Shown here: positions 1-64,000 of the stretch, piece by piece | Position numbering within the stretch: position 1 is the first letter of the stretch | Layout of the letters: every line of letters begins with the position of its first letter | Assembly: GCA_022846035.1 (NCBI GenBank) | Contig: AP025580.1 | Location: 868,001-932,000, forward strand | Direction: 5' to 3' | DNA length: 64,000 nucleotides | Source: Christensenellaceae bacterium | GTDB taxonomy: Bacteria; Bacillota; Clostridia; Christensenellales; Christensenellaceae | The notes under the pieces: generated by a model | What the model saw: the letters and a program-made list of their open reading frames with translations, nothing else | Told to the model about the DNA's origin: nothing | Database searches by the model: none | Position numbers and translations under genes: made by a program

Positions 1-1140
1 ACAGACAAGCGCAGGGAAGTGCTTGAGGATGCTACTTATGTGATCAACACCATCAATGTCGGGGGATGGGAACAATACAAGTTGGATCTCGAAATACCGG
101 ACAAGTATGGGGTTCATCAGGCCATCGGCGACATTATCGGGCCAGGGGGGATGTTCCGTTTCCTGCGCGCATATCCGGAGATACTCGCGATCTGCCGTGA
201 TATGGAAGAATTGTGTCCGGATGCATATTTATTCAATTATACGAATCCCATGGCCCCGCTTTGCCTGGCGCTCGGTAATGCGACGCCAATCAAAGTGTTC
301 GGTTTTTGCCACAACGTGCAGAGCACGGCGCTGCAATTATCGGCGTATCTTGAAGTGCCGCGTGAACACGTGTCTTTTTGGGCGGCGGGCATCAACCATA
401 TGGATTGGTTTTTGCAGTATAAGGTGGACGGCAAGGATGCCTATCCCGAGCTTTTCAGGCGCGCTGAAAAGGTGGAGGATATTATCAAGATGGCTGACCG
501 TGAGCCTGACTATATTACGATGGGCGTACGCCTTGTCGATATTGTCAGGTTCAAAATCATGCAGAACTTTGGGTATTTCGTATCCGAATCGCCTTTCCAT
601 ATGTCGGAATATGTTCCGTATTTCCGCAAAAACGAACAGGCGATCCGCGATTTGCAGGTAGACAGAAGATGGTGGCTGGACCACGAGATGGCGGCCGACG
701 ACTATTTTGAAGAACTCAAAGGCATGCTGGAAAAGGGTGAGGAGATCCCGATGGTCAAGACGTTTGAATACGCGCCGGAGATCATACACGCCAACCTGAC
801 GGGCAAGCCGTTTCGGGCGAACCTAAACGTAAAGAATACGGGGCTGATTGAGAACCTGCCCAGAAACAGCATTGTGGAAGTGCCGTGCTATGCGGACTCC
901 GAGGGGATTCACCCGTGCTATGTGGGCGAGCTGCCGGAAGCGCTGGCCGCGCTTAACATTTCCAACATCAATGTGCACGTGCTGATGGCAAAGGCCGCAA
1001 ACGAAAAGAAACTGCAATATATCTATGAGGGAATCAAGATGGATCCGCTGACGGCGGCTATGCTCAATCTGGACCAGATCAACGAAATGGTCGGGGAGCT
1101 CATCGATGCCAACAAGGAATATATTGCTGATTTTAAATAG
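1..1140 (+). CDS. Glycoside hydrolase family 4 enzyme, 5' end outside window
   Basis: This is the C-terminal part (379 residues visible) of a family 4 glycosidase, a NAD- and Mn-dependent group that includes alpha-galactosidases, alpha-glucosidases and alpha-glucuronidases. The frame is open from base 1, so roughly 80 N-terminal residues with the NAD-binding fold lie outside; the GTG at 19 is internal and is not the start. Visible family motifs are FNYTNPM, GFCHN (the Cys and His that bind Mn in this family) and GINHMDW. The stop lies 73 bp before an AraR-type regulator and the ara genes, so it may release sugars from arabinose-containing oligosaccharides; that link is inference. The exact glycoside cannot be read from the sequence. 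Confidence 0.88.
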   Translation, partial: TDKRREVLEDATYVINTINVGGWEQYKLDLEIPDKYGVHQAIGDIIGPGGMFRFLRAYPEILAICRDMEELCPDAYLFNYTNPMAPLCLALGNATPIKVFGFCHNVQSTALQLSAYLEVPREHVSFWAAGINHMDWFLQYKVDGKDAYPELFRRAEKVEDIIKMADREPDYITMGVRLVDIVRFKIMQNFGYFVSESPFHMSEYVPYFRKNEQAIRDLQVDRRWWLDHEMAADDYFEELKGMLEKGEEIPMVKTFEYAPEIIHANLTGKPFRANLNVKNTGLIENLPRNSIVEVPCYADSEGIHPCYVGELPEALAALNISNINVHVLMAKAANEKKLQYIYEGIKMDPLTAAMLNLDQINEMVGELIDANKEYIADFK

Positions 1141-1213
1141 AAAGACAGGGGCGCGTAAAGGGCTTAGATTACTGCGCGGCTACCGATAATTTGTAATAGG
1201 CGAGGACGGACTC

Positions 1214-2329
1214 TTGAAAACACAAGCTGCAGAGACAACTAATTTTAAATACAGGGCGTTGCGCGACTGGCTGGTCGAAAATATCGACAAAGGCCGGTTT
1301 CAATACGGCGACAAACTGCCATCAGAGAACATGCTGTGCAGTAAGTTTTCAGTCAGCAGGCAGACGGTGCGCAAGGCGCTGGACGAGCTGGAGGATGTAG
1401 GCGCGATCGAACGCCGCAAAGGCAGCGGTTCGTATGTCAAAAAGCAGATGCTGAAACCGAAAAATAACATGGTCGGCGTTTGTATGAGCTTTCTTGACAA
1501 CTATATCTTTCCGGAGGTCCTGTCGGGGATCGAGGGCGTGCTGACGGAGGCGGGCTATGGCATAGACCTTGGCTTCGGGCATAACCGTGTGGAAAATGAA
1601 GCGCGGTTTTTAGAACGTATGATCGATTCCAACGTGGCGGGGCTCATTGTGGAGGGCATTAAATCCGCTTTGCCAAATCCGAACATCAAATATTACAAGG
1701 CGCTCACGGCAAACAAGGTGCCGATCGTATTTGTCAACAACTATTATCCTGATTTTCCGTGCACCTGCGTGCTGATGGAGGACGAGAAGTGGACATACGA
1801 CATCACCAATCTGCTGATCGCCGCCGGACATAAAAAAATAGCCGGATATTTCAAGTTTGACGATTTGCAGGGACATTGGCGTTACGCCGGTTATATCCGC
1901 GCGATGATGGACGCGGGACTTGAGGTGGACGAGAACTGTATCGGCTGGTATGATTCATCCAATACGGCGCATACGCCGCAGAAGATGGATATGCTGGAGG
2001 AGAACCTTGTATCGTCGATCGACGAATGCACCGCTCTTGTATGTTACAATGATTTTGTGGCCAAAAGGCTGATAGGTAAGCTGGATAAAAAAGGCAGGAA
2101 AGTGCCGGACGATATTTCGATCGTCGGCTTTGATAATTCGGTGGACGCGAAGATCAACGGGAACGACTTGACGTCCGTCAACCATCCCAAGGAAAAAGTG
2201 GGGATCGAAGCGGCGCAAAGGCTGCTGCACCTGATCAAAAATCCGGAGGAAATCAAGGAAGAGCGCGTGTGCTGCTATATGCCCTCCTTTATCCGCGAAA
2301 GAAGCTCTATCAAAAAAATATCGGAGTAA
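1214..2329 (+). CDS. araR: GntR/LacI hybrid sugar-responsive repressor, AraR-like
   Basis: A 371-residue regulator with the AraR architecture: an N-terminal GntR winged helix (about residues 10-75, with [20 protein letters not shown]) joined to a LacI-type periplasmic-binding-fold sensor domain (about residues 85-365). AraR of Bacillus represses arabinose genes and is released by L-arabinose. The start is TTG at 1214, with GAGGA 7 bp upstream. It ends 19 bp before araB and so is probably co-transcribed with araBDA. The same architecture and many identical segments recur in the regulator at 16127-17224. No palindromic operator could be assigned with confidence in the 73-bp gap upstream. Arabinose as effector is inferred from position. 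Confidence 0.85.
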
Positions 2330-2348
2330 TGTAAAAGGAGTCAAGGAA

Positions 2349-4019
2349 ATGGCGAAATATTCTATCGGTATCGATTATGGCACGCTGTCAGGGCGCGCGC
2401 TGCTTGTGGACGTCCGTACGGGCGAGGAAATCGCTACAAGCGTGTATGATTATCCGCATAAGGTAATGGACGAGACGCTTCCCAGCGGGAAAAGGCTGGG
2501 CGTGGATTTCGCCCTAGAGCACCCGCAGGACTATTTGGATGTGATCGAAAAGACGATACCGGCGGTGATCCGCGAAAGCGGCGTTTCGCCGGATGATATT
2601 ATCGGCGTGGGCGTGGACTTTACGGCCTGCACGGTGATGCCGGTCAAGGCGGACGGAACGCCCGTCTGCTTTCTTCCGGAATTTAGGGACAATCCGCACG
2701 CATACGTCAAGCTGTGGAAGCACCACGCGGCGCAGGATAAGGCAAACAAGCTGAATGAAACAGCGGCCGCGCGCGGGGAAAAATGGCTGGCGCGCTATGG
2801 AAACAAAATATCCTCGGAATGGCTGGTGCCGAAAATCTGGCAGATTCTTACCGACGCGCCAGAGGTATACGAGGAAATGGACCGCTTCATAGAAGCGGCG
2901 GACTGGATCGTGTGGCAGCTTACCGGTAAGGAAACGCGCAACTCGTGCTGCGCCGGATACAAGGCGATCTGGCATAAGCAGGACGGCTATCCCTCCAAAG
3001 AGTTTTTCGCGGCCCTCGACCCGAGGCTTGAAAACGTGGTGGAAGAAAAGCTGAGTGAGGAGATATTGCCGTTGGGCAGCCGCGCGGGAGGAATCACGCC
3101 GGAAATGGCGGCAAAGACAGGTCTTGCCGCAGGTACGCCCGTTGCGGTGGGGAACGTGGACGCGCATGTATGCGTGCCTGCGGTAGGCATCGACGGCCCG
3201 GGCAAAATGCTCGCGATCATGGGCACCTCGACATGCCACATCCTGATGTGCGAAAAGGAATGCAGCGTGCCGGGGATCTGCGGTTATGTAGAGGACGGCG
3301 TGATGCCGGGGCTCGTCGGCTATGAAGCGGGGCAGTCGTGCGTGGGAGACCATTTCGCGTGGCTGGTGAATAACTGCGTGCCGCCACGGTATTTTGAAGA
3401 GGCAAAGGCGCAGGGCATGGATATTCATGTATACCTGCAGAAAAAGGCGAGTGAGCAAAAGCCGGGCGAAAGCGGCCTTTTGGCGCTCGATTGGTGGAAC
3501 GGAAACCGCAGCGTACTGGTGGATGTGGACCTGACGGGCATGATGCTCGGGATGACGCTTACCACCAGGCCGGAAGAGATGTACCGCGCGCTTGTGGAAG
3601 CGACGGCATACGGAACGCGAAAAATCATTGAGAATTTTGAAGAGAACGGCGTACCGGTCGACGAGTTTTATGCGTCCGGCGGGATCGCGGAAAAGAGCGC
3701 GTTTGCCATGCAGATTTATGCGGACATCATCCAAAAGCCGATCAAGATTTCGGGCAGCGCGCAAGGTCCGGCGCTGGGAGCGGCGATTTTTGGCGCGGTT
3801 GCGGCAGGAAAGGAAAACGGCGGGTACGACAGCGTGTACGATGCGGCCCGCGTGATGGGAAAACTAAAGAATATCACGTATTTGCCCAATGAAGAAAATG
3901 CAAAGGTGTATGATAAATTGTATGCGGAATACAGCACGCTGCACGATTATTTTGGTACGGGCGGCAACGACGTGATGAAACGCTTAAAGGAAATCAAGAA
4001 AGGCGTTCAGAATGCTTGA
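2349..4019 (+). CDS. araB: L-ribulokinase
   Basis: A 556-residue FGGY-family carbohydrate kinase that phosphorylates L-ribulose to L-ribulose-5-phosphate in the cytoplasm. Seen: the N-terminal ATPase-fold strand [26 protein letters not shown] near residue 95, [12 protein letters not shown] near residue 265, and a C-terminal lobe with [14 protein letters not shown]. Length and sequence match bacterial AraB rather than xylulokinase. The ATG at 2349 has AAAAGGAG upstream. The 3' end overlaps araD by 8 bp, which points to translational coupling. Gene order regulator-araB-araD-araA supports the assignment strongly. Confidence 0.95.
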
Positions 4020-4710
4020 GCAATTAAAACAGGAAGTATATGAAGCGAACATGCTCCTTCCGAAATACGGGCTGATCACGTTTACATGGGGAAACGTGTC
4101 CGGTATCGACCGCGAAAAGGGACTCTTTGTCATCAAACCGTCCGGCGTGGAATATGAAAAGCTGCGTCCGGAAGATATGGTGGTAGTGGACCTTGAGGGT
4201 AAGGTAGCGGAGGGAGATTTAAATCCGTCTTCGGATACGGATACGCATCTCGTGTTATACAGACATTTCAAAAATATCGGCGGCATTACGCACACGCACT
4301 CGCGCTGGGCGACCGCGTGGGCTCAGACAGGCAGGGGCCTGCCGGCTTATGGAACGACGCATGCGGACTACCTGTACGGCGAGGTTCCGTGTACGCGCGC
4401 GCTGACCACGGAAGAGATCAGGGGCGAGTATGAATGGAACACGGGCGAAGTGATCGTGGAAACCTTTGAAAAGCTGAATCCCGACCTGATGAACGCGGTG
4501 CTTGTGAGAAACCACGGGCCGTTCGTATGGGCGGAAAACGCGGCGAAATCCGTGGAAAAGGCGGTCGTGCTCGACGAAGTGGCGATGATGGCGTTTGTAG
4601 GCGAAGCGGCGACGGGCGGCGCGATGAAAGCGATGCCGCAGGAACTCCTGGATAAGCATTATCTGCGCAAGCATGGAAAGGACGCTTATTACGGACAGAA
4701 ACAGGAGTAA
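4012..4710 (+). CDS. araD: L-ribulose-5-phosphate 4-epimerase
   Basis: A 232-residue class II aldolase/adducin-family epimerase that interconverts L-ribulose-5-phosphate and D-xylulose-5-phosphate, the exit of the arabinose pathway. Seen: WGNVSGID, the PSSDTDTH segment with the active-site Asp typical of AraD, the zinc-binding HTHSRWAT, the third histidine in RNHGPF, and the C-terminal [10 protein letters not shown] that carries the His and Tyr used in AraD catalysis. It overlaps araB by 8 bp and is followed within 4 bp by araA. All expected catalytic residues are present, unlike in the related gene at 12048. Confidence 0.95.
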
Positions 4711-4714
4711 AATT

Positions 4715-6199
4715 ATGAAAGCATTCGGGCAATATGAAATATGGTTTATTACGGGAAGTCAGCACCTCTATGGGGACGAAACGCTGCGGCAGGCGGGCGA
4801 ACACGCCAAAGAAATAGCCGCTTTCCTGGATTCGTCGGACGATATTCCTCTCAAGGTTGTCTATAAAGAGCTGGTCAAAACGCAAGACGAGATATACGAT
4901 ACGATCAAGGAAGCGAACTATGACGACAACTGCGTCGGTATCATCACATGGATGCATACTTTCTCGCCGTCCAAAATGTGGATCAAGGGATTGGGTATTT
5001 TAAACAAACCCATGCTTCATCTGCATACGCAGTATAACCGAACGATCCCCTTAAATGAGATCGATATGGATTTCATGAACCTAAACCAGAGCGCGCACGG
5101 CGACCGTGAGCATGGTTTTATTGCGGCGCGCATGCGTATCGCGCGCAAGGTCGTGGTCGGATATTTTAAGGACTCTTCGGTCACGGCGGAAATCGGCGCG
5201 TGGGCGCGCAGCGCGGTGGGGATCGCGGAGGGCTTTCAGCTCAATGTGGTGCGTTTTGGCGACAATATGCGCGACGTAGCCGTTACGGAAGGCGACAAGG
5301 TCGAGACGCAGCTGCGGCTTGGCTGGTCGGTCAATACGCATGGCGTGGGCGATTTGGTAGCGGTGATGGAGCAGGTCACGGATGGGGAAGTCGATGCGCT
5401 TTTTCGTGAGTGCAGCGAAAAATACACGATGCCGGACACGAACCTCGAAGCGGTGCGTTACCAGCTTAGGATCGAGGCCGCGCTGCGCAGGTTTTTAAAG
5501 GAGGGCCGTTTCGGCGCTTTTACGACGAATTTCCAGGACCTGTGGGGACTTAAGCAGCTTCCGGGACTCGCGTGCCAAAGGCTGATGGAAAGCGGCTACG
5601 GCTTTGGTGGGGAAGGCGACTGGAAAGTCTCCGCGCTGTTGCGGATCATGAAGCGGATGAGCCTGGGCATGGACGGCGGCACGGCGTTCATGGAGGATTA
5701 TACCTATCATTTCGAGGAAGGCAACGAGCTCATTTTAGGCGCGCATATGCTGGAGGTGGATCCGAGTATCGCACAGGGCGAGGTGCGTATCGATACCTAT
5801 CCGTTGGGTATCGGCGACCGCGAAGCGCCGGCAAGGATGATCTTCGAATCCGCCGCCGGAAAAGCGATTACCGCATCGCTCGTCGATATGGGCGGCAGAA
5901 TGCGGCTGATCGTGGCCGACGTCGAGTGCGTGAAGCCGATCGGAAAGATGCCGAATCTGCCGGTTGCAAGTACGATGTGGAAGCCGTTGCCGGATTTGCG
6001 TACGTCCGCAAAGGCATGGATACTCGCGGGCGGCGCGCACCATTCGGTACTCAGTTACGCGCTCAACGCGCAGCACATGCGCGATTATGCGGAAATGGCG
6101 GGCATTGAATTTGTCCACATCGGCAAGGACATCGATATAAATGATTTTAAACGGGATCTCGCGCTTTCGGACATGCTGTGGCAAATGAAACTGAAGTAG
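4715..6199 (+). CDS. araA: L-arabinose isomerase
   Basis: A 494-residue isomerase that converts L-arabinose to L-ribulose with Mn. The sequence is typical from the N-terminal FGQYEIWFITGSQHLYG through MHTFSPSKMWI and LHLHTQYN to the C-terminal HHSVLSYAL. The start is the ATG at 4715: it begins the conserved region and has AGGAG 7 bp upstream. An in-frame start at 4673 lies inside araD and is not needed. It is the last gene of the araR-araBDA run and is closed by a perfect hairpin terminator at 6211-6240. Confidence 0.96.
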   Translation: MKAFGQYEIWFITGSQHLYGDETLRQAGEHAKEIAAFLDSSDDIPLKVVYKELVKTQDEIYDTIKEANYDDNCVGIITWMHTFSPSKMWIKGLGILNKPMLHLHTQYNRTIPLNEIDMDFMNLNQSAHGDREHGFIAARMRIARKVVVGYFKDSSVTAEIGAWARSAVGIAEGFQLNVVRFGDNMRDVAVTEGDKVETQLRLGWSVNTHGVGDLVAVMEQVTDGEVDALFRECSEKYTMPDTNLEAVRYQLRIEAALRRFLKEGRFGAFTTNFQDLWGLKQLPGLACQRLMESGYGFGGEGDWKVSALLRIMKRMSLGMDGGTAFMEDYTYHFEEGNELILGAHMLEVDPSIAQGEVRIDTYPLGIGDREAPARMIFESAAGKAITASLVDMGGRMRLIVADVECVKPIGKMPNLPVASTMWKPLPDLRTSAKAWILAGGAHHSVLSYALNAQHMRDYAEMAGIEFVHIGKDIDINDFKRDLALSDMLWQMKLK

Positions 6200-6210
6200 C
6201 ATAAAGATGA

Positions 6211-6240
6211 AAAGAGGATGCCTTAAGCATCCTCTTTTTG
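6211..6240. terminator. Bidirectional terminator between araA and GT8 gene
   Basis: AAAGAGGATGC (6211-6221), loop CTTAA, GCATCCTCTTT (6227-6237): a perfect 11-bp stem followed by more T. On the minus strand the T-run is weaker. The hairpin overlaps the stop codon and last codons of the convergent minus-strand gene. Confidence 0.85.
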
Positions 6241-7221
6241 TTTCTTCAATTGTTTCGCCCGCCGGCGCATAAAAACGGGAATCAGGGAATCGATGATTTT
6301 ATAGCGGAGCATGGGGAAAGGCCTGGTTACCGCGTTAAATATTTTAAAGCATTTAAAGTAAGTCTCCCAGCCGTCCTCCATCGGCATATCCGCCCACGGC
6401 GTCAAGCTAAGATAGCGCCTGAAATCCGCCGCGTATTTATGGGTGTTGCCCGCCCGCCACGGGCGTTCCTCGCCCAGGTAATGAATGATCGCGGGGCGCG
6501 CTTTGGTATCGTTATATTCCTGCTCCGAAATATAAGGAGCGGGCGAAGCCAGCTTTTTTAAGGCGCGGTAAGGATAAAAGTCAAAAGTATTGCAATAGTT
6601 GTACCGCGCGTCAAGCGCGTAAATCTCTCCGGCAAGCGAACCGTTGATCGCGTCCTGGTCGTTTGCAAAGAGTTTTCCTTTCCTTTGGCGGTAATACTCC
6701 AGTATTTTAGAGCCGGTGCGCTGCTTACGCCACTTTTTAAGATCGATCAAAAGTACGCCGGCATTAAAATAAGGATGGTCTTTCATATCCAGATTGACGC
6801 GGCGGCTGGCGCTGACGGTAGGCTCGATACAAGCGCCTATTACGCAGCCGCCCATATCGGTATTCCAAAGCTTCTTTAGGTCGTCAAGGACGATGGTATC
6901 GCCATCAAGGTAAAGGACGCGGTCTACGCTTTCAGGCAAAAGCCTGTCAAGGACGAGCCGCGCAAGGACAATGCTGTTCCAGCCGGATGTATCAAACGAA
7001 AAATCGATATAAGAAGACAGGTCGCCTATTTCAATAAAGGAAACCTCACGTCCGTAGCGTTTTGCGAAATCCTGCAGCTTTTGTTGGTTTTCAGGCGTTA
7101 CCCCCATAGAAGCAACATATACGTTAATACGGTCAAATTCCTTATTGTTTTCGAATAGGGAACATATAGAAGCAGCTACCTGCGGTATAAATTTATTGTC
7201 TGTCGTATAAAAAACGTTCAT
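6223..7221 (-). CDS. Family 8 glycosyltransferase
   Basis: A 332-residue GT8 transferase, the family of lipopolysaccharide and wall-polysaccharide galactosyl- and glucosyltransferases. Seen: the N-terminal NVFYTTDNKFIPQVAASICS, the metal-binding DxD in RVLYLDGDTIVLDDL near residue 100, and YFNAGVLLIDLKKWR near residue 155. The ATG at 7221 is preferred, with GGAG 9 bp upstream; an in-frame TTG 15 bp earlier would overlap the preceding gene. The gene begins next to the stop of the licD-like gene, so the two form an operon. The last codons lie in the shared terminator with araA. Acceptor and sugar donor are unknown. Confidence 0.9.
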   Translation of the reverse strand: MNVFYTTDNKFIPQVAASICSLFENNKEFDRINVYVASMGVTPENQQKLQDFAKRYGREVSFIEIGDLSSYIDFSFDTSGWNSIVLARLVLDRLLPESVDRVLYLDGDTIVLDDLKKLWNTDMGGCVIGACIEPTVSASRRVNLDMKDHPYFNAGVLLIDLKKWRKQRTGSKILEYYRQRKGKLFANDQDAINGSLAGEIYALDARYNYCNTFDFYPYRALKKLASPAPYISEQEYNDTKARPAIIHYLGEERPWRAGNTHKYAADFRRYLSLTPWADMPMEDGWETYFKCFKIFNAVTRPFPMLRYKIIDSLIPVFMRRRAKQLKKQKEDA

Positions 7222-7222
7222 G

Positions 7223-8077
7223 TTATTCGTCTCCAAATTTCAGTACGGCCGGATAATGGTTTTTCCGGTCTTCCTCGGGAGGCAGGGTCATATAATCGCC
7301 GAACTGCAGCGTGAGGTGGGGATGGGGATCGCGCGGCATACTGATCGTCGTATCTTCGAAAGGCATTTCACGGAGCGGGAAAAGATCGGATTTTACAAAA
7401 TAAATTTTTTCGGGTTCCGCGCCCGAAAAATCCGTCACATAGGTATCCTCAACGTCCTCATACATGCGGGCCGCCTTTAAGTAACGCCGGTATAAGGATT
7501 TTTTGGAAATACGGAACAGCTTTAATATACCGTGCACCGTATGCGCGGCTGCGGACGCAAGAGAGCGTTTGGCGCCGGTCAAAGTGTCCGGAAGCTTAAC
7601 CTCTCCATAGTCGCGCATGACGCACATACGCGCCCAAAACCATGCTTTTTTGATCTGGCGGGCACGTTTTTCCTGATCTGCGGCCAGCACGTCGAAAGGA
7701 AAGATGTCGAGGAAAATTCCCGACGTATAAGTCCGGTTGGTATCCGTTGCCTCCAGGAATACGGTTCCTTTTTTAGATAACTTGGCAAAGGGAAGAACAT
7801 AGCCGTCCGTATTTTCAATGGTAAGCAGGTCGTATTTACCGCCAAGCTCATCCGGCGCGACCTCAAGGAAGCGCTCATAATCCTTGCGCAGCATACACAC
7901 GTCGATGTCGTCGTCCCAGGGAATGAAACCCTGATGGCGGATCGCGCCGATAGCGGTGCCGCCGAACGCGAAATAAGGAATATCGTATTTCGCGCAGATT
8001 ACCTTGAAATCCTTGAGAATTCCCAAAATCACATCCTGGACCCGCTTTAAGGTCTGCGGATCGTATCCGTTTGCCAT
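7223..8077 (-). CDS. LicD-family phosphotransferase
   Basis: A 284-residue LicD/fukutin-type nucleotidyltransferase-fold protein. Known members transfer phosphocholine or related groups to teichoic acids or surface glycans. Seen: FGGTAIGAIRHQGFIPWDDD near residue 40, with the following IDV completing the metal-binding Asp cluster, and a hydrophobic GIFLDIFPFD near residue 120. It is the first gene of a two-gene minus operon with the GT8 enzyme, which suggests decoration of a cell-surface polysaccharide. The transferred group cannot be told from sequence. Confidence 0.87.
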   Translation of the reverse strand: MANGYDPQTLKRVQDVILGILKDFKVICAKYDIPYFAFGGTAIGAIRHQGFIPWDDDIDVCMLRKDYERFLEVAPDELGGKYDLLTIENTDGYVLPFAKLSKKGTVFLEATDTNRTYTSGIFLDIFPFDVLAADQEKRARQIKKAWFWARMCVMRDYGEVKLPDTLTGAKRSLASAAAHTVHGILKLFRISKKSLYRRYLKAARMYEDVEDTYVTDFSGAEPEKIYFVKSDLFPLREMPFEDTTISMPRDPHPHLTLQFGDYMTLPPEEDRKNHYPAVLKFGDE

Positions 8078-8153
8078 AATAACAACCCCAATCTTTTTGT
8101 TGCAGAACGCTTCTATTATATGCTATTTATACATTGAATTCAAGGCGGCGGAA

Positions 8154-8190
8154 ACATAAAAACCCCTTTCCGAGAAAGGGGTTTTTATGT
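8154..8190. terminator. Terminator after the glycyl radical enzyme gene
   Basis: ACATAAAAACCCCTTTC (8154-8170), loop CGA, then GAAAGGGGTTTTTATGT (8174-8190): a perfect 17-bp stem whose arms hold A/T runs, so it can act in both directions. It lies just past the stop of the minus-strand glycyl radical enzyme at 8203. Confidence 0.85.
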
Positions 8191-8202
8191 GATAGTTTGT
8201 TT

Positions 8203-10686
8203 CTATAAAACATGCTCGGTCCTTGCGATAATATCATTTTGCAGGTCGCGGTCAAGCGGCGCGAAGAGCGCGCTGTAGCCTGCCACGCGGACCATCAGGT
8301 CCTTATACTTCTGCGGCTCTTTTTGCGCCTCTTTCAGTATATCCGCGTTGACTATATTAAACTGGATGTGCATTCCTTTCAGATCGCCGAGGAAAGTGCG
8401 TACAAGCGATGTAAACTTTTGCCGTCCCGCTTGTGTATCTACAGACGCGGGGCTTAACTTCAGATTAAGCAGCGCGCCGCCTGATACGAGCACGGTAGGC
8501 AGCTTGCTGACCGACTTTAAGGAGGACGTGGGCCCGTGCGTGTCCGTGCCGTGCATGGGAGCGGTGGTGTCCGCGAGAGGCTCTCCCGCGACACGCCCGT
8601 CAGGCGTCGCGCCTACCATCGCCCCAAACGGTACGTTGGCGGAAATGGTGCTGGTGGACGGCTGCCACATGGCGCCGATAGGGCCGCGGCCATAGCGGGT
8701 CGTCTTGTATTTTACGATTTCTTCGCAGATGAAGCGGAAATATTCGACAGTCAGCTCGTCCACGTAATCGTCGTCATTGCCAAATTTAGGGGCGCTTACA
8801 AGGATTTGCTGGATCTCAGCGCCGGTAGGCGAGGTTTCCATATCCCTAAAATCCGTATGCAGGGCATGCATAACCTGCGCGGCCGTCAGCGTTTTGTCCT
8901 CGAAAATGACCTTTTTGATGGCGGCGAGGCAGTTGCCCACGTTGGCGGTGCCGATGAATTCCGGACCGGCATAATCGTAATGCATGCCGCCTTCTTTCAG
9001 GCCGCGCCCACGGCCGATACAATCCTCGATAAGCATGGAAACGAGCGGATCGCCGATATACTGCTCGGTGCATTTATCGATGATGTTGTCCCAGATGACC
9101 TGCTCGCGGATATACCATGCGCTGAATTGCTTGATCGCCTCAAATACCTCGTCAAAGGTTTTGAACGTTGTCAGGTCGCCGTTGCCGGCGTGGGGGCAGA
9201 TCCCCGTCCTCGGATCGACGCCGTTATTCAACGCGACCTCGACGATCTTGCCCAAATTGATCAGGCCGGAACCGTTGGGGCGGTGTCCGCATTTGCCTTC
9301 GCATACGGCTTCCACACAGCCGACTACGGAATATTCCGTCGCGTCTTCCACGGACATGCCACGGTTGACAAGCGCCGGAATATAGATTTCGTCGCTGTAA
9401 AACGCGGGTTGTCCGCCGCCCAGGCGGATGCAATCAAGGCACGCCTGGATAAACTTATTGGAAACGCGGTCGTGGTAACGCGCGGACACGGAGGGCGTGT
9501 GCAGGCGGATAGCGGCCTGTGTTTCCAGCACAAGGTAGGAAAGCTCGTTGGTGGCGTCGTGGCCGTTTTTGTCCTGGCCGCCAATGGTGATGTTCTGGAA
9601 AAGCTGATAACCGGAAAACGATTTCTGGTTGTCAAAGGTAAAAATCTTGTTCAATTGGAACAACTTCAAAAATAAACAGCTCAAAAGCTCCACCGCGTCG
9701 TCTGCGGATTCCAGTTCGCCGGATGCAAGGTCGTTCTTATAAAAGGAATACAGATTGGTATCCATACGGCCGAGCGAATAGGAATGCCCGTTGTTTTCGA
9801 TCTGGATGACCATATTGATGAACCAGTACGCCTGCAGCGCCTCATGGAAAGTGCGCGCGGGATATTCCGGCACGCGGTTGCAGATCTCGGAAATCTTGTA
9901 AAGCTCCGCCTTACGCTGCGGGGCGTTTTCTTTTTCCGCCATCTCTTTTGCGAGCGCGGCGTAGCGGTGCGCAAAGGCGGTGATGGCGTCGCACAGGATG
10001 ACGCAGGATTGCAAAAACGGCAGCTGCGTCATATCGTCCGGCACGGATAGGTCGAGCGAATCGATTTTACAGAGGGCTTGGTTTTTAAAGGAAATCAGGC
10101 CCTCGTAAGCGACGCGCTTTAAGTCTACCGTCAGGTGGCCGTCCGCGCCGTTCATCAGCCAATAGGAATCGACCGCGCCGATGGCGCCGGTATCGCGAAT
10201 ATCGTCCGTAAGCAGCTTCTCGCAATGCTCGGCATGCGTTTTTCCTTTCCAGAAAGGGGCTAGTTCGCGTATGTTTTTTTCGTGTTCCTCGCTGATGATA
10301 AAGCGGTCGCCCTGGCGCTGGTCGGGACGCATGGGCTTGCCGTCAAGCTCGTCGATGATCCAATTAATGGAAAATTCGGGAAAGACGGGCGCGCTGCGGG
10401 GCGTGGACGCCTGGTTGCCGACCAGAAGTTCGCCGTCCAAAATAAAAATACTCATTTCTTCCAGCACTTTTTTGAGCGCCTTGGCGCGCAGGATATAAAT
10501 ATTTTCCCCCTCGAATTCCTGGTACGCCTTGGTAACGGCTACTGCGCGCTGGGAACAAATGGTAGGGGCGGAAGCGAGCAAAAGGTTACGCAGGTCTTCG
10601 ATTCTCTTGCTGCGGTAAACAGTCTTGCCGAGGATCGACGCATTGGTGTCCTTATATCGTTTCGCAGTTTCGTCGACATATTTCAT
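8203..10686 (-). CDS. Glycyl radical enzyme of unassigned substrate (PFL-like)
   Basis: An 827-residue glycyl radical enzyme, the oxygen-sensitive family of pyruvate formate-lyase, diol and glycerol dehydratases, choline lyase, hydroxyproline dehydratase and others. Seen: the thiyl-radical Cys457 and the general-base-type Glu459 in VVGCVEAVCEGKCGH, and the C-terminal glycyl radical loop RVAGYSA with Gly803. The Cys loop differs from GCVEP of glycerol, diol and choline enzymes and from the CC of true PFL, and has extra Cys at 462 and 466. The ATG at 10686 has AGGAG 9 bp upstream; an in-frame ATG 75 bp earlier lacks support. It diverges from its activase at 11087 and sits with pentulose-phosphate genes, so a sugar-derived substrate is likely. 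The reaction is unknown. Confidence 0.92.
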   Translation of the reverse strand: MKYVDETAKRYKDTNASILGKTVYRSKRIEDLRNLLLASAPTICSQRAVAVTKAYQEFEGENIYILRAKALKKVLEEMSIFILDGELLVGNQASTPRSAPVFPEFSINWIIDELDGKPMRPDQRQGDRFIISEEHEKNIRELAPFWKGKTHAEHCEKLLTDDIRDTGAIGAVDSYWLMNGADGHLTVDLKRVAYEGLISFKNQALCKIDSLDLSVPDDMTQLPFLQSCVILCDAITAFAHRYAALAKEMAEKENAPQRKAELYKISEICNRVPEYPARTFHEALQAYWFINMVIQIENNGHSYSLGRMDTNLYSFYKNDLASGELESADDAVELLSCLFLKLFQLNKIFTFDNQKSFSGYQLFQNITIGGQDKNGHDATNELSYLVLETQAAIRLHTPSVSARYHDRVSNKFIQACLDCIRLGGGQPAFYSDEIYIPALVNRGMSVEDATEYSVVGCVEAVCEGKCGHRPNGSGLINLGKIVEVALNNGVDPRTGICPHAGNGDLTTFKTFDEVFEAIKQFSAWYIREQVIWDNIIDKCTEQYIGDPLVSMLIEDCIGRGRGLKEGGMHYDYAGPEFIGTANVGNCLAAIKKVIFEDKTLTAAQVMHALHTDFRDMETSPTGAEIQQILVSAPKFGNDDDYVDELTVEYFRFICEEIVKYKTTRYGRGPIGAMWQPSTSTISANVPFGAMVGATPDGRVAGEPLADTTAPMHGTDTHGPTSSLKSVSKLPTVLVSGGALLNLKLSPASVDTQAGRQKFTSLVRTFLGDLKGMHIQFNIVNADILKEAQKEPQKYKDLMVRVAGYSALFAPLDRDLQNDIIARTEHVL

Positions 10687-10846
10687 GACAAAATTCTCCT
10701 TTTCTGAAAAATAGCATTTATGAATCGCCCGGCCAAATCCGGCGGTATTGAAAGTTTGCATGTGGGAGCACTAGGCGCCCTCTTGTGTTGATTATAGGTG
10801 CAAAGCGGCGGGTTGTAAACGGAGAAAAGTCTGTTTTAAGCCTTTT

Positions 10847-10920
10847 TATAACAACTTTCTGCCTGTTTGGGCGGAATTGATAACAACCTTTTTGACATAT
10901 GTTTTCAAAGTTGTTATACC
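10847..10920. promoter_or_regulatory. Divergent promoter region with three ATAACAAC operator-like sites
   Basis: The 400-bp gap 10687-11086 separates the glycyl radical enzyme (minus) from the activase operon (plus). TATAACAACTTT at 10847-10858 is the exact reverse complement of AAAGTTGTTATA at 10907-10918, start to start 60 bp apart; a third, near-identical GATAACAACCTT lies at 10879-10890. A sigma-A type promoter for the plus operon, TTGACA (10892-10897), 17 bp, TATACC (10915-10920), has its -10 box inside the 10907 site, a good position for repression. The SorC-type regulator at 15111 or the AraR-like one at 16127 is the likely binder. The rest of the gap shows nothing clear. Confidence 0.6.
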
Positions 10921-11086
10921 CGTGAAATATGTTGTATTCGAATCGGAATTTGCTCTTGAGTTTCTGTTTTGAGTACTCTAACATATGATTTGACAAGTGC
11001 CACAAACTTTGAAATCCACACTATCATTTTTACACGGCGCCCGAAACGATATACCCCAGATATTTTCAGAAAACAGGAGAAACAGA

Positions 11087-12004
11087 ATGGAGAGAACGGG
11101 AAAAGTATTTAATATAGAAAAATTCCATATCCATGACGGCGAGGGAATCCGCACGGCCGTTTTCCTGAAAGGATGCCATCTGCGGTGTCCGTGGTGCAGC
11201 AATCCGGAATCCCAGAAAACGGGCAACGAAATCGTAGTGTTCGATAACCTGTGCACCGCCTGCCTGCGCTGCGAGAACCTGTGCCCGCAAAAGGCGATAT
11301 ACCACATTGAAAATAAAGTACGCACCAACGCCGCGCTCTGTAATTTCTGCGGTAAATGCGTAGAAATGTGCCCTGCGTCCGCGCGCCAGATCTATGGCGA
11401 AGATATGACGGTGGCAGAAGTCATGCGCGAGGTCATAAAAGATGAAATCTATTACGCGCGTTCGGGCGGCGGCGTAACGGTCACCGGCGGGGAGCCGCTT
11501 TTGCAGGCGGAATTTGTGCGGGAGCTTGTCGCGGCATGTAGGAGCGAATACCTGAGCGTAGCGGTAGAAACATGCGGCGCCGTGAGCTGGGATAAGATGT
11601 GGATGGGGCTGGAAAACGCAGACGAAATCCTGTTGGACGTCAAGACCACGGACCCGCAGAAGACAGGGTTCTTCATGCCGGACGGAAACGGCGATTATAT
11701 CGATATTTTAAGAAGCAATATCCGCAGATTAAGGCAGAAAGATAAAAACGTGATTTTCAGGTGCCCGATCATCCCGGGATTCAATGATACGAAATCTCAT
11801 GTGATGTCTGTCGTCATTTGGGCGAAAGAATTTGGCGTACAGCGTATCGACCTGTTGCCTTTCCACCAGTTTGGCAAGCATAAGCACCGCGCGCTGGGCC
11901 TTGACTATGTAATGGAAGATAAGAAGCAATTGCAAAACGAAGATATGGAAAATTTGATATCCCTGATCGAACGCGCCGACCTTACATGTATGGTCGGCGG
12001 CTGA
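11087..12004 (+). CDS. Glycyl radical enzyme activating enzyme (radical SAM)
   Basis: A 305-residue radical SAM activase that abstracts hydrogen from the glycyl radical site of its partner. Seen: GCHLRCPWC with the CxxxCxxC that binds the radical SAM cluster (about residues 37-43), then two inserted [4Fe-4S] ferredoxin motifs, CTACLRCENLCP and CNFCGKCVEMCP, and the GGEPLLQ glycine-rich SAM motif. The double ferredoxin insert is the form found with dehydratase-type glycyl radical enzymes and absent from PFL activase. The ATG at 11087 has CAGGAGA upstream. It is the first gene of the plus operon and diverges from the enzyme it should activate. Confidence 0.94.
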   Translation: MERTGKVFNIEKFHIHDGEGIRTAVFLKGCHLRCPWCSNPESQKTGNEIVVFDNLCTACLRCENLCPQKAIYHIENKVRTNAALCNFCGKCVEMCPASARQIYGEDMTVAEVMREVIKDEIYYARSGGGVTVTGGEPLLQAEFVRELVAACRSEYLSVAVETCGAVSWDKMWMGLENADEILLDVKTTDPQKTGFFMPDGNGDYIDILRSNIRRLRQKDKNVIFRCPIIPGFNDTKSHVMSVVIWAKEFGVQRIDLLPFHQFGKHKHRALGLDYVMEDKKQLQNEDMENLISLIERADLTCMVGG

Positions 12005-12047
12005 ACACGATACCAAAATTCATTTTAAATAAACGGAGGATAAAACA

Positions 12048-12683
12048 ATGTATGAGGAAGACAAAAAGGCGGTCATAGCGGCGGCGCTGGAAATGAAAGA
12101 AAACAGGCTGATCACGCTTTCAGGCGGCAATGTGAGTGTCAGAAAAGAAAATGGCGACATCATCGTCACGCCGTCTGGCATGAATTATGTGGGCATGGTG
12201 CCGGACGACCTGATCGTTTACAACAAGGAGGGCGAGATCATCGAGGGCACGCGCAAGCCGTCGGTGGATACGGTCGCCCTGCAATATATTTATGAGCATA
12301 TGCCGGAAGTGAACGCGATCATCCACACGCACCAGCCCTACGCGACGGCGGTAGGCCTAATCAGCGACAAGCTGCCCGCCTGCTGCACCACGCTTTCCAA
12401 CGTGGCGCTGGGGGAAGTGTATGTCGCGCCGTACAGCACGCCGGGCAGCCTTGAGATGGGGATACTGACTGTGGACTATTCCAAAGGCAAACGCGCCGTC
12501 ATCCTGCGCCATCACGGCGTAGTCACCATTGGCGGAAACCTGAAAGAGGCGCTCTATGCGGCGGTATATACGGAAGACGTTGCGCGCAGCTACCTGGCTG
12601 CCAAGGCGGCGGGTGATCCGGCGGTCATGACGGAAGAAGAAGACCGGCTCGCGGTGGAAATGTTCAGCAGGTACGGACAATAA
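12048..12683 (+). CDS. Class II aldolase/adducin-family sugar-phosphate aldolase or epimerase
   Basis: A 211-residue zinc-dependent class II aldolase-fold protein. Seen: LSGGNVSVR, the zinc ligands in HTHQPYAT, and LRHHGV with the third His. The acid position reads KPSVDT, with Asp as in AraD (PSSDT at 4012) where fuculose-phosphate aldolase has Glu. However the protein lacks the C-terminal His-Tyr segment of AraD and simply ends MFSRYGQ. It could therefore act as an L-ribulose-5-phosphate 4-epimerase (the UlaF/SgbE role) or as an aldolase. It has GGAGG upstream and sits between the activase and the 3-epimerase. Activity uncertain, family certain. Confidence 0.85.
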   Translation: MYEEDKKAVIAAALEMKENRLITLSGGNVSVRKENGDIIVTPSGMNYVGMVPDDLIVYNKEGEIIEGTRKPSVDTVALQYIYEHMPEVNAIIHTHQPYATAVGLISDKLPACCTTLSNVALGEVYVAPYSTPGSLEMGILTVDYSKGKRAVILRHHGVVTIGGNLKEALYAAVYTEDVARSYLAAKAAGDPAVMTEEEDRLAVEMFSRYGQ

Positions 12684-12693
12684 GGGGAACGGC

Positions 12694-13551
12694 ATGAGCT
12701 TAAAAGACTGTAAGGTAGGGCTTTACGAAAAAGCCCTGCCCAAACGCCTCGGATGGAAACAGAAAATAAGAGAGGCAAAAGCGGCCGGATACGATTTTAT
12801 CGAGATCAGTATCGACGAAACGGATGAAAAGATGGCGCGGGTCCGGCCGGACAGCCCGCAAGGAATGGAAATCAGGGAAGCGTTGTTGGAAGAGGATTTC
12901 CCCTTGCTAACAATGTGCCTGAGCGGCAACCGGCGTTTTCCGGTCGGCAGCCTGGACGACGATACGCGCAATACGGGACTGACCCTGATACGCGAGGCGG
13001 TGGATTTTGCCGTTGCGGCGGGCGTGCGTATTGTGCAGCTCGCGGGCTACGACGAATATTACGGCCCGCGAAGTAAGGAAACGGAGCGGCGCTTTTTGGA
13101 CGCGCTGCGCGGCGCGACGGAATACGCGGCGCAGCGCGCGGTGACGCTGGCGATTGAGAATGTAGACACCGATTTTATGAATACGCTCAGCAAAATCAAG
13201 GCCTATGTCGACAGGGTGAACTCTCCGTGGCTTAAAATATACGCGGACATTGCGAACCTCACCGCCTGCGGCGTGAGCACGCGGGATTTATATGAGGACA
13301 TCGGCTGCGCATATGCCGATACGATCGCCTGGCATGTGAAAGACGGGAAATTAAACGTCATTCGTGATACGCCGTACGGTGCGGGGATTGTGGATTTCGA
13401 CACATTCTTTGCGTTCCTCAAAGAAAAAGGATACGCCGGATTATTCGTCATGGAAATGTGGTCGGACCAGACGGAAGAGTCCGTCCGGTATGTGCGGACG
13501 GCGCGGCAATTTTTAGAAGAGAAAATCGAGACGGCATACGGGAAACGATAG
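12694..13551 (+). CDS. L-ribulose-5-phosphate (L-xylulose-5-phosphate) 3-epimerase, UlaE/SgbU type
   Basis: A 285-residue TIM-barrel sugar-phosphate epimerase. It matches the UlaE/SgbU family closely, with VGLYEKALP at the N terminus, FIEISIDETDEK near residue 35, MCLSGNRRFPVGS near residue 72, IVQLAGYDEYY near residue 113 and a C-terminal VMEMWSDQ. In Escherichia coli these enzymes turn L-xylulose-5-phosphate into L-ribulose-5-phosphate in ascorbate and L-xylulose breakdown. It starts 10 bp after the aldolase/epimerase gene and is followed by an L-xylulokinase-like gene, so the assignment agrees with context. Its product could also enter the AraD step encoded in this window. Confidence 0.9.
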   Translation: MSLKDCKVGLYEKALPKRLGWKQKIREAKAAGYDFIEISIDETDEKMARVRPDSPQGMEIREALLEEDFPLLTMCLSGNRRFPVGSLDDDTRNTGLTLIREAVDFAVAAGVRIVQLAGYDEYYGPRSKETERRFLDALRGATEYAAQRAVTLAIENVDTDFMNTLSKIKAYVDRVNSPWLKIYADIANLTACGVSTRDLYEDIGCAYADTIAWHVKDGKLNVIRDTPYGAGIVDFDTFFAFLKEKGYAGLFVMEMWSDQTEESVRYVRTARQFLEEKIETAYGKR

Positions 13552-13571
13552 GAAGAAAGGCGGAAGAGGAT

Positions 13572-15080
13572 ATGGCGGGAAAATATTACATCGGACTGGA
13601 TAACGGCGGCAGCGTATCCAAGGCGGGGCTGTTTGACAGCGCGGGAAACGAACGCGCGGTGGCGACGGCGATCGTGCCGCAGATATTGCCGCAGGCCGGC
13701 TATGTGGAGCGTGATACAAACCTGCTGTATCAGGCAAACGCGCGGTGTATCCGTGAGGTCATCGGGAAAAGCGGCGTAGATCCGCGGGAAATCGGCGGCG
13801 TTTCGGTAACGGGGCACGGCAACGGGCTATACCTGATCGGCAAGGACGGCAAGCCGTCTTATAACGGTATTATCTCAACGGATATGCGCGCTGCGGATTT
13901 GGTGGAAGCATGGATGGCCGACGGAACGTTTGATAAAATCCTGCCTAAAACAAAGCAATCGTTATGGGCGGGTCAGATCGTTCCGCTGCTGAAATGGTTT
14001 TCGGTAAACAGGCCGGAGGTCATAGAGCGGTCGCGATACGCGTTTAGCTGCAGCGACGTGATCCGTTATTTTCTGACGGGCGAAGCTTGGGGCGAGATTT
14101 CCAACATGTCGTCCATCAGCGCCATGGATCTTGAGAAAGGCGAGTATTCGCGGGAAGTGCTCACGGCCCTGGGCGCGGAAGACTGCATGCGGCTGCTGCC
14201 GCCCCTGCGGCGTTCGACGGACGTTTGCGGCAGGATCACGGAGCAGGCGGCGCGGGAGACAGGCCTTAAGCCGGGAACGATCGTCGCGGGAGGATTGGTC
14301 GACTTTACCGCCTGCCCGATTGCCACGGGTATCGTCGACGAAACGGCGCTCAGTATTGTCGGCGGGACATGGGCGATCACCTGCTATGTGGATAAAAGGC
14401 CGGTTGAGGACAAGGATTTATTTATGTCTTCCATCTATACGATCGACGGATATTATAATATAATGGAAGGTAGCATGACGTCCGCCAGCAACCTGGAATG
14501 GTTCATCCAGAAAATACTCAAGGATGAAAATAAAAGCAGCAAGGAATATTACGAGCTGTGCAACGAGCTGGTGGATTCCAAGCGGCCGGAAGATTGCGAC
14601 GTGGTATTTTTGCCGTATTTATACGGAACGAACGCGAACCCCAAGGCCAAGGCGTGCTTTATGGGCCTTACGTGTATGGATGATAAGGCGAGCATGCTGC
14701 GCGCTATTTATGAGGGCGTGGCTTTTTCCACCTGTTACCACGTGGAAAAGCTGATGGGCTACAAGAAAGACGGCGTAAAGGTTGCGCGTATATCGGGCGG
14801 CCCGTCTAACTCCAGGGTATGGGTACAGATGTTCGCGGATGTGCTGGATATGCCCATCGAGGTTTGCAAGGCGGGAGAGCTGGGGACGCTGGGGGCGGCG
14901 ATGTGCGCGGCGGTCGCGGACGAGCAGTTCGCGGATATGAAACAGGCGGCGCAGGCGTGCTGCCACGCCGGCTATACCTGTGAACCCAAACCCGCGAACG
15001 TGGAAATTTATGCCCGCAAATATAAAGAATTCAAAAAACTGATCGATACGATGGACAGCTATTGGTCTGCGTGCGGTTGA
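13572..15080 (+). CDS. FGGY sugar kinase, L-xylulokinase (LyxK)-like
   Basis: A 502-residue FGGY-family kinase. It resembles E. coli LyxK over its length: YIGLDNGGSVSKAGLFD at the N terminus, VSVTGHGNGLYLIGKDGKP near residue 85, SLWAGQIVPLLKW near residue 138, and IVGGTWAITCYV near residue 260. LyxK phosphorylates L-xylulose and also 3-keto-L-gulonate. The ATG at 13572 begins the conserved ATPase strand; upstream in-frame sequence overlaps the preceding gene and is not conserved. With the adjacent 3-epimerase this predicts L-xylulose or a near relative as an intermediate. The substrate is inferred, the kinase family is certain. Confidence 0.9.
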   Translation: MAGKYYIGLDNGGSVSKAGLFDSAGNERAVATAIVPQILPQAGYVERDTNLLYQANARCIREVIGKSGVDPREIGGVSVTGHGNGLYLIGKDGKPSYNGIISTDMRAADLVEAWMADGTFDKILPKTKQSLWAGQIVPLLKWFSVNRPEVIERSRYAFSCSDVIRYFLTGEAWGEISNMSSISAMDLEKGEYSREVLTALGAEDCMRLLPPLRRSTDVCGRITEQAARETGLKPGTIVAGGLVDFTACPIATGIVDETALSIVGGTWAITCYVDKRPVEDKDLFMSSIYTIDGYYNIMEGSMTSASNLEWFIQKILKDENKSSKEYYELCNELVDSKRPEDCDVVFLPYLYGTNANPKAKACFMGLTCMDDKASMLRAIYEGVAFSTCYHVEKLMGYKKDGVKVARISGGPSNSRVWVQMFADVLDMPIEVCKAGELGTLGAAMCAAVADEQFADMKQAAQACCHAGYTCEPKPANVEIYARKYKEFKKLIDTMDSYWSACG

Positions 15081-15110
15081 CGCGGGAGCAATAGGGCAGG
15101 GAGAACATAA

Positions 15111-16091
15111 GTGGACGGTAAGAACGACATCCAGATCATGGTGCAGTGCGCCAAAATGTATTATACGGAAAAGATGACGCAGGCGGAAATCGCTAAAAAG
15201 CTGGGGATTTCGCGTTCCGGCGTGTCGATGATGCTTTCGGAAGCGATGGAGAGCGGGATCATTGAAATCAATATCAAGGACCCATACGCCAACAACGATT
15301 CGCTTTCGGGCATCTTTAAGGACCGCTTTTACCTGGACGACTGCCGCGTCATACCGACCAACGTGACCAGCGAGGAAATGCTCATCCGCATTGTTTCCTC
15401 GCAGGGCGGGCTGCTCGCGTCCGAGATACTCAAAAGTCATTCCGCCCTCGGTATCGCCTGGGGACGGATGTGCTATGAATTTATGCAATCCTTTCCGATC
15501 AGCAAGGACATCTACGATGTAAACGTGGTACCGCTTTTAGGCGGCTCTAACCGTGTGGGCATGGAATACCAGCTCAACGAAACGGTGCGTATGTTCGCGG
15601 AAAAGCTGCATGGTACGCCGTCGTTTATCTATGCGCCCGCAATCGTAGAGACGATCGCGGACCGCGCGCTTTACATGCAGAGCGTGTATATGCAGTCTAT
15701 CGTGGAAAAATGGGCGAATATTGATTTTGCCGTGGTATCGGCAGGCGCGCCGCCGGATTATTACGAAAATAATATGCAAGTTCCGCTGGACCGCATGATC
15801 GATATGATTAACGAGAACTACGGGAAGCCGGTAGGCGATATTTGCGCTTTCCGTATCAATATCAAGGGCGAATTCGTCAACAACGATTATAACAGCCGTA
15901 TCATCGGCATCGGCGAGGAATACCTGAAAAAGGCGGGTAAGGTAATGGGTATTATCGCCGGAGAATACAGGGCGCTTTCCGCCATCGGCGTACTCAATAC
16001 CGGATTGCTTAATTATCTGGTGATCGACGAGAGGACCGCGCGGCGCGTACTGGAAATTTTAGACAGAAAACTCATTCACTGTTTGCAGTAA
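15111..16091 (+). CDS. SorC/DeoR-family sugar-binding transcription regulator
   Basis: A 326-residue SorC-type regulator. The N-terminal helix-turn-helix is MTQAEIAKKLGISRSGVSMM (about residues 24-43) and the rest is the SorC sugar-phosphate-binding domain. The start is GTG at 15111 with GGGAGAA upstream. It is the last gene of the activase operon and is therefore the first candidate to bind the ATAACAAC sites at 10847-10918 and to respond to a phosphorylated pentulose. The binding and the effector are inference. Confidence 0.88.
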   Translation: MDGKNDIQIMVQCAKMYYTEKMTQAEIAKKLGISRSGVSMMLSEAMESGIIEINIKDPYANNDSLSGIFKDRFYLDDCRVIPTNVTSEEMLIRIVSSQGGLLASEILKSHSALGIAWGRMCYEFMQSFPISKDIYDVNVVPLLGGSNRVGMEYQLNETVRMFAEKLHGTPSFIYAPAIVETIADRALYMQSVYMQSIVEKWANIDFAVVSAGAPPDYYENNMQVPLDRMIDMINENYGKPVGDICAFRINIKGEFVNNDYNSRIIGIGEEYLKKAGKVMGIIAGEYRALSAIGVLNTGLLNYLVIDERTARRVLEILDRKLIHCLQ

Positions 16092-16126
16092 AGAAAACTT
16101 TAAGTCCGGAGGCCCAAAAAAACGGT

Positions 16127-17224
16127 ATGGACGACAGCAGTAAAAATTTCAATTTTAAGTATATTGTCCTCAAGCAATGGATCGTGGATAATATCAAAAA
16201 CAAAACGTTCCGGCAAGGGGATAAATTACCGTCCGAGAATTTGTTGTGCCGGAAATTCGGGATCAGCAGGCAGACGGTAAGAAACGCGATGGCGCAATTA
16301 AGCGAGGAGGGCGTGGTTAAAAAGGTGCGCGGAAGCGGGATGTACGTCAACAAAACATTCGCCGCCGCTACGTCCAAAACAGTTGGTATCCTGATCAGCT
16401 ATTTAAACGAATATATATTCAAGCATATTTTCCAGGAGATCGAAACGGTATTAAAGCTCGAGGGATACGAAATCGACCTTTGCATTTCCGAAAACAGGAT
16501 CGAGCAGGAACGCGGTTTTCTGGACCGTATGTATCATTCGGATGTCGCGGGGCTGATCATCGAGGGAACGCGCTCCGCGCTTCCCAATCCGAATATCGAA
16601 TATTACCGTAAGCTGGAAGAAAAGGAAGTTCCTTTCCTGTTTATCCATAATTATTACAGCGGCGTGAAATGCCCGAGTATTCTGATGGACGACATTGGCG
16701 CGTCCAAAAAAATGACGCAAATGCTCATTGAAGCGGGGCATACCGATATTGCGGGAATTTTCAAGGGCGACGATTTGCAGGGGCACAGGCGTTACCTGGG
16801 ATATGTGCAGGCGCTTGGTGAAGCGGGCATTCCCGTGCGCGAGGAACTGATCGGCTGGTTCTATTCCAATTATGATAACAATATCCTGCTGGAAATCAGT
16901 ATCAAGGCCATTCTCGACACGCTCGATTATTATACGGCGATGATCTCGTATAACGACCTGATCGCGCTGGAGATCAACAGGTTTTACGTGCAAAACGGAA
17001 TCAGTATCCCGAGGGATGTTTCGATGGTCAGCTTCGACGACGGCGTAGCGTCGGGCAATCTGGGGATTATTTCAGCCAAACACCCCAAAAAGCTGCTGGG
17101 AATCGAGGCGGCAATGCGCATATTGCGCATGATACGCGAGGGCAGGGACGCGATTCCGCCCGTGCCGTACGTAATTAATACGGAGCTTGCGCTGCGGGAT
17201 TCCATCAAAAAAATTGCCAGGTAA
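16127..17224 (+). CDS. Second AraR-like GntR/LacI hybrid regulator
   Basis: A 365-residue paralogue of the regulator at 1214-2329, with a GntR winged helix ([20 protein letters not shown], about residues 26-45) and a LacI-type sensor domain. Shared signatures include ALPNPNI followed by a Tyr-Tyr pair, DDLQGH and SYNDLIA-like loops. The ATG at 16127 follows the SorC-type gene by 35 bp; GGAGG lies about 13 bp upstream, a loose spacing. Because the two AraR-like genes bracket the arabinose and radical-enzyme loci, they may respond to different pentoses. Target unknown. Confidence 0.85.
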   Translation: MDDSSKNFNFKYIVLKQWIVDNIKNKTFRQGDKLPSENLLCRKFGISRQTVRNAMAQLSEEGVVKKVRGSGMYVNKTFAAATSKTVGILISYLNEYIFKHIFQEIETVLKLEGYEIDLCISENRIEQERGFLDRMYHSDVAGLIIEGTRSALPNPNIEYYRKLEEKEVPFLFIHNYYSGVKCPSILMDDIGASKKMTQMLIEAGHTDIAGIFKGDDLQGHRRYLGYVQALGEAGIPVREELIGWFYSNYDNNILLEISIKAILDTLDYYTAMISYNDLIALEINRFYVQNGISIPRDVSMVSFDDGVASGNLGIISAKHPKKLLGIEAAMRILRMIREGRDAIPPVPYVINTELALRDSIKKIAR

Positions 17225-17225
17225 A

Positions 17226-17237
17226 TTACAAGTGTAA
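17226..17237. promoter_or_regulatory. Short palindrome before the XRE gene
   Basis: TTACA-AG-TGTAA, arms of 5 bp, lies 23 bp upstream of the XRE-type regulator start and may be its autoregulatory operator. It is short enough to be chance. Confidence 0.3.
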
Positions 17238-17260
17238 CCATTTGCAAAGAGGGTAAAATA

Positions 17261-17578
17261 ATGGAAAGATTACGCGAGCTCAGAATTGAAAAAGGTTATA
17301 ATCAAGAACGCATGGCACTGGAATTGAATGTTTCCCAAACGACGATCAGCGCGTTTGAAACCGGCGAGAGAAAGCCAGACAGCGATATGCTCATTAGGAT
17401 GTCTAAATATTTTGATGTGTCGGTAGATTATTTGTTGGGATTGGCAGATGCAAAACGGCGCCTGTCGAAACAGGAAATATCGGCGGATGAGTCGAATCTG
17501 ATTCATCTTTACCGCAGATTAAGTAAGATCAATAAAGAAAAGGTGGTCTCATACGCGCAAGGCGTTGCAGACCAGTAA
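17261..17578 (+). CDS. XRE-family helix-turn-helix regulator
   Basis: A 105-residue protein with an N-terminal Cro/CI-type helix-turn-helix: LRELRIEKGYNQERMALELN, then VSQTTISAFETGERKPD, typical of Xre/SinR-like regulators, followed by FDVSVDYLLG and a helical C-terminal tail. It stands alone between the AraR-like gene and hflX and is closed by the hairpin at 17630-17657. Such small proteins usually repress themselves and a few neighbours. No target can be named. Confidence 0.85.
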   Translation: MERLRELRIEKGYNQERMALELNVSQTTISAFETGERKPDSDMLIRMSKYFDVSVDYLLGLADAKRRLSKQEISADESNLIHLYRRLSKINKEKVVSYAQGVADQ

Positions 17579-17629
17579 TGGAAATTGAGTTTTTTGGTTT
17601 ATATGGAAGATAAATATAAGTCATCTCGG

Positions 17630-17657
17630 CCATCCCGAAAGGGATGGTTCTTTTTTT
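17630..17657 (+). terminator. Terminator after XRE gene
   Basis: CCATCCC, loop GAAA, GGGATGG, then TTCTTTTTTT. It lies directly upstream of the hflX promoter and separates the two transcripts. Confidence 0.85.
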
Positions 17658-17665
17658 ACAATTTC

Positions 17666-17681
17666 TGTTATAATACCAGTA
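17666..17681 (+). promoter_or_regulatory. Extended -10 promoter of hflX, predicting a leaderless transcript
   Basis: TGTTATAAT (17666-17674) is a consensus extended -10 element. Start of transcription, seven bases past the hexamer, falls on 17681, the A of the hflX ATG. No ribosome-binding site can exist between the promoter and the start codon. The -35 region is poor, as is usual with extended -10 promoters. Confidence 0.6.
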
Positions 17682-19435
17682 TGGAAATACACGGAAACAC
17701 ACAGGGAATCAGGGATAGCGTTCTTAAGGAAATGGAGCTGCTATACGAATACAAAATGACCGCGCAGGAATTTGCCTGCGAGCAATTGCTTTTTGATATG
17801 GCGCGTTTTACGCAGGAGCTGGGCAAAGAGATTTCTGTTTTTTTGTCGCGCAACGGTAAGGTGATGGACGTATCCATAGGCGACAGCGACAGCGTGCAGA
17901 TGCCGTACATGCGCGCGCGGCGCGGTTTTCTGGGCCTTAACGGGATTCGCGCGCTGCACACGCACCCAAACGGCAGCCCGATACTGTCGGACGTCGACAT
18001 GGGTTCCTTAAAGTCATCCAAATTCGATGCGATGGCGGCTATTGCGGTAAGGAACGCGAAGCCTGCGGCGATGACGGTAGGGTTTATCGGCGATACGCTG
18101 GACGAAATAAAACTGACGGGCCCATTCCACCCGTTAAGGCTTCCGCAGCGTGCGCTGATGGCGGAGATTTCCCTTGCGACGCAGCGTGTAAGCCAGGCGG
18201 TCGCGCTGAAAGAGACGGGGGAAGAAACGGAGCGCGTGATGCTCTTGGGGCTGAACGCCTCGGACGGAAGCATGGAAGAACTCAGGCGTCTGGCGCAGAC
18301 GGCGGGCGCGGATATTGTTGCCAGCGAAACGCAGCAGAGGGCGAGGGACCATGCCTACTACATCGGCAAAGGCAAAGCGCGGGAATTGTCGCTTAAGATT
18401 TCCGCGATGGATATAGACACGGTCATTACGAACGACGAACTTACGCCGCTTGAAACGAGAAACCTGGAGGATGTTTTGGGGCTTAAGGTCATTGACCGCA
18501 CGACGCTGATCCTCGATATTTTCGCAAAGCATGCGCGCACGCGCGAAGGTAGGTTGCAGGTGGAGCTTGCGCAATTAAAGTATGCCCTGCCGCGTTTGCA
18601 GGGCGAGGGAACCGCGCTCTCGCGGCTTGGCGGGGGCATAGGCACGCGCGGGCCGGGCGAGAAAAAGATCGAGGTGGACCGCCGCCGGATTCGCCGCCGG
18701 ATTTTCGAACTGACGCGGGAAGCGGAAAAGATAAAAGAACAACGCGATTTGCGGCGGTCCGCGCGCAAGGAAAACGATGTAAAAGAGGTCGCGCTGGTAG
18801 GTTATACGAACGCGGGAAAATCCAGCCTCCTGAATTACCTGACAGACGCGGGCGTGCTGGCGGAGGACAAACTGTTCGCGACGCTTGATCCGGTGACGCG
18901 CAAGGTTACCCTGCCGGATGTGGGGGAGGTCGTGTTCACGGACACGGTGGGCTTTATTGAAAAGCTTCCGCACGATCTTGTAAGCGCGTTTCGCTCCACG
19001 CTCGAGGAAGCGAAAAACGCCGACGTGCTGTTATGCATAACAGACGCCTTAAACCCGCAGGCACACGCGCACATGGAAGTGGTGGACGAAGTCCTGCGCT
19101 CGCTCAATATAGATGACAAACCGCGTGTTACCGTAATGAATAAGGCGGACCTGCTAAAAGGGCCGGTGCCGGAAAATGATGAACATACGGTGTATGTTTC
19201 CGCGCGTACGGGCTGGGGGATCGAAGAACTGCTGGCGCGTACGGCCCAGCTTTTGAGGCCGCCGATGAACAGTTTTTGCGGGAAAATTGGTTACGACAGG
19301 GGAGATCTGCTGGCGCTGGTAAACAAGCATGGAAAGGATATTACGCTTTCCTATGAGCCGGAATATATCGCAGTAAAGGCGATGCTCCCGAGCGACATTA
19401 TCAAGCGGCTGAGCGGACAGGCAAAGGGCGTCTGA
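17681..19435 (+). CDS. hflX: Ribosome-associated GTPase HflX with N-terminal extension
   Basis: A 584-residue HflX, about 150 residues longer than E. coli HflX. The GTPase domain has GYTNAGKSSLLNYL (P-loop), DTVGFIEKLPHDLVSAFRST (switch II) and NKAD. HflX splits stalled or hibernating ribosomes. The extra N-terminal domain (residues 1 to about 190) contains LHTHPNGSPILSDVD (His93, His95, Ser103, Asp106), which resembles the metal-binding motif of JAMM/MPN and RadC domains. The ATG at 17681 is chosen because MEIHGNTQGIRDSVLKEMEL begins the region typical of clostridial HflX; an upstream in-frame start would run through the terminator hairpin. No Shine-Dalgarno sequence precedes it. Confidence 0.93.
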   Translation: MEIHGNTQGIRDSVLKEMELLYEYKMTAQEFACEQLLFDMARFTQELGKEISVFLSRNGKVMDVSIGDSDSVQMPYMRARRGFLGLNGIRALHTHPNGSPILSDVDMGSLKSSKFDAMAAIAVRNAKPAAMTVGFIGDTLDEIKLTGPFHPLRLPQRALMAEISLATQRVSQAVALKETGEETERVMLLGLNASDGSMEELRRLAQTAGADIVASETQQRARDHAYYIGKGKARELSLKISAMDIDTVITNDELTPLETRNLEDVLGLKVIDRTTLILDIFAKHARTREGRLQVELAQLKYALPRLQGEGTALSRLGGGIGTRGPGEKKIEVDRRRIRRRIFELTREAEKIKEQRDLRRSARKENDVKEVALVGYTNAGKSSLLNYLTDAGVLAEDKLFATLDPVTRKVTLPDVGEVVFTDTVGFIEKLPHDLVSAFRSTLEEAKNADVLLCITDALNPQAHAHMEVVDEVLRSLNIDDKPRVTVMNKADLLKGPVPENDEHTVYVSARTGWGIEELLARTAQLLRPPMNSFCGKIGYDRGDLLALVNKHGKDITLSYEPEYIAVKAMLPSDIIKRLSGQAKGV

Positions 19436-19437
19436 AT

Positions 19438-19466
19438 TTGCTAAAAGGATCGTTTTTTGATATGAT
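19438..19466 (+). promoter_or_regulatory. Promoter of the 19493 operon
   Basis: TTGCTA (19438-19443), 17 bp, TATGAT (19461-19466), immediately after the hflX stop; the gene has its own AGGAGGAAC ribosome-binding site. Confidence 0.5.
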
Positions 19467-19492
19467 AGAAAAGGACGAAAGCAGGAGGAACG

Positions 19493-19969
19493 ATGGAATT
19501 CCGCGAAGAGCTGAAACATGAAAAAATAGGAACGGTAAAAGGAATCCTTTGGACAGTCGGGATTGTGGCGATCATTTTCTTGGGGCTGTTTATAGTGGCG
19601 TTCCTCCGGTTTTGGCTGGGAATCAACTGGCCGCAGTTTATCCTTTACGGAGCGGTCGTGGCGGTAGGTTTTTTCCTGATCAAACACCATATGACGGATT
19701 ACGTCTATGTGGTGCAAAAAGGCAAGATTTATTTTGGACGCAAGGTTGGAGCGCGGGAAAAGGAACTGTTTTCGGCTCCGCTGCGCGATATTAAAAGCAT
19801 GGGGCCTTATACGGCCATGGGAAGCCGCATGGCAGGCAAGAAACGGTATAAATTTACCTTTGCGAAAAAACAGGAAGCGTTTGTGCTGGAGTTTGCGGCG
19901 TCGGTTGTTTTAATCAGTCCCTCGGATGAACTGAAAGAAAGAATTGACTCGGAGGAGGATGCGCCTTGA
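19493..19969 (+). CDS. Small membrane protein with PH-like C-terminal domain
   Basis: A 158-residue protein that I do not recognise by name. Two hydrophobic segments (about residues 18-42 and 48-64) are joined by a short loop, so both ends should be cytoplasmic. The C-terminal half (VYVVQKGKIYFGRKVGAREKE and following) has the strand pattern of a bacterial PH-like domain, with an acidic tail. The ATG at 19493 has AGGAGG upstream. It overlaps the next gene by 4 bp and is therefore translationally coupled to the decarboxylase-family protein. Function unknown. Confidence 0.7.
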   Translation: MEFREELKHEKIGTVKGILWTVGIVAIIFLGLFIVAFLRFWLGINWPQFILYGAVVAVGFFLIKHHMTDYVYVVQKGKIYFGRKVGAREKELFSAPLRDIKSMGPYTAMGSRMAGKKRYKFTFAKKQEAFVLEFAASVVLISPSDELKERIDSEEDAP

Positions 19970-21378
19970 ATACGCCGATTGTAGACATGCTGCACGAACT
20001 CGCGGGGGAAGCGGGACCGCGTTTTTGTATGCCGGGACACAAGGGAAAGCCCGGTTTTTTACCGTCCGCAGTCAATTGTTACGATATTACGGAAATGCCT
20101 GGAGCGGACAACCTTTACATGCCGCAGGGGGCGATCAAAAAGGCGCAGGACCTGCACGCGGAGTATATCCATGCGCGGGAAAGCTTCTTTTTGGTAAACG
20201 GAAGTTCCGGCGGGATTCATGCGGCGGCGCTCAGTGTGCTTCGGCCGGGCGACAAGGTAATCGCCGCGCGCGATGTACACCTGAGCGCGGTAAATGCGTT
20301 TGCCCTCGCGGGTGCGGAGCCGGTATTCGTATATCCGTCGGCCAGGGCCACGGAGCTGCCCTGCGTGGTGAGTGAAGAGGACATGGAGCGGGCGATCGCC
20401 GCGCATTCGGATGCCAAAGCGGTCTATATCACATATCCGAATTATTATGGCATGTGCCTGGATTTGAACAGTATTTGCGCGGCGGCGCACCGCGCGGGTA
20501 TGCAGGTGATTTGCGATGCGGCGCACAGCGCGGCGTTTGATTTTTCGGAGCTGCTGCCTGTTTCTCCGGCTGCTGCGGGCTGCGATATTTGGGTTGTAAG
20601 CCTGCATAAAACGCTGAAAGCGATGAATCAATGCTCCGTTTTGTGTGTGGGCGAAAACGCGAACATCGCGCATGATACCGTACGCGCGCGGCTGAATATG
20701 CTGCAAACCACAAGCCCGTCGTATGTACTTTTGGGATCGTGCGATTACGCGCTTGGTTATATGCGCGAGCACGGGCATACCGAACTGGCGATGACGATCA
20801 ACCTTGTGGAAGACAATATGCGGCGCATTGAGGCCTTGGGCGGCTATCGCTGCGTTTTGCAGGATATTCCAAAGGATACGGGCAGTTACGACAGGGATGT
20901 ATTAAAGCTGGTTATCGATGTCACGGATCGGGGTGTGAGCGGATTTACGGCGGCGCGGCTGCTTTTTGCAAACGGGGTTGTGGTAGAGGCCGCGGACCTT
21001 TCCAACATCGTGCTGATTTGTACGGTGGCGGACGGCGTTGACGATTTTGACCTCTTGAAAATGGCGCTGAAAAATATCAAAGGCTCCAACTACAATATTC
21101 GGCGCACGATGACGGCGGACGATCTGGCGGGGATATTCGGCGCGCAGCCGTCCGTATCCGTGCGTGAGGCGGTATTTGCACAGCGCCGGCGTATCGCGCC
21201 GGAGGAAAGCGTCGGCTATGTCGCGGCGCAGAGCGCAGGGGCTTATCCGCCGGGCGTGCCGGTCATCATGCCGGGGGTCAAGATTACCGAGCAAATGATC
21301 GATTATTTATTGAAGCTGAAAAACAACGGGTATCAATTGTTTGGTATGGACGGCGGGGTGGAAGTCGCGTGCCTGTAA
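19966..21378 (+). CDS. Orn/Lys/Arg decarboxylase-family PLP protein
   Basis: A 470-residue fold-type I PLP enzyme of the family that includes arginine/lysine decarboxylases and the uncharacterised YaaO group next to tmk in Bacillus. Seen: FCMPGHKGKPGF near residue 22, the PLP-anchoring DAAHSAAF near residue 184 and the Schiff-base lysine in VVSLHKTLKAM near residue 210. The size is that of the short Gram-positive members, without the wing domain of the large inducible decarboxylases. The start is TTG at 19966 with GGAGG upstream and a 4-bp overlap with the previous gene. Position before tmk matches YaaO, whose substrate is not settled. Polyamine synthesis is possible. Confidence 0.85.
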   Translation: MNTPIVDMLHELAGEAGPRFCMPGHKGKPGFLPSAVNCYDITEMPGADNLYMPQGAIKKAQDLHAEYIHARESFFLVNGSSGGIHAAALSVLRPGDKVIAARDVHLSAVNAFALAGAEPVFVYPSARATELPCVVSEEDMERAIAAHSDAKAVYITYPNYYGMCLDLNSICAAAHRAGMQVICDAAHSAAFDFSELLPVSPAAAGCDIWVVSLHKTLKAMNQCSVLCVGENANIAHDTVRARLNMLQTTSPSYVLLGSCDYALGYMREHGHTELAMTINLVEDNMRRIEALGGYRCVLQDIPKDTGSYDRDVLKLVIDVTDRGVSGFTAARLLFANGVVVEAADLSNIVLICTVADGVDDFDLLKMALKNIKGSNYNIRRTMTADDLAGIFGAQPSVSVREAVFAQRRRIAPEESVGYVAAQSAGAYPPGVPVIMPGVKITEQMIDYLLKLKNNGYQLFGMDGGVEVACL

Positions 21379-21425
21379 CAAACAGTGAGGAAATCCTATA
21401 GAAACAGAAAGGCAGAAGACATAAA

Positions 21426-22064
21426 TTGAAAGGTTTGTTTATTACGTTCGAGGGTGTGGACGGCTGCGGAAAAAGTACGCAGATGCGTTTTTTATCGGAA
21501 TACCTGCAGCAGCAGGGGATCAGTCCGGTGCTTACAAGAGAGCCGGGCGGCTGTAATATCGCGGAAAAGATACGCGACCTCGTACTGGATATTGAGAATA
21601 AGGAAATGAGCGACCGTACGGAAGCCTTGCTTTACGCGGCGGCGCGCGCGCAGCATGTAAAACAGGTGATCGAGCCTGCCGTGGCTGCGGGGAAGATCGT
21701 GCTGTGCGACAGGTTTATCGATTCGTCGCTTGCATACCAAGGCGTGGGCCGCGGACTCGGCGTCGAAAGCGTTATGGATATTAATTGTTTTGCGATGGGT
21801 GACAGAATGCCGGACAAGACGTTTTTCCTGGACTTCCCGCCGCACCTCGCTTTTGAGCGCATGAGCAAAAAGCGTGTGCACGACAGGCTGGAAACGCAGG
21901 AAGAGGAGTTTTATATCTTGCTTTACAACGGATTTGTGAAGCTTTCCGAAATGTATCCGGAACGGATCATCCGTATCGACGCGTCGGGGGATAAATTTGC
22001 GACACAGGAGATTGTGCGCGCAAACATGGACGGGATTTTAAAGGAAAACGGCTTTCGCGTATGA
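21426..22064 (+). CDS. tmk: Thymidylate kinase
   Basis: A 212-residue dTMP kinase for dTTP synthesis. Seen: the P-loop FEGVDGCGKSTQ, TREPGG with the catalytic DR-type loop, DRFIDSSLAYQG near residue 98 and a LID region. The start is TTG at 21426, which begins the conserved strand. It overlaps holB by 4 bp (ATGA), starting the conserved tmk-holB-ricT run. Confidence 0.96.
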   Translation: MKGLFITFEGVDGCGKSTQMRFLSEYLQQQGISPVLTREPGGCNIAEKIRDLVLDIENKEMSDRTEALLYAAARAQHVKQVIEPAVAAGKIVLCDRFIDSSLAYQGVGRGLGVESVMDINCFAMGDRMPDKTFFLDFPPHLAFERMSKKRVHDRLETQEEEFYILLYNGFVKLSEMYPERIIRIDASGDKFATQEIVRANMDGILKENGFRV

Positions 22065-23002
22065 ATGAAATATTTGAAAACGCCATCAAAACTGGGAAAA
22101 TAGCGGGAGCATACCTGGTATCCGGCGCGTCGGCGGAAACGACGCAAAAGGAAATCGACGATTTTTTGATGCACATATACTGCCGGACGCACAGCGCGTG
22201 CGGCGCCTGCCCGGGCTGCCTGAAATATGCGCACAAAAACCATACCGATGTGATTTATATCGAGAGTAAAGGCAGCATCAAGATAGACGATGTACGCGGC
22301 GTTCCGGCAGAGGTGGCAAGCAAGGCGTATGAGGGCGGTTACAAGGCGGTGGTGATCGCGCAGGCGGATACGATGACGCCGCAGGCGCAGAACGCGCTTT
22401 TGAAGGTCATTGAGGAACCGCCGGAAAATACGGTGTTCATGCTGGGGGCGCAAAATGTCAAAAACATATTGCCTACCATACTGTCGCGGTGTATAATTTT
22501 AAAGACGTCGTTATCAAAGGAAGAGGCGGCACAAAGGCTTAAGGAAGAGCAAAAACTGCCTACCCTTAAAGCGCGCGTACTCGCGGACGCGGCGGGCGGG
22601 GATTATTATCGGGCGCTCGCGTTTTTGCAGGATGATTTTTTCGAAGCGCGCGATGATATGATATTGGCGTTAAATCGCCTGTGGACGGCGAGAAACATGG
22701 CAACAAGCGCGACGCTCGCTTTGTTTTTAAAGCATGAAACGGCTATCTCGTTGTGCCTTTCGGTTGCGCTTCTCTATATTGCGGACGTGCTGCTTTATAA
22801 GCACACGGGACAGGCGGGGCATATCGTCAATCAGGATAAGATGCCGGAAATCGCCCAGCACGCGCGCTTTAGCGACTATGTTCTGGTCAATACACAGGAA
22901 AAAATTTATGATTGCGTGGCAAGGCGCGCTCAATGCGCGGGGCTGAATACGAAGCTCGCGCTTGAGAGCATGCTTTTTCATATATTGGAGGTAATTTTAT
23001 GA
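22061..23002 (+). CDS. holB: DNA polymerase III delta' subunit
   Basis: A 313-residue clamp-loader subunit. Seen: the zinc-binding cysteines in CRTHSACGACPGC near residue 47, the DDVR motif, ALLKVIEEPPENTVFML and SRC (the sensor 1 region of clamp-loader AAA+ proteins). The P-loop is degenerate, as usual for delta'. Start and end both overlap neighbours by 4 bp, so tmk, holB and ricT are translationally coupled. Confidence 0.93.
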   Translation: MNEIFENAIKTGKIAGAYLVSGASAETTQKEIDDFLMHIYCRTHSACGACPGCLKYAHKNHTDVIYIESKGSIKIDDVRGVPAEVASKAYEGGYKAVVIAQADTMTPQAQNALLKVIEEPPENTVFMLGAQNVKNILPTILSRCIILKTSLSKEEAAQRLKEEQKLPTLKARVLADAAGGDYYRALAFLQDDFFEARDDMILALNRLWTARNMATSATLALFLKHETAISLCLSVALLYIADVLLYKHTGQAGHIVNQDKMPEIAQHARFSDYVLVNTQEKIYDCVARRAQCAGLNTKLALESMLFHILEVIL

Positions 23003-23883
23003 GTTCAGTAATAGGAGTGAGATTCTCCGAGGTCGGGAAGATCTATTATTTTGATCCCGGCAACCTTGAAATAGAAGCAAACGATAAAGTCGTGGTGGAG
23101 ACTGTGCGCGGCCTTGAATTCGGCGAGGTAGTCATCTCTGCGCGCGAGCTGGAGGAAAAGGAAATCGTGAAGCCGCTGAAAAAGGTGCTCAGGAAAGCGG
23201 ATGAAAAGGATTTCAAAAGGCTGGAGAAGAACAGGAAAAAAGAAAAAGAAGCGCATGACATCTGCGTGGAAAAAATCAATAAGCATAACATGGAGATGAA
23301 GCTGATCGACGTGGAGTACACCTTTGACGGCAGCAAGATCGTCTTTTATTTCACGGCGGAGGGACGAGTGGATTTCCGCGAGCTGGTAAAAGACCTCGCT
23401 TCGATCTTCAAAACGCGTATCGAGCTTCGGCAGATCGGCGTGCGCGACGAGGCAAAGAAAGTCGGCGGGCTCGGACCGTGCGGGCGGCCGTGCTGCTGCA
23501 GCGCGTTTTTAGGGGATTTCCAGCCGGTATCCATCAAGATGGCAAAGGAGCAGAACCTGTCCTTATCGCCGACAAAGATCAGCGGATTATGCGGCAGGCT
23601 GATGTGCTGTTTAAGTTATGAATATGAGCATTACCACAAGATGCGTAAAAAGCTGCCGCGTATCGGCGCGGCGGTGGAGACGTGCGACGGTACGGCCGAG
23701 GTCGTAGACACCAACGCGCTTACGGAAAAGGTGCGCGCCAAGCGGACCCTGCCGGACGGAACGCCTGAAATACGGGAATACGACCTTGCGGATGTGAAAA
23801 TAAAAAATAAGCGTGCGGCGCAGGCTGTCGAAACGGAAGAAGCCGTCGTGGACGAGGAGATCAAAAACCTTTTAAAAGACTAA
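22999..23883 (+). CDS. ricT: PSP1-domain Fe-S protein RicT (YaaT)
   Basis: A 294-residue PSP1-domain protein. In Bacillus RicT (YaaT) forms the Y-complex with RicA and RicF, carries Fe-S clusters and assists RNase Y mRNA processing; it also affects sporulation. Seen: VGVRFSEVGKIYYF-like start, GLGPCGRPCCCSAFLGDF near residue 156 and SGLCGRLMCCLSYEYEHY near residue 195, which together provide the conserved cysteines. It follows holB with a 4-bp overlap, as in Bacillus. The gene is followed by the promoter of a small ferredoxin and not by yabA. Confidence 0.93.
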   Translation: MSSVIGVRFSEVGKIYYFDPGNLEIEANDKVVVETVRGLEFGEVVISARELEEKEIVKPLKKVLRKADEKDFKRLEKNRKKEKEAHDICVEKINKHNMEMKLIDVEYTFDGSKIVFYFTAEGRVDFRELVKDLASIFKTRIELRQIGVRDEAKKVGGLGPCGRPCCCSAFLGDFQPVSIKMAKEQNLSLSPTKISGLCGRLMCCLSYEYEHYHKMRKKLPRIGAAVETCDGTAEVVDTNALTEKVRAKRTLPDGTPEIREYDLADVKIKNKRAAQAVETEEAVVDEEIKNLLKD

Positions 23884-23890
23884 AAAACTA

Positions 23891-23918
23891 TTGCTTTTTT
23901 GCGATGGAATGGTAGAAT
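23891..23918 (+). promoter_or_regulatory. Promoter of ferredoxin gene
   Basis: TTGCTT (23891-23896), 16 bp, TAGAAT (23913-23918), followed by a strong TGGAGGTGA ribosome-binding site. Confidence 0.5.
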
Positions 23919-23949
23919 AAAAGTGTATTAATTATGGAGGTGAGCAAAC

Positions 23950-24120
23950 ATGGCATACAAAATTTCTGAAGGATGCATTTCCTGCGGCGCGTGCGCGGCT
24001 GATTGCCCGGTAAATGCGATTTCTGACGGCGGCGAGCATTATGTGATCGATCCTGATACATGCATTGACTGCGGCGCTTGTGCTTCTACATGTCCGGTTG
24101 AAGCGATTTCCGAGGCGTAA
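23950..24120 (+). CDS. 2[4Fe-4S] ferredoxin, clostridial type
   Basis: A 56-residue ferredoxin. Two motifs, CISCGACAADCPVNAI and CIDCGACASTCPVEAI, each supply CxxCxxCxxxCP, enough for two [4Fe-4S] clusters; the two halves are an internal repeat, as in clostridial ferredoxins. It is an electron carrier of the anaerobic cytoplasm and may serve radical SAM enzymes or hydrogenases. It has its own promoter, a GGAGGTGA ribosome-binding site and a terminator, so it is a single-gene unit placed inside the tmk-to-tatD block. Confidence 0.95.
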   Translation: MAYKISEGCISCGACAADCPVNAISDGGEHYVIDPDTCIDCGACASTCPVEAISEA

Positions 24121-24143
24121 TCGAAGCCAAAAATGAATTTTAA

Positions 24144-24176
24144 AAGAAATCTGTTGCAAAGCAGGTTTCTTTTTTT
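24144..24176 (+). terminator. Terminator after ferredoxin
   Basis: AAGAAATCTG (24144-24153), 8-base loop, CAGGTTTCTT (24162-24171) with one G-T pair, then TTTTT. Confidence 0.75.
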
Positions 24177-24193
24177 ATATGCGCTATGCTTTG

Positions 24194-24209
24194 TGATATA
24201 ATAGGCGCA
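24194..24209 (+). promoter_or_regulatory. Extended -10 promoter of trmN6, predicting a leaderless transcript
   Basis: TGATATAAT (24194-24202) is an extended -10 element; the base seven past the hexamer is 24209, the A of the ATG. The geometry is identical to that at hflX (17666-17681). Confidence 0.55.
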
Positions 24210-24934
24210 TGGAACGTATCGACGATTTGCAATTAAAAGGCCTTAAAATCATACAGGATACGGAGCTTTTCTGCTTTGGCATAGACGCTGTGCTGTTGGC
24301 GGATTTTGCCTCTCCAAAGAAAGGCGCGCGCGTCGCGGACCTCGGAACGGGAACGGGGATACTCCCGCTCCTTTTGTATGGCAGGCAGCCGGAAATCACG
24401 GTGGACGCGATCGAGCTACAGGAAAAGCTTGCCAGGACCGCGCGCAAAAGCATAGCATTAAACGGACTTGAAAGCCGTATCCGCATTATCAACGGCGACA
24501 TCAAGGACGCGCGCTCCCTGCTCGGGGACGGCTATGACGTCGTGGTATCCAACCCGCCGTACGATAAAGCGACTGCGGCGGTTCCCAGCATGGATGAGAG
24601 CCACCGGATCGCGCGCTTTGAAACGAAGATCACGCTGGAGGAGCTTTGCGCCTGCGCAGCGCGCCTCTTACGGCCTTACGGACGCTTTTGTATGATCCAT
24701 CGGGTATCGCGCATGGCGGAGATTTTCAGGACGCTGCGCGCGTGCAGGCTGGAGCCAAAGGAGCTGCGCTTTATTCACAGCCGCGTCACAAGCGAGCCGG
24801 TATGCATGCTGATTTCCGCCTCAAAGGACGGCAGGCCGGCGCTCAGGGTGCTCCCGCCGCTCATTGTGCACGAGGCGGACGGAAGCGAAACGCCGGAGAT
24901 CAGGAAGATATATAACAGAAACGGAGAAAGATAA
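24209..24934 (+). CDS. tRNA1(Val) adenine-N6 methyltransferase-like protein (YabB/TrmN6)
   Basis: A 241-residue SAM-dependent N6-adenine methyltransferase. Seen: the substrate-side start DLQLKGLKIIQDTELFCFG, the SAM motif VADLGTGTGILPLLL near residue 43 and the catalytic NPPY (VVSNPPYDKA) near residue 110. E. coli TrmN6 methylates A37 of tRNA1(Val); the Bacillus homologue YabB lies at the same place before rsmI. The ATG at 24209 begins the conserved region, with no Shine-Dalgarno upstream. It is followed by rsmI after 3 bp. Confidence 0.88.
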   Translation: MERIDDLQLKGLKIIQDTELFCFGIDAVLLADFASPKKGARVADLGTGTGILPLLLYGRQPEITVDAIELQEKLARTARKSIALNGLESRIRIINGDIKDARSLLGDGYDVVVSNPPYDKATAAVPSMDESHRIARFETKITLEELCACAARLLRPYGRFCMIHRVSRMAEIFRTLRACRLEPKELRFIHSRVTSEPVCMLISASKDGRPALRVLPPLIVHEADGSETPEIRKIYNRNGER

Positions 24935-24937
24935 GAG

Positions 24938-25765
24938 ATGGGCGGAAAATTATCGATTGTCGCCACCCCGATAGGAAACCTCGGAGATATTACCCTGCGC
25001 GCCCTTGAGACGCTGAGGGATGCGGATCTGGTCGCGGCGGAAGATACGCGGCGGACTGTGAAGCTGTTGAACCATTTCGATATTAAAAATAAACTGCTGA
25101 GCTTCCATGAATACAGCGACGAGGCGCGCTACCAGGAGATACTGCGCTGCCTTGGGGAGGGAAAACATGTGGCGCTGGTATCGGACGCGGGCACGCCTGT
25201 CATATCCGATCCGGGCTTCCAGTTGGTGGCGCGGTGCCTCGAGAGCGGGATTGAGGTGGAAAGCCTGCCCGGCGCGTGCGCGGCCATTACGGCGGTTACC
25301 TTGAGCGGCATGGACTGCTCGAGATTTTCTTTCTACGGTTTTTTGAATACAAAATCATCCGCACGCAAAAAAGAGCTGGAAGAGATGCGCGCGGCGGGCA
25401 AGCCGTGCGTTATTTACGAAAGCCCTAACAGGATCGGCAAGACGCTGGCGGACGTCTGCGAGGTATGCGGAGAAGATACGCCCGTGTGCGTTGCGCGCGA
25501 ACTGACAAAGGTATATGAGGAACTGCTGCGCACAACAGCGGGGGAAGCCCTGGAAATCCTTGGGCAAAGGGACGCGGTCAAGGGCGAATTCGTGCTGATA
25601 CTCGATCCGTCCGCGCAAAAGAGGGAAGTGTCAGACGAGGACATTGTTGCCGCCCTCAGGGAGTGCGTTTTAGAGGGGAAAACAAAAAAAGACGCCGTGA
25701 CTTATGTTACGGCGTTTCTTGGCGTTTCTAAGAACAGGACCTATCAATTGCTCCTGACCTTATAG
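24938..25765 (+). CDS. rsmI: 16S rRNA (cytidine1402-2'-O)-methyltransferase
   Basis: A 275-residue tetrapyrrole-methylase-fold enzyme that methylates C1402 in the decoding centre. Seen: LSIVATPIGNLGDITLRAL, EDTRRT near residue 36, SDAGTPVISDPGF near residue 85, LPGACAAITA near residue 110 and YESPNRI near residue 157. It starts 3 bp after trmN6. Its last 80 bp also hold the intrinsic terminator of the convergent abrB-like gene. Confidence 0.95.
   Translation: MGGKLSIVATPIGNLGDITLRALETLRDADLVAAEDTRRTVKLLNHFDIKNKLLSFHEYSDEARYQEILRCLGEGKHVALVSDAGTPVISDPGFQLVARCLESGIEVESLPGACAAITAVTLSGMDCSRFSFYGFLNTKSSARKKELEEMRAAGKPCVIYESPNRIGKTLADVCEVCGEDTPVCVARELTKVYEELLRTTAGEALEILGQRDAVKGEFVLILDPSAQKREVSDEDIVAALRECVLEGKTKKDAVTYVTAFLGVSKNRTYQLLLTL
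25684..25715 (-). terminator. abrB terminator inside rsmI
   Basis: On the minus strand ACGCCGTAAC, loop ATAA, GTCACGGCGT (25715-25692, one mismatch) is followed by C and seven T. It lies within the rsmI coding region, about 65-95 bp past the abrB stop. Confidence 0.7.
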
Positions 25766-25777
25766 GGAGCAAACAGG

Positions 25778-26026
25778 CTACTTTGCCTGTTCCTGCATGT
25801 CCTGTATGCATTTTGCGCATACATTTCGGCCTTTATAGACCTTTACATCTTCCATACTGTCGCAAAAAATACATGCCGGCTGATACTTTTTCAGCAGGAT
25901 GTAGTCGCCGTCTACGAAAATTTCGACAGGGTCTTTACAGTTAAAGCCCAAAACACGGCGCAGTTCAATGGGGAGCACAACTCTTCCAAGCGAGTCCAGC
26001 GGTCTTACGATACCTGTTGATTTCAT
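25778..26026 (-). CDS. abrB: AbrB-family transition-state regulator
   Basis: An 82-residue protein with the AbrB swapped-hairpin DNA-binding domain (KSTGIVRPLDSLGRVVLPIE at the N terminus, then LRRVLGF). The C-terminal half has CIFCDSMEDVKVYKGRNVCAKC, two CxxC pairs 16 residues apart, which could bind zinc; this tail is found in clostridial AbrB/SpoVT-like proteins. It lies between rsmI and metS as in Bacillus, on the opposite strand. It has an AGGAGGTAAAACAC ribosome-binding region and its own promoter at 26056-26084. Confidence 0.92.
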   Translation of the reverse strand: MKSTGIVRPLDSLGRVVLPIELRRVLGFNCKDPVEIFVDGDYILLKKYQPACIFCDSMEDVKVYKGRNVCAKCIQDMQEQAK

Positions 26027-26055
26027 GTGTTTTACCTCCTATAACGAACAGAATT

Positions 26056-26084
26056 ATCTTAACAAATAAACATTCTTTCGTCAA
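26056..26084 (-). promoter_or_regulatory. Promoter of abrB
   Basis: Minus strand TTGACG, 17 bp, TAAGAT. Confidence 0.55.
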
Positions 26085-26203
26085 TGTAAGGCTCCGGTGG
26101 CCCGGGCGGAAAGCCCTGTAAAAAAATGCCTGTTTATCAATTAATTCCCGCGTGTGAAATTGCTTTATAAAGCCGAAAATTTAATCTGCTGAATGGATTT
26201 TAC

Positions 26204-26232
26204 TTGAATTTGCGCAGGAAATGTAGTACAGT
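26204..26232 (+). promoter_or_regulatory. Putative promoter of comB-like gene
   Basis: TTGAAT (26204-26209), 17 bp, TACAGT (26227-26232). The remaining sequence between the abrB and comB promoters (26085-26203) shows nothing clear. Confidence 0.4.
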
Positions 26233-26276
26233 GATATATCATAATAGACACATAAGCTAAATTACGAGAGGTCAAC

Positions 26277-26993
26277 ATGAAAATTATCAGTTCAGCAGTG
26301 TTCAGCGATCTGCCGAAACAAGAGTTGCAGGACCGGACGGCGATCATGATCGATGCGCTGCGCGCGTCCGCCACAATTATTACCGCGATTGCCAACGGCT
26401 GCGACAGGATGGTGCCGACGGAGGAAGCGAACGAGGCGGCGGCCATTAAGAAAATATCGGAGGGGAACGTGCTTTTGTGCGGCGAGATTGCGGCGCAGAA
26501 AGTAAACGGCTTCGATCTTGGGAATTCGCCCCTGGAATTTACACAAGACGCCGTTGAGGATAAAATTATTATTTTTTCAACGACGAACGGAACGGTCGCG
26601 CTCAAATCCCTTGTGGCGGCGGAAGATGTGCTGGTAGGCTCGTTTATCAACGCCGAAGCGGTCGCGCAAAAGGCGTACGGCTTGGGGCGGGACATCGTCC
26701 TTGTGTGCGCGGGCACCAAGGAGAAGTTCTCGACGGACGATATTCTTGCCATGGGATGTATCATCGACAGGCTTATGAAGATCGACGAAACATTGGAGAC
26801 GGACGATATGGGCAAGGTGGCGTTAAAGCTTTACCACGATGCCAACCATGATATTCTGTCCGCGCTTGAGGGCAGCACGCATTTTGAATATCTAAAGCAG
26901 CTCAAGCTTTATGATGACCTGGAATATTGCACGCGCGAGGATATGCTGGGCGTGGTACCGGTTTATCAGGAAGGCGTTATTATTAAAGGATAA
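26277..26993 (+). CDS. comB: 2-phosphosulfolactate phosphatase family protein (ComB)
   Basis: A 238-residue ComB-family Mg-dependent phosphatase. The characterised enzyme removes phosphate from 2-phospho-3-sulfolactate in coenzyme M synthesis. Seen: IMIDALRASATIITAIANGC near residue 25 with the conserved DxLRAS-type motif, LCGEIAAQKVNGFDLGNSP near residue 68, FSTTNGT near residue 100 and VCAGTKEKFSTDD near residue 145. No other coenzyme M or sulfolactate gene is in the window, so the physiological substrate is open. It precedes a small conserved protein by 14 bp and is probably co-transcribed with it. Confidence 0.85.
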   Translation: MKIISSAVFSDLPKQELQDRTAIMIDALRASATIITAIANGCDRMVPTEEANEAAAIKKISEGNVLLCGEIAAQKVNGFDLGNSPLEFTQDAVEDKIIIFSTTNGTVALKSLVAAEDVLVGSFINAEAVAQKAYGLGRDIVLVCAGTKEKFSTDDILAMGCIIDRLMKIDETLETDDMGKVALKLYHDANHDILSALEGSTHFEYLKQLKLYDDLEYCTREDMLGVVPVYQEGVIIKG

Positions 26994-27007
26994 GGAAGAA
27001 AACGGAT

Positions 27008-27310
27008 ATGAAAGTGAACGCAGCTTTTATTTTTGCCGCGCCGGGCGCGGACTATAAGCGGGACCGGAGCGTTGTCGATACTCCCGGCGTACGTTTGACG
27101 GTAATCGGCGTAAAGGATTATGAGGAAGGCGTGCTTGCCGCCAGGGAAATGGTGGAGCAGGGGGTCGGAGCGATTGAATTGTGCGCGGGCTTTGGCAACG
27201 AGGGCGTAGCGAAAATCAGCAAAGCCGTTGAGGGAAAAGCGGTTGTGGGCGCTGTAAGGTTCGACATCCATCCGGGGCTGGAATTCAAAAGCGGGGATCA
27301 GATATTCTGA
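27008..27310 (+). CDS. Small conserved protein, DUF6506-like
   Basis: A 100-residue protein without a known function; I believe it belongs to a small domain-of-unknown-function family (DUF6506), but cannot verify this. It has an alternating strand/helix pattern, VNAAFIFAAPGADYKRDRS at the N terminus, then GVRLTVIGV, GAIELCAGFGNEGV and GAVRFDIHPG, suggesting a compact alpha/beta domain with a Gly-rich loop. It is the second gene of a pair with comB and is closed by the terminator at 27334-27368. Confidence 0.7.
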   Translation: MKVNAAFIFAAPGADYKRDRSVVDTPGVRLTVIGVKDYEEGVLAAREMVEQGVGAIELCAGFGNEGVAKISKAVEGKAVVGAVRFDIHPGLEFKSGDQIF

Positions 27311-27333
27311 TACTGCCTGGGGAAAAGAAATGG

Positions 27334-27368
27334 AAACTGCCGTATCTCGTTTGTTACGGCAGTTTTTT
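27334..27368 (+). terminator. Terminator after comB-DUF operon
   Basis: AAACTGCCGTA (27334-27344), 10-base loop, TACGGCAGTTT (27355-27365), then TTT. Confidence 0.85.
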
Positions 27369-27394
27369 GTTGCATGGCCTTATGCGCGGCAGTA

Positions 27395-27423
27395 TTGAAA
27401 TAGCGCAGGGGAAACGATATAAT
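27395..27423 (+). promoter_or_regulatory. Promoter of metS
   Basis: TTGAAA (27395-27400), 17 bp, TATAAT (27418-27423). The leader is too short for a T-box or S-box. Confidence 0.65.
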
Positions 27424-27458
27424 GTAAGTTATGTATGAAAAATAAAGGAGCGAGAGCA

Positions 27459-29393
27459 ATGAGGGAAAAATTTTACATCACGACGCCCATCTATTATCCG
27501 AGCGATAAGCTGCATATCGGTCATGCCTACTGCACAACGGCGGCCGATTCGATCGCGCGTTTTAAGCGCCAGACGGGCTATGACGTCATGTTCCTGACGG
27601 GAACGGACGAACACGGCCAGAAAATCGAAAAGATCGCTACGGAAAAGGGGATGTCGCCCAAAGAATATGTGGATGGGGTCGTGTCGCAGATCAAGGCGTT
27701 GTGGGAGCTTATGAATATCACGAACGATGATTTTATACGCACCACCGATAAGCGCCATGAGCAGTGCGTGCAAAAGATTTTCCAAAAGCTCTACGACCAG
27801 GGAGATATTTATAAAAGCGAATATGAAAGCTGGTATTGTACGCCGTGCGAAGCGTTCTGGACGGATACGCAGCTTATAGACGGGAAATGTCCGGACTGCG
27901 GGCGGGAAGTGCAGCGCGTCAAGGAAGAAAGTTATTTCTTCCGCGCGTCCAAATACGCGGACAAGCTGATCGCGCATATCAAAGAACATCCGGAATTTAT
28001 CCAGCCAGAATCGCGCAAGAATGAAATGCTTAACAACTTCCTTTTGCCCGGGCTTGAAGACTTATGCGTGTCGCGTTCCTCTTTCAAATGGGGGATTCCG
28101 GTGCCCTTTGACAAGGATCACGTGATGTATGTATGGATCGACGCGCTTTCCAACTATATTTCCGCCCTTGGTTATTTATCGGACGACGACAGCAAATTCC
28201 AAAAGTATTGGCCCGCGGATCTGCACTTGGTCGGAAAGGAAATCGTACGTTTTCACACGATTACATGGCCGACGATCCTGATGGCGCTCGGTTTGCCCCT
28301 GCCAAAGCGCGTATATGGCCACGGATGGCTTACGCTGCAGGGCGGCAAAATGAGCAAAAGCCGAGGCAACGTCGTCGATCCGGTCGTTTTGGTCGGGCGC
28401 TACGGTGTGGATGCGATCCGCTATTTCCTCATGCGCGAAGCGCCGCTCGGAAGCGATCTGATGTTTTCCAACGAACTGCTGCTTGCGCGTATCAACGCGG
28501 ACCTGGCAAACGATCTTGGCAACCTTTTGTCGCGTACGGTCGCGATGATCGATAAATATTTTGGCGGCGAAATTCCGGCCTGTGGCGAGGCGGACGCCGA
28601 GGACCAAAAACTGATCGATTTCGCATCGGCGCTGCCGAAGCGGTTTGAGGCGCTGATGAATGAATGGAAAGTGTCCGAGGCGCTCGGCGAAGTATGGCAG
28701 TATATCGGCATGCTCAACAAGTATATTGATATTACGATGCCGTGGGCGCTCGCCAAAGACGAGACGCAAAAGCCGCGCCTTGCAAGCGTGATGTATCATC
28801 TGGCGGAGGGGCTGAGGATTGTTTCCGTATTGATTGAGAGCGTTATGCCCGAAACTTCTGTTAGAATGCGCGGGCAATTGGGTATCGATAACTGTGGACC
28901 GCTTTGCAGCTGGGACAGCATTCTTTCGTATGGCAAAGTGGAAGCGGGTACCAATGTGCTCAAGGGCGCGCCCATCTTCCCGCGAATTGAGATCGATAAA
29001 GAGCTTGGGGAGCTGGATAAGCTGATGGCGGCGGCGCGCGAGCAGACCAAAGAAGAAAAGAAAGAAAAGGAACCGGAGCAGATTACGATCGACGATTTTA
29101 AAAAAGTACAGCTAAAAACCGCCAGGGTGATCGATTGCGAAAACCTGGAGGGCTCGGATAAGCTGCTGAAGCTGACGGTCAAGTGCGGGGAAGAGAAAAG
29201 GACTATCGTATCGGGTATCCGCGAAAGCTTCAGCGCGCGGGAGATGGTTGGGAAGACGGTTGTCATCGTGGCAAACCTAAAGCCTGCCAAACTGCGCGGT
29301 ACGCTTTCGGAGGGAATGATTCTGGCCGTAGGAGATAACCCTGATATTGCGCTTGTGACCGCAGACAGCGAGGACGGGCTGACCGTAGGGTAA
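27459..29393 (+). CDS. metG: Methionyl-tRNA synthetase
   Basis: A 644-residue class I synthetase. Seen: YYPSDKLHIGHAY (HIGH), the zinc knuckle CTPCEAFWTDTQLIDGKCPDC written here as CxxC-x14-CxxC near residue 125, GKMSKSRGN (KMSKS) near residue 297, and a C-terminal Trbp111-type tRNA-binding domain (from about residue 540, DFKKVQLKTARVIDCENLEG). The ATG at 27459 has AAGGAG 8 bp upstream; an earlier in-frame start at 27435 precedes that site. It begins a three-gene run metS-tatD-radical SAM, as in many Clostridia. Confidence 0.96.
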   Translation: MREKFYITTPIYYPSDKLHIGHAYCTTAADSIARFKRQTGYDVMFLTGTDEHGQKIEKIATEKGMSPKEYVDGVVSQIKALWELMNITNDDFIRTTDKRHEQCVQKIFQKLYDQGDIYKSEYESWYCTPCEAFWTDTQLIDGKCPDCGREVQRVKEESYFFRASKYADKLIAHIKEHPEFIQPESRKNEMLNNFLLPGLEDLCVSRSSFKWGIPVPFDKDHVMYVWIDALSNYISALGYLSDDDSKFQKYWPADLHLVGKEIVRFHTITWPTILMALGLPLPKRVYGHGWLTLQGGKMSKSRGNVVDPVVLVGRYGVDAIRYFLMREAPLGSDLMFSNELLLARINADLANDLGNLLSRTVAMIDKYFGGEIPACGEADAEDQKLIDFASALPKRFEALMNEWKVSEALGEVWQYIGMLNKYIDITMPWALAKDETQKPRLASVMYHLAEGLRIVSVLIESVMPETSVRMRGQLGIDNCGPLCSWDSILSYGKVEAGTNVLKGAPIFPRIEIDKELGELDKLMAAAREQTKEEKKEKEPEQITIDDFKKVQLKTARVIDCENLEGSDKLLKLTVKCGEEKRTIVSGIRESFSAREMVGKTVVIVANLKPAKLRGTLSEGMILAVGDNPDIALVTADSEDGLTVG

Positions 29394-29397
29394 CGAA

Positions 29398-30162
29398 ATG
29401 AGATTATTTGATACACATACGCATCTTCTGGACGAACGATTTGACGAGGACCGCGAAACGCTGCTTAGGGAGCTTGCGGAACAGGGGATCGAATATATTG
29501 TGGAATGCTCCTCGGATATGGGAGACAGCGTGCGCGCGGCGGCGCTTGCAAGGGAGCATTATCCGGTTTATGCCGCTGTTGGCGTGCACCCGCACAGCGC
29601 GCAGGAATGGGATGAAACGTCGAAAGACGTATTGCGCTCGCTGAGCAAAGAACAAAAGGTGGTGGCGATCGGAGAGATCGGGCTCGATTACCATTATGAT
29701 TTTTCGCCGCGCGAAGCACAAAAGAAAGCTTTTGCGCAGCAAATCGAGCTCGCGATTGAGCTTGATCTGCCTATTGTGGTGCACAGCAGAGAAGCGACGA
29801 TGGATACGATGACGATCCTCAGGCAATATCCCGACGCGCGCGGGGAGATGCATTGCTTTTCGGGCAGCGCGCAGACGGCGAAAGAGCTGGTGGCGATGGG
29901 ATTTTATATCGCCTTTGGCGGTTCGCTCACCTTTAAAAACGCGCGTAAAACGATTGAGGCGGCGCAGGCAGTTCCCTTAGAGCGGCTGCTTTTGGAGACG
30001 GATTGCCCGTATATGACGCCGGTACCCTTGCGGGGCAGGCGGAACCAGCCGGCCTATGTCCGTTATGTGGCGGAAAAGATGGCGGAAATAAGGGACATGG
30101 ATACGGAAGAAATCGCGCGGCTCACTCTGGAAAACGCCAAACGATTTTTTGGAATTGCTTAA
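29398..30162 (+). CDS. tatD: TatD-family metal-dependent DNase
   Basis: A 254-residue TIM-barrel amidohydrolase-fold nuclease. Metal ligands are visible in LFDTHTHLLD at the N terminus, IGEIGLDYHY near residue 95, VHSREA near residue 127, MHCFSG near residue 151 and LETDCPYMTP near residue 200. It starts 5 bp after metS, the usual neighbour in Firmicutes. Confidence 0.94.
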   Translation: MRLFDTHTHLLDERFDEDRETLLRELAEQGIEYIVECSSDMGDSVRAAALAREHYPVYAAVGVHPHSAQEWDETSKDVLRSLSKEQKVVAIGEIGLDYHYDFSPREAQKKAFAQQIELAIELDLPIVVHSREATMDTMTILRQYPDARGEMHCFSGSAQTAKELVAMGFYIAFGGSLTFKNARKTIEAAQAVPLERLLLETDCPYMTPVPLRGRRNQPAYVRYVAEKMAEIRDMDTEEIARLTLENAKRFFGIA

Positions 30163-30173
30163 AGGAGAAAGTT

Positions 30174-30761
30174 TTGGACAATACATATACGTATAAGATC
30201 GGCAACGCGACCTATATCAACCTGACTAACCAATGCACGAACGATTGCGATTTCTGCGTGCGCCGGACGGAAAAGGGAGTTGCGGGATATGATTTATGGC
30301 TGGAAAAAGAACCGTCGGCACAGGAGGTCATTGACGAATTGAAAAAGGACCCGGGAGACGTGGTTTTCTGCGGATATGGGGAACCGACGATCAAGATCGA
30401 CGAACTCAAGGAAGTGGCGGCATACGTAAAAAGTTATGGCGGACATACGCGCATCAATACCAACGGACATGCCAGCGTTTACCACGGGCGGGATATTGCG
30501 CGGGAGCTGGCCGGCTTGATCGACGAGGTGTCCATCAGCCTGAACGAAGCGGATGCGCGTAAATATGAGGCTGTGGTGCACAGCAAATACGGCGAGGATG
30601 GTTTTCGCTATATGATCGATTTTGCGCGGGACTGCGTGAAATACGGGATCAAGACGACGCTTTCCGTGGTAGACATCATCAGTCCGGAGGATATCGAGAT
30701 ATGCCGGAAAATCGCGGAAGATGTGGGCGCGCGCTTCAGGGTGCGGCATTATATTTCATAA
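30174..30761 (+). CDS. TatD-linked radical SAM protein
   Basis: A 195-residue radical SAM protein of the short family that follows tatD in many Clostridia. Seen: YINLTNQCTNDCDFCVR with the CxxxCxxC cluster motif near residue 22, FCGYGEPTIK (the GGE-equivalent SAM motif) near residue 65 and TRINTNGH near residue 92. The start is TTG at 30174 with AAAGGAGA 6 bp upstream; the open frame extends further 5' but only as an overlap with tatD. Its function is unknown; a role in tRNA or peptide modification is possible but only guessed. A strong terminator follows. Confidence 0.85.
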   Translation: MDNTYTYKIGNATYINLTNQCTNDCDFCVRRTEKGVAGYDLWLEKEPSAQEVIDELKKDPGDVVFCGYGEPTIKIDELKEVAAYVKSYGGHTRINTNGHASVYHGRDIARELAGLIDEVSISLNEADARKYEAVVHSKYGEDGFRYMIDFARDCVKYGIKTTLSVVDIISPEDIEICRKIAEDVGARFRVRHYIS

Positions 30762-30766
30762 AAGAC

Positions 30767-30798
30767 AAAAGAGGCTGCCTTACGGCAGCCTCTTTTTT
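30767..30798. terminator. Bidirectional terminator
   Basis: AAAAGAGGCTGCC (30767-30779), loop TTAC, GGCAGCCTCTTTT (30784-30796), then TT. It serves the plus-strand radical SAM gene and the minus-strand ABC permease. Confidence 0.9.
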
Positions 30799-30806
30799 GT
30801 GCTTTT

Positions 30807-31571
30807 TTATTCGGCGGGCGCTTTTACCGGCGCGCGCCGCGTGAGCAGCCAGCCAAGGAACAGGAATATGGCGGACAGGAGGAGGAAGAACAAAGCTGCG
30901 TTGGCCGTATTTGTCATCCAATCGCCAAAGGCAAGGAGCGCAACGCCGGCAGAATAAAGAGGCGCGTCCGGATGGAAGCTTAAGGCGCCCGCAAGGAAAG
31001 CGATTACAGCCGCAGGTACGCCGATAGAAACGATGATCTTTGCCGCGGTATTCATCCGGTAATATGCGCCGGCCAGGAAGTAGCCGAAAACCATGAAAAA
31101 CAGGTAGACCGTGAAGAAAAACACGAACAATACGATAAAGGATCCCGCAAACTGCGAGCTTGCGCCGGACGTTCCGAAAAAATATGGGATCGCGTCGAAA
31201 AGAATGCTCAAAAGCGACGTTACGACGGCGGCGGCGAGGGCGAACAATAAGAAACTGACGTAGTGCGTGCGGCGGGAAACGCCGTTTGAGATGGCAAGAC
31301 GGATATTCTCCCCAAAGCTTGCGAGGCCTAATACAAAGAGGAAGACCAGGGCGAAAGGGAAAGTTGCCATGTTGAAAGAACCGAGGGAAGAGCTTATTAT
31401 GATACCAGTTGTGCTGGCGGACGGAACGGCGCCAAAAGTCCTGTCAGAACCCGTTTGACCGGAAAAGAGAAGAGAAAGCGCGATCGTCGCGACCGCTACG
31501 ATCAGGTAGAATATCAGAAAAGCAAGGCGGTTTGATTTCCATTGCCAGAAAAGCATTTTTTTCAGTCTCAT
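30807..31571 (-). CDS. ABC-2 type exporter permease
   Basis: A 254-residue membrane protein with about six hydrophobic segments: LAFLIFYLIVAVATIALSL near residue 15, then segments near residues 70, 110, 145, 180 and 225. It is the last gene of a minus operon GntR-ATPase-permease of the YtrA type. Such exporters answer to cell-wall-active compounds in Bacillus. The substrate cannot be predicted. Confidence 0.85.
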   Translation of the reverse strand: MRLKKMLFWQWKSNRLAFLIFYLIVAVATIALSLLFSGQTGSDRTFGAVPSASTTGIIISSSLGSFNMATFPFALVFLFVLGLASFGENIRLAISNGVSRRTHYVSFLLFALAAAVVTSLLSILFDAIPYFFGTSGASSQFAGSFIVLFVFFFTVYLFFMVFGYFLAGAYYRMNTAAKIIVSIGVPAAVIAFLAGALSFHPDAPLYSAGVALLAFGDWMTNTANAALFFLLLSAIFLFLGWLLTRRAPVKAPAE

Positions 31572-31588
31572 TTTGATTTCATCCTTTC

Positions 31589-32428
31589 TTATGAGTTGGT
31601 CAGGTGAATAAAGAGCTGCTGCAGGTCAAGGGGGGTAACCGTAAGTTCCGGCGGAACGTTCCCGCGCTCTCCAAGAACGTGCGCGACCATCAGGCCGCCG
31701 AGTTCCTGTGTGCCTAATATTTGCTTTCCCGCGCACCATGCGCCGACCGAATCCTTGCGGCCGGAGACGGTAAAGCCCATTTTTCGGACCTCCTCCGTAT
31801 CACGGTCCAAAAGAATCCCGCCGTTCCTTAAGATCACAACGCGGTCAACGATGCCCGCGACTTCCTCGATCAGGTGCGTAGAAAGGACCACCGTGCAGGG
31901 TCGCTGCGCGTACAACCTAAGAAGCTCGTCATAGAAAAGCTGCCGGTGGTTTGCGTCCAGCCCCAAGACCGGCTCGTCAAACAACAGGTATTCCGCGCCC
32001 GAAGCTAAGGTGATAATCAGTTTGGAAACAGAACGGTAGCCGGTGGAAAGTTTGCCGATTTTTTTCCTGGGATCCAAAGAGAATTTTTCCGCAAGAGCAT
32101 ACGCGTAGTCCATATCAAATTCCGGATAAAACAGTTTTGACCATTCAAAGATACGCCGTACAGGAATGGCGGATTCGTAGAGTGTGTCCTCGCTCATATA
32201 AGAAATTAATTGCAAGGCCCGGTCGTTTTCCATGACCGGCATACCGCCGGCATACACAAATCCCTCGGTGGGGAACAGGCGGTTGGTCACAAGGTTTAGC
32301 AGCGTGGATTTTCCGGCGCCGTTGCGGCCTAAAAGCCCGTAAATGTGATTGCTTTCAAAGGAGACGCTTACATGGTCGAGCGCCGTTACCTCTTTGAATT
32401 TTTTGGTTACATTCTTCAGTTCAATCAT
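31589..32428 (-). CDS. ABC transporter ATP-binding protein
   Basis: A 279-residue single-domain ATPase. Seen: LLGRNGAGKSTLLNLVTN (Walker A) near residue 33, an ABC signature KLSTGYRS near residue 123 and YLLFDEPVLGLD (Walker B) near residue 148, followed by LSTHLIEE. The signature has STGYR in place of SGGQ, a variant common in YtrB-type proteins. It overlaps the GntR gene by 8 bp and precedes the permease by 17 bp. Confidence 0.92.
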   Translation of the reverse strand: MIELKNVTKKFKEVTALDHVSVSFESNHIYGLLGRNGAGKSTLLNLVTNRLFPTEGFVYAGGMPVMENDRALQLISYMSEDTLYESAIPVRRIFEWSKLFYPEFDMDYAYALAEKFSLDPRKKIGKLSTGYRSVSKLIITLASGAEYLLFDEPVLGLDANHRQLFYDELLRLYAQRPCTVVLSTHLIEEVAGIVDRVVILRNGGILLDRDTEEVRKMGFTVSGRKDSVGAWCAGKQILGTQELGGLMVAHVLGERGNVPPELTVTPLDLQQLFIHLTNS

Positions 32429-32792
32429 TTTTTGCTCCTTTCGCGATCATACCGATCAGTTCATCAGAACTGATACCAAGTTTTGCCGCTTCACCCAACA
32501 GCCGCAAAATGTAGTCCTCATAAAAGGATTGCCGTCTTTTTTTAAGGACCGCCTGCGCGGCTCCCTGTTTTACAAACATACCGACTCCTCGTTTCTTGTA
32601 TAATATGCCGCCGTCCACCAGCAGCGTCATGCCTTTCAAAACCGTGGCGGGGTTGATGTGGTAGAGGGTCGAAATCTCCGTTGTAGAGGGAATTTGCGAC
32701 TCTTCCGCAAATGCGCCGGACAGGATGGAGTCTTCGATCTGTGCGGAAATCTGCAGGTAGATGGGGGTATCGCTTTCAAAATCGATGTTCAT
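32421..32792 (-). CDS. GntR-family repressor, YtrA type
   Basis: A 123-residue short GntR protein: a winged helix (DTPIYLQISAQIEDSILSG, then IPSTTEISTLYHINPATVLK) and a small dimerisation tail, as in YtrA. The ATG at 32792 has GGAGG 6 bp upstream; the ATG at 32810 lies within the operator and is not needed. It should repress its own operon through the palindrome at 32809-32840. Confidence 0.88.
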   Translation of the reverse strand: MNIDFESDTPIYLQISAQIEDSILSGAFAEESQIPSTTEISTLYHINPATVLKGMTLLVDGGILYKKRGVGMFVKQGAAQAVLKKRRQSFYEDYILRLLGEAAKLGISSDELIGMIAKGAKND

Positions 32793-32808
32793 TTCATCCT
32801 CCTTTAGC

Positions 32809-32864
32809 ATAGTTGGTTAATTACTTATGTAACTAACTATAAAACGAGCGGCGCCATTTGTCAA
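32809..32864 (-). promoter_or_regulatory. Promoter and palindromic operator of the YtrA-type operon
   Basis: Minus strand TTGACA (32864-32859), 17 bp, TATAGT (32841-32836). The palindrome ATAGTTGGTTA (32809-32819) / TAACTAACTAT (32830-32840), one mismatch per arm, overlaps the -10 box and start site. Confidence 0.7.
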
Positions 32865-32871
32865 TCATTTT

Positions 32872-32901
32872 GCAAAAAAAAGAACCGCAAGCGCGGTTCT
32901 T
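32872..32901 (-). terminator. Terminator of the GNAT gene
   Basis: Minus strand AAGAACCGC, loop GCTT, GCGGTTCTT, then TTTTTT. Confidence 0.85.
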
Positions 32902-32918
32902 AAAATACGATATGATGA

Positions 32919-33374
32919 TTACAGCTCTTTTTGCAGCATCAGAATCTCCTCGCCGTTGAGGATTTCGCTTTGCATACTGTCGCTTGCAACGAAGCCCAGA
33001 TGTTCGCGGTAGATTTTAAGAGCGCGGTAGTTGGAGGGATCGACGTTTACTTCTACAAGCTTGATACCAAACGTCTTCATATCCGCGAAAGCGATATTGA
33101 GCAGAGAAGTACCGAGATTGGGATTTGCCTGCGGATCTAAGATATTGATACTGTGCAGGAAAACCTTGTCCGGATTGTCGAAATTACGCATAAAATAAAC
33201 GGCTCCTAAAATCTCGTCGTACTCCACGGCGACATATACGCGCGCGTGGCGGAGCATGGCGATGAGGTCAAAGACGTCGAGACCGCCCGCCTCGTAGGAC
33301 GAATTTTCTATTTGGATGAGCTGTTCCACGAGATCAAAATCCCGCTCTTTTATATGAAAATATTCAATTGCCAT
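32919..33374 (-). CDS. GNAT-family acetyltransferase-like protein
   Basis: A 151-residue GNAT-fold protein. Seen: a mid-protein strand VYVAVEYDEILGAVYFMRNF, a region resembling the acetyl-CoA loop (PQANPNLGTSLLNIAFADMK) and the C-terminal NYRALKIYREHLGFVA typical of GNAT enzymes. The loop lacks a clean RxxGxG/A, so acetyl-CoA binding is not certain. The ATG at 33374 lies 11 bp after GGAGG; an upstream TTG overlaps that site. It has its own terminator. Substrate unknown. Confidence 0.75.
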   Translation of the reverse strand: MAIEYFHIKERDFDLVEQLIQIENSSYEAGGLDVFDLIAMLRHARVYVAVEYDEILGAVYFMRNFDNPDKVFLHSINILDPQANPNLGTSLLNIAFADMKTFGIKLVEVNVDPSNYRALKIYREHLGFVASDSMQSEILNGEEILMLQKEL

Positions 33375-33458
33375 AATTGCACATTCCTCCAATAAGGTTG
33401 TTTTGAAGCGTTAACCATTCTTCAAAATTATACATAGGTTTGGCGGGTTTTGCAATAG

Positions 33459-34211
33459 CTACCTTTGAAACAGGGACGGGAGATCCTGCATGACACGGGC
33501 GGAATACTGCGCGAAGCGCGCGTCTTTTTCCGGATAGTCGCTGCGCAGGAGCAATTTCTCAGCGATGCTGAAAGCGTCTGCTTTGCCGACGATGACATGG
33601 TCGAGGAATCCGATTTCAAGCGCGTCCATCGCTTTTAAGATACGCTGCGTGGTCTCGACGTCATTTTTGCTCGGTTGCGCGCTGCCGCCGGGATGGTTGT
33701 GCGCGATGATCACCTTGTCCGCGCCGCTGCGGACAACGCTTTCGGTAATATGCCGGATATAAACGGGTGTTTCCGTGGCCGTACCACGGCTTAAAAGTTC
33801 CGTATGGATGACGCTGAAGTGAGCGTCGAGGCAGATGACATAAAATTGCTCCTCTGTTTTATCTGTAAGCAGGTCCTGCGCATAGCGGATCGCGGAATCG
33901 ATGGATTTCAGTTTGGGAGCAACGGGAGAGGTCTGCGCGCTCCTGCGCGCGAGGTCGAAAACCAACTTGATAAGCAGGGCGCTTTGCTCGCCGACGCCGT
34001 CGATACACGCAATATCCTTTATATCGGCCTGGAAAAGCCGCTCCAGACTGCCGAATTTTTCAAGAAGAATATGCGCGAGCGCGTTGGTATCCCGACGGGG
34101 GATCGCATAAAAAAGCAAAAGCTCCAAAGCTTCATGGTCTTCAAGAGCGCCCGGTCCTTTTTGCAGATACCGTTTTTTCAGCCGCGCACGATGTCCCTCA
34201 TGGATAGAAAT
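33459..34211 (-). CDS. radC: RadC-family JAB-domain protein, probable ATT start
   Basis: A RadC-family protein, about 250 residues: an N-terminal helix-hairpin-helix part (DIACIDGVGEQSALLIK) and a C-terminal JAB/MPN domain with the metal motif IIAHNHPGGSAQPSKND. Conserved N-terminal sequence (HEGHRARLKKRYLQKGP) continues in frame upstream of the first standard start, the TTG at 34127. The best start is ATT at 34211, which gives MSIHEGHR and has GGGAGGG 8 bp upstream. No ATG, GTG or TTG lies in frame there. RadC is linked to recombination but its molecular role is unresolved. Confidence 0.82.
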   Translation of the reverse strand: MSIHEGHRARLKKRYLQKGPGALEDHEALELLLFYAIPRRDTNALAHILLEKFGSLERLFQADIKDIACIDGVGEQSALLIKLVFDLARRSAQTSPVAPKLKSIDSAIRYAQDLLTDKTEEQFYVICLDAHFSVIHTELLSRGTATETPVYIRHITESVVRSGADKVIIAHNHPGGSAQPSKNDVETTQRILKAMDALEIGFLDHVIVGKADAFSIAEKLLLRSDYPEKDARFAQYSARVMQDLPSLFQR

Positions 34212-34330
34212 AAGGCATCCCTCCCAATGAATGTGATTTGATACAGTACTTAAATATTTCGCCGAGGCGGCGCGGCATTCCTGTAAAACGGGTTAAAATA
34301 TAAAAAACTATGTATTCTGAAATTATTTTC

Positions 34331-34339
34331 TGCTATAAT
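34331..34339 (+). promoter_or_regulatory. Extended -10 element of the PepV-like gene
   Basis: TGCTATAAT; unlike hflX and trmN6 the gene starts 41 bp further on and has GGGAGAAAAAG before its ATG. Confidence 0.5.
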
Positions 34340-34380
34340 ATATACGCATTCGTTTGCAGAAATACCGGGAGAAAAAGAAA

Positions 34381-35763
34381 ATGTTGGAATTCACACTTGC
34401 ACCGCGAAAAAATGAGATGGTCGACGCTTTGAAAACGATTCTGGGAATCAAAAGCGTAAAAGGGGAAGCACAGGGAAATATGCCTTACGGAAAAGGCGTG
34501 TTCGACGCGCTTATCAAGACGCTCAACATCGGGGAACGGCTGGATTTTGACAGCGTGAATTTCTTTTCCCATCTGGGATATGTCGAATACGGCGACGGCG
34601 ACGAAATGCTCGCGATCGTCACACATCTTGACGTGGTGCCGGCTGGCGAGGGATGGACGCTGCCGCCGTTCGAAGGAACGGTCAGGGATGGACGCGTATA
34701 CGGCAGGGGCGCGATCGACGATAAAGGACCTGCGATCGCCGCGTTGTTTGCCCTGTCGGGAATCAAGGAAAATTGTATTACGCTCAATAAACGTGTGCGT
34801 ATCATCTTCGGCTGTGACGAGGAAAGCGGCTGGGCTGATATGGATTTTTATAAAAAGAACGGCGGAGAGATCCCCTCGATGGCAATTTCGCCGGACGCGG
34901 AATTCCCGATCGTAAATGCGGAAAAAGGCTTGCTGCACTTAACGCTCAGGCGTAAGGCGTACGATTTTTCGCCGGACGGCGCGCTCGTGCTGGCCGACCT
35001 GCATGCGGGTCAGCGGGTGAACGTGGTGCCCGCGCTCGCGGAATGTACGATTATGGGGAACACGCGGGCGCTTTCGCAGATGATCGATCTTTTCAATGAG
35101 GATTCTCCTGTTAAAATTACATCCGCGCCGACCGAGGGCGGTATGGTTTTGCAGGCGCACGGCGTATCGGCGCACGGTTCCAAGCCGGAGGACGGCAGGA
35201 ACGCGCTTACGTATATGATACAGTTTTTAAATATGCTGCCTTTAAAAAAGAACGCGCTTTCCGATGCCGTGTATGAGCTGGCCGCGCTCATCGGGACGGA
35301 GACGGACGGCGGGCGGCTTGGCATTGCGCAAAAGGATTTCTCCGGCGCGCTTACCTTAAACGTAGGTTATTGCACGACCGATAAGGACGGCCTTGCCGTC
35401 GGCGTAGACATCCGTTATCCGGTAAACGGCGACAAGGAAGCGATCCTGCATAAAATACGCGAAGCTTTGCATGGTTTTGAGGTAGAGGAAACATTTTCGC
35501 GCGCCGCGCACTACGTAAGCGAGGATTCGCCGCTTGTTGCGGGCCTTAAGCAGGCCTATGAAGAGGTGACGGGGGAAAAGGCATATTGCATGACGATGGG
35601 CGGCGCAACGTACGCGCGCGCGTTTCCCAACTCGGTGGCGTTCGGCGCGCTCTTCCCGGGGCAGGTCGGAACGGAGCACCAGCCGGATGAATATATTGAA
35701 ATCGATTCGCTCGTAAAGATAGCGGATATTATAGCAAACGCCATAGTGGTGCTTTGTAAATAG
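34381..35763 (+). CDS. M20-family dipeptidase, PepV-like
   Basis: A 460-residue zinc-dependent dipeptidase of the M20 PepV/Sapep group. Seen: IVTHLDVVPAGEGWTLPPF with the first metal His near residue 80, YGRGAIDDKGPAIAAL with the bridging Asp near residue 115, GCDEESG with the catalytic Glu pair near residue 149, and the C-terminal MTMGGATYAR. It cleaves short peptides, often beta-Ala- or Xaa-His types. The ATG at 34381 has GGGAGA upstream. It precedes the AlaRS-like gene by 22 bp. Confidence 0.88.
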   Translation: MLEFTLAPRKNEMVDALKTILGIKSVKGEAQGNMPYGKGVFDALIKTLNIGERLDFDSVNFFSHLGYVEYGDGDEMLAIVTHLDVVPAGEGWTLPPFEGTVRDGRVYGRGAIDDKGPAIAALFALSGIKENCITLNKRVRIIFGCDEESGWADMDFYKKNGGEIPSMAISPDAEFPIVNAEKGLLHLTLRRKAYDFSPDGALVLADLHAGQRVNVVPALAECTIMGNTRALSQMIDLFNEDSPVKITSAPTEGGMVLQAHGVSAHGSKPEDGRNALTYMIQFLNMLPLKKNALSDAVYELAALIGTETDGGRLGIAQKDFSGALTLNVGYCTTDKDGLAVGVDIRYPVNGDKEAILHKIREALHGFEVEETFSRAAHYVSEDSPLVAGLKQAYEEVTGEKAYCMTMGGATYARAFPNSVAFGALFPGQVGTEHQPDEYIEIDSLVKIADIIANAIVVLCK

Positions 35764-35785
35764 CAAGCGATGAAGGAGTTTTTAG

Positions 35786-37579
35786 ATGAAGTGCTTAACA
35801 AGTGACGAATTACGGCAAATGTATTTGGATTTTTTCAGGAGCAAGGGGCATGCGGTGATCAAAAGCGCGTCGCTGATTCCGGAAAATGATCCTACCGTTC
35901 TTTTTACAACAGCGGGCATGCATCCGTTGGTGCCTTATCTGCTGGGGGAAAAGCATCCGGCGGGTACAAGGCTTACGGATGTACAAAAGTGCGTGCGCAC
36001 AGGCGATATTGATGAAGTGGGGGACGAGAGTCACTGCACTTTTTTTGAGATGCTGGGGAACTGGTCGCTGGGCGATTACTTTAAGAAAGAAGCGATCGCG
36101 TGGAGCTACGAATTTCTGACAAGCGACGAGTGGCTGGGAATCGAAAAGGATAAATTATATTTTACCTGCTTCGCGGGTGATGAAGATGCGCCGCGCGATA
36201 TGCAGGCATATGACCGGTGGCGTGAGATGGGCGTGGCGGACGACCACATTTTCTTCCTGGGAAAGAAGCACAACTGGTGGGGGCCGGCGGGCATTACAGG
36301 ACCGTGCGGACCGGATACGGAAATGTTTATCGATACCGGAAAGCCTGCCTGCGGACCGGACTGCAACCCCTCGTGCGATTGCGGGAAATACCTTGAAATA
36401 TGGAACGACGTATTCATGGAATACAATAAGCAGGCGGACGGAACGTTTGTGCCGCTCGAGCATAAGAACGTAGATACGGGAATGGGGCTTGACCGTACGA
36501 TTGCGATTTTGCAGGGTAAAAAATCCGTATACGAAACGGACGTTTTTGTACCGATCATCGCGAAGATCGAGGAGCTTTCTGGAAAGAAATACGAGGGCGC
36601 GGACGAGGAAACAAGAAAGGCTTTTCGTATTGTGGCGGACCATATTAGGTGCGCGACGTTTATGATTGGCGACGAAAAAGGTATCACGCCGTCCAATGTC
36701 GATCAGGGTTACGTGCTCAGGAGATTGCTGCGCCGCTCCATTCGTTTTGCGGGCAAGCTTGGGATTGGCGAAGGAAATCTTTCCAAAATCTCCCAAGTGG
36801 TAATCGACAAATATGCGCATGCATATAATGAGCTGCGCGCCAATGAGAAAAAGATACTCTCAGAGATTGAAAAAGAGGAAGAACGTTTCCAGAAGACGAT
36901 CACGCAGGGCTTAAAGGAATTCGAAAAGGTTACGGCGAATCTCGCGGCAGGCGATGTGATCGACGGAAAAAGCGCGTTCCGACTGTACGACACCTTTGGG
37001 TTCCCCATCGAATTTACGCTGGAACTGGCGGATGAACGAGGCTTTAAGGTGGATAAGGAAGGCTTTGATAAAGCTTTCGAGCATCATCAGGAGCTATCGC
37101 ACGCGGGGGCGGAGCAAAGGTTTAAGGGCGGCCTGGCGGACACGAGCGAGCAAACGGCGCGGCTGCATACGGCGACGCATCTTTTGAACGCGGCGCTCAG
37201 AAAGCTTTTAAGCGAGGATATTGTGCAGAAAGGTTCTAACATTACAGCGGAGCGTTTGCGCTTTGACTTCAATTTTGACCGTAAGGTAGAGCGCGAAGAG
37301 CTTGATAAACTGGAAGAATACGTCAACGAGGCGATCGCCGCGGGCATTGACGTTATCGAAGAGGAAATGACCGTGGACGAGGCCAAGAAGCAGGGCGCGA
37401 TGGGCGTGTTTGATTCCAAATACGGCGAGCTCGTCAAGGTATATACGATCCCCGGATATTCCAAGGAAATCTGCGGCGGGCCGCACGCGGGGAATACGGC
37501 GGAGCTGGGGCACTTCAAGATCAAAAAGGAACAGAGCAGCAGCGCGGGTGTGCGCCGTATCAAGGCGATTCTGGATTAA
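35786..37579 (+). CDS. alaS: Short alanyl-tRNA synthetase lacking the C-Ala domain
   Basis: A 597-residue AlaRS-like protein; typical bacterial AlaRS is about 870 residues. The catalytic domain (LRQMYLDFFRSKGHAVIKSA; DVQKCVRTGDID; FFEMLGNWSLGDYFKKEAI), the tRNA-recognition helices and the editing domain (LHTATHLLNAAL near residue 455 and CGGPH near residue 570) are present. The sequence ends right after the editing domain, so the DHHA1/C-Ala part is absent. The editing motif reads CGGPH where most have CGGTH. GAAGGAG precedes the ATG. It may be the only AlaRS or an accessory copy; a full-length alaS elsewhere would decide. Confidence 0.88.
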   Translation: MKCLTSDELRQMYLDFFRSKGHAVIKSASLIPENDPTVLFTTAGMHPLVPYLLGEKHPAGTRLTDVQKCVRTGDIDEVGDESHCTFFEMLGNWSLGDYFKKEAIAWSYEFLTSDEWLGIEKDKLYFTCFAGDEDAPRDMQAYDRWREMGVADDHIFFLGKKHNWWGPAGITGPCGPDTEMFIDTGKPACGPDCNPSCDCGKYLEIWNDVFMEYNKQADGTFVPLEHKNVDTGMGLDRTIAILQGKKSVYETDVFVPIIAKIEELSGKKYEGADEETRKAFRIVADHIRCATFMIGDEKGITPSNVDQGYVLRRLLRRSIRFAGKLGIGEGNLSKISQVVIDKYAHAYNELRANEKKILSEIEKEEERFQKTITQGLKEFEKVTANLAAGDVIDGKSAFRLYDTFGFPIEFTLELADERGFKVDKEGFDKAFEHHQELSHAGAEQRFKGGLADTSEQTARLHTATHLLNAALRKLLSEDIVQKGSNITAERLRFDFNFDRKVEREELDKLEEYVNEAIAAGIDVIEEEMTVDEAKKQGAMGVFDSKYGELVKVYTIPGYSKEICGGPHAGNTAELGHFKIKKEQSSSAGVRRIKAILD

Positions 37580-37591
37580 ATAGCGGCAATA

Positions 37592-37625
37592 AAAAAGGCA
37601 CGCGGCAACGTGCCTTTTTATTTTT
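37592..37625. terminator. Bidirectional terminator between alaS and lepB
   Basis: AAAAAGGCACG (37592-37602), loop CGGCAA, CGTGCCTTTTT (37609-37619), then more T; A-runs give T-runs for the minus strand too. Confidence 0.88.
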
Positions 37626-37629
37626 TCAA

Positions 37630-38508
37630 TCAACCAACGGAGTGCATGCGGTCAAACGGCCAGATAACGAAAGTCGCATGGCCTACGATCTCATCTTTAG
37701 CGATGGGGCCGATGTACGCGGTACGGCTGTCAAGGGAATGGGCGCGGTTATCGCCCATGACGAACACCGTATCCTCCGGCACGCTCACGGCATCCATATC
37801 GGCATAGGGATCACTGCTAATATAGCTCTCGCTTAAAGGCTCGCCGTTCCTGTAGACGGTGCTGTCCTTTACTTCAAGCGTATCTCCCGGCAGGCCGATC
37901 ACGCGTTTTACGTAAGTACCGTCCATATTCGGATAATGCACAATAATAATATCGCCATATTCGGGCAAACCAAAATAGCGGCTGACCTTTTCTACGGCAA
38001 GGCGTTCGTCGGATTGCAGGGTCGGCAGCATAGATTGTCCGTCCACTAGGATAATTTCAAAGAAAAAGGCGCGTACGACAAAAGCGATGATGATCGCGGC
38101 GACGATGGAGATGATCCATCCCCATACTGCGCGCGTCTTGCTTTCCGTCCTTGGTACGGCGCGCACAGGCTTGCGCCTGCGTCCGAACTCATCGAATTCC
38201 AGCAGATCGTCGTCCATGGGCTCGAAATAGGAATCATCCTGTGCCTGAGGCTCATACTCTTCGTCGTAAAAATCCTCGTCCGTATCATAATATGGATCGG
38301 TTTCATCAGGACGGGGACGGCCCTCATAGAGGTATTCGTCCTCGGGTTCCGTGTCGTAGCCTTCCGGCGGGGGAATGATCCTGCGCCGGTAAGTATCCGG
38401 ACGGCTATCCTCATAATCTTCTTTATCGTAACCGCCGCACCCGCCGAAATTGGAACGGTCTTTCGGGCGGCGCGGCTGTCTGTTAAGGTCTTGATCGTAT
38501 CTGTTCAT
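37630..38508 (-). CDS. lepB: Type I signal peptidase with long acidic N-terminal tail
   Basis: A 292-residue signal peptidase I. The catalytic Ser159 is in VDGQSMLPTL and the Lys201 in TYVKRVIGLPGDTLEV; the later box is VFVMGDNRAHSLDSR. One membrane segment (about residues 128-150) precedes the active site. Residues 1 to about 108 form an unusual cytoplasmic tail rich in Asp, Glu, Tyr and Pro, probably disordered. It starts inside the stop of the DUF951 gene (4-bp overlap), so the two are coupled. Confidence 0.93.
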   Translation of the reverse strand: MNRYDQDLNRQPRRPKDRSNFGGCGGYDKEDYEDSRPDTYRRRIIPPPEGYDTEPEDEYLYEGRPRPDETDPYYDTDEDFYDEEYEPQAQDDSYFEPMDDDLLEFDEFGRRRKPVRAVPRTESKTRAVWGWIISIVAAIIIAFVVRAFFFEIILVDGQSMLPTLQSDERLAVEKVSRYFGLPEYGDIIIVHYPNMDGTYVKRVIGLPGDTLEVKDSTVYRNGEPLSESYISSDPYADMDAVSVPEDTVFVMGDNRAHSLDSRTAYIGPIAKDEIVGHATFVIWPFDRMHSVG

Positions 38509-38690
38509 GTAGTAATAACCTTTTTTATTCGTTTGATAAATGTTTCATAGTCAAGCATCACAATGCGCCCGCATGTCAGGCATTTGATCTTGATGTCGGC
38601 GCCCGTACGGATTACGATCCAGCGAGTGCCGCCGCATGGGTGGGCCCTGCGCATTTCAACAATATCGTTACAACAAAATTCCCGTTTCAT
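38505..38690 (-). CDS. DUF951-family small protein
   Basis: A 61-residue protein of the DUF951 family: FCCNDIVEMRRAHPCGGTRW, then IRTGADIKIKCLTCGRIVML. The cysteine pattern suggests a zinc ribbon. The ATG at 38690 is chosen because the family begins here and because the -10 box TATAAT at 38767-38762 places transcription start near 38755, after the upstream ATG at 38759. The Shine-Dalgarno is weak. It overlaps lepB by 4 bp. Function unknown. Confidence 0.85.
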   Translation of the reverse strand: MKREFCCNDIVEMRRAHPCGGTRWIVIRTGADIKIKCLTCGRIVMLDYETFIKRIKKVITT

Positions 38691-38804
38691 AGCAGCACCA
38701 CACAAAGAGCGAAAACATACAGAATGCATGTGCAAACCACGCGTATGCATATGCTTCATACATTATACAATATTTCTATTCAAAAATATAGGAGAAAATG
38801 AGGC

Positions 38805-38833
38805 TTGCATATAAAATTGGGGAGGGCTATAAT
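38805..38833 (+). promoter_or_regulatory. Promoter of corA and its leader
   Basis: TTGCAT (38805-38810), 17 bp, TATAAT (38828-38833). Transcription should begin near 38840, leaving about 147 nt before corA. Confidence 0.65.
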
Positions 38834-38877
38834 TATAATTGGTCATAAATGCCAAAGGTACAGGAGGTGAGAATTAC

Positions 38878-38952
38878 GTGGACGCAGACCCTAAACGAAC
38901 GAAAATGAAAGCGCGAGGCAGCGGTGTGCGGACAGCGTATTTTCGCTCGTGA
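38878..38952 (+). CDS. Putative 24-residue leader peptide of corA
   Basis: GTG at 38878 is preceded at 7 bp by AGGAGGTGA (38862-38870), one of the best ribosome-binding sites in the window, better than that of corA itself. The peptide begins MDADPKRTKMKA and continues with a basic stretch, GSGVRTAYFRS. The start, acidic residues with Pro, then Arg/Lys, resembles in layout the E. coli MgtL leader, which begins MEPDP and senses low Mg by ribosome destabilisation. GCAGCGGT (38918-38925) can pair with ACCGCCTGC (38954-38962) across the stop codon. A Mg-dependent role is inference. Confidence 0.5.
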   Translation: MDADPKRTKMKARGSGVRTAYFRS

Positions 38953-38986
38953 TACCGCCTGCTTGGCAGAAAGTAGGTGAAAGGCA

Positions 38987-39925
38987 ATGATCAGGATTTT
39001 CAGTACGGCTGAAAACAATACATTCAAAGAGATCGATACAATCCAGCCGGGTGCATGGATCCATCTTTTGGACCCATCCGAAGAAGAAGTTGTATTTGTA
39101 CGGGACAAGCTTCACATCGAGGACGAATTTATCCGCGCCGCGCTGGACAGCGAGGAAACGGTACGTATCGACGCCGAGGACGACCAGACGTTGGTGCTCG
39201 TCGACATCCCTGTGGTTACTTCGGAACGGAATTCATTTGTATATACGACGCTCCCGATGGGAATTATTGTAACGGCGGATAATATCATTACGGTATGTCT
39301 CGAGGAAACGTCCATTTTGGAAGATTTCTGGAACCAGAACATTCGCGGCGGCTTCGACACATGCAAGAAAACACGGTTTTTATTACAGATATTATATAAA
39401 AATGCAAGCAAATATTTGCAGTACCTGCGCCAGATCGACAAGGCTTCGACGCAGGTTGAAAACGCGTTGCACCAATCCATGAAAAACAGCGAGCTGATCC
39501 AGATGCTCAAGCTGGAAAAATCCCTGGTGTATTTTTCCACCTCCTTAAAATCCAATGAGGTCGTTTTGGAAAAGATGCTCAAGTCCCGCGTTATCAAAAG
39601 TTATCCGGACGATCTGGATTTGCTGGAGGACGTTATCGTCGAAAACAAGCAGGCGATCGAAATGGGCACCATTTACCGCGACATTCTTTCGGGCACCATG
39701 GATGCGTTTGCGAGCGTTATCTCGAATAACCTCAATATCGTGATGAAGATATTGACTTCCATCACGATTATTCTGGCGATTCCTACGCTGTTCGCCAGCC
39801 TTTGGGGGATGAACGTGCCCGTTCCTTTTGCATCGGAGCCTCTGGGCTTTTTATGGGTGATCATTATCGCCTGTGCCTGCTCGGGCGTGGCGGCGTTTTT
39901 CCTGTGGAAGAAAAAAATGTTTTAG
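38987..39925 (+). CDS. corA: CorA-type magnesium transporter
   Basis: A 312-residue CorA/MIT-family ion channel. A cytoplasmic N-terminal domain and a long helical stalk lead to two C-terminal membrane segments (about residues 252-272 and 287-306), with the signature GMN in SLWGMNVPVPF between them and a short Lys-rich tail. The ATG at 38987 follows AGGTG by 7 bp. A 24-codon leader ORF precedes it. Mg is the usual ion; Co, Ni and Zn are alternatives in the family. Confidence 0.93.
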   Translation: MIRIFSTAENNTFKEIDTIQPGAWIHLLDPSEEEVVFVRDKLHIEDEFIRAALDSEETVRIDAEDDQTLVLVDIPVVTSERNSFVYTTLPMGIIVTADNIITVCLEETSILEDFWNQNIRGGFDTCKKTRFLLQILYKNASKYLQYLRQIDKASTQVENALHQSMKNSELIQMLKLEKSLVYFSTSLKSNEVVLEKMLKSRVIKSYPDDLDLLEDVIVENKQAIEMGTIYRDILSGTMDAFASVISNNLNIVMKILTSITIILAIPTLFASLWGMNVPVPFASEPLGFLWVIIIACACSGVAAFFLWKKKMF

Positions 39926-39949
39926 ATACGCGCAAACGATGGCATTCGC

Positions 39950-39978
39950 TTGTCAATGGTTCTGATAAATGTTACAAT
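39950..39978 (+). promoter_or_regulatory. Promoter of murA
   Basis: TTGTCA (39950-39955), 17 bp, TACAAT (39973-39978). Confidence 0.55.
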
Positions 39979-40025
39979 AATGATGCAAAATTTTAAAATA
40001 GTATCGAATAGGATTGAATATATAT

Positions 40026-41312
40026 ATGAATGAAAAGATAGTGATAAAAGGCGGGATTCCACTGAAAGGAACCGTGGATGTGACCGGTGCCAAAAACGCT
40101 GCGGTTGCTATTTTGCCTGCGACCATTCTGGCAAGAGGCATTTGCGTCATTGAAAACCTGCCGAATATCGCAGACGTATTGATTATCAAGCGTATCCTTG
40201 CCGAAATCGGCGCGGAGGTCGAATTCGAAAACGGCACGATGACGGTCGATACGACCAATATCAACACATGCCATGTCACCATGAATTTAGTAAAACGCAT
40301 GCGCGCGTCCTACTATTTGTTAGGTGCGCTTTTATCGCGTTTTGGTGAAGCGGAAATCAACTTGCCGGGCGGATGCACGATCGGCGAACGTCCGATCGAT
40401 CTGCATATCAAGGGAATGACGGCCCTCGGGGCCAGCGTGGACGTCAAATACGGCCGCGTGGTTGCCAGCGCGCCGGACGGCCTTGTGGGCAGCGATATAT
40501 ATCTGGATACTGTTTCAGTGGGAGCCACCATAAACATCATGCTGGCGGCAGCGTGCGCCAAGGGGCAGACGTCTATCGTCAATGCGGCGAAAGAACCCCA
40601 TGTCGTTGATGTGGCCAACTTTTTGGTCTGCATGGGCGCCAAAATCAAAGGCGCCGGTACGGATGTGATCCGTATTACCGGCGTGGAAAAGCTTCACGGC
40701 TGCAATTATTCGATCATTCCCGACCAGATCGAAACGGGTACCCTTATGATCGCGGCGGCGGCGACGCGCGGCGATGTGATAATCAAAAACGTAATTCCTA
40801 CGCATATGGAAGCGCTGTCCGCTAAGATGGAGGAAATGGGCATCAACGTAAAGGAGGGCGCGGATTTTATCCATGTTCAGTGCGCAGGGCGTCCTAAGGC
40901 GGTTAAGATCAAAACAATGCCGTATCCCGGGTTTCCGACGGACCTGCAGCAGCCGGCGACGGTGCTGCTCTCGACGGCGGACGGCACGAGCATGATTACC
41001 GAGACGATTTTTGAGTCGCGTTTCAAGCATATCAAAGAGATACGCCGGATGGGCGCGCAAATCACGACGGAGGACCGTGTGGCGGTCGTGGACGGCGTGG
41101 AGAAGCTGACTGGTGCGCCGGTGGAGGCGACGGATCTGCGCGCGGGAGCGGCGCTGATTGTCGCGGGATTGATGGCGGACGGGGTAACGGAGATTCATAA
41201 CATTAAATATATCGACAGGGGATATGACCATATCGAGGAAAAACTGAAGAAACTTGGAGCGGATATTCGCCGCGAAGAAGTAGTGCGTACCGAGGATGAC
41301 GATTTGTATTAA
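40026..41312 (+). CDS. murA: UDP-N-acetylglucosamine 1-carboxyvinyltransferase
   Basis: A 428-residue EPSP-synthase-fold enzyme, first committed step of peptidoglycan synthesis. Seen: [14 protein letters not shown] near residue 19, the active-site loop [14 protein letters not shown] near residue 115 with the fosfomycin-target Cys, and [12 protein letters not shown] near residue 375. The ATG at 40026 begins the conserved [10 protein letters not shown]; a TTG 12 bp earlier is possible but unnecessary. The Shine-Dalgarno is weak. Its Cys (not Asp) predicts a fosfomycin-sensitive active site. Confidence 0.95.
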
Positions 41313-41327
41313 CGCGATTTGCAATAA

Positions 41328-41357
41328 AAAGAATGCCCCCAGCGGCATTCTTTTTTT
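41328..41357. terminator. Bidirectional terminator between murA and marR-like gene
   Basis: AAAGAATGCC (41328-41337), loop CCCAGC, GGCATTCTTT (41344-41353), then TTTT; the A-run on the other side serves the minus strand. Confidence 0.88.
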
Positions 41358-41359
41358 GA

Positions 41360-41815
41360 TTACTCAGGTTCTGAGAAACTTTTTTCGAGCGCGGCTGTGA
41401 GCGCCGCGTAACCGTCGAGCAGCGCCTTGCGCTGGTCTTCGTTCATGCTGCGGTAAGCGCGTACCTCGGCGGCCTCGAGCGCGGCCAGCATGTCCTGTGC
41501 ATATTCCCAGCCGGATTCGGTCAGCAACACAAGATTGTTGCGGCGGTCCTTAGGGTTCGGCTTGCGTTGCACGAGGCCCTGTTTTTCCAGTTTGGAAAGA
41601 ATAAAGGAAACGGTTTGCTTGGGCAGCAGCAACGCGCTGCATATCTTTTGCTGCGTACAGCCCTCATCCCCGCACGAAGAAATGGTATGCAGGGTAAAGA
41701 GCACATTATCTGATGTCCCGTGCCGCTGCGCCCAGTCCTCATAGGCGCGGTTGATGCGAAACCAGTTTTCATAATATTCGTCGATCTCAGAGCGGATTTG
41801 TGCTGTTTGATCCAT
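41360..41815 (-). CDS. MarR-family regulator
   Basis: A 151-residue winged-helix MarR protein: CTQQKICSALLLPKQTVSFI near residue 56 is the helix-turn-helix, followed by the wing QGLVQRKPNPKDRRNNLVLL. The ATG at 41815 has AGGAG 8 bp upstream and overlaps the end of the MATE gene by 29 bp, so the transporter is transcribed first and the regulator second. It probably controls the MATE promoter at 43160-43205. Confidence 0.9.
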   Translation of the reverse strand: MDQTAQIRSEIDEYYENWFRINRAYEDWAQRHGTSDNVLFTLHTISSCGDEGCTQQKICSALLLPKQTVSFILSKLEKQGLVQRKPNPKDRRNNLVLLTESGWEYAQDMLAALEAAEVRAYRSMNEDQRKALLDGYAALTAALEKSFSEPE

Positions 41816-43148
41816 AACTTAAACTCCTGTTCTGTGATTTTAGTTGCATTTTATGATAATGCCGCCGGTAGATAAACAGCAGGATCACTGTCAATGACGC
41901 CTGCGCGAAAGGCAGCGCCAGCCAGATGCCTGTAATGCCCAAAAGCAGGGGAAGCAGAAACAGGTAAAGCGGCGTCAGCGCGGCCGGATCGATATAAATG
42001 ATCAGGGCCGACGTTTTCACTTCGTCGATCGCGTAGAAATACGAAGACGAAAGCTTGGTAAAACCAATGAACGGGAAAGCAAAGGCCATAAAGAACAACG
42101 CGGTCTCGACCAACGCCGCCGACTCAGGGGAAGCGCCGAAAAGGACGGGGATCTGCGTGCGCAGGAGCAGCGCGGCAAGCAGCAATACAATGCTTAACGC
42201 GAGTACGGTAATCAACGCTTTCCGGAAAACATTCTGCATGCTTCTCATATTTCCCGCGCCGTTAAAATAACTGAGCAATGGCTGGATACCGTCGCCTACG
42301 CCCTGCAAAAGGCCCTGTACCGAAGTCACGACGTACATCAAAATCGAGTAGGCCGCGACAGCGACCGTTCCTCCGTATTGCAGGCATTGCAAATTGGCGA
42401 GAATGATGACGATCGAGGGCGCAAAGGTCATACCAAAGGGGGAAAGGCCGATTTTCAAAAGCTTACGCATGGTGGCGGCGTTCGGCTTTAGCATGGAAAG
42501 CGGAACGCGGTTTTCCTTTTTATGATAGAGCATAATAAATCCGATGACCGCGACAAGCGCCTGCGCGATCACTGTTGCCAGCGCCGCCCCGCGGATTCCC
42601 CAGGATAATGCCATCACAAAAAGCGCGTCCAGGATAATATTGGTGACAAGGCCGCTTACCATGGCGATCATAGCCTGCACCGTTTTTCCTTTGTTGCGCA
42701 GCAAGGGCGCGATGCCGGTGCCGAGGATTTGGAAAGTAGAGCCGAGCGCGACGATGCGCGCGTATTCCTCGGCTGTCTTAAGCAAATCGCCTTCAGCCCC
42801 CAAAAGCCTGAGAATGGGGGTGTATAAAAAAGAGAATACGACAGTCATAATCGCAGAAAAAAGCAATAGCATAAAAAATGTATTGCCGAACGCCTGTTTC
42901 GAGCCGTCAATATCTTTTTCTCCCAGCCGTGTGGACATGATAACGGAGCCGCCCACGCCGATACCGGTGCCAGCGGCGAGCAGGAAAGACGCGATAGGCC
43001 ATGCAATATTAATGGCGGCCAGTCCCAGGTCGCCGACCGCCTGTCCGACGAAGAAACCGTCGACAATGGCATAAAATCCGCCTAAAAACATGGTAAGCAT
43101 GGACGGAAGAATGTACTTCCAAAACTGCTTTTCGCTTGGGGCAAACAT
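41787..43148 (-). CDS. MATE-family efflux transporter
   Basis: A 453-residue transporter with about twelve membrane segments in two MATE halves (IVDGFFVGQAVGDLGLAAIN near residue 30; AYSILMYVVTSVQGLLQGVG near residue 265). MATE proteins export drugs or metabolites using Na or H gradients. The ATG at 43148 has GGAGG 5 bp upstream; earlier in-frame starts overlap the promoter repeats. It is paired with a downstream marR-like gene. Substrate unknown. Confidence 0.92.
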   Translation of the reverse strand: MFAPSEKQFWKYILPSMLTMFLGGFYAIVDGFFVGQAVGDLGLAAINIAWPIASFLLAAGTGIGVGGSVIMSTRLGEKDIDGSKQAFGNTFFMLLLFSAIMTVVFSFLYTPILRLLGAEGDLLKTAEEYARIVALGSTFQILGTGIAPLLRNKGKTVQAMIAMVSGLVTNIILDALFVMALSWGIRGAALATVIAQALVAVIGFIMLYHKKENRVPLSMLKPNAATMRKLLKIGLSPFGMTFAPSIVIILANLQCLQYGGTVAVAAYSILMYVVTSVQGLLQGVGDGIQPLLSYFNGAGNMRSMQNVFRKALITVLALSIVLLLAALLLRTQIPVLFGASPESAALVETALFFMAFAFPFIGFTKLSSSYFYAIDEVKTSALIIYIDPAALTPLYLFLLPLLLGITGIWLALPFAQASLTVILLFIYRRHYHKMQLKSQNRSLSYGSNSTNPL

Positions 43149-43161
43149 ACGAACCTCCATA

Positions 43162-43201
43162 TAGTCCAATATTGTACAAATTAGTCCGATAATGTACATT
43201 T
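43162..43201. repeat. Two 20-bp direct repeats at the MATE promoter
   Basis: TAGTCCAATATTGTACAAAT (43162-43181) and TAGTCCGATAATGTACATTT (43182-43201) match at 16 of 20 positions and abut exactly, two helical turns apart. On the minus strand they overlap a likely promoter, TGTACA, 16 bp, TACAAT. They are good candidates for MarR-type binding sites. Confidence 0.6.
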
Positions 43202-43293
43202 TAACCAAAAAGGAAATGATTTGTCAACATAAAAATCAATGTAAAAAAGTATCCGCAGCCTTGATGAGGAAACAGGAAAAGAGTTTTTGCATG

Positions 43294-43317
43294 AAAAAAG
43301 ACTTCCATAGGGAAGTC
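43294..43317 (-). terminator. Terminator after cysE
   Basis: Minus strand GACTTCC, loop CTAT, GGAAGTC, then TTTTTT. Confidence 0.75.
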
Positions 43318-43337
43318 CCGATGAATCAAGCGGCTAT

Positions 43338-44264
43338 TCAGCCGTTTTGGCCGTTGGAGATCAGCGTCGGGGAGGGGGAAGCATTGTAGACCGTCGTGCA
43401 GGCTTCCACAGAATGGGTGAGCCACACGTTACCGCCGATTACGCAGCCCGCGCCGATCACCGTATCGCCGCCAAGGATGGTTGCGCCCGAATAAATAATC
43501 ACATTATCCCGAATATCCGGATGGCGCTTTACGCCCTTGACCGGATGGCCGTTTTCGTCAAGCTCAAAGCTTCTCGCGCCCAGCGTTACGCCCTGGTAAA
43601 TCTTAACGTGTTTACCGATGGTACATGTCTCGCCGATGACGACGCCGGTGCCGTGGTCGATAAAGAAATGCTCGCCGATGGTTGCGCCCGGATGAATATC
43701 GATGCCCGTTTTACTGTGCGCCTGCTCGGTCATCATACGCGGCAAAAGGGGAATATCGAGCTGGTAAAAGGTATGGGCGATACGGTAGATACTGATCGCT
43801 TCAAAGCCGGGATACGCGAGCAGGATCTCCTCGTGCGACCTTGCCGCGGGATCTCCGCAGTAGGCGGCCTCAATATCTGTATTTAAAAGCCTGGCAATAC
43901 CGGGCAGGTGTTCCATGAAATGAATGGTGATTTTTTGCGCCGTTTCCCTGCACTTGTCACAGTCCGCCCGATGCCTTTGCTCAAGCTGGCACTGGTTTAC
44001 GAGGACCTCGGCGACCATACAGTCCAAAAGCACGGCTGCTTCGCGCAAACGGCGGGTAACGGTCGCCCTAAGTTCGGTTTCTTTCGTGATATTACTGTCA
44101 TAAATATTAGGGTACATGGCGCTTCTGACAAGGTCGATAAAGGTAGCGACCTTGCGCTTCATGCCGAAACCGCTGATCGTATCTCCGGTGATATTGGGCT
44201 TGTTGATGGCCATGATCTCTTCGGCGAGATCCGGCGCTTTTTTGTCTTTCCACTCCTGTAACAT
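43338..44264 (-). CDS. cysE: Serine O-acetyltransferase
   Basis: A 308-residue left-handed beta-helix acetyltransferase that makes O-acetylserine from serine and acetyl-CoA. Seen: ANVWL-like and hexapeptide repeats with [20 protein letters not shown] near residue 192 (catalytic His and Asp), then [14 protein letters not shown]. The protein is longer at the N terminus than the short Gram-positive CysE, more like the plant/EpsC layout. The ATG at 44264 has GGAG 6 bp upstream. It diverges from metA, so cysteine and methionine genes share a 130-bp control region. Confidence 0.92.
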
Positions 44265-44320
44265 AACGACTCCAACATGCTTTGCCCGCCAAAAAACGGG
44301 ATTAGTTTTGTATAAAAACG

Positions 44321-44349
44321 TGTACAATAATTATAGTTTACTATATAAT
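44321..44349 (+). promoter_or_regulatory. Promoter of metA
   Basis: TGTACA (44321-44326), 17 bp, TATAAT (44344-44349). No SAM riboswitch or T-box is visible in the 45-nt leader. Confidence 0.55.
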
Positions 44350-44394
44350 GATAGTCAAACGTTGTTTTAATACGGGGGAAAGGGGTAATGCAAT

Positions 44395-45321
44395 ATGCCT
44401 ATTAACATCAACAGTAATTTACCGGCAGCAAAGACACTGGCGCAGGAGGGCATATTTACAATGCCCTTAGAGCGCGCGACGCAGCAGGACATCCGTCCTC
44501 TTAGGATCGTGATACTTAATATCATGCCTACCAAAGAGCAAACGGAGACGCAACTAATGCGCCTGCTGGCAAACTCACCTTTGCAGGTAGAAGTGGTGCT
44601 GCTGCATCCCGCGACGCATATCTCCAAGAATACGTCTATCGAGCACCTGAATACCTTTTATAAGACGTTCGACGATATTAGCGACGAGAAATATGACGGG
44701 CTGATTATCACGGGCGCGCCCGTAGAACAGATTCCTTTCGAGCAAGTGAACTACTGGCAGGAGATCACGCAGATCATGGAATGGAGCAAAAAGAACGTCT
44801 ATTCCACGATGTATATTTGCTGGGCTGCCCAGGCAGGACTGTATTACCACTATGGTATCAATAAATATCCGTGTGAGCATAAGCTTTCAGGGATTTACCT
44901 GCATAAGCGGACGCCGAACAATTTTCCGCTTTTGCGCGGGTTCGACGATGAATTTTGGGCGCCGCACTCGCGCCATTCGTATATCCGGAAAACGGAGATA
45001 CAAAATAATCCGGCGCTTGAGATCCTGTGCGAGTTTGAAGAGAACGGGGTGTATATCGTATCCGCGAAGCGCGGCCGCCAGATTTTTGTGACGGGACATC
45101 CGGAATATGACGCCAACACTTTAAAGACGGAATATGTGCGCGATATTGCGCGGGGAATGGACGTACCGGTACCGGCTAATTATTTCCCGGGGAACGACCC
45201 CAATAAACCGCCGGTCGTGCGCTGGCGCGGCCACGCGAACCTGCTCTTTAACAACTGGCTCAATTATTACGTCTATCAGGAAACGCCGTACGATGTAAAG
45301 GCTATCAAAAATGAGGAATAG
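44395..45321 (+). CDS. metAA: Homoserine O-acetyltransferase (MetA family)
   Basis: A 308-residue MetA-family acyltransferase, first step from homoserine to methionine. Catalytic Cys142 is in YICWAAQAG, and the His-Glu pair is in VTGHPEYD. Residue 111 is Glu (TGAPVEQIP); in this family Glu111 goes with acetyl-CoA and Gly111 with succinyl-CoA, so the product should be O-acetylhomoserine, the substrate of the MetY encoded at 61685. It is followed by cysK after 17 bp. Confidence 0.92.
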
Positions 45322-45338
45322 GAATAGAGGGAATAATC

Positions 45339-46244
45339 ATGAAATTAGCAGAAAAATTGACGGATTTGATCGGCGAGACGCCGCTTTTGCAACTGAACAA
45401 TATCAACCCGATGATTTGGGCGAAGCTGGAATACTTTAATCCGCAGGGAAGCGTGAAAGACCGTCCGGCGTATTATATGATGAAAGAGGGGATCGACCAG
45501 GGGCTGATTCAGGAAAACACGGTGGTCGTGGAATCCACAAGCGGCAATACGGGAATCGCGCTCGCGTATATCTGTACCTGCCTTGGGCTGCACCTGATCC
45601 TGACGATGCCCGAATCCATGAGTATCGAGCGCAGGAGGCTGCTATCGGCGCTCGGCGCGGAGCTTGTCCTTACGCCGGCGGCAGAAGGCATGCGCGGGGC
45701 GATCAGCCGCGCCAGAGAAATCTGTGAAAAAGAAAGCGGCTATATGCCAAACCAGTTTGAAAGTATGGCCAACGTGCGCGCGCATAAAGAGACAACGGCG
45801 CAGGAGATTTTGCGCGATATGGTCGGCGACGTCGACATTTTCATTGCAGGCGTCGGTACGGGCGGTACGATCACCGGCTGCGGCGAGGTGCTGAAGAGCA
45901 AAAGACAGGAAACGCAGGTCATTGCCGTGGAACCCGCGGAAAGCCAGGTGCTCGCGGGCGGAAAGCCGGCGCCGCATAAAATACAGGGGATCGGCGCGGG
46001 CTTTGTGCCCAAGATATTAAACCGTGAAATTATTGATGAAATCATACCTGTCTTTACAGACGAGGCATATGATGCGGCACGGCTGCTGTCGCATAATGAA
46101 GGCGTGTTGTGCGGCGTATCATCCGGCGCTGCGCTGGCGGCAGCGATCAAGGTAGCGGACCGTCCGGAGAACAAAGGCAAGAAAATCGTCGTGATTTTTC
46201 CGGATACGGGCGAGCGGTATTTGTCTACAGAGTTGTTCGGTTAA
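45339..46244 (+). CDS. cysK: Cysteine synthase family protein (first copy)
   Basis: A 301-residue fold-type II PLP enzyme that joins O-acetylserine and sulfide. Seen: ETPLLQLNNI, the Schiff-base Lys in NPQGSVKDRPA near residue 38, STSGNTGIAL near residue 66 and the phosphate loop [10 protein letters not shown] near residue 170. It is followed by a duplicated 18-bp sequence and a strong terminator. A second copy with about the same length lies at 62991. CysM or beta-synthase activity cannot be excluded. Confidence 0.9.
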   Translation: MKLAEKLTDLIGETPLLQLNNINPMIWAKLEYFNPQGSVKDRPAYYMMKEGIDQGLIQENTVVVESTSGNTGIALAYICTCLGLHLILTMPESMSIERRRLLSALGAELVLTPAAEGMRGAISRAREICEKESGYMPNQFESMANVRAHKETTAQEILRDMVGDVDIFIAGVGTGGTITGCGEVLKSKRQETQVIAVEPAESQVLAGGKPAPHKIQGIGAGFVPKILNREIIDEIIPVFTDEAYDAARLLSHNEGVLCGVSSGAALAAAIKVADRPENKGKKIVVIFPDTGERYLSTELFG

Positions 46245-46257
46245 AAAAACCATACAT

Positions 46258-46293
46258 ATTATATAAAGGAAACAAATTATATAAAGGAAACAA
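46258..46293 (+). repeat. Perfect 18-bp tandem repeat
   Basis: ATTATATAAAGGAAACAA occurs twice back to back (46258-46275 and 46276-46293). The second copy runs into the terminator stem. Confidence 0.9.
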
Positions 46294-46325
46294 ACGCCCG
46301 CTTTTTCAAACGGGCGTTTGTTTTT
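46288..46325. terminator. Terminator after cysK
   Basis: AAACAAACGCCCG (46288-46300), 10-base loop, CGGGCGTTTGTTT (46311-46323), then TT; also the likely stop for the convergent minus-strand gene. Confidence 0.88.
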
Positions 46326-46333
46326 CGGCTTTT

Positions 46334-47572
46334 TCAGCGTTTGCCATACAGGAGTGTTGTTTCAAACATTGCTTCAATGTTTTCGGTCTTTGCATCGTCG
46401 ATCATGGTACCACTGTCCATAATGTAGCCGCCACCCGGTGCGCAGGTGTCAATGAGCCATTTACAATAATCGACGACCTCCTGCCTGCTGCCATAGCTTA
46501 AGGTCACGGCGGGAATGTTGCCCATAATACAGGAATGGCCGCCCAGTACTTTCTTGGCCTGTTCCATATCCGTATATTCGAAAGAAAAGATTGTCTTGCC
46601 CGGCGTGATTTCTGTCAGGTACTCGAGCCGCGTATTATAGGCGCCTTCCACATAAACGACGGGCGTTAATCCGGCGTCCGCTACGGCGTTAATATATTTG
46701 CGCAGGGATGGCCAATAGAATGTTTTGAATTGTTCATCGGACATGAATTCATCCACGCCCTTATGCAGCCAGTACCATACGAAAGGCGTTTCCTTGCCGC
46801 TGCAGCCTTTGATGGTATCCTCGATCGCGAAATCCGTTACCACATCTATGAGTTCCAAAAGCTCCTGCGGATGGTCGAACATATCCATGAGGATGGGCAC
46901 GGTACCGCGCAAAGAATCCCCGATCATATCAAAGGGCGCATACGCGAAGCCCGCATAAATAAGCGGGATACCGAACTTGTTTTTGAGCTTCTGTCCGTAC
47001 TCGCCGAGATAGGCGAACCATTCATTGAGTATTTTGCCCGTTTCCACCATTGCCTCCAGGGTGTGGATAACCTGCGGATCGGCAAAATTCAGCAGGGTAC
47101 CGATATGCCCGAACCACATGGCGTTGCGGAAATCAAGCTTGGAAAGGCCAGGAAAATTCGCGAAGCTGCGCGGCATCCATTTGTTCATCATGAATTTGGT
47201 CATGTCGCGGATGGCCTCGGGATATTCGTCGGCGGTCATGTATTCGCCCTCGGCGTATTGGTACATGGCGTTGGGATCGTCTATGTCATGGCCCGGCCAA
47301 CGGTACCAGGTAATCCCCGAACGCTCAAGGTACGCGGAAGGATTGAACAGGATCGGGTCCCAGCCGAGGTCGGGCTGGAAATGTTCGTAAAAGATGTCGT
47401 AGGCCGCGCCTGTGTTTTTCCAGTCGTCCATCGCGTCCTGTATGGTGTAACCGGCATAGTAAATGGGAAAGGCCTGGAAAACAGGAACGATCGGGATACG
47501 GTCAGGCTCTTTTACCGCCGCCGCGTCCATAACTCTTTTTAATCGGGCGTTATATTCTTCGTTTGTAGTCAT
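46334..47572 (-). CDS. Uroporphyrinogen decarboxylase-family protein, probable methyltransferase
   Basis: A 412-residue TIM-barrel protein of the URO-D superfamily. It is not a haem-pathway HemE: the family-wide HemE start is missing and the sequence fits the anaerobe group that includes MtaA/CmuA-like methylcobamide transferases. Possible metal ligands are a His-Cys pair in GGHSCIMGNIPAVTL near residue 350 and a Cys in DTCAPGGGYIMDSGTM near residue 388. It has its own extended -10 promoter at 47602-47610 and GGAGGAG before the ATG. No corrinoid protein is encoded nearby. Substrate unknown. Confidence 0.75.
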   Translation of the reverse strand: MTTNEEYNARLKRVMDAAAVKEPDRIPIVPVFQAFPIYYAGYTIQDAMDDWKNTGAAYDIFYEHFQPDLGWDPILFNPSAYLERSGITWYRWPGHDIDDPNAMYQYAEGEYMTADEYPEAIRDMTKFMMNKWMPRSFANFPGLSKLDFRNAMWFGHIGTLLNFADPQVIHTLEAMVETGKILNEWFAYLGEYGQKLKNKFGIPLIYAGFAYAPFDMIGDSLRGTVPILMDMFDHPQELLELIDVVTDFAIEDTIKGCSGKETPFVWYWLHKGVDEFMSDEQFKTFYWPSLRKYINAVADAGLTPVVYVEGAYNTRLEYLTEITPGKTIFSFEYTDMEQAKKVLGGHSCIMGNIPAVTLSYGSRQEVVDYCKWLIDTCAPGGGYIMDSGTMIDDAKTENIEAMFETTLLYGKR

Positions 47573-47601
47573 GAGGAACTCCTCCGGAATTTGATACTTG
47601 T

Positions 47602-47610
47602 ATTATAGCA
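47602..47610 (-). promoter_or_regulatory. Extended -10 element of the URO-D-family gene
   Basis: TGCTATAAT on the minus strand, 30 bp before the ATG. Confidence 0.55.
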
Positions 47611-47611
47611 C

Positions 47612-47652
47612 AAAAGAAAAAGCAGGCATATGAGAAATCATATGCCTGCTTT
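47612..47652 (-). terminator. Terminator of the epimerase-kinase-oxidoreductase operon
   Basis: AAAGCAGGCATATGA (47619-47633), loop GAAA, TCATATGCCTGCTTT (47638-47652): a perfect 15-bp stem, followed on the minus strand by TTCTTTTG. Confidence 0.8.
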
Positions 47653-47663
47653 AATTGCTTTTC

Positions 47664-48818
47664 TTACAGGGACAACCATTTTTCCTGTTTGGCGGATTCT
47701 ACGATAGCCTCGCATAACTGGAGCTCGCGCAGGCCCGCTTCAAAGGTGGGGAATTCCGGCGTCGCCCCCGTCTTGTAGCCTTCGCTTCTCACATAGTTAT
47801 AAAACTTGGTCGCGAATTGCTTGATCGTATCAGGGAAGCCCTCGTTGTGACCGCCGGGATAGGAAACCAGCTTTGCCGCTTCCGCGTGCATGAGGGAGGG
47901 GTCTTTCATGAGGATATGATTTGCTTCGTCGCGCTCACCGATCCACATTTCATTCGGACGCTCCGTGTTGATGGCGATGGATTTTTTACTGCCATAGATT
48001 TCAAACCAGATACGGTTTTTACGTCCCGCAGCCACCTGGTTTACCGTCATAGATCCATGGGCGCCGTTATCGAATTTTAAGAGCACGGACGCATAGTCTT
48101 CCGTGTTGATGGGAACGTCTGCATAATCGTCCGGCGTGAGCACCTTACCGGAATATGTCTCCACCGGCTTTAACGGTTTTTTACGGATTGGGTAGAAAGT
48201 GGCGAAGTCCGCGCATACCTTGTCGATCTTGATGCCGGTCATGAATTCTACGGAATCCAGCCAGTGCGAACCGATGTCCGCAACCGCGCGCGAGTCGCCG
48301 CTGAATTTGGGCTCGAGACGCCAGCTATAGTCCGTTTCCTTGAACAGCCAGTCCTGCTGGTAAGAACCGTTCACCGCAAAAATCGTTCCCAGCTCGCCGT
48401 TTTGAATCATCGCGCGCGCTTCATGGATGATTGGGTAAAAACGGATGTTGAAGTGCACCGCGTTTGCAAGTCCTTTTTCCCTGGCGAGCGCGATCAGCTC
48501 CTCCGCCTGCTCGCTGGTCATGGTAAGCGGCTTTTCGCATACGACATGTTTGCCGGCCAGGAGGGCTTCTTTTGCCATCTGGAAGTGGAAGCTGTTGGGC
48601 GAGCAGATATGCACGACGTCAATGTCGGGATCGGCCAAAAGATTCTTGTAATCTCCATAGCTTTTGCCGATCGAAAGCTGCTCCGCTTTTGCTTTTGCCG
48701 TCGCATCGTCAATATCCGCTAGGGCAACAACGTCTACGAATCCCAGTCTGCGCAGGGCTTCAATATGTGTAGGTCCGATAAAACCTGTTCCAATGACACC
48801 AGTTCTGATTTTTTCCAT
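47664..48818 (-). CDS. Gfo/Idh/MocA-family oxidoreductase
   Basis: A 384-residue NAD(P)-dependent sugar or cyclitol dehydrogenase. Seen: the Rossmann loop TGVIGTGFIGPTHIEAL at the N terminus, HVVCEKPLTMTSEQAEEL near residue 90 with the EKP motif, and DIGSHWLDSVEFM near residue 176 with the catalytic-type Asp/His. It is the last gene of a minus operon with a PfkB-type kinase and a TIM-barrel epimerase, so it probably oxidises a sugar before isomerisation. Substrate unknown. Confidence 0.9.
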   Translation of the reverse strand: MEKIRTGVIGTGFIGPTHIEALRRLGFVDVVALADIDDATAKAKAEQLSIGKSYGDYKNLLADPDIDVVHICSPNSFHFQMAKEALLAGKHVVCEKPLTMTSEQAEELIALAREKGLANAVHFNIRFYPIIHEARAMIQNGELGTIFAVNGSYQQDWLFKETDYSWRLEPKFSGDSRAVADIGSHWLDSVEFMTGIKIDKVCADFATFYPIRKKPLKPVETYSGKVLTPDDYADVPINTEDYASVLLKFDNGAHGSMTVNQVAAGRKNRIWFEIYGSKKSIAINTERPNEMWIGERDEANHILMKDPSLMHAEAAKLVSYPGGHNEGFPDTIKQFATKFYNYVRSEGYKTGATPEFPTFEAGLRELQLCEAIVESAKQEKWLSL

Positions 48819-48839
48819 AATATTGATTCCTTTCTGAAT

Positions 48840-49949
48840 TTATTGCCAGTTTTCAAGAAAATCCGCGAGTTCCCGCGTTGTAGGGCTTTTAGCGTTCCGG
48901 ACGTAATAACCGGATGCGCCCACGCCGCACAAAAGGCACTGCTCATACGGATAATCGTTCATCCAGCCAAGCACAAAGCCTGAATTGAACGTATCGCCGG
49001 CGCCCGTAGTCAGCACCGGATGTTCGCAGTAGGGTCCGGCGACCTCATAATATGTATCTCCTGCATAGCAGCAGGCACGGTCAACCGGATGGATCACGAG
49101 GCATTCGACCTTTAAATACCGCGCCAGATTTTCGCACAGGTCCCGAAGCGGATAGGCCTTGTAATCACTGATCGCTTTGCCGTACAGTTCGGCGATCTCG
49201 CATGCCTCCTTTTTGTTGAGGCCCAGCGTGACATGAAAACCCTTAGCGGCGAATTCGTTGATCAGCCCGATTGCTTCCTTGATGTCCCGTTCGCTGCGCT
49301 TTTCGGGATCGGCAAGGTCAAAAAATAATTTTTTGTCCTGCGGGCGCGATTTCATGAGCGGAACCACTTCCGCAAGGAAGTGCCGCCAGATGTCGCTCAT
49401 ACGCGGAAGCATGGTCCAGTTTTCCATGCCGATCAGGTCGCTTTCATCAACGATCCTGATAAAGCGGTCAAGACCGACCGTTTCCTTAATCTTATCCCAG
49501 GAAACGTTTTTGAAATGCTCCAGCTTGGAAACGATGATTTTACCGTCATGGAACTCGTAAGCATCCGTATGTCCGGGTTCGGTAAGACCGATCATCGTAG
49601 AGCCCTCCGCGAGTTCGTCAAAGACGGGATCGTGTCCATGTTCGCCTACGCAGCCGATATAGGTGAGGTTGATGTTATGTTTTTTTAAAGCGTTGGCAAA
49701 AATGGGACCATTCCCACCCAGTTTTTTCTGGACAGGAATGATCTCAACATTGGTCGAAAGGCCACAGCCGTTTTTGAGGCGCTCCGAATAAGAGAGGATA
49801 GTATCGATACGCGAAAAATTTTCGGGATCGATCCTTTTGTCAACGACATGCACGATCTCGTCGACGAAGCCGTCAAAACCAATGAGCGCCTTGAGCGGGG
49901 CGACGCCGGCGGCTAATTTTTGTGCAAGTGATTTTTTAGCGTCGTTCAT
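48840..49949 (-). CDS. PfkB/ribokinase-family carbohydrate kinase
   Basis: A 369-residue PfkB-fold sugar kinase. Seen: a first motif KLGGNGPIFANALKKHNINL near residue 74 and the catalytic TTGAGDTFNSGFVLGW near residue 317. An extra N-terminal region of about 20 residues precedes IGFDGFVDEIVHVVDKR, which is unusual for ribokinases. AGGAG lies 7 bp before the ATG. It sits 9 bp after the epimerase gene and 21 bp before the oxidoreductase gene. Substrate unknown. Confidence 0.88.
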   Translation of the reverse strand: MNDAKKSLAQKLAAGVAPLKALIGFDGFVDEIVHVVDKRIDPENFSRIDTILSYSERLKNGCGLSTNVEIIPVQKKLGGNGPIFANALKKHNINLTYIGCVGEHGHDPVFDELAEGSTMIGLTEPGHTDAYEFHDGKIIVSKLEHFKNVSWDKIKETVGLDRFIRIVDESDLIGMENWTMLPRMSDIWRHFLAEVVPLMKSRPQDKKLFFDLADPEKRSERDIKEAIGLINEFAAKGFHVTLGLNKKEACEIAELYGKAISDYKAYPLRDLCENLARYLKVECLVIHPVDRACCYAGDTYYEVAGPYCEHPVLTTGAGDTFNSGFVLGWMNDYPYEQCLLCGVGASGYYVRNAKSPTTRELADFLENWQ

Positions 49950-49958
49950 GTTATGCTC

Positions 49959-50870
49959 CTAGATAAAATTCCTCATGTATCTCTGCGAAAGCTCGATGGA
50001 GTAAAGCTTATCATCAAGGGTATCCTCGAAAGCGCGGTCCTCCACTTCGATAACCGCATATCCTTTATAATGGATGTCATAAAGCGCGGAAATCGTCCTG
50101 CCCCAGTCGATGTCGCCAAGGCCCGGCAGTTTGGGCGCATGGTATTCAAGGGGAGTCGCCATCATACCGACCTTATTATAACGGTCGGCGTAGAATTTTA
50201 CATCCTTGATATGGAAGTGGAAGATCTTGTCCGCAAAATCATAAATCGGCTGGATATAATCCATTTGCGGCCATACAAGGTGTGAGGGATCGTAATTGAG
50301 GCCGAAATATTCGCTGTCAATGATGGAGAACATGTCTGTCCAGATCGCGGGCGTAGAAGCAAGGTTTTTGCCGCCCGGCCATTCGTCCATGGAGTAGAAC
50401 ATCGCACAATTTTCGATACCGACCTTAACGTCGTTATCTTCCGCGCACTTAATGATGTCCGGCCAGATTTCCTTGAAAGCTTTCATGTTTTCGGAAACCG
50501 GCGCTGACGGGTCTTTGCCGATAAAGGTATTCATGTTATGAATGCCGAGCATGCGCGCGCCCTCGATACATTTTCTGATGTGGGCGGCCGCTACCTCGCG
50601 CACGGCCGGATCGGGATCGAGAGGATTGGGATAATAACCGATTGCGGAAATTTCTACATTCTTTTCCTGCAGGTAATGATTAATGTATTCCGCTTTTGCC
50701 TTGTCAAGGGAAGCGACGTCAATATGTGTTACGCCGGCGTAGCGTCTTTCCGCCTTGCCAACCGGCCATGCGGCTACTTCTACGCAATCCATTTTGATAT
50801 GGCTTGCATAATCGATCAGTTGCTCGAAAGAATATTCCGGCAGGATAGCGCTTACAAATCCAAGTTTCAT
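49959..50870 (-). CDS. TIM-barrel sugar (phosphate) isomerase/epimerase
   Basis: A 303-residue AP-endonuclease-2-fold protein of the group with tagatose/psicose 3-epimerases and inosose dehydratase. Seen: MDCVEVAAWP near residue 29, VGIENCAMF near residue 152 with the metal-binding Glu, NYDPSHLVW near residue 197, FHIKDVKFY near residue 222 and VIEVED near residue 274. It is the first gene of the minus operon, with AGGAGG before the ATG, and faces the deoC series across a 528-bp control region. Confidence 0.88.
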   Translation of the reverse strand: MKLGFVSAILPEYSFEQLIDYASHIKMDCVEVAAWPVGKAERRYAGVTHIDVASLDKAKAEYINHYLQEKNVEISAIGYYPNPLDPDPAVREVAAAHIRKCIEGARMLGIHNMNTFIGKDPSAPVSENMKAFKEIWPDIIKCAEDNDVKVGIENCAMFYSMDEWPGGKNLASTPAIWTDMFSIIDSEYFGLNYDPSHLVWPQMDYIQPIYDFADKIFHFHIKDVKFYADRYNKVGMMATPLEYHAPKLPGLGDIDWGRTISALYDIHYKGYAVIEVEDRAFEDTLDDKLYSIELSQRYMRNFI

Positions 50871-50960
50871 GTTTAGATCCTCCTTAAAAATATTAGTTTA
50901 TTCAATACTGTAAAAAATTTATTCCAAGGTTTTGCGGTAGGCCTTTGCTTTAGGGCACTC

Positions 50961-50996
50961 TTTGTATGATTTATATGATTTGTATTATTTGTATCA
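50961..50996 (-). repeat. Left array: four 9-bp units containing TTTGTAT
   Basis: TTTGTATGA, TTTATATGA, TTTGTATTA and TTTGTATCA follow each other with an exact 9-bp period. Read on the minus strand they are ATACAAA units, the same motif as the array at 51188-51259 but in inverted orientation. TTGTAT/ATACAA is the half-site type of HutC/TreR-like GntR regulators. Confidence 0.8.
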
Positions 50997-51187
50997 TAAT
51001 AAATGTTGGACACAATTGCAATAGTTTTTTGCAAAAACCTGAAATAAATTCATGCTATGCTACTATTATATATAAACCAAATAGAAATCAAAGGCGCTTA
51101 TCGCAAAAACAGGGTATTCAATAAAACGGGCAATATGAATTACGTAAAAAGAAAAAAATATGCTTGCAATTTAAAAATGAGGATGAT

Positions 51188-51259
51188 ACAATACAAACAA
51201 ATAGAACAAATAATACAAATGATACAAATAAGACATAAATTACAAATATTACAAACGGC
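51188..51259 (+). repeat. Right array: eight 9-bp units based on ACAAATNNN
   Basis: Starting at 51188, 51197, 51206, 51215, 51224, 51233, 51242 and 51251 the units are ACAATACAA, ACAAATAGA, ACAAATAAT, ACAAATGAT, ACAAATAAG, ACATAAATT, ACAAATATT, ACAAACGGC. The period is exactly 9 bp. The region between the two arrays (50997-51187) is A/T rich without a clear promoter. Hairpins follow at 51297-51328. Confidence 0.8.
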
Positions 51260-51296
51260 GAAATGTCTTTGAAACAACTTTCAGTCAACAGCAAAA

Positions 51297-51328
51297 GGGG
51301 AGAAAGATCCCCAGGAGACCCATTGGGG
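51297..51328 (+). promoter_or_regulatory. Two mutually exclusive short hairpins in the deoC leader
   Basis: GGGGA (51297-51301) can pair with TCCCC (51308-51312), or CCCCA (51309-51313) with TGGGG (51324-51328). Both need the same C run. No T-run follows, so it is not an ordinary terminator. Confidence 0.35.
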
Positions 51329-51398
51329 GGCAGGTAGCTTTGGCGCATTATTAAGGATTCATATATTGGAAAAATTTAAAATACCAGGAGGAAAGATC

Positions 51399-52130
51399 AT
51401 GAAACCTACAAAAAAAGCAAGTGAAATGTCGATAAAAGAATTGGCGGCGTATATCGACCAGTCGGTGCTCAAGCCTGAGTTCACGCAGGAAGAAATCCGC
51501 AAGTACATCCAGGAGGGGATTGACTTCGGATGCGCAACAGTATGTATCAATCCGGCATCTCTCGATATTGCGGCTGAGCTGACAAAAGGTACGGATACAA
51601 AGATCTGCGTGGTATGCGATTTCCCGTTCGGCCTTTCCACGACTGCCTCCAAAGTGATGCAGGCAGAGGAATACTGCAAGAGGGGCGACGTTTTCGAACT
51701 GGATATTGTAGCTAACTACGGCTGGATCCGTAGCGGTATGTATAAAGAAGTGGAAGCGGACATCAAGGCGGTCGTGGATGTATGCCATAAATACGGCACG
51801 GCTGTAAAAGTGATCATTGAAACAGATTCCCTGACAATGGACCAGATCAAAGAGGGTACGAAAGCCGCGGTGCGCGCAGGGGCAGACTTTATCAAGAGCT
51901 CTACCGGATTCTTCACGGGCGGCAAGAGCGACGGCGCGACGGTGGAGGTTGTGCAGGCGATGATGGATGCCGGCGAAGGCAAAATCAAAGTAAAAGGCTC
52001 CGGCGGAATCCGCACGAGAGAACATTTCTTAAAACTGATCGATATGGGCATCGACCGTATGGGCATCGGTTACCGCTCCACTCCGGAAGTGCTCGGCACG
52101 ACGATCGAAGAAGTCAGAAAGCAGAAATAA
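51399..52130 (+). CDS. deoC: Deoxyribose-phosphate aldolase family protein
   Basis: A 243-residue class I aldolase. Seen: LAAYIDQSVLKPEFTQEEI at the N terminus, ELDIVANYGWIRSG near residue 107, the Schiff-base Lys in ADFIKSSTGF near residue 174 and the second Lys in KVKGSGGIRT near residue 206. DeoC cleaves 2-deoxyribose-5-phosphate to glyceraldehyde-3-phosphate and acetaldehyde. The ATG at 51399 has AGGAGG upstream. Usual deo partners (deoD, deoB, pdp) are absent, so it may act on another sugar phosphate of this cluster. Confidence 0.9.
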   Translation: MKPTKKASEMSIKELAAYIDQSVLKPEFTQEEIRKYIQEGIDFGCATVCINPASLDIAAELTKGTDTKICVVCDFPFGLSTTASKVMQAEEYCKRGDVFELDIVANYGWIRSGMYKEVEADIKAVVDVCHKYGTAVKVIIETDSLTMDQIKEGTKAAVRAGADFIKSSTGFFTGGKSDGATVEVVQAMMDAGEGKIKVKGSGGIRTREHFLKLIDMGIDRMGIGYRSTPEVLGTTIEEVRKQK

Positions 52131-52145
52131 CTTTTTCATAATTAC

Positions 52146-52180
52146 GTTATACGGCATGCGCAAAACGCATGCCGTATAAC
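52146..52180 (+). other. Long hairpin without T-run between deoC and the ene-reductase gene
   Basis: GTTATACGGCATGCG (52146-52160), loop CAAAA, CGCATGCCGTATAAC (52166-52180): a perfect 15-bp stem followed by AAAAAG. It cannot work as a standard intrinsic terminator on the plus strand and may protect the deoC 3' end. Confidence 0.7.
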
Positions 52181-52293
52181 AAAAAGACATTAGTATGTTT
52201 GTCCTACCCAACTTTCAGCAAATTTTTAACGGTTTATTTTTAGAGGAACAATTTTATCACAGTCTCATTATTTTTAAGCGGAGGTAAAAAAAA

Positions 52294-54408
52294 ATGGCTT
52301 TTGAACACATTTTCCAACCGATCAAAATTAAGAACATGGTCGTACCGAACAGAACGGTGCATGTTCCGACGGATATTAGTTCCGCAGATCCGGATGGCGG
52401 CATCAACGACCGCGTGATCCGGTATCATGAAGAGATCGCAAAGGGTGGCACGGGGCTTATTATTGTGGGCGCTTCGACACCGAACAGGCATACGGGACGG
52501 CCGACGGTAACCTGTATTTCTGCTGACGAAGATTATTATATCCCCGGTCTGCATATGCTTGCAAAAGCCATGCAGAAGCACGGTGCAAAATGCGCGGTGC
52601 AGATCCAGCATCCTGGCCGCCAGGCGGCGTATCCGAGAAAAGGACAGATTTCCTGCTCGGACATGGTTTCCTACCTGCCGGGCAGCGCGGGACATGAGGT
52701 TGTGTATGCGGGAGGCCAGGCGCACGGCAAGATCGCGCGTGAGATGACGGTAGAAGAAGTATACGATTTGGCGGAACGCTTTGCAGAAGCTGCATGGCGC
52801 GTCAAAGAAGCGGGTTTTGATTGCGTGGAGCTTCATGCGGCGCACGGCTACATGATCGCACAGTTCATGAGTCCGGCAACAAACACGAGAAACGACCGTT
52901 TTGGCGGAAAATATGAAAACCGTATGCGTTTCATCCTTGAAATCATCGACAGGATCAAGCAGAAATGCGGCGAGGACTTCCCGATTCTGGTAAGATATTC
53001 CGGTGAGGAATGGAAGTATGACGGAAGAAAGCTGGACGAATCGATTCGGATCGCAAAGACGCTTGAAGAAGCGGGCGTTGCGGCGCTTGACATCTCAGCC
53101 GGTATTTTCGACCTCGCGGAAACGGTTATGGACCCGATGTATTATACGGAGGGCTGGAATACCTATTCGGCAGAAGCAATCAAAAAGGCGGTCAATATTC
53201 CGGTTATCACCAGTCATACGCTGCGCAGTCCTGAATACTGCGACCGGATCATCGCGGAAGGCAAAACGGACATGGTCGGTTTCTCCCGCCAGATGCTCGC
53301 GGATCCGTATTGGGCGAACAAAGCAAAAGCAGGCGATGTGGACAGCATCCGTAAGTGCATCAGCTGCCTCGTTGGCTGCTGGTCCGAATCCCTGATGATC
53401 AAGCACGAAATGCGCTGCGCGGTCAATCCGGCGATCGGCGATACGCGGTTCCTCGATATGAAACCGGCGAATAAAAACTTAAGGGTTGCGATCGTCGGCG
53501 GCGGTATCGCAGGCATGGAAGCGGCAAGGATCGCGACGTTGCGCGGCCACGACGTAACGCTGTATGAAAAGGACAGTGAGCTCGGCGGTATCCTCCGTAC
53601 ATGCTGTATGGTTCCGCCGAAGAGCAAAATGAAATGGTACATGGACTGGATGCGCCGCCAGATGAAAGAACTGAACGTCAACATCATGCTTAATACGGAA
53701 GCAACCGCCGATATGCTTAAGGGTTATGATGTCGTGCTTTGCGGCACTGGCAGCAATCCGGTGATACCGGACATTCCGGGCAAGGAAAAGGGCGTGAAGT
53801 TTGAGGACGTCTTGGTATGTGTGAAGAAAAACTGCGAACATTGGCCGGAATGCGGCAAGCGCGAGCCTGCCAAGGTTGGACAGAAAGTCGTTGTTTACGG
53901 CAACCACTACGGCGCTACGGATACGGCGGAAGCGCTGGCGCTGCGCGGCAAGGAAATCATCTATGTGACGCAGGACAGCGAGTTCGCGCCGCACATCGAA
54001 AACGTACATAAGGAAGTACTGAAAGTACGTTTTGCAGGCGGCAACGGCGGTGGGCTGCCGGAAGAGCATCCGATCAAGATTCCGGTAGACATTAAGCTTT
54101 CGACAACTCTGCTTGAAATCAAGGACGGCAGCGTCGTACTGATGGACAACAAGTTCAACAAGTACGAGGTGGAATGCGACACGGTTGTGTTCGGTGAATA
54201 TGAATCCAATACGGCGCTTTATGACGAATTGGTTGCGGCCGGCGTGCTCGTAGGCAACATCGGCGATTCCCGGAAGATCCGCAACGTGCGCGGCGCGATG
54301 ACGGATGGTGCGAATGCCGGACTGATGCTGGATGAAGGTTTGTTCATGAACGCCAACAACGTTTTGACAAGTGATTTGCCGATGGATGTTGAAAGAATGA
54401 TGAAATAA
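52294..54408 (+). CDS. Old-yellow-enzyme-family FMN/FAD/Fe-S reductase (2,4-dienoyl-CoA reductase-like)
   Basis: A 704-residue NAD(P)H:flavin oxidoreductase of the DCR/BaiCD type. The N-terminal FMN TIM barrel (residues 1 to about 350) has VQIQHPGRQA and ELHAAHGYMIAQFMSP; the cluster ligands are in CISCLVGCW with a later Cys in MRCAVNP (about residues 355-382); a FAD domain starts at VAIVGGGIAGMEAAR near residue 404. Such enzymes reduce enoyl-CoA, steroid, flavonoid or other C=C bonds. GGAGG precedes the ATG. Its place in a sugar transport cluster is unusual. Substrate unknown. Confidence 0.9.
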   Translation: MAFEHIFQPIKIKNMVVPNRTVHVPTDISSADPDGGINDRVIRYHEEIAKGGTGLIIVGASTPNRHTGRPTVTCISADEDYYIPGLHMLAKAMQKHGAKCAVQIQHPGRQAAYPRKGQISCSDMVSYLPGSAGHEVVYAGGQAHGKIAREMTVEEVYDLAERFAEAAWRVKEAGFDCVELHAAHGYMIAQFMSPATNTRNDRFGGKYENRMRFILEIIDRIKQKCGEDFPILVRYSGEEWKYDGRKLDESIRIAKTLEEAGVAALDISAGIFDLAETVMDPMYYTEGWNTYSAEAIKKAVNIPVITSHTLRSPEYCDRIIAEGKTDMVGFSRQMLADPYWANKAKAGDVDSIRKCISCLVGCWSESLMIKHEMRCAVNPAIGDTRFLDMKPANKNLRVAIVGGGIAGMEAARIATLRGHDVTLYEKDSELGGILRTCCMVPPKSKMKWYMDWMRRQMKELNVNIMLNTEATADMLKGYDVVLCGTGSNPVIPDIPGKEKGVKFEDVLVCVKKNCEHWPECGKREPAKVGQKVVVYGNHYGATDTAEALALRGKEIIYVTQDSEFAPHIENVHKEVLKVRFAGGNGGGLPEEHPIKIPVDIKLSTTLLEIKDGSVVLMDNKFNKYEVECDTVVFGEYESNTALYDELVAAGVLVGNIGDSRKIRNVRGAMTDGANAGLMLDEGLFMNANNVLTSDLPMDVERMMK

Positions 54409-54445
54409 GAAAAAAAATGATAAAAAGTGTACCAAAATGATGAAA

Positions 54446-54456
54446 TGTATGATACA
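54446..54456. promoter_or_regulatory. GntR operator-like palindrome
   Basis: TGTAT-G-ATACA lies 39 bp upstream of the GntR/UTRA gene and overlaps a TACAAT -10 candidate. Flanking TGTACCA (54428-54434) and TGGTACA (54467-54473) form a wider inverted repeat. The half-site equals the unit of the 9-bp arrays at 50961 and 51188. Confidence 0.55.
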
Positions 54457-54494
54457 ATAGTAATCGTGGTACAGAAGTAAGAGGTAAGAAGGAC

Positions 54495-55271
54495 ATGAGC
54501 CCTATATTTGACAGTGAGATTCAGTTTGAGAGCAAACTGCCTCTGCATTATCAGATCATGATGATCATTAAGCGGAATATTGCCTCGAAGAATATCCTGC
54601 CGGGCGACAAACTGCCGACAGAAGAAGAATTTTGTAATGCGTTTGGCGTCAGCCGTTCTACAGTACGCGCCGCGATCGGCGAGCTGGAAGAAGAGGGCAT
54701 GGTAACGAGGGTTCGTGGAAAAGGAACCTTTATTTCAAAGACAAAGCTGAAGAGGAAAATGGAACAGGTATACAGCTTCTCCCATCAAATGGAGGCGGCA
54801 GACCTTGTTCCATCCTCGAGGCTTCTGGAATTCAAGACCATTGCCGCGTCCGACGGCCTGATCGATTTGTTCGGGCTTGAGGAGAGCGAGCCCGTTTACG
54901 AGATCGTACGCCTCAGGATGGCGAACGGGGAGCCGCTTCTTTTGGAAACGACGTTCCTGCCCGTGAAAGTACATCCGACGCTGCGTGCGCAGACGCTCGA
55001 AAGCGGATCTTTATATGATTCGCTGCGGGACGAGGCAAAGATTTCTCCGTTTATTGCGGAAGAGACGTATGAAAGCATCGTATTTGAAGAAAGCATCTGC
55101 AAGATGCTGGAATGTCCGAGTCCTACCTGTGGTTTCTATGTAGAGCGGATTACGCGTCAGGAGTCGGGCGACGCCTACGAGCTGACACAATCTTTCATGC
55201 GGGGAGACCGTTCCAAAATCTCGATTACGCTGCAGCAGGACATCTATACATTTAATCGAAGTATTGATTAA
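54495..55271 (+). CDS. GntR-family regulator with UTRA domain (HutC type)
   Basis: A 258-residue regulator with a GntR winged helix (PGDKLPTEEEFCNAFGVSRS near residue 35, then TVRAAIGELEEEGMVTRVRG) and a UTRA ligand-binding domain (about residues 95-245, with YEIVRLRMANGEPLLLET). HutC/TreR-type proteins bind TTGTAT...ATACAA palindromes and usually sense a sugar phosphate or related ligand. It lies between the enzyme genes and the transporter and is the natural candidate to bind the 9-bp arrays and its own TGTATGATACA site. Confidence 0.9.
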   Translation: MSPIFDSEIQFESKLPLHYQIMMIIKRNIASKNILPGDKLPTEEEFCNAFGVSRSTVRAAIGELEEEGMVTRVRGKGTFISKTKLKRKMEQVYSFSHQMEAADLVPSSRLLEFKTIAASDGLIDLFGLEESEPVYEIVRLRMANGEPLLLETTFLPVKVHPTLRAQTLESGSLYDSLRDEAKISPFIAEETYESIVFEESICKMLECPSPTCGFYVERITRQESGDAYELTQSFMRGDRSKISITLQQDIYTFNRSID

Positions 55272-55277
55272 TTTCTC

Positions 55278-55306
55278 TTGACGGAGAGAAAGACATGCTT
55301 TACAAT
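55278..55306 (+). promoter_or_regulatory. Promoter of the sugar ABC transporter operon
   Basis: TTGACG (55278-55283), 17 bp, TACAAT (55301-55306). The leader contains ACGGCA/TGCCGT arms that can form a hairpin near 55318-55341. Confidence 0.6.
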
Positions 55307-55417
55307 TGACAGGACAAACGGCATGCATGTGCGTTTGCCGTCAATAATGACACAAGTGCGTTTTAAGTTTATCCGCATGAGCGGATAATTAACTAATATT
55401 TTATGGAGGAAAGTAAA

Positions 55418-56599
55418 ATGAAAAAAGTCTTAGTAGTTGTTATGTGCTTAGTACTTGCAGCTGCAATGCTCGTTGGCTGTACGGCAGCTCCGGCGGCTTC
55501 CGAGTCGGCTTCGGCTGCTCCGAGCGAGTCGGCTTCGGCTGCTCCGAGCGAAAGCGCAAGCGAACCGGTTCAGTCCGATGAGAGCGGCAGCGAAGCGGAG
55601 GCAGCTGGCGTTATGAAGATCGTTCCTGAAGGCGACATCGTAATCGGTATCTCCACAGGTTCTTCCGGTACATCCTGGCGTGACATTATGATCGACAACA
55701 TGAAAACGGTCGGTGATGAGTACAAAGAAGCTGGCAGAATCAAAGACTATAAAATCGTGAATAACACGACAAACGGTGATGCGAACGAACAGGCGCAGAT
55801 TCTTCGCCAGTTCGTAGACGATCCGGAAGTTAACGTGATCATGGTGAACCCTAACGATAACACGGCTCTTTCCGAAGTTATCGCTGATGCGCAGAAAGCT
55901 GGGAAGCTGGTAGTTGTATATGACGCTACGGCTGAAGCTCCGGGCGCGTTGCAGGTAACGCTGGACCACTATGCTTGGAATACCAAGAATGTTGAAGCGA
56001 TTTCTGAAGGCGCTGGCGGCAAAGGCAATGCCATCGAGATCTCTGGTCTGGACGGACATCCGGCTAACAACGAACGTATCCGCGCTACGCAGGACGTTCT
56101 GAAAAAATATCCTGATATCAAGCTGCTCCAGAGCACGCCTGGTGGCTGGGATCAGACAAAAGCAAAAGAAGCTTCCGCTCAGATTTTGTCTTCCGGTCAG
56201 GAAATCGACATCGTATATACACAAGACGGCATGGCATATGGCGTGCTGCAGGCGTTCCAGGATGCCGGCAAGCTGCCCAAAGCTATGTATGGTGATCCGG
56301 GTACGGCATTCTTCAAGGCTTGGAAAGAATTGCGCGATTCTGGCGCTGATTTCAAAGCTTTCTCGCAGCCGAACCCTCCGGGAATCGGTGCAACCGCGAT
56401 GCGTCTTGCAGTCAACATGGCAGAAGGTAAAGATCTCGATGAAACAAAACTCGATGATAATATCTACTACTATGTAGTTAACTCTTTCTATACGGATGAA
56501 AACTTTGACGAAGGTTGGGAACAGCTGAAAGATCAGTCGGACGATTATCTGTTGACAGAGTATTTCACAGAAGAGCAGGCTCTTGAACTGTTCAAATAA
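55418..56599 (+). CDS. Sugar ABC transporter substrate-binding lipoprotein
   Basis: A 393-residue periplasmic-binding-protein-type lipoprotein. The signal peptide ends in the lipobox LVGC (Cys near residue 21) and is followed by a Ser/Ala/Glu/Pro linker with a tandem SESASAAP repeat. The mature domain (from about residue 70) has VIGISTGSSGTSWRD and IMVNPNDNTALSEVI, the type 1 fold of ribose/galactose binding proteins. GGAGG lies 8 bp before the ATG. It heads an RbsB-RbsA-RbsC-RbsC type operon. The sugar cannot be read from sequence. Confidence 0.92.
   Translation: MKKVLVVVMCLVLAAAMLVGCTAAPAASESASAAPSESASAAPSESASEPVQSDESGSEAEAAGVMKIVPEGDIVIGISTGSSGTSWRDIMIDNMKTVGDEYKEAGRIKDYKIVNNTTNGDANEQAQILRQFVDDPEVNVIMVNPNDNTALSEVIADAQKAGKLVVVYDATAEAPGALQVTLDHYAWNTKNVEAISEGAGGKGNAIEISGLDGHPANNERIRATQDVLKKYPDIKLLQSTPGGWDQTKAKEASAQILSSGQEIDIVYTQDGMAYGVLQAFQDAGKLPKAMYGDPGTAFFKAWKELRDSGADFKAFSQPNPPGIGATAMRLAVNMAEGKDLDETKLDDNIYYYVVNSFYTDENFDEGWEQLKDQSDDYLLTEYFTEEQALELFK
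55501..55548 (+). repeat. 24-bp tandem repeat in the lipoprotein linker
   Basis: Two perfect 24-bp copies (55501-55524 and 55525-55548) encode the SESASAAP repeat of the linker. Confidence 0.9.
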
Positions 56600-56631
56600 T
56601 CTTAGCTGATTAAATGCAGAAATGAAACTTA

Positions 56632-56664
56632 CTACGGGAGCAGGCATCATGCCTGCTCCCGTAG
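56632..56664 (+). other. Long hairpin without T-run between binding protein and ATPase genes
   Basis: CTACGGGAGCAGGCA (56632-56646), loop TCA, TGCCTGCTCCCGTAG (56650-56664): a perfect 15-bp stem followed by ATTAAG. Such structures after binding-protein genes stabilise the upstream mRNA and allow more binding protein than membrane components; that role is inferred here. Confidence 0.75.
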
Positions 56665-56714
56665 ATTAAGTACATAGAAGAATAAATTCACGATGGGAAG
56701 GGTGTGAATTTTGG

Positions 56715-58232
56715 ATGGTTTTACTGGAAGCGAAAAACATAACGAAAAGTTTTGGCGGTGTCGCAGCTTTAAGTAATGGTAACCTGACGTGCAGGAAAGG
56801 GAAAATTACAGGTCTTCTGGGCGCGAACGGTTCAGGTAAAAGCACGATCTCCAAAATCATTACCGGCGTGTATCTGGCCGACGGTGGTACGGTTACATAT
56901 AACGGCAATGAAGTAAGCTATAAAAACCCGATTGACGCAAAAAAAGCCGGCATTTCGATGGCTTTCCAAAATCTGAGTTTGTTGCCTGATCTTACGGTAT
57001 GGCAGAATATTGTACTCAGTTTTGAAAAGAAAAACAGATTGTTCTTAGATAATAAGGACGCAAAGGAATTATCCCAGAAGATACTTAATGAGTTTATGCC
57101 CGGATTCGATATTGAAAGACGGGTTAGCGAATTGGATTCGAGTGAAATGCAGATCGTTGAGATTGCCAAAGCGATTTCCGAGGATCCGCAATTGTTAATA
57201 TTGGACGAGCCGACGGCTGCGCTTGAGCAGGCGCAGGTAAAAGCGCTTTTCAAATATATGCGCAAGTTGGCCGATCAGGGAGTCGCCATGATCTTTACAT
57301 CCCATCGTCTGTGGGAAGTTCTCGAAATGTGTGACGATATAGTCGTGTTCCGTAACGGCAGTAATGTGGGCGAAATCGACTTTGAAAAACAGGAGAAAAA
57401 TCCTGACGAGATCGTGCGCCTGATCACTGGAGAAACGGAATGTATCAATACAGTTAAAGAATATCAACCGATTTCTGATGAAGCTAAATTAAAGATCGAA
57501 GATTTGAATTATGGGAAATATCTGCGTGGCCTTTCGCTTGAAGTCAAAAAGGGCGAAGTGCTTGGTATCGGTGGTCTCGCCGGCCAGGGGCAGACAGAGC
57601 TTATGCTTGCTCTTGCAGGAAATTATAAGGACGCAAAGTGTACGGCAACAATCGATGGTGAGCCGATTAAGCTCACACAACCTGTAAATGCGGTCAGAAA
57701 GGGCATACTACTCGTTCCTGGCGACCGCCAGAAGGAAGGGCTGATGCTCAAGGATTCCGTGTACACAAATATGATTTTCCCGAAACTAGCCCTTAAAAAG
57801 CAACCTCTCTTTACGCCTACGAAAAAATATCGCGAAGAGTGTGAGCAGATCGTGAAAACGCTGTCTATTAAAACGGCAGGGATTGATCTTTCTGTAGATA
57901 AACTCTCTGGTGGTAACCAACAAAAGGTTGTCGTCGGTAAGTGGCTGCCATTTGATACCAACGTGCTTCTTTTGGCCGACCCGGCAAAAGGCGTCGACGT
58001 TGGCGCAAAGCATGATCTTTACGAGTTTATCATGAAGATGGTAAAAGAGAAGAATATGAGCGTTATCCTGTATGCGAGTGACAATGACGAACTTGTAAGT
58101 TACTGCGACCGCGTTCTGGTTATGTACGAAGGAAAGATTGTTGGCGAGCTGAAAGGCAAAGAGATTTCCGATGAAGCAATCGTTGAAATGTCGCTACAGG
58201 TAAAATCGCAGGAAGAGAGGGAAGTGCAATGA
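56715..58232 (+). CDS. Sugar ABC transporter ATP-binding protein, RbsA type, with degenerate second site
   Basis: A 505-residue protein with two ATPase domains. Domain 1 has an intact Walker A (GLLGANGSGKSTISK) and Walker B (LLILDEPTAAL) but its signature reads SELDSSEMQ in place of LSGGQ. Domain 2 has an intact LSGGNQQK signature but no Walker A Lys (GLAGQGQTEL, common in the family) and a Walker B LLLADPAKGVD that lacks the usual Asp-Glu. One canonical ATP site should therefore remain. Ribosome-binding site AAGGGTG, about 11 bp upstream. It overlaps the first permease by 4 bp. Confidence 0.9.
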   Translation: MVLLEAKNITKSFGGVAALSNGNLTCRKGKITGLLGANGSGKSTISKIITGVYLADGGTVTYNGNEVSYKNPIDAKKAGISMAFQNLSLLPDLTVWQNIVLSFEKKNRLFLDNKDAKELSQKILNEFMPGFDIERRVSELDSSEMQIVEIAKAISEDPQLLILDEPTAALEQAQVKALFKYMRKLADQGVAMIFTSHRLWEVLEMCDDIVVFRNGSNVGEIDFEKQEKNPDEIVRLITGETECINTVKEYQPISDEAKLKIEDLNYGKYLRGLSLEVKKGEVLGIGGLAGQGQTELMLALAGNYKDAKCTATIDGEPIKLTQPVNAVRKGILLVPGDRQKEGLMLKDSVYTNMIFPKLALKKQPLFTPTKKYREECEQIVKTLSIKTAGIDLSVDKLSGGNQQKVVVGKWLPFDTNVLLLADPAKGVDVGAKHDLYEFIMKMVKEKNMSVILYASDNDELVSYCDRVLVMYEGKIVGELKGKEISDEAIVEMSLQVKSQEEREVQ

Positions 58233-59263
58233 GCGAAAAAGAAATGGCGCACAGAAATGGTTTCCAGAAGTTTATGCACAGGCCCGAATTTGCAACGTTG
58301 ATCATTTTTATCGCAATGATTGTGATTGTAGCGGCTCTGCAGGGGAACTTTTTTGAGCCTTCTTCATTAAGAAACAGTATTATCTCGTGGACCCCGCTGA
58401 TCCTCCTTGCAATGGGGCAGGCTGTCGTTATTATTGCAGGAGGCCTTGATTTATCGAGCGGTCCGGCTATGGCTTTTATGATGTGCGTAATGGCGAGTAT
58501 CATGAAAAAGGATGATCCGTCGACAGGTCTTCCAGCTTTGCTGATGGGGCTGGTAGTCATGCTGGTTGTGGGTATTGTCAATGGCGTGGCTGTAGGATAT
58601 TTAAAACTTCCGCCTATCATTGCGACGTTTGCAACGTCTTATGTATGGCTTGGGGCATCACTTTTTATCATGCCGACGCCAGGCGGAGAATGTGTTAACT
58701 GGATGCGTGCTTTTTATGATTTTGCATCGGTAGATGCTATGCCCGAGGCATTAAAAGCATTTGGTCAGGCAATTCCGACGGGTGTATTGCTCATTATTGC
58801 GGCAGTTGTAATATGGTACTGCGTAAGTAGAACCAAAACCGGCCGTTACATTTATGCGGTTGGCTCAAACCGCACAGTTGCATACCAGAGCGGCATCAAT
58901 ACTTCTAAGGTACAGCTCTTGGCGTATATGATCAACGCTATCTTCATTTTCTTCTGTGCGCTCTTCATGGTAGCGCAGAACCAGGCAGGTAGCGCGCGTA
59001 TCGGCGATCCGCTTACGCTGCAATGCGTTGCGGCGGCGGTAGTTGGCGGCGTGGCCTTAACAGGTGGTAGAGGAAACGTATTCATGGCAATCGTTGGCGC
59101 GATCATTATGAGCCTTGTCAGCAAGCTGATTTATGTTGCGAATGTTGAGAGCGCATATCAGTCGCTCGTTTCGGGCATCATCATCATTGCGGCAATCGCA
59201 AGCTCCACGATTTATACAACAATCAACGAAAGGGCATTGTTGAAAGGGGGGCAAGCTAAATGA
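58229..59263 (+). CDS. Sugar ABC transporter permease, RbsC type (first)
   Basis: A 344-residue membrane protein of the ribose/xylose/galactose permease family with about eight to ten membrane segments. Seen: MGQAVVIIAGGLDLSSGPAM near residue 72 (the conserved GGIDLS-type motif) and VVGGVALTGGRGNVF near residue 272. Overlaps of 4 bp at both ends couple it to the ATPase and to the second permease. Confidence 0.92.
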   Translation: MSEKEMAHRNGFQKFMHRPEFATLIIFIAMIVIVAALQGNFFEPSSLRNSIISWTPLILLAMGQAVVIIAGGLDLSSGPAMAFMMCVMASIMKKDDPSTGLPALLMGLVVMLVVGIVNGVAVGYLKLPPIIATFATSYVWLGASLFIMPTPGGECVNWMRAFYDFASVDAMPEALKAFGQAIPTGVLLIIAAVVIWYCVSRTKTGRYIYAVGSNRTVAYQSGINTSKVQLLAYMINAIFIFFCALFMVAQNQAGSARIGDPLTLQCVAAAVVGGVALTGGRGNVFMAIVGAIIMSLVSKLIYVANVESAYQSLVSGIIIIAAIASSTIYTTINERALLKGGQAK

Positions 59264-60258
59264 ATCCGCAGGAAAACACATTAAAGAAAAAAGCGTTGGG
59301 AAAAGGTTTCCAGAAATATAGTAAACTTGTTATCGCAGCGGTATTGATCGTAGTATTATTTGCCGTAGGTGAAATTGTAGTTAAAAATACGACAGGCGGG
59401 ACATTTGCTTCCTTTGAGCAAGTTTTGCTGATGCTCAAGTTTGCGACTTATATTGCGTTATTTGGTTTGGCGCAGATGCTCGTGATCAGTGCCGGCGGCG
59501 ATATTGATCTTTCTGTCGGATACATCGCGACGCTTGTTGCAGTATTGTCTGCTAAGTTTATGGACGGACAGAATGAGAACCTCTGGATCGCTATATTGAT
59601 CGCAATCGGTATTGGCTGCCTGGTGGGTCTTGCAAACGGTCTGTTGACGCATTTTGTAAAATTGCCTTCATTAGTCGTCACAATGGCGATGGCGAATATT
59701 CTGCAAGGCGTTGTTAATGTTTATGCAGCAGGTTCCAGTATCACAGGCGCGCCGTCTCCGGTACTGAATGAAATCGCGGCAAAGCAGACGGGAATCTTCC
59801 CGAATATTCTCTGGATCTTGATTATTGCGACTGCGGTAATCATGATCCTCATGTACAAGACAAAGATTGGCGTAAAGCTTTTAGGCGTTGGGTCTAACCC
59901 CACGGCGGCATACCTTTCGGGTATCAATGTTAAACGTGTTAGGACGATCGCTTTCATGTTCAGCGGTATCATTGCAGGCCTTGTCGGTTTGCTGTTGATC
60001 GGCAATCTGGGGCAGGCATTCAAGGATATGGCCTCACAGTATGTCATGCCGAGTATCGCGGCGGTTGTCGTTGGCGGAATTTCCTTAAATGGCGGCGAAG
60101 GAAACTTTATTGGCGTTATTTTAGGGGCGGCGGTTCTACAAACGCTGACGAATCTGTTCGTTGCATTCGGATGGGGAGACGCCGGAAAGTGGCTCGGATA
60201 TGGCCTGATCTTACTCTTTATGTTGATTGCTTATGTACGTGAGAAGGTTAGCAGATAA
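59260..60258 (+). CDS. Sugar ABC transporter permease, RbsC type (second)
   Basis: A 332-residue relative of the preceding permease: MLVISAGGDIDLSVGYIATL near residue 69 and VVVGGISLNGGEGNFIGVIL near residue 269. Two different permeases suggest a heterodimeric channel, unlike the RbsC homodimer. It is the last gene before the hairpin terminator at 60297-60339. Confidence 0.92.
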   Translation: MNPQENTLKKKALGKGFQKYSKLVIAAVLIVVLFAVGEIVVKNTTGGTFASFEQVLLMLKFATYIALFGLAQMLVISAGGDIDLSVGYIATLVAVLSAKFMDGQNENLWIAILIAIGIGCLVGLANGLLTHFVKLPSLVVTMAMANILQGVVNVYAAGSSITGAPSPVLNEIAAKQTGIFPNILWILIIATAVIMILMYKTKIGVKLLGVGSNPTAAYLSGINVKRVRTIAFMFSGIIAGLVGLLLIGNLGQAFKDMASQYVMPSIAAVVVGGISLNGGEGNFIGVILGAAVLQTLTNLFVAFGWGDAGKWLGYGLILLFMLIAYVREKVSR

Positions 60259-60296
60259 GATGAAGAAGCAGAGTTTCAACTGTATTTAAACTTTTG

Positions 60297-60339
60297 CACA
60301 CCATTGTAAATGGTAGACGTTTACAATGGTGTGTTTTTT
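60297..60339 (+). terminator. Terminator between transporter and SIS gene
   Basis: CACACCATTGTAAA (60297-60310), 9-base loop, TTTACAATGGTGTG (60320-60333), then six T. It ends just before the GAGGAGG of the next gene, so it may act as an attenuator within the operon. Confidence 0.88.
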
Positions 60340-60356
60340 ACGAGGAGGTATGTTTT

Positions 60357-61391
60357 ATGACGAAGATGTATGATGAAATTTTGGAGCAGCCAAAGGTGCT
60401 CGCGGGTATCCGCGCAAAAAATGCTGAAACCCTGTCTGCCCTGATGGCGGACATCAGGCGCTCGGACATCAGGCAGGTGATAATCGCTGCACGCGGCACA
60501 TCCGACCATTGCGCGATTTATGCCAAATATTTGATCGAAATGCTGCTGAAATTACCGGTATCTCTCTCGGCGCCGTCGGTAAATACGCTTTATGGATGCG
60601 ACATTGTATACCAGAATGCGCTGGTAATCGGCATTTCACAGTCGGGTATGGCACAGGACGTACTCAGCGTCGTAAAAGATGCCAATAAGAGCGGTATGAT
60701 CACGATCGCCGTGACGAACAACGTGCAGTCGCCGATGGCGGCGGAAGCAAAATATAATCTGGATTGCGCGGCCGGACCTGAAAAGAGCGTTGCGGCCACC
60801 AAAACATTCACAGCGCAGATGTACTGCCTGGCGACGTTGATCGCTATGTGGTCTGGAAATAAAGAGCTCGCCGACGCGCTCAGCGTACTGCCCGAGGGGA
60901 TCGGCAGGGAAGTCAAAAAGGCGGACGCTGTTATGGCGATTGCCAAAGAATATACCTTTATGTCCGATTGTATCGTGCTCGGACGCGGCCTGCAGTACCC
61001 GATCGCGCTGGAAGCTTCGCTTAAAATGATGGAAACGACGTACACCAATGCAAGAGGGTTTGCGGTTTCTGATTTCCAGCATGGTCCGTTGGCGCTTATT
61101 TCGGACAATCTTCCGGTATTTGTTTATTGCGCGAGCGATGAAGCAAGGGAGGACGTCCTTGCCGCCACCAAACGATACGCGCAGCTTGGAGCGTATGTCC
61201 TGATGGTCACGGATGATAAGCAGAATGCTAAAGACGCGGAAAAATGCCTGTTGGTTGAAAAAAGTTCCAAATATACGGCGCCTTTCCATATGGTGGTAAC
61301 GGCGCAGATGTTTGCATGCGGCCTTGCGGACGCCAAGCGTTGCACGCCGGACGCGCCGAGGCATATCCAAAAGGTGACTATCACAAAATAG
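60357..61391 (+). CDS. SIS-domain sugar isomerase/deglycase (AgaS/GlmS-isomerase-like)
   Basis: A 344-residue protein with two SIS domains, like the isomerase half of GlmS without its glutaminase domain. Seen: IIAARGTSDHCAIYAKYLIE near residue 43, VIGISQSGMAQDVLSVV near residue 91, SVAATKTFTAQMYCLATL near residue 144 and DFQHGPLALI near residue 238. Members remove ammonia from amino-sugar phosphates or act on fructosamine phosphates. The ATG at 60357 has GGAGG 8 bp upstream. No promoter is seen between the terminator and the gene. This points to an amino or glycated sugar as a possible cluster substrate, as inference. Confidence 0.87.
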   Translation: MTKMYDEILEQPKVLAGIRAKNAETLSALMADIRRSDIRQVIIAARGTSDHCAIYAKYLIEMLLKLPVSLSAPSVNTLYGCDIVYQNALVIGISQSGMAQDVLSVVKDANKSGMITIAVTNNVQSPMAAEAKYNLDCAAGPEKSVAATKTFTAQMYCLATLIAMWSGNKELADALSVLPEGIGREVKKADAVMAIAKEYTFMSDCIVLGRGLQYPIALEASLKMMETTYTNARGFAVSDFQHGPLALISDNLPVFVYCASDEAREDVLAATKRYAQLGAYVLMVTDDKQNAKDAEKCLLVEKSSKYTAPFHMVVTAQMFACGLADAKRCTPDAPRHIQKVTITK

Positions 61392-61405
61392 TAAAATGCC
61401 GGTCA

Positions 61406-61438
61406 AAAATCCCCTGAATGGTATACAGGGGATTTTTT
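61406..61438 (+). terminator. Terminator after SIS gene
   Basis: AAAATCCCCTG (61406-61416), 9-base loop, CAGGGGATTTT (61426-61436), then TT. Confidence 0.85.
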
Positions 61439-61459
61439 ATTGCATAGATAAAAAAATGG

Positions 61460-61488
61460 TTGACAACTGAAAAGGCCTCTGGTAAGAT
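61460..61488 (+). promoter_or_regulatory. Promoter of metY-cysK operon
   Basis: TTGACA (61460-61465), 17 bp, TAAGAT (61483-61488). Transcription should begin near 61495, giving a leader of about 190 nt. Confidence 0.65.
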
Positions 61489-61550
61489 TAAAACAACAAA
61501 ATTAAATAAAACATATATGTTTAATATGTTTTATGGAAACGGAGGGCGGC

Positions 61551-61631
61551 ATGTACAGGCGAAAGGTGCAAAAGAGCAGGTCGGCAAAGCAGCGAATGTG
61601 GCGATGTTGCAAAGGAGAAAAACAAAGGTAG
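61551..61631 (+). CDS. Putative 26-residue Cys-Cys leader peptide of metY-cysK
   Basis: ATG at 61551 is preceded at 5 bp by GGAGG (61541-61545). The peptide starts MYRRKVQKSRSAKQ and contains RMWRCCKGEKQR, with adjacent TGT and TGC codons at positions 19-20, then TAG at 61629-61631. CGTCCAA and TTGGGCG (one G-T pair) can form a hairpin just after the stop codon, near 61637-61656. Paired cysteine codons in a short basic leader before cysteine and homocysteine synthesis genes suggest translation-dependent control by Cys-tRNA supply. Role inferred. Confidence 0.5.
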   Translation: MYRRKVQKSRSAKQRMWRCCKGEKQR

Positions 61632-61684
61632 GGAACGTCCAAAAATGCTTGGGCGGCAGGCTTTATAAATAAAGGAGAAAATCA

Positions 61685-62974
61685 ATGAGCGTTTTTAAAG
61701 ACAGGGAATTAAAGTTCGAAACTTTGCAGTTGCACGTAGGCCAGGAAGAACCCGACGCGGTAACGGATGCGCGCGCGGTGCCCATCTATCAGACATCGTC
61801 GTATGTGTTTCATGACAGCGACCACGCGCAGGCGCGTTTTGGCCTGGCAGACGCGGGCAATATTTACGGCAGACTTACCAATCCGACGCAGGATATATTT
61901 GAAAAACGAATTGCGGCCTTGGAAGGCGGAGTAGCGGCCCTGGCCGTTGCTTCGGGCGCGGCAGCCGTGACATATACGATCCAGAACCTGGCGGGGGCCG
62001 GCGACCATATCGTATCGGCAAAGACGGTTTACGGCGGCACCTACAACCTGCTGGCGCATACGCTTCCGCAATACGGTATTACCGCTACCTTTGTCGATCC
62101 GGACGAAGAGGGAAGCTTCGAAAGTGCAATACAGGACAATACGAAAGCGATTTTTATCGAAACGATGGGCAACCCGAATTCCAGCCTGATCGACGTGGAA
62201 AAGGTTGCCGAGATCGCGCACCGGCACAAAATCCCGCTGGTGGTGGATAATACTTTCGCGACGCCGTATTTGTTCCGGCCGTTTGAGCACGGAGCGGACA
62301 TCGTGGTACATTCGGCGACAAAGTTTATCGGCGGGCATGGAACGACAATCGGCGGCGTAATCGTGGACGGAGGCACGTTTGACTGGAGGGCAAGCGGAAA
62401 GTTTTCCAGCCTTGTCGATCCCAATCCCAGCTATCACGGCCTGAGTTTTGTGGACGCTGCCGGACCGGCGGCCTTTGTGACCAAAATACGCGCGATACTG
62501 CTGCGGGATATGGGCGCTACCTTATCGCCGATCCACGCTTTTATTTTCCTGCAGGGCTTGGAGACGCTTTCCCTGCGCGTAGAACGGCACGCCTATAATA
62601 CGAAGAAAGTGATCGAATATTTAAGGAAACATCCTAAGATAGAGCGTGTGAATCATCCTTCGCTTCAGGAAAGCGGGTACAGCGAGCTTTACGAAAGATA
62701 TTTCCCTGGCGGCGGCGGTTCCATTTTTACGATCGAGGTCAAGGGCGGCGCGAAAGAGGCGCGGGACTTCATCGACCGGCTAAAGATTTTTTCGCTTTTG
62801 GCCAATGTGGCGGATGTAAAATCGCTGGTTATCCATCCGGCGAGCACGACGCATTCGCAGCTGACGGAGGAAGAACTTTTGGAGCAGGGCATAAAGCCGA
62901 ACACCGTCCGTCTGTCGATCGGGACGGAGCATATCGACGATATTCTTTATGACTTGGAGCAGGCTCTTTTATAG
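61685..62974 (+). CDS. metY: O-acetylhomoserine sulfhydrylase
   Basis: A 429-residue Cys/Met-metabolism PLP enzyme. Seen: [12 protein letters not shown] at the N terminus, [29 protein letters not shown] near residue 60, the phosphate-binding [10 protein letters not shown] and the Schiff-base Lys in [17 protein letters not shown] near residue 212. Length and the TLQLH start fit O-acetylhomoserine/O-acetylserine sulfhydrylase rather than cystathionine synthases. It makes homocysteine from the product of MetA (44395) and sulfide. AAAGGAG lies before the ATG. Confidence 0.93.
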
Positions 62975-62990
62975 GACGGAGGAAAGACAA

Positions 62991-63926
62991 ATGACAAGGA
63001 TTTTTAAAAGTCTGCCGGAACTGATTGGCAAAACGCCGCTTCTGGAATTGACGAATTACGAAAAAAAACATGGACTGAAAGCGACGGTGCTGGCAAAACT
63101 GGAATACTTCAATCCGGCGGGGAGCGTGAAAGACAGGATCGCCCGCGCAATGATCGACGAGGCGGAAAAAGCAGGCAGGTTAAAGCCCGGAGCGACAATC
63201 ATCGAGCCGACAAGCGGCAATACGGGTATCGGGCTTGCGAGCGTGGCTTCTGCGCGCGGTTACCGTACGATCCTCACCATGCCTGAAACGATGAGCATGG
63301 AGCGCAGGAACCTGCTGCGGGCATATGGCGCGGAGCTTGTGCTGACGGAGGGCGCAAAAGGGATGAAAGGAGCGATCGCAAAGGCGGAAGAACTGGCAAA
63401 GGAGATACCGGATTCATTTATTCCGGGGCAGTTTGTGAATCCCGCGAATCCGGCGGTGCATAAAGCGACGACAGGGCCGGAAATATGGGAGGATACGGAC
63501 GGTAAAGTGGATATTTTTGTAGCGGGTATCGGAACCGGAGGAACGATTACCGGAACCGGCGAATATCTGAAATCAAAGAATCCGCATATTAAAGTGGTGG
63601 CGGTGGAGCCGGAAGCGTCGCCCGTGCTTTCCAAAGGCGTTGCGGGGCCGCATCCCCTGCAGGGAATCGGCGCGGGCTTTGTACCGGAGGTGCTCGATAC
63701 GAAAGTATATGACGAGATTATCACCGTATCCGGCGCGGATGCGTTTGAAACGGGCAGGGAGCTTGCGCGGGGCGAGGGCGTGCTGGTAGGTATTTCTTCG
63801 GGCGCTGCGGCCTGGGCTGCGCTGCAGCTTGCGCAGCGCGGCGAAAACGCGGGCAAAACGATCGTCGCCTTGCTTCCGGATACCGGCGAGCGGTACCTGT
63901 CTACGCCGATGTTTGCGGAAGAATAA
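62991..63926 (+). CDS. cysK: Cysteine synthase (second copy)
   Basis: A 311-residue O-acetylserine sulfhydrylase: [15 protein letters not shown], the PLP Lys in [11 protein letters not shown] near residue 45, [12 protein letters not shown] near residue 72, [12 protein letters not shown] near residue 180 and [10 protein letters not shown] near residue 270. It matches typical CysK better than the copy at 45339. The ATG at 62991 has GGACGGAGG upstream; an earlier in-frame start lies in metY. Second gene of the metY operon. Confidence 0.93.
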
Positions 63927-63943
63927 AAAGAAAAAAAGGATTC

Positions 63944-64000
63944 TATTCGAAAAGCAATGCCGCTTCCCGCATATTTCCGATTACTTTGACCGCAAACGGA
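63944..64000 (-). CDS. C-terminal end of an unidentified protein, cut by window edge
   Basis: On the minus strand a frame enters the window at 64000 and ends at a TAG (63946-63944), encoding PFAVKVIGNMREAALLFE. The codon choice resembles neighbouring genes and the other two frames lack this character, but 18 residues are too few to name a family. Confidence 0.35.

Follow-up and report, generated by a model that had tools for sequence, protein, structure and literature searches.

A glycyl radical enzyme locus with L-xylulose kinase- and 3-epimerase-type partners in a Christensenellaceae bacterium suggests a fermentation via 1-deoxy-sugars

YbiW of E. coli (8id7, titled as the complex with 1,5-anhydroglucitol-6-phosphate) and PflD (8id0, with 1,5-anhydromannitol-6-phosphate) are glycyl radical enzymes (GREs) of anhydro-sugar chemistry, and their products were reportedly described in 2024. 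The B12-independent glycerol and propanediol dehydratases (1r8w, 9rco, 5i2g) also have the GRE eliminase fold, and diol dehydration after aldol cleavage is known from the fucose and rhamnose pathways; the Cys-x-Glu motif is common to GRE decarboxylases too. Among pentulose pathways, LyxK, SgbU and SgbE of E. coli act together with the decarboxylase SgbH, and 1-deoxy-pentulose phosphates are precursors of isoprenoids. Many abundant GREs of gut microbes are without known function (PMC11574389). In the accessible portions of the literature, including PMC11574389, PMC3424233 and PMC10266427, no paper was recognisable as dealing with the GRE-pentulose system described here. In this study, we describe this system from a 64,000-nucleotide stretch of Christensenellaceae DNA (the window), and judge it to represent a new subfamily of GREs and a variant pathway rather than an enzyme of a new kind. 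The locus provides a named, testable guess for one GRE subfamily, in which the gene partners fix the expected stereochemistry of the product.

The GRE gene (8203..10686, (-) strand) diverges from a (+) strand operon encoding a GRE activase of the radical SAM type with ferredoxin-type clusters (11087..12004, 305 aa), a class II aldolase/epimerase (ALD; 12048..12683, 211 aa), a UlaE/SgbU-type L-ribulose/L-xylulose-5-phosphate 3-epimerase (EPI; 12694..13551, 285 aa), a LyxK-branch FGGY kinase (KIN; 13572..15080, 502 aa) and a sugar-responsive regulator of the SorC/DeoR type (15111..16091, 326 aa). All of these genes lie where the preliminary description had placed them, but its 852-aa GRE reading frame began 25 codons too early. 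The frame is open to 10761; an AAGGAG site precedes the Met at 10686, and a start there gives a protein of 827 aa, which fits the numbering of Cys457, Glu459 and Gly803. The activase starts with the ATG at 11087-11089 and KIN at 13572. No transporter was found in the operon from activase to regulator. An AraR-type regulator with GntR and LacI-type sensor parts (16127..17224, (+), 365 aa) follows, sharing 43% identity with the AraR-like protein that precedes araB (as determined in genome G003, locus L039). The adjoining ara operon (1214..6199, (+)) carries AraR-like (1214-2329), AraB (2349-4019), AraD/UlaF-like (4012-4710) and AraA (to 6199) genes.

The C-terminal RVAGYS glycyl radical motif, the active-site Cys and the nearby activase identify the protein as a PFL-like GRE, and its GCVEA loop has Glu at Cys+2, as in Cys-x-Glu eliminases, in place of the Cys-Cys of PFL. 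This loop had been thought unlike all known types; it aligns with that of YbiW, GCIETAVGGKWGYR. The preliminary description is supported in that the enzyme scored below every NCBIfam equivalog cut-off (best 595.9 bits against 1000) among the models for choline lyase, HypD, HpsG, HpfG, indoleacetate and hydroxyphenylacetate decarboxylases and formate C-acetyltransferase. Its best fold matches were 6xs4 and then 8id7. In the alignment, Cys457, Glu459, Gly803, His184, His301 and Ser302 are retained; the last three correspond to YbiW His165, His282 and Ser283, and the Cys/Glu pair and these three residues are also shared with 1r8w and 9rco. Gly472 and Arg469 match YbiW, whereas glycerol dehydratase has Asp447 and Trp445 there, Asp447 (1r8w numbering) being a marker residue of glycerol/propanediol dehydratases.

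In a 39-row tree, built without CutC, HypD and IslA, the window GRE fell within an 11-row clade (support 100) and YbiW within a separate 17-row clade (99). A 31-row group containing both excluded 1r8w, 9rco and PflD at SH-aLRT 100, and the grouping in a 95-row tree, from which 1r8w and 9rco were absent, was compatible. The fork under the 11-row clade has support 89, which does not fix the exact sister of the clade. Position outside the 1r8w/9rco branch, together with Gly472 at the Asp447 site, led us to reject the reading as a simple glycerol/propanediol dehydratase. The GRE shares fold, Cys-x-Glu motif and tree group with YbiW, but the two are only 40% identical, YbiW Arg330, His334 and Asn414 are replaced, and LyxK- and UlaE-type partners stand beside the window GRE instead of an FSA aldolase. 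PflD is on a separate branch, at 36% identity.

KIN is 36% identical to LyxK over 496 aa (20-24% to AraB, XylB and FucK) and groups with LyxK at 100/100, and so is assigned from its sequence to the LyxK (L-xylulose kinase) branch. EPI is 40% identical to UlaE and, by NCBIfam cut-offs, is classed as a UlaE-type L-ribulose-5-phosphate 3-epimerase: it exceeded those of TIGR00542 (279.9 against 272.15) and PRK13210 (289.2 against 200), and stayed under that of PRK13209 (304 against 317). The window thus shares the LyxK kinase branch and the UlaE/SgbU-type 3-epimerase with the yia/sgb and ula pathways of E. coli, but neither SgbH nor UlaD was the best match of any ORF in the window, and a GRE with its activase is added.

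ALD may be either a 4-epimerase or an aldolase. Its identities are 31% to FucA, 32% to AraD, 28% to UlaF and 30% to SgbE, and it scored 174.5 against the 251 of PRK06557. AraD Asp76, Asp120 and Tyr229, and FucA Glu73 and Tyr113, are catalytic residues; ALD shares Asp76 and the aligned C-terminal Tyr (Tyr229 site) with AraD, SgbE and UlaF, and has Asp and Thr, as in AraD, at the two FucA sites. Its catalytic letters are closer to AraD than to FucA, but it has Asn at the Asp120 site. The comparison with SgbE made in the preliminary description may hold, but the identity of about 30% is the same for FucA. The ALD of locus L040 (genome G001) has Cys at the C-terminal Tyr site. An AraD/UlaF-type gene, 57% identical to UlaF, is already present in the adjoining ara operon.

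Our preferred reading is tentative, with a little under an even chance: the GRE would act on a polyol or anhydro-sugar as a radical C-O eliminase and feed a 1-deoxy-pentulose to the kinase and epimerase. We infer the substrate, the 1-deoxy product and the order of steps from the genes and their families, the tree position, the active-site letters and the co-occurrence of the partners. The activase would generate the radical at Gly803, Cys457 would abstract hydrogen from the carbinol carbon C2, and Glu459 would help to expel the C1 oxygen, as water or as ring ether. The methyl ketone left would be a 1-deoxy-pentulose, probably of the L-xylulose form, if the enzyme acts by analogy with YbiW, whose product serves as the model. 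Xylitol, L-arabinitol or an anhydro-pentitol could be the starting substrate. The LyxK-type kinase would phosphorylate the 1-deoxy-pentulose at C5, the UlaE-type enzyme would invert C3, and ALD would invert C4 or split the chain. An entry step upstream of the pentulose genes had been proposed before; the GRE probably does act upstream, and may carry out a dehydration or a ring opening, but the product would be a 1-deoxy-pentulose and not the pentulose, or its phosphate, then expected. Overall, the locus suggests an unrecognised fermentation of sugar alcohols or anhydro-sugars via 1-deoxy-sugars. If this is true, anaerobic bacteria have an added route for fermenting such compounds, and 1-deoxy-pentulose phosphates take a place in energy metabolism.

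It is possible, though unlikely, that the GRE acts downstream, with kinase, epimerase and aldolase breaking down a deoxy-sugar or a pentulose into dihydroxyacetone phosphate and an aldehyde; reduction of the aldehyde would then supply a diol for dehydration by the GRE. The best solved relatives of ALD are fuculose-phosphate aldolases, and its 64% relative in genome G482 belongs to a locus that resembles those of microcompartments and has aldehyde-dehydrogenase- and PduL-like genes (named by eye). However, no reductase, aldehyde dehydrogenase, shell gene or other diol pathway gene was seen in the window operon, the GRE has neither Asp447 nor a place on the 1r8w/9rco branch, and ALD is without FucA Glu73 and Tyr113. 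Somewhat less probable is an order in which the kinase acts first on an anhydro-pentitol and the GRE then opens the product, much as YbiW acts on a phosphate. The YbiW and PflD structures contain anhydro-hexitol 6-phosphates and YbiW is in the same tree group, but a kinase of the LyxK branch would be expected to act on a ketose. Clades 1 and 2 have Phe/Gln/Thr/Ile in place of YbiW Arg330 and Asn/Ser in place of His334, residues that are each present in 66/67 YbiW-type rows; this is a weak argument, since any role of the pair in phosphate binding would be putative and glycerol dehydratase also has the Arg.

That the GRE is a mere neighbour of the pentulose genes, with no pathway in common, seems improbable. 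This GRE type was found in three genomes (its own, G003 and G001), with the same partners beside it in 3/3, in line with the preliminary description. In G001 (L040) the GRE is 60% identical and the partners are kept in a different gene order, which argues that the association is more than chance; in G005 (L208), too, an ALD of this kind stands next to a GRE, there a PflD-like one. On the other side, ALD occurs in 7/248 genomes, in 3/7 without a GRE beside it, and the ALD-bearing G482 and G435 have no GRE passing E 0.001 anywhere in the genome, so the link of the GRE to KIN and ALD is not fixed, both existing also in genomes without any GRE. The L040 GRE has Phe and Ala at the His301 and Ser302 sites despite the same partners, and substrates within the clade may therefore differ. 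The earlier proposal that the GRE decarboxylates a keto-gulonate-type acid to a pentulose accounts for LyxK and UlaE types without SgbH, but is very improbable because the nearest GRE relatives cleave C-O bonds and the decarboxylase models scored far under their cut-offs (446.9 of 1100 and 329.7 of 1150).

Across the loci compared, which span 4.7-22.5 kb so that missing neighbours may reflect cut-off contigs, FGGY kinase, 3-epimerase and FSA aldolase genes were present in 8/10, 7/10 and 0/10 loci of the GRE clade, and in 2/81, 4/81 and 32/81 of the others. Each kinase branch tends to come with its own type of epimerase. A UlaE-type epimerase accompanied the LyxK-branch kinase in 4/5 loci (window, L039, L040 and L205), and was not seen in L207, which ends at a contig end. 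An Rpe-type 3-epimerase accompanied the AraB-like kinase in 7/8, the exception being the second kinase of L040, and a second GRE clade is paired with these two types. The kinases of L039 and L042 were assigned by 93-94% identity, outside the kinase tree. At L188 (genome G823) a GRE stands with a true xylulokinase, of the XylB branch, and with dehydrogenase E1 genes, and no epimerase was seen alongside. A point against the preferred reading is that no kinase or epimerase of such types lies close to the GRE at L045 and L046.

The preferred reading could be extended to a fermentation converging on 1-deoxy-D-xylulose 5-phosphate, a rather speculative possibility that is made slightly more probable by the nearness of the ALD catalytic letters to AraD. 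Different GREs would form 1-deoxy-pentuloses from pentitols or anhydro-pentitols, kinases of the XylB, AraB or LyxK type would phosphorylate these, and the epimerases would be exactly those needed for the D-xylulose form (none, Rpe type, or UlaE type with ALD as 4-epimerase). A dehydrogenase E1-E2-E3 complex would then cleave the methyl ketone to give acetyl-CoA and glyceraldehyde 3-phosphate; candidates are the complexes of G823 (L188) and of L157 in the window's own genome. At a threshold of >250 bits, four genomes had 18 E1-alpha genes, of which 4/18 lay no more than 10 kb from a GRE (1.3 expected, Poisson p 0.043), again 4/18 no more than 12 kb (1.53, p 0.07), and 5/18 no more than 16 kb (1.99, p 0.052). 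This count left out G002, G004, G016 and G017; adding them gave 5/25 at 10 kb (1.56, p 0.021), 5/25 at 12 kb (1.83, p 0.039) and 6/25 at 16 kb (2.38, p 0.034). A further 36 genomes of the class, with at most three GRE candidates scored in each, had 16 E1-alpha genes, of which one, in G823, was within 10 kb of a GRE on the list, and among 80 named loci E1 matches >60 bits occurred in three (L053, L090 and L061, the last E1-beta only). Proximity by itself makes a weak E1-GRE link, and the case rests on single gene runs.

Three non-coding features flank the GRE gene. A hairpin of 17 pairs (8154..8190) lies 3' of it and is terminator-like on both strands, a pattern found at 16 sites against 12.9 expected. 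A promoter-like TTTACA-17-TATAAT (10791..10819, (-), 11/12) lies ahead of it, likewise a pattern only (11 sites against 10.1 expected). The divergent region between GRE and activase has three inverted repeats; the longest is an imperfect palindrome, ATAACAAC...GTTGTTAT (10880..10917), whose arms are 76% complementary and which is a possible candidate operator.

The glycyl radical enzyme (GRE) of the window, encoded at 8203-10686 on the minus strand (827 aa from Met10686), represents an uncharacterised subfamily encoded beside a pentulose-phosphate module. Its open reading frame of 852 aa extends 25 codons upstream of Met10686, which is preceded by a ribosome-binding site and agrees with the residue numbers used in the preliminary description. 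The gene set named there was present: genes for an activase, a class II aldolase/epimerase (ALD), a UlaE-type 3-epimerase (EPI), a LyxK-type kinase (KIN) and a SorC regulator are divergent from the GRE gene and are followed by an AraR-type regulator gene. On the opposite side of the GRE gene, two genes off, lies a separate ara operon, which encodes an AraR-like protein, AraB, AraD and AraA. A second sugar island (46334-61391) carries UroD-family, Gfo/Idh, sugar kinase-like and DeoC-like genes and an ABC sugar transporter, all named by eye.

The locus is real and is conserved among the few genomes in which it was found. In genome G003 (locus L039) the operon is as in the window and the GRE is 98% identical, while in G001 (L040) identities were 60% for the GRE, 64% for ALD, 40% for KIN and 41% for EPI, with GRE-activase-KIN-ALD-EPI all running the same way and SorC transcribed in the reverse direction. 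As the same set is found at all three loci (clade 1), co-occurrence, which had been proposed for survey, holds in 3/3 genomes found with a window-type GRE. Divergence of L039 from the window is uneven (GRE, ALD and SorC 98-99% identical, kinase 93%, epimerase 91%), and at 7699-8908 of L039 araD is followed by merely a short, weak AraA match, araA seemingly not being intact. In a second GRE clade (L041, in the window's genome, and L042, L043, L044 and L050), GRE, activase, AraB-like kinase and Rpe-type 3-epimerase genes occur together in 5/5 loci, and AlsABC-like transporter genes in four of these. In the kinase tree, the clade-2 kinases tested grouped with AraB (100/99) and the window kinase with LyxK (100/100).

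The window GRE exceeded the general PFL2-3 model (792.1, cut-off 678.2) and reached no NCBIfam equivalog cut-off: the best was HpsG (595.9 against 1000), followed by NF007437, formate C-acetyltransferase (580.4 against 1109), HypD (566.3 against 1100) and CutC (560.2 against 1050), with decarboxylase models scoring under CutC and also short of their cut-offs. The genome, a single 2.77-Mb contig in which the window spans 868001-932000, has nine PFL-like GRE matches; eight were compared with the NCBIfam models, two of them as incomplete frames, and all stayed below the equivalog cut-offs. The closest solved chains by phmmer, with nearly equal scores, were 6xs4, YbiW and glycerol dehydratase (1r8w). 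A tree of 39 rows picked for spread, with 1r8w and 9rco (propanediol dehydratase) copied in and CutC, HypD and IslA left out, was built by quick search without bootstrap, using SH-aLRT support. The window GRE fell within an 11-row clade (support 100); this and the 17-row clade of YbiW lie in a 31-row group that leaves 1r8w, 9rco and PflD outside (SH-aLRT 100), and the fork uniting both clades with two further rows had a support of only 89. By their titles, PDB entries 8id7 and 8id0 hold YbiW with 1,5-anhydroglucitol-6-phosphate and PflD with 1,5-anhydromannitol-6-phosphate.

Structure prediction and comparison of pocket residues had also been proposed; the AlphaFold model (mean pLDDT 85.9, pTM 0.88) was closest to 6xs4 and then 8id7, and the pocket was compared by aligned letters. 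Cys433, Glu435, Gly763, His164, His281 and Ser282 of glycerol dehydratase align to Cys457, Glu459, Gly803, His184, His301 and Ser302 of the window GRE, whereas the Asp447 site is Gly472, a glycine shared with YbiW. Unlike the YbiW-type rows, in which Arg330 and His334 each occur in 66/67 and Asn414 in 67/67, clades 1 and 2 differ at all three sites, the window GRE having Tyr in place of Asn414; further sites also separate these 67 rows from the two clades. Arg at the Arg330 site is also present in 1r8w and PflD. The L040 GRE has Phe and Ala at the His301 and Ser302 sites although its partner genes match those of the window, which suggests, from the aligned residues, that it may act on another substrate.

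In line with what is established for the family, GRE eliminases of this branch are expected to remove a hydrogen at a carbinol carbon, with loss of the adjacent leaving group, and YbiW forms 1-deoxy-fructose 6-phosphate by the same route. Because a 3-epimerase requires a ketone at C2 and a hydroxyl at C3, the window GRE would expel the leaving group from C1, giving a 1-deoxy-ketose. An ordinary pentulose as product would account for the kinase and epimerases, but leaves the GRE chemistry and the dehydrogenase E1 genes unexplained. Kinase type and epimerase type vary jointly, in the way that converting each stereoisomer to one form would require; on this basis the pathways might converge on 1-deoxy-D-xylulose 5-phosphate, to be split by an E1-E2-E3 complex.

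L188 (genome G823) carries on one strand a partial sugar-binding protein, a GRE 48% identical to that of the window, SorC, xylulokinase, activase, E1-alpha, E1-beta and a partial lipoyl protein; no epimerase match was found within the 10.4 kb examined of its 13.4-kb contig. Its kinase grouped with XylB (100/99) and passed TIGR01312 (560.1, cut-off 380.25). Two Atribacteria contigs (L090, L053) have a GRE followed by E1-alpha and E1-beta, and L205 (G461) has ALD-EPI-E1-alpha-E1-beta-KIN-SorC without a GRE. Taken by itself, the proximity of GRE and E1 genes is weak evidence for a link between them. At L157, in the window's genome (583001-601000), genes for an AraB-like kinase, SorC and an Rpe-type epimerase form a cluster with those for E1-alpha, E1-beta, E2 and E3, with no GRE. 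At NCBIfam, E1-alpha was closest to pyruvate dehydrogenase, under the cut-off (362.3, 350.7 and 373.6 against 393.85), E1-beta passed a pyruvate dehydrogenase subfamily (405.3 against 321) and E3 passed the lipoamide dehydrogenase model; relatives encoded on plasmids carry the annotation TPP-dependent or pyruvate dehydrogenase. The gene layout presumably resembles that of acetoin dehydrogenase. A pyruvate:ferredoxin-oxidoreductase-type frame (1177-1201 aa) was present in 6/6 genomes checked, and the E1 complexes therefore probably need not serve pyruvate. E. coli PDH E1 mutants are reported to raise 1-deoxy-D-xylulose 5-phosphate about 20-fold in vivo, with no rise in wild type (PMC3424233), so such enzymes can apparently be brought to handle that bond.

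ALD kept the zinc histidines, Asp76 and C-terminal Tyr of AraD, whereas Asp120 is Asn, and Glu73 and Tyr113 of FucA are absent; the residues compared are ones with catalytic roles in AraD or FucA. ALD may act either as an epimerase or as an aldolase. ALD relatives of at least 60% identity occur in 7/248 genomes of the order: three with an adjoining clade-1 GRE, one with a PflD-like GRE (L208) and three with none adjoining. No GRE over E 0.001 was found in G482 and G435, and the single GRE of G461 is on another contig than ALD. KIN and ALD are thus independent of a GRE, a point against a fixed link. At L208 (G005, 124001-144000), the 61% ALD relative adjoins the PflD-like GRE, activase, an ABC transporter, FGGY kinase and SorC. 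At L207, in G435, which gave no GRE match, a LyxK-type kinase and ALD are accompanied by another FGGY kinase and by proteins assigned by eye to the UroD family. In G482 (L206 and L211), a 64% ALD relative lies in a locus that resembles a microcompartment cluster and includes DeoC-, PduP- and PduL-like genes, named by eye.
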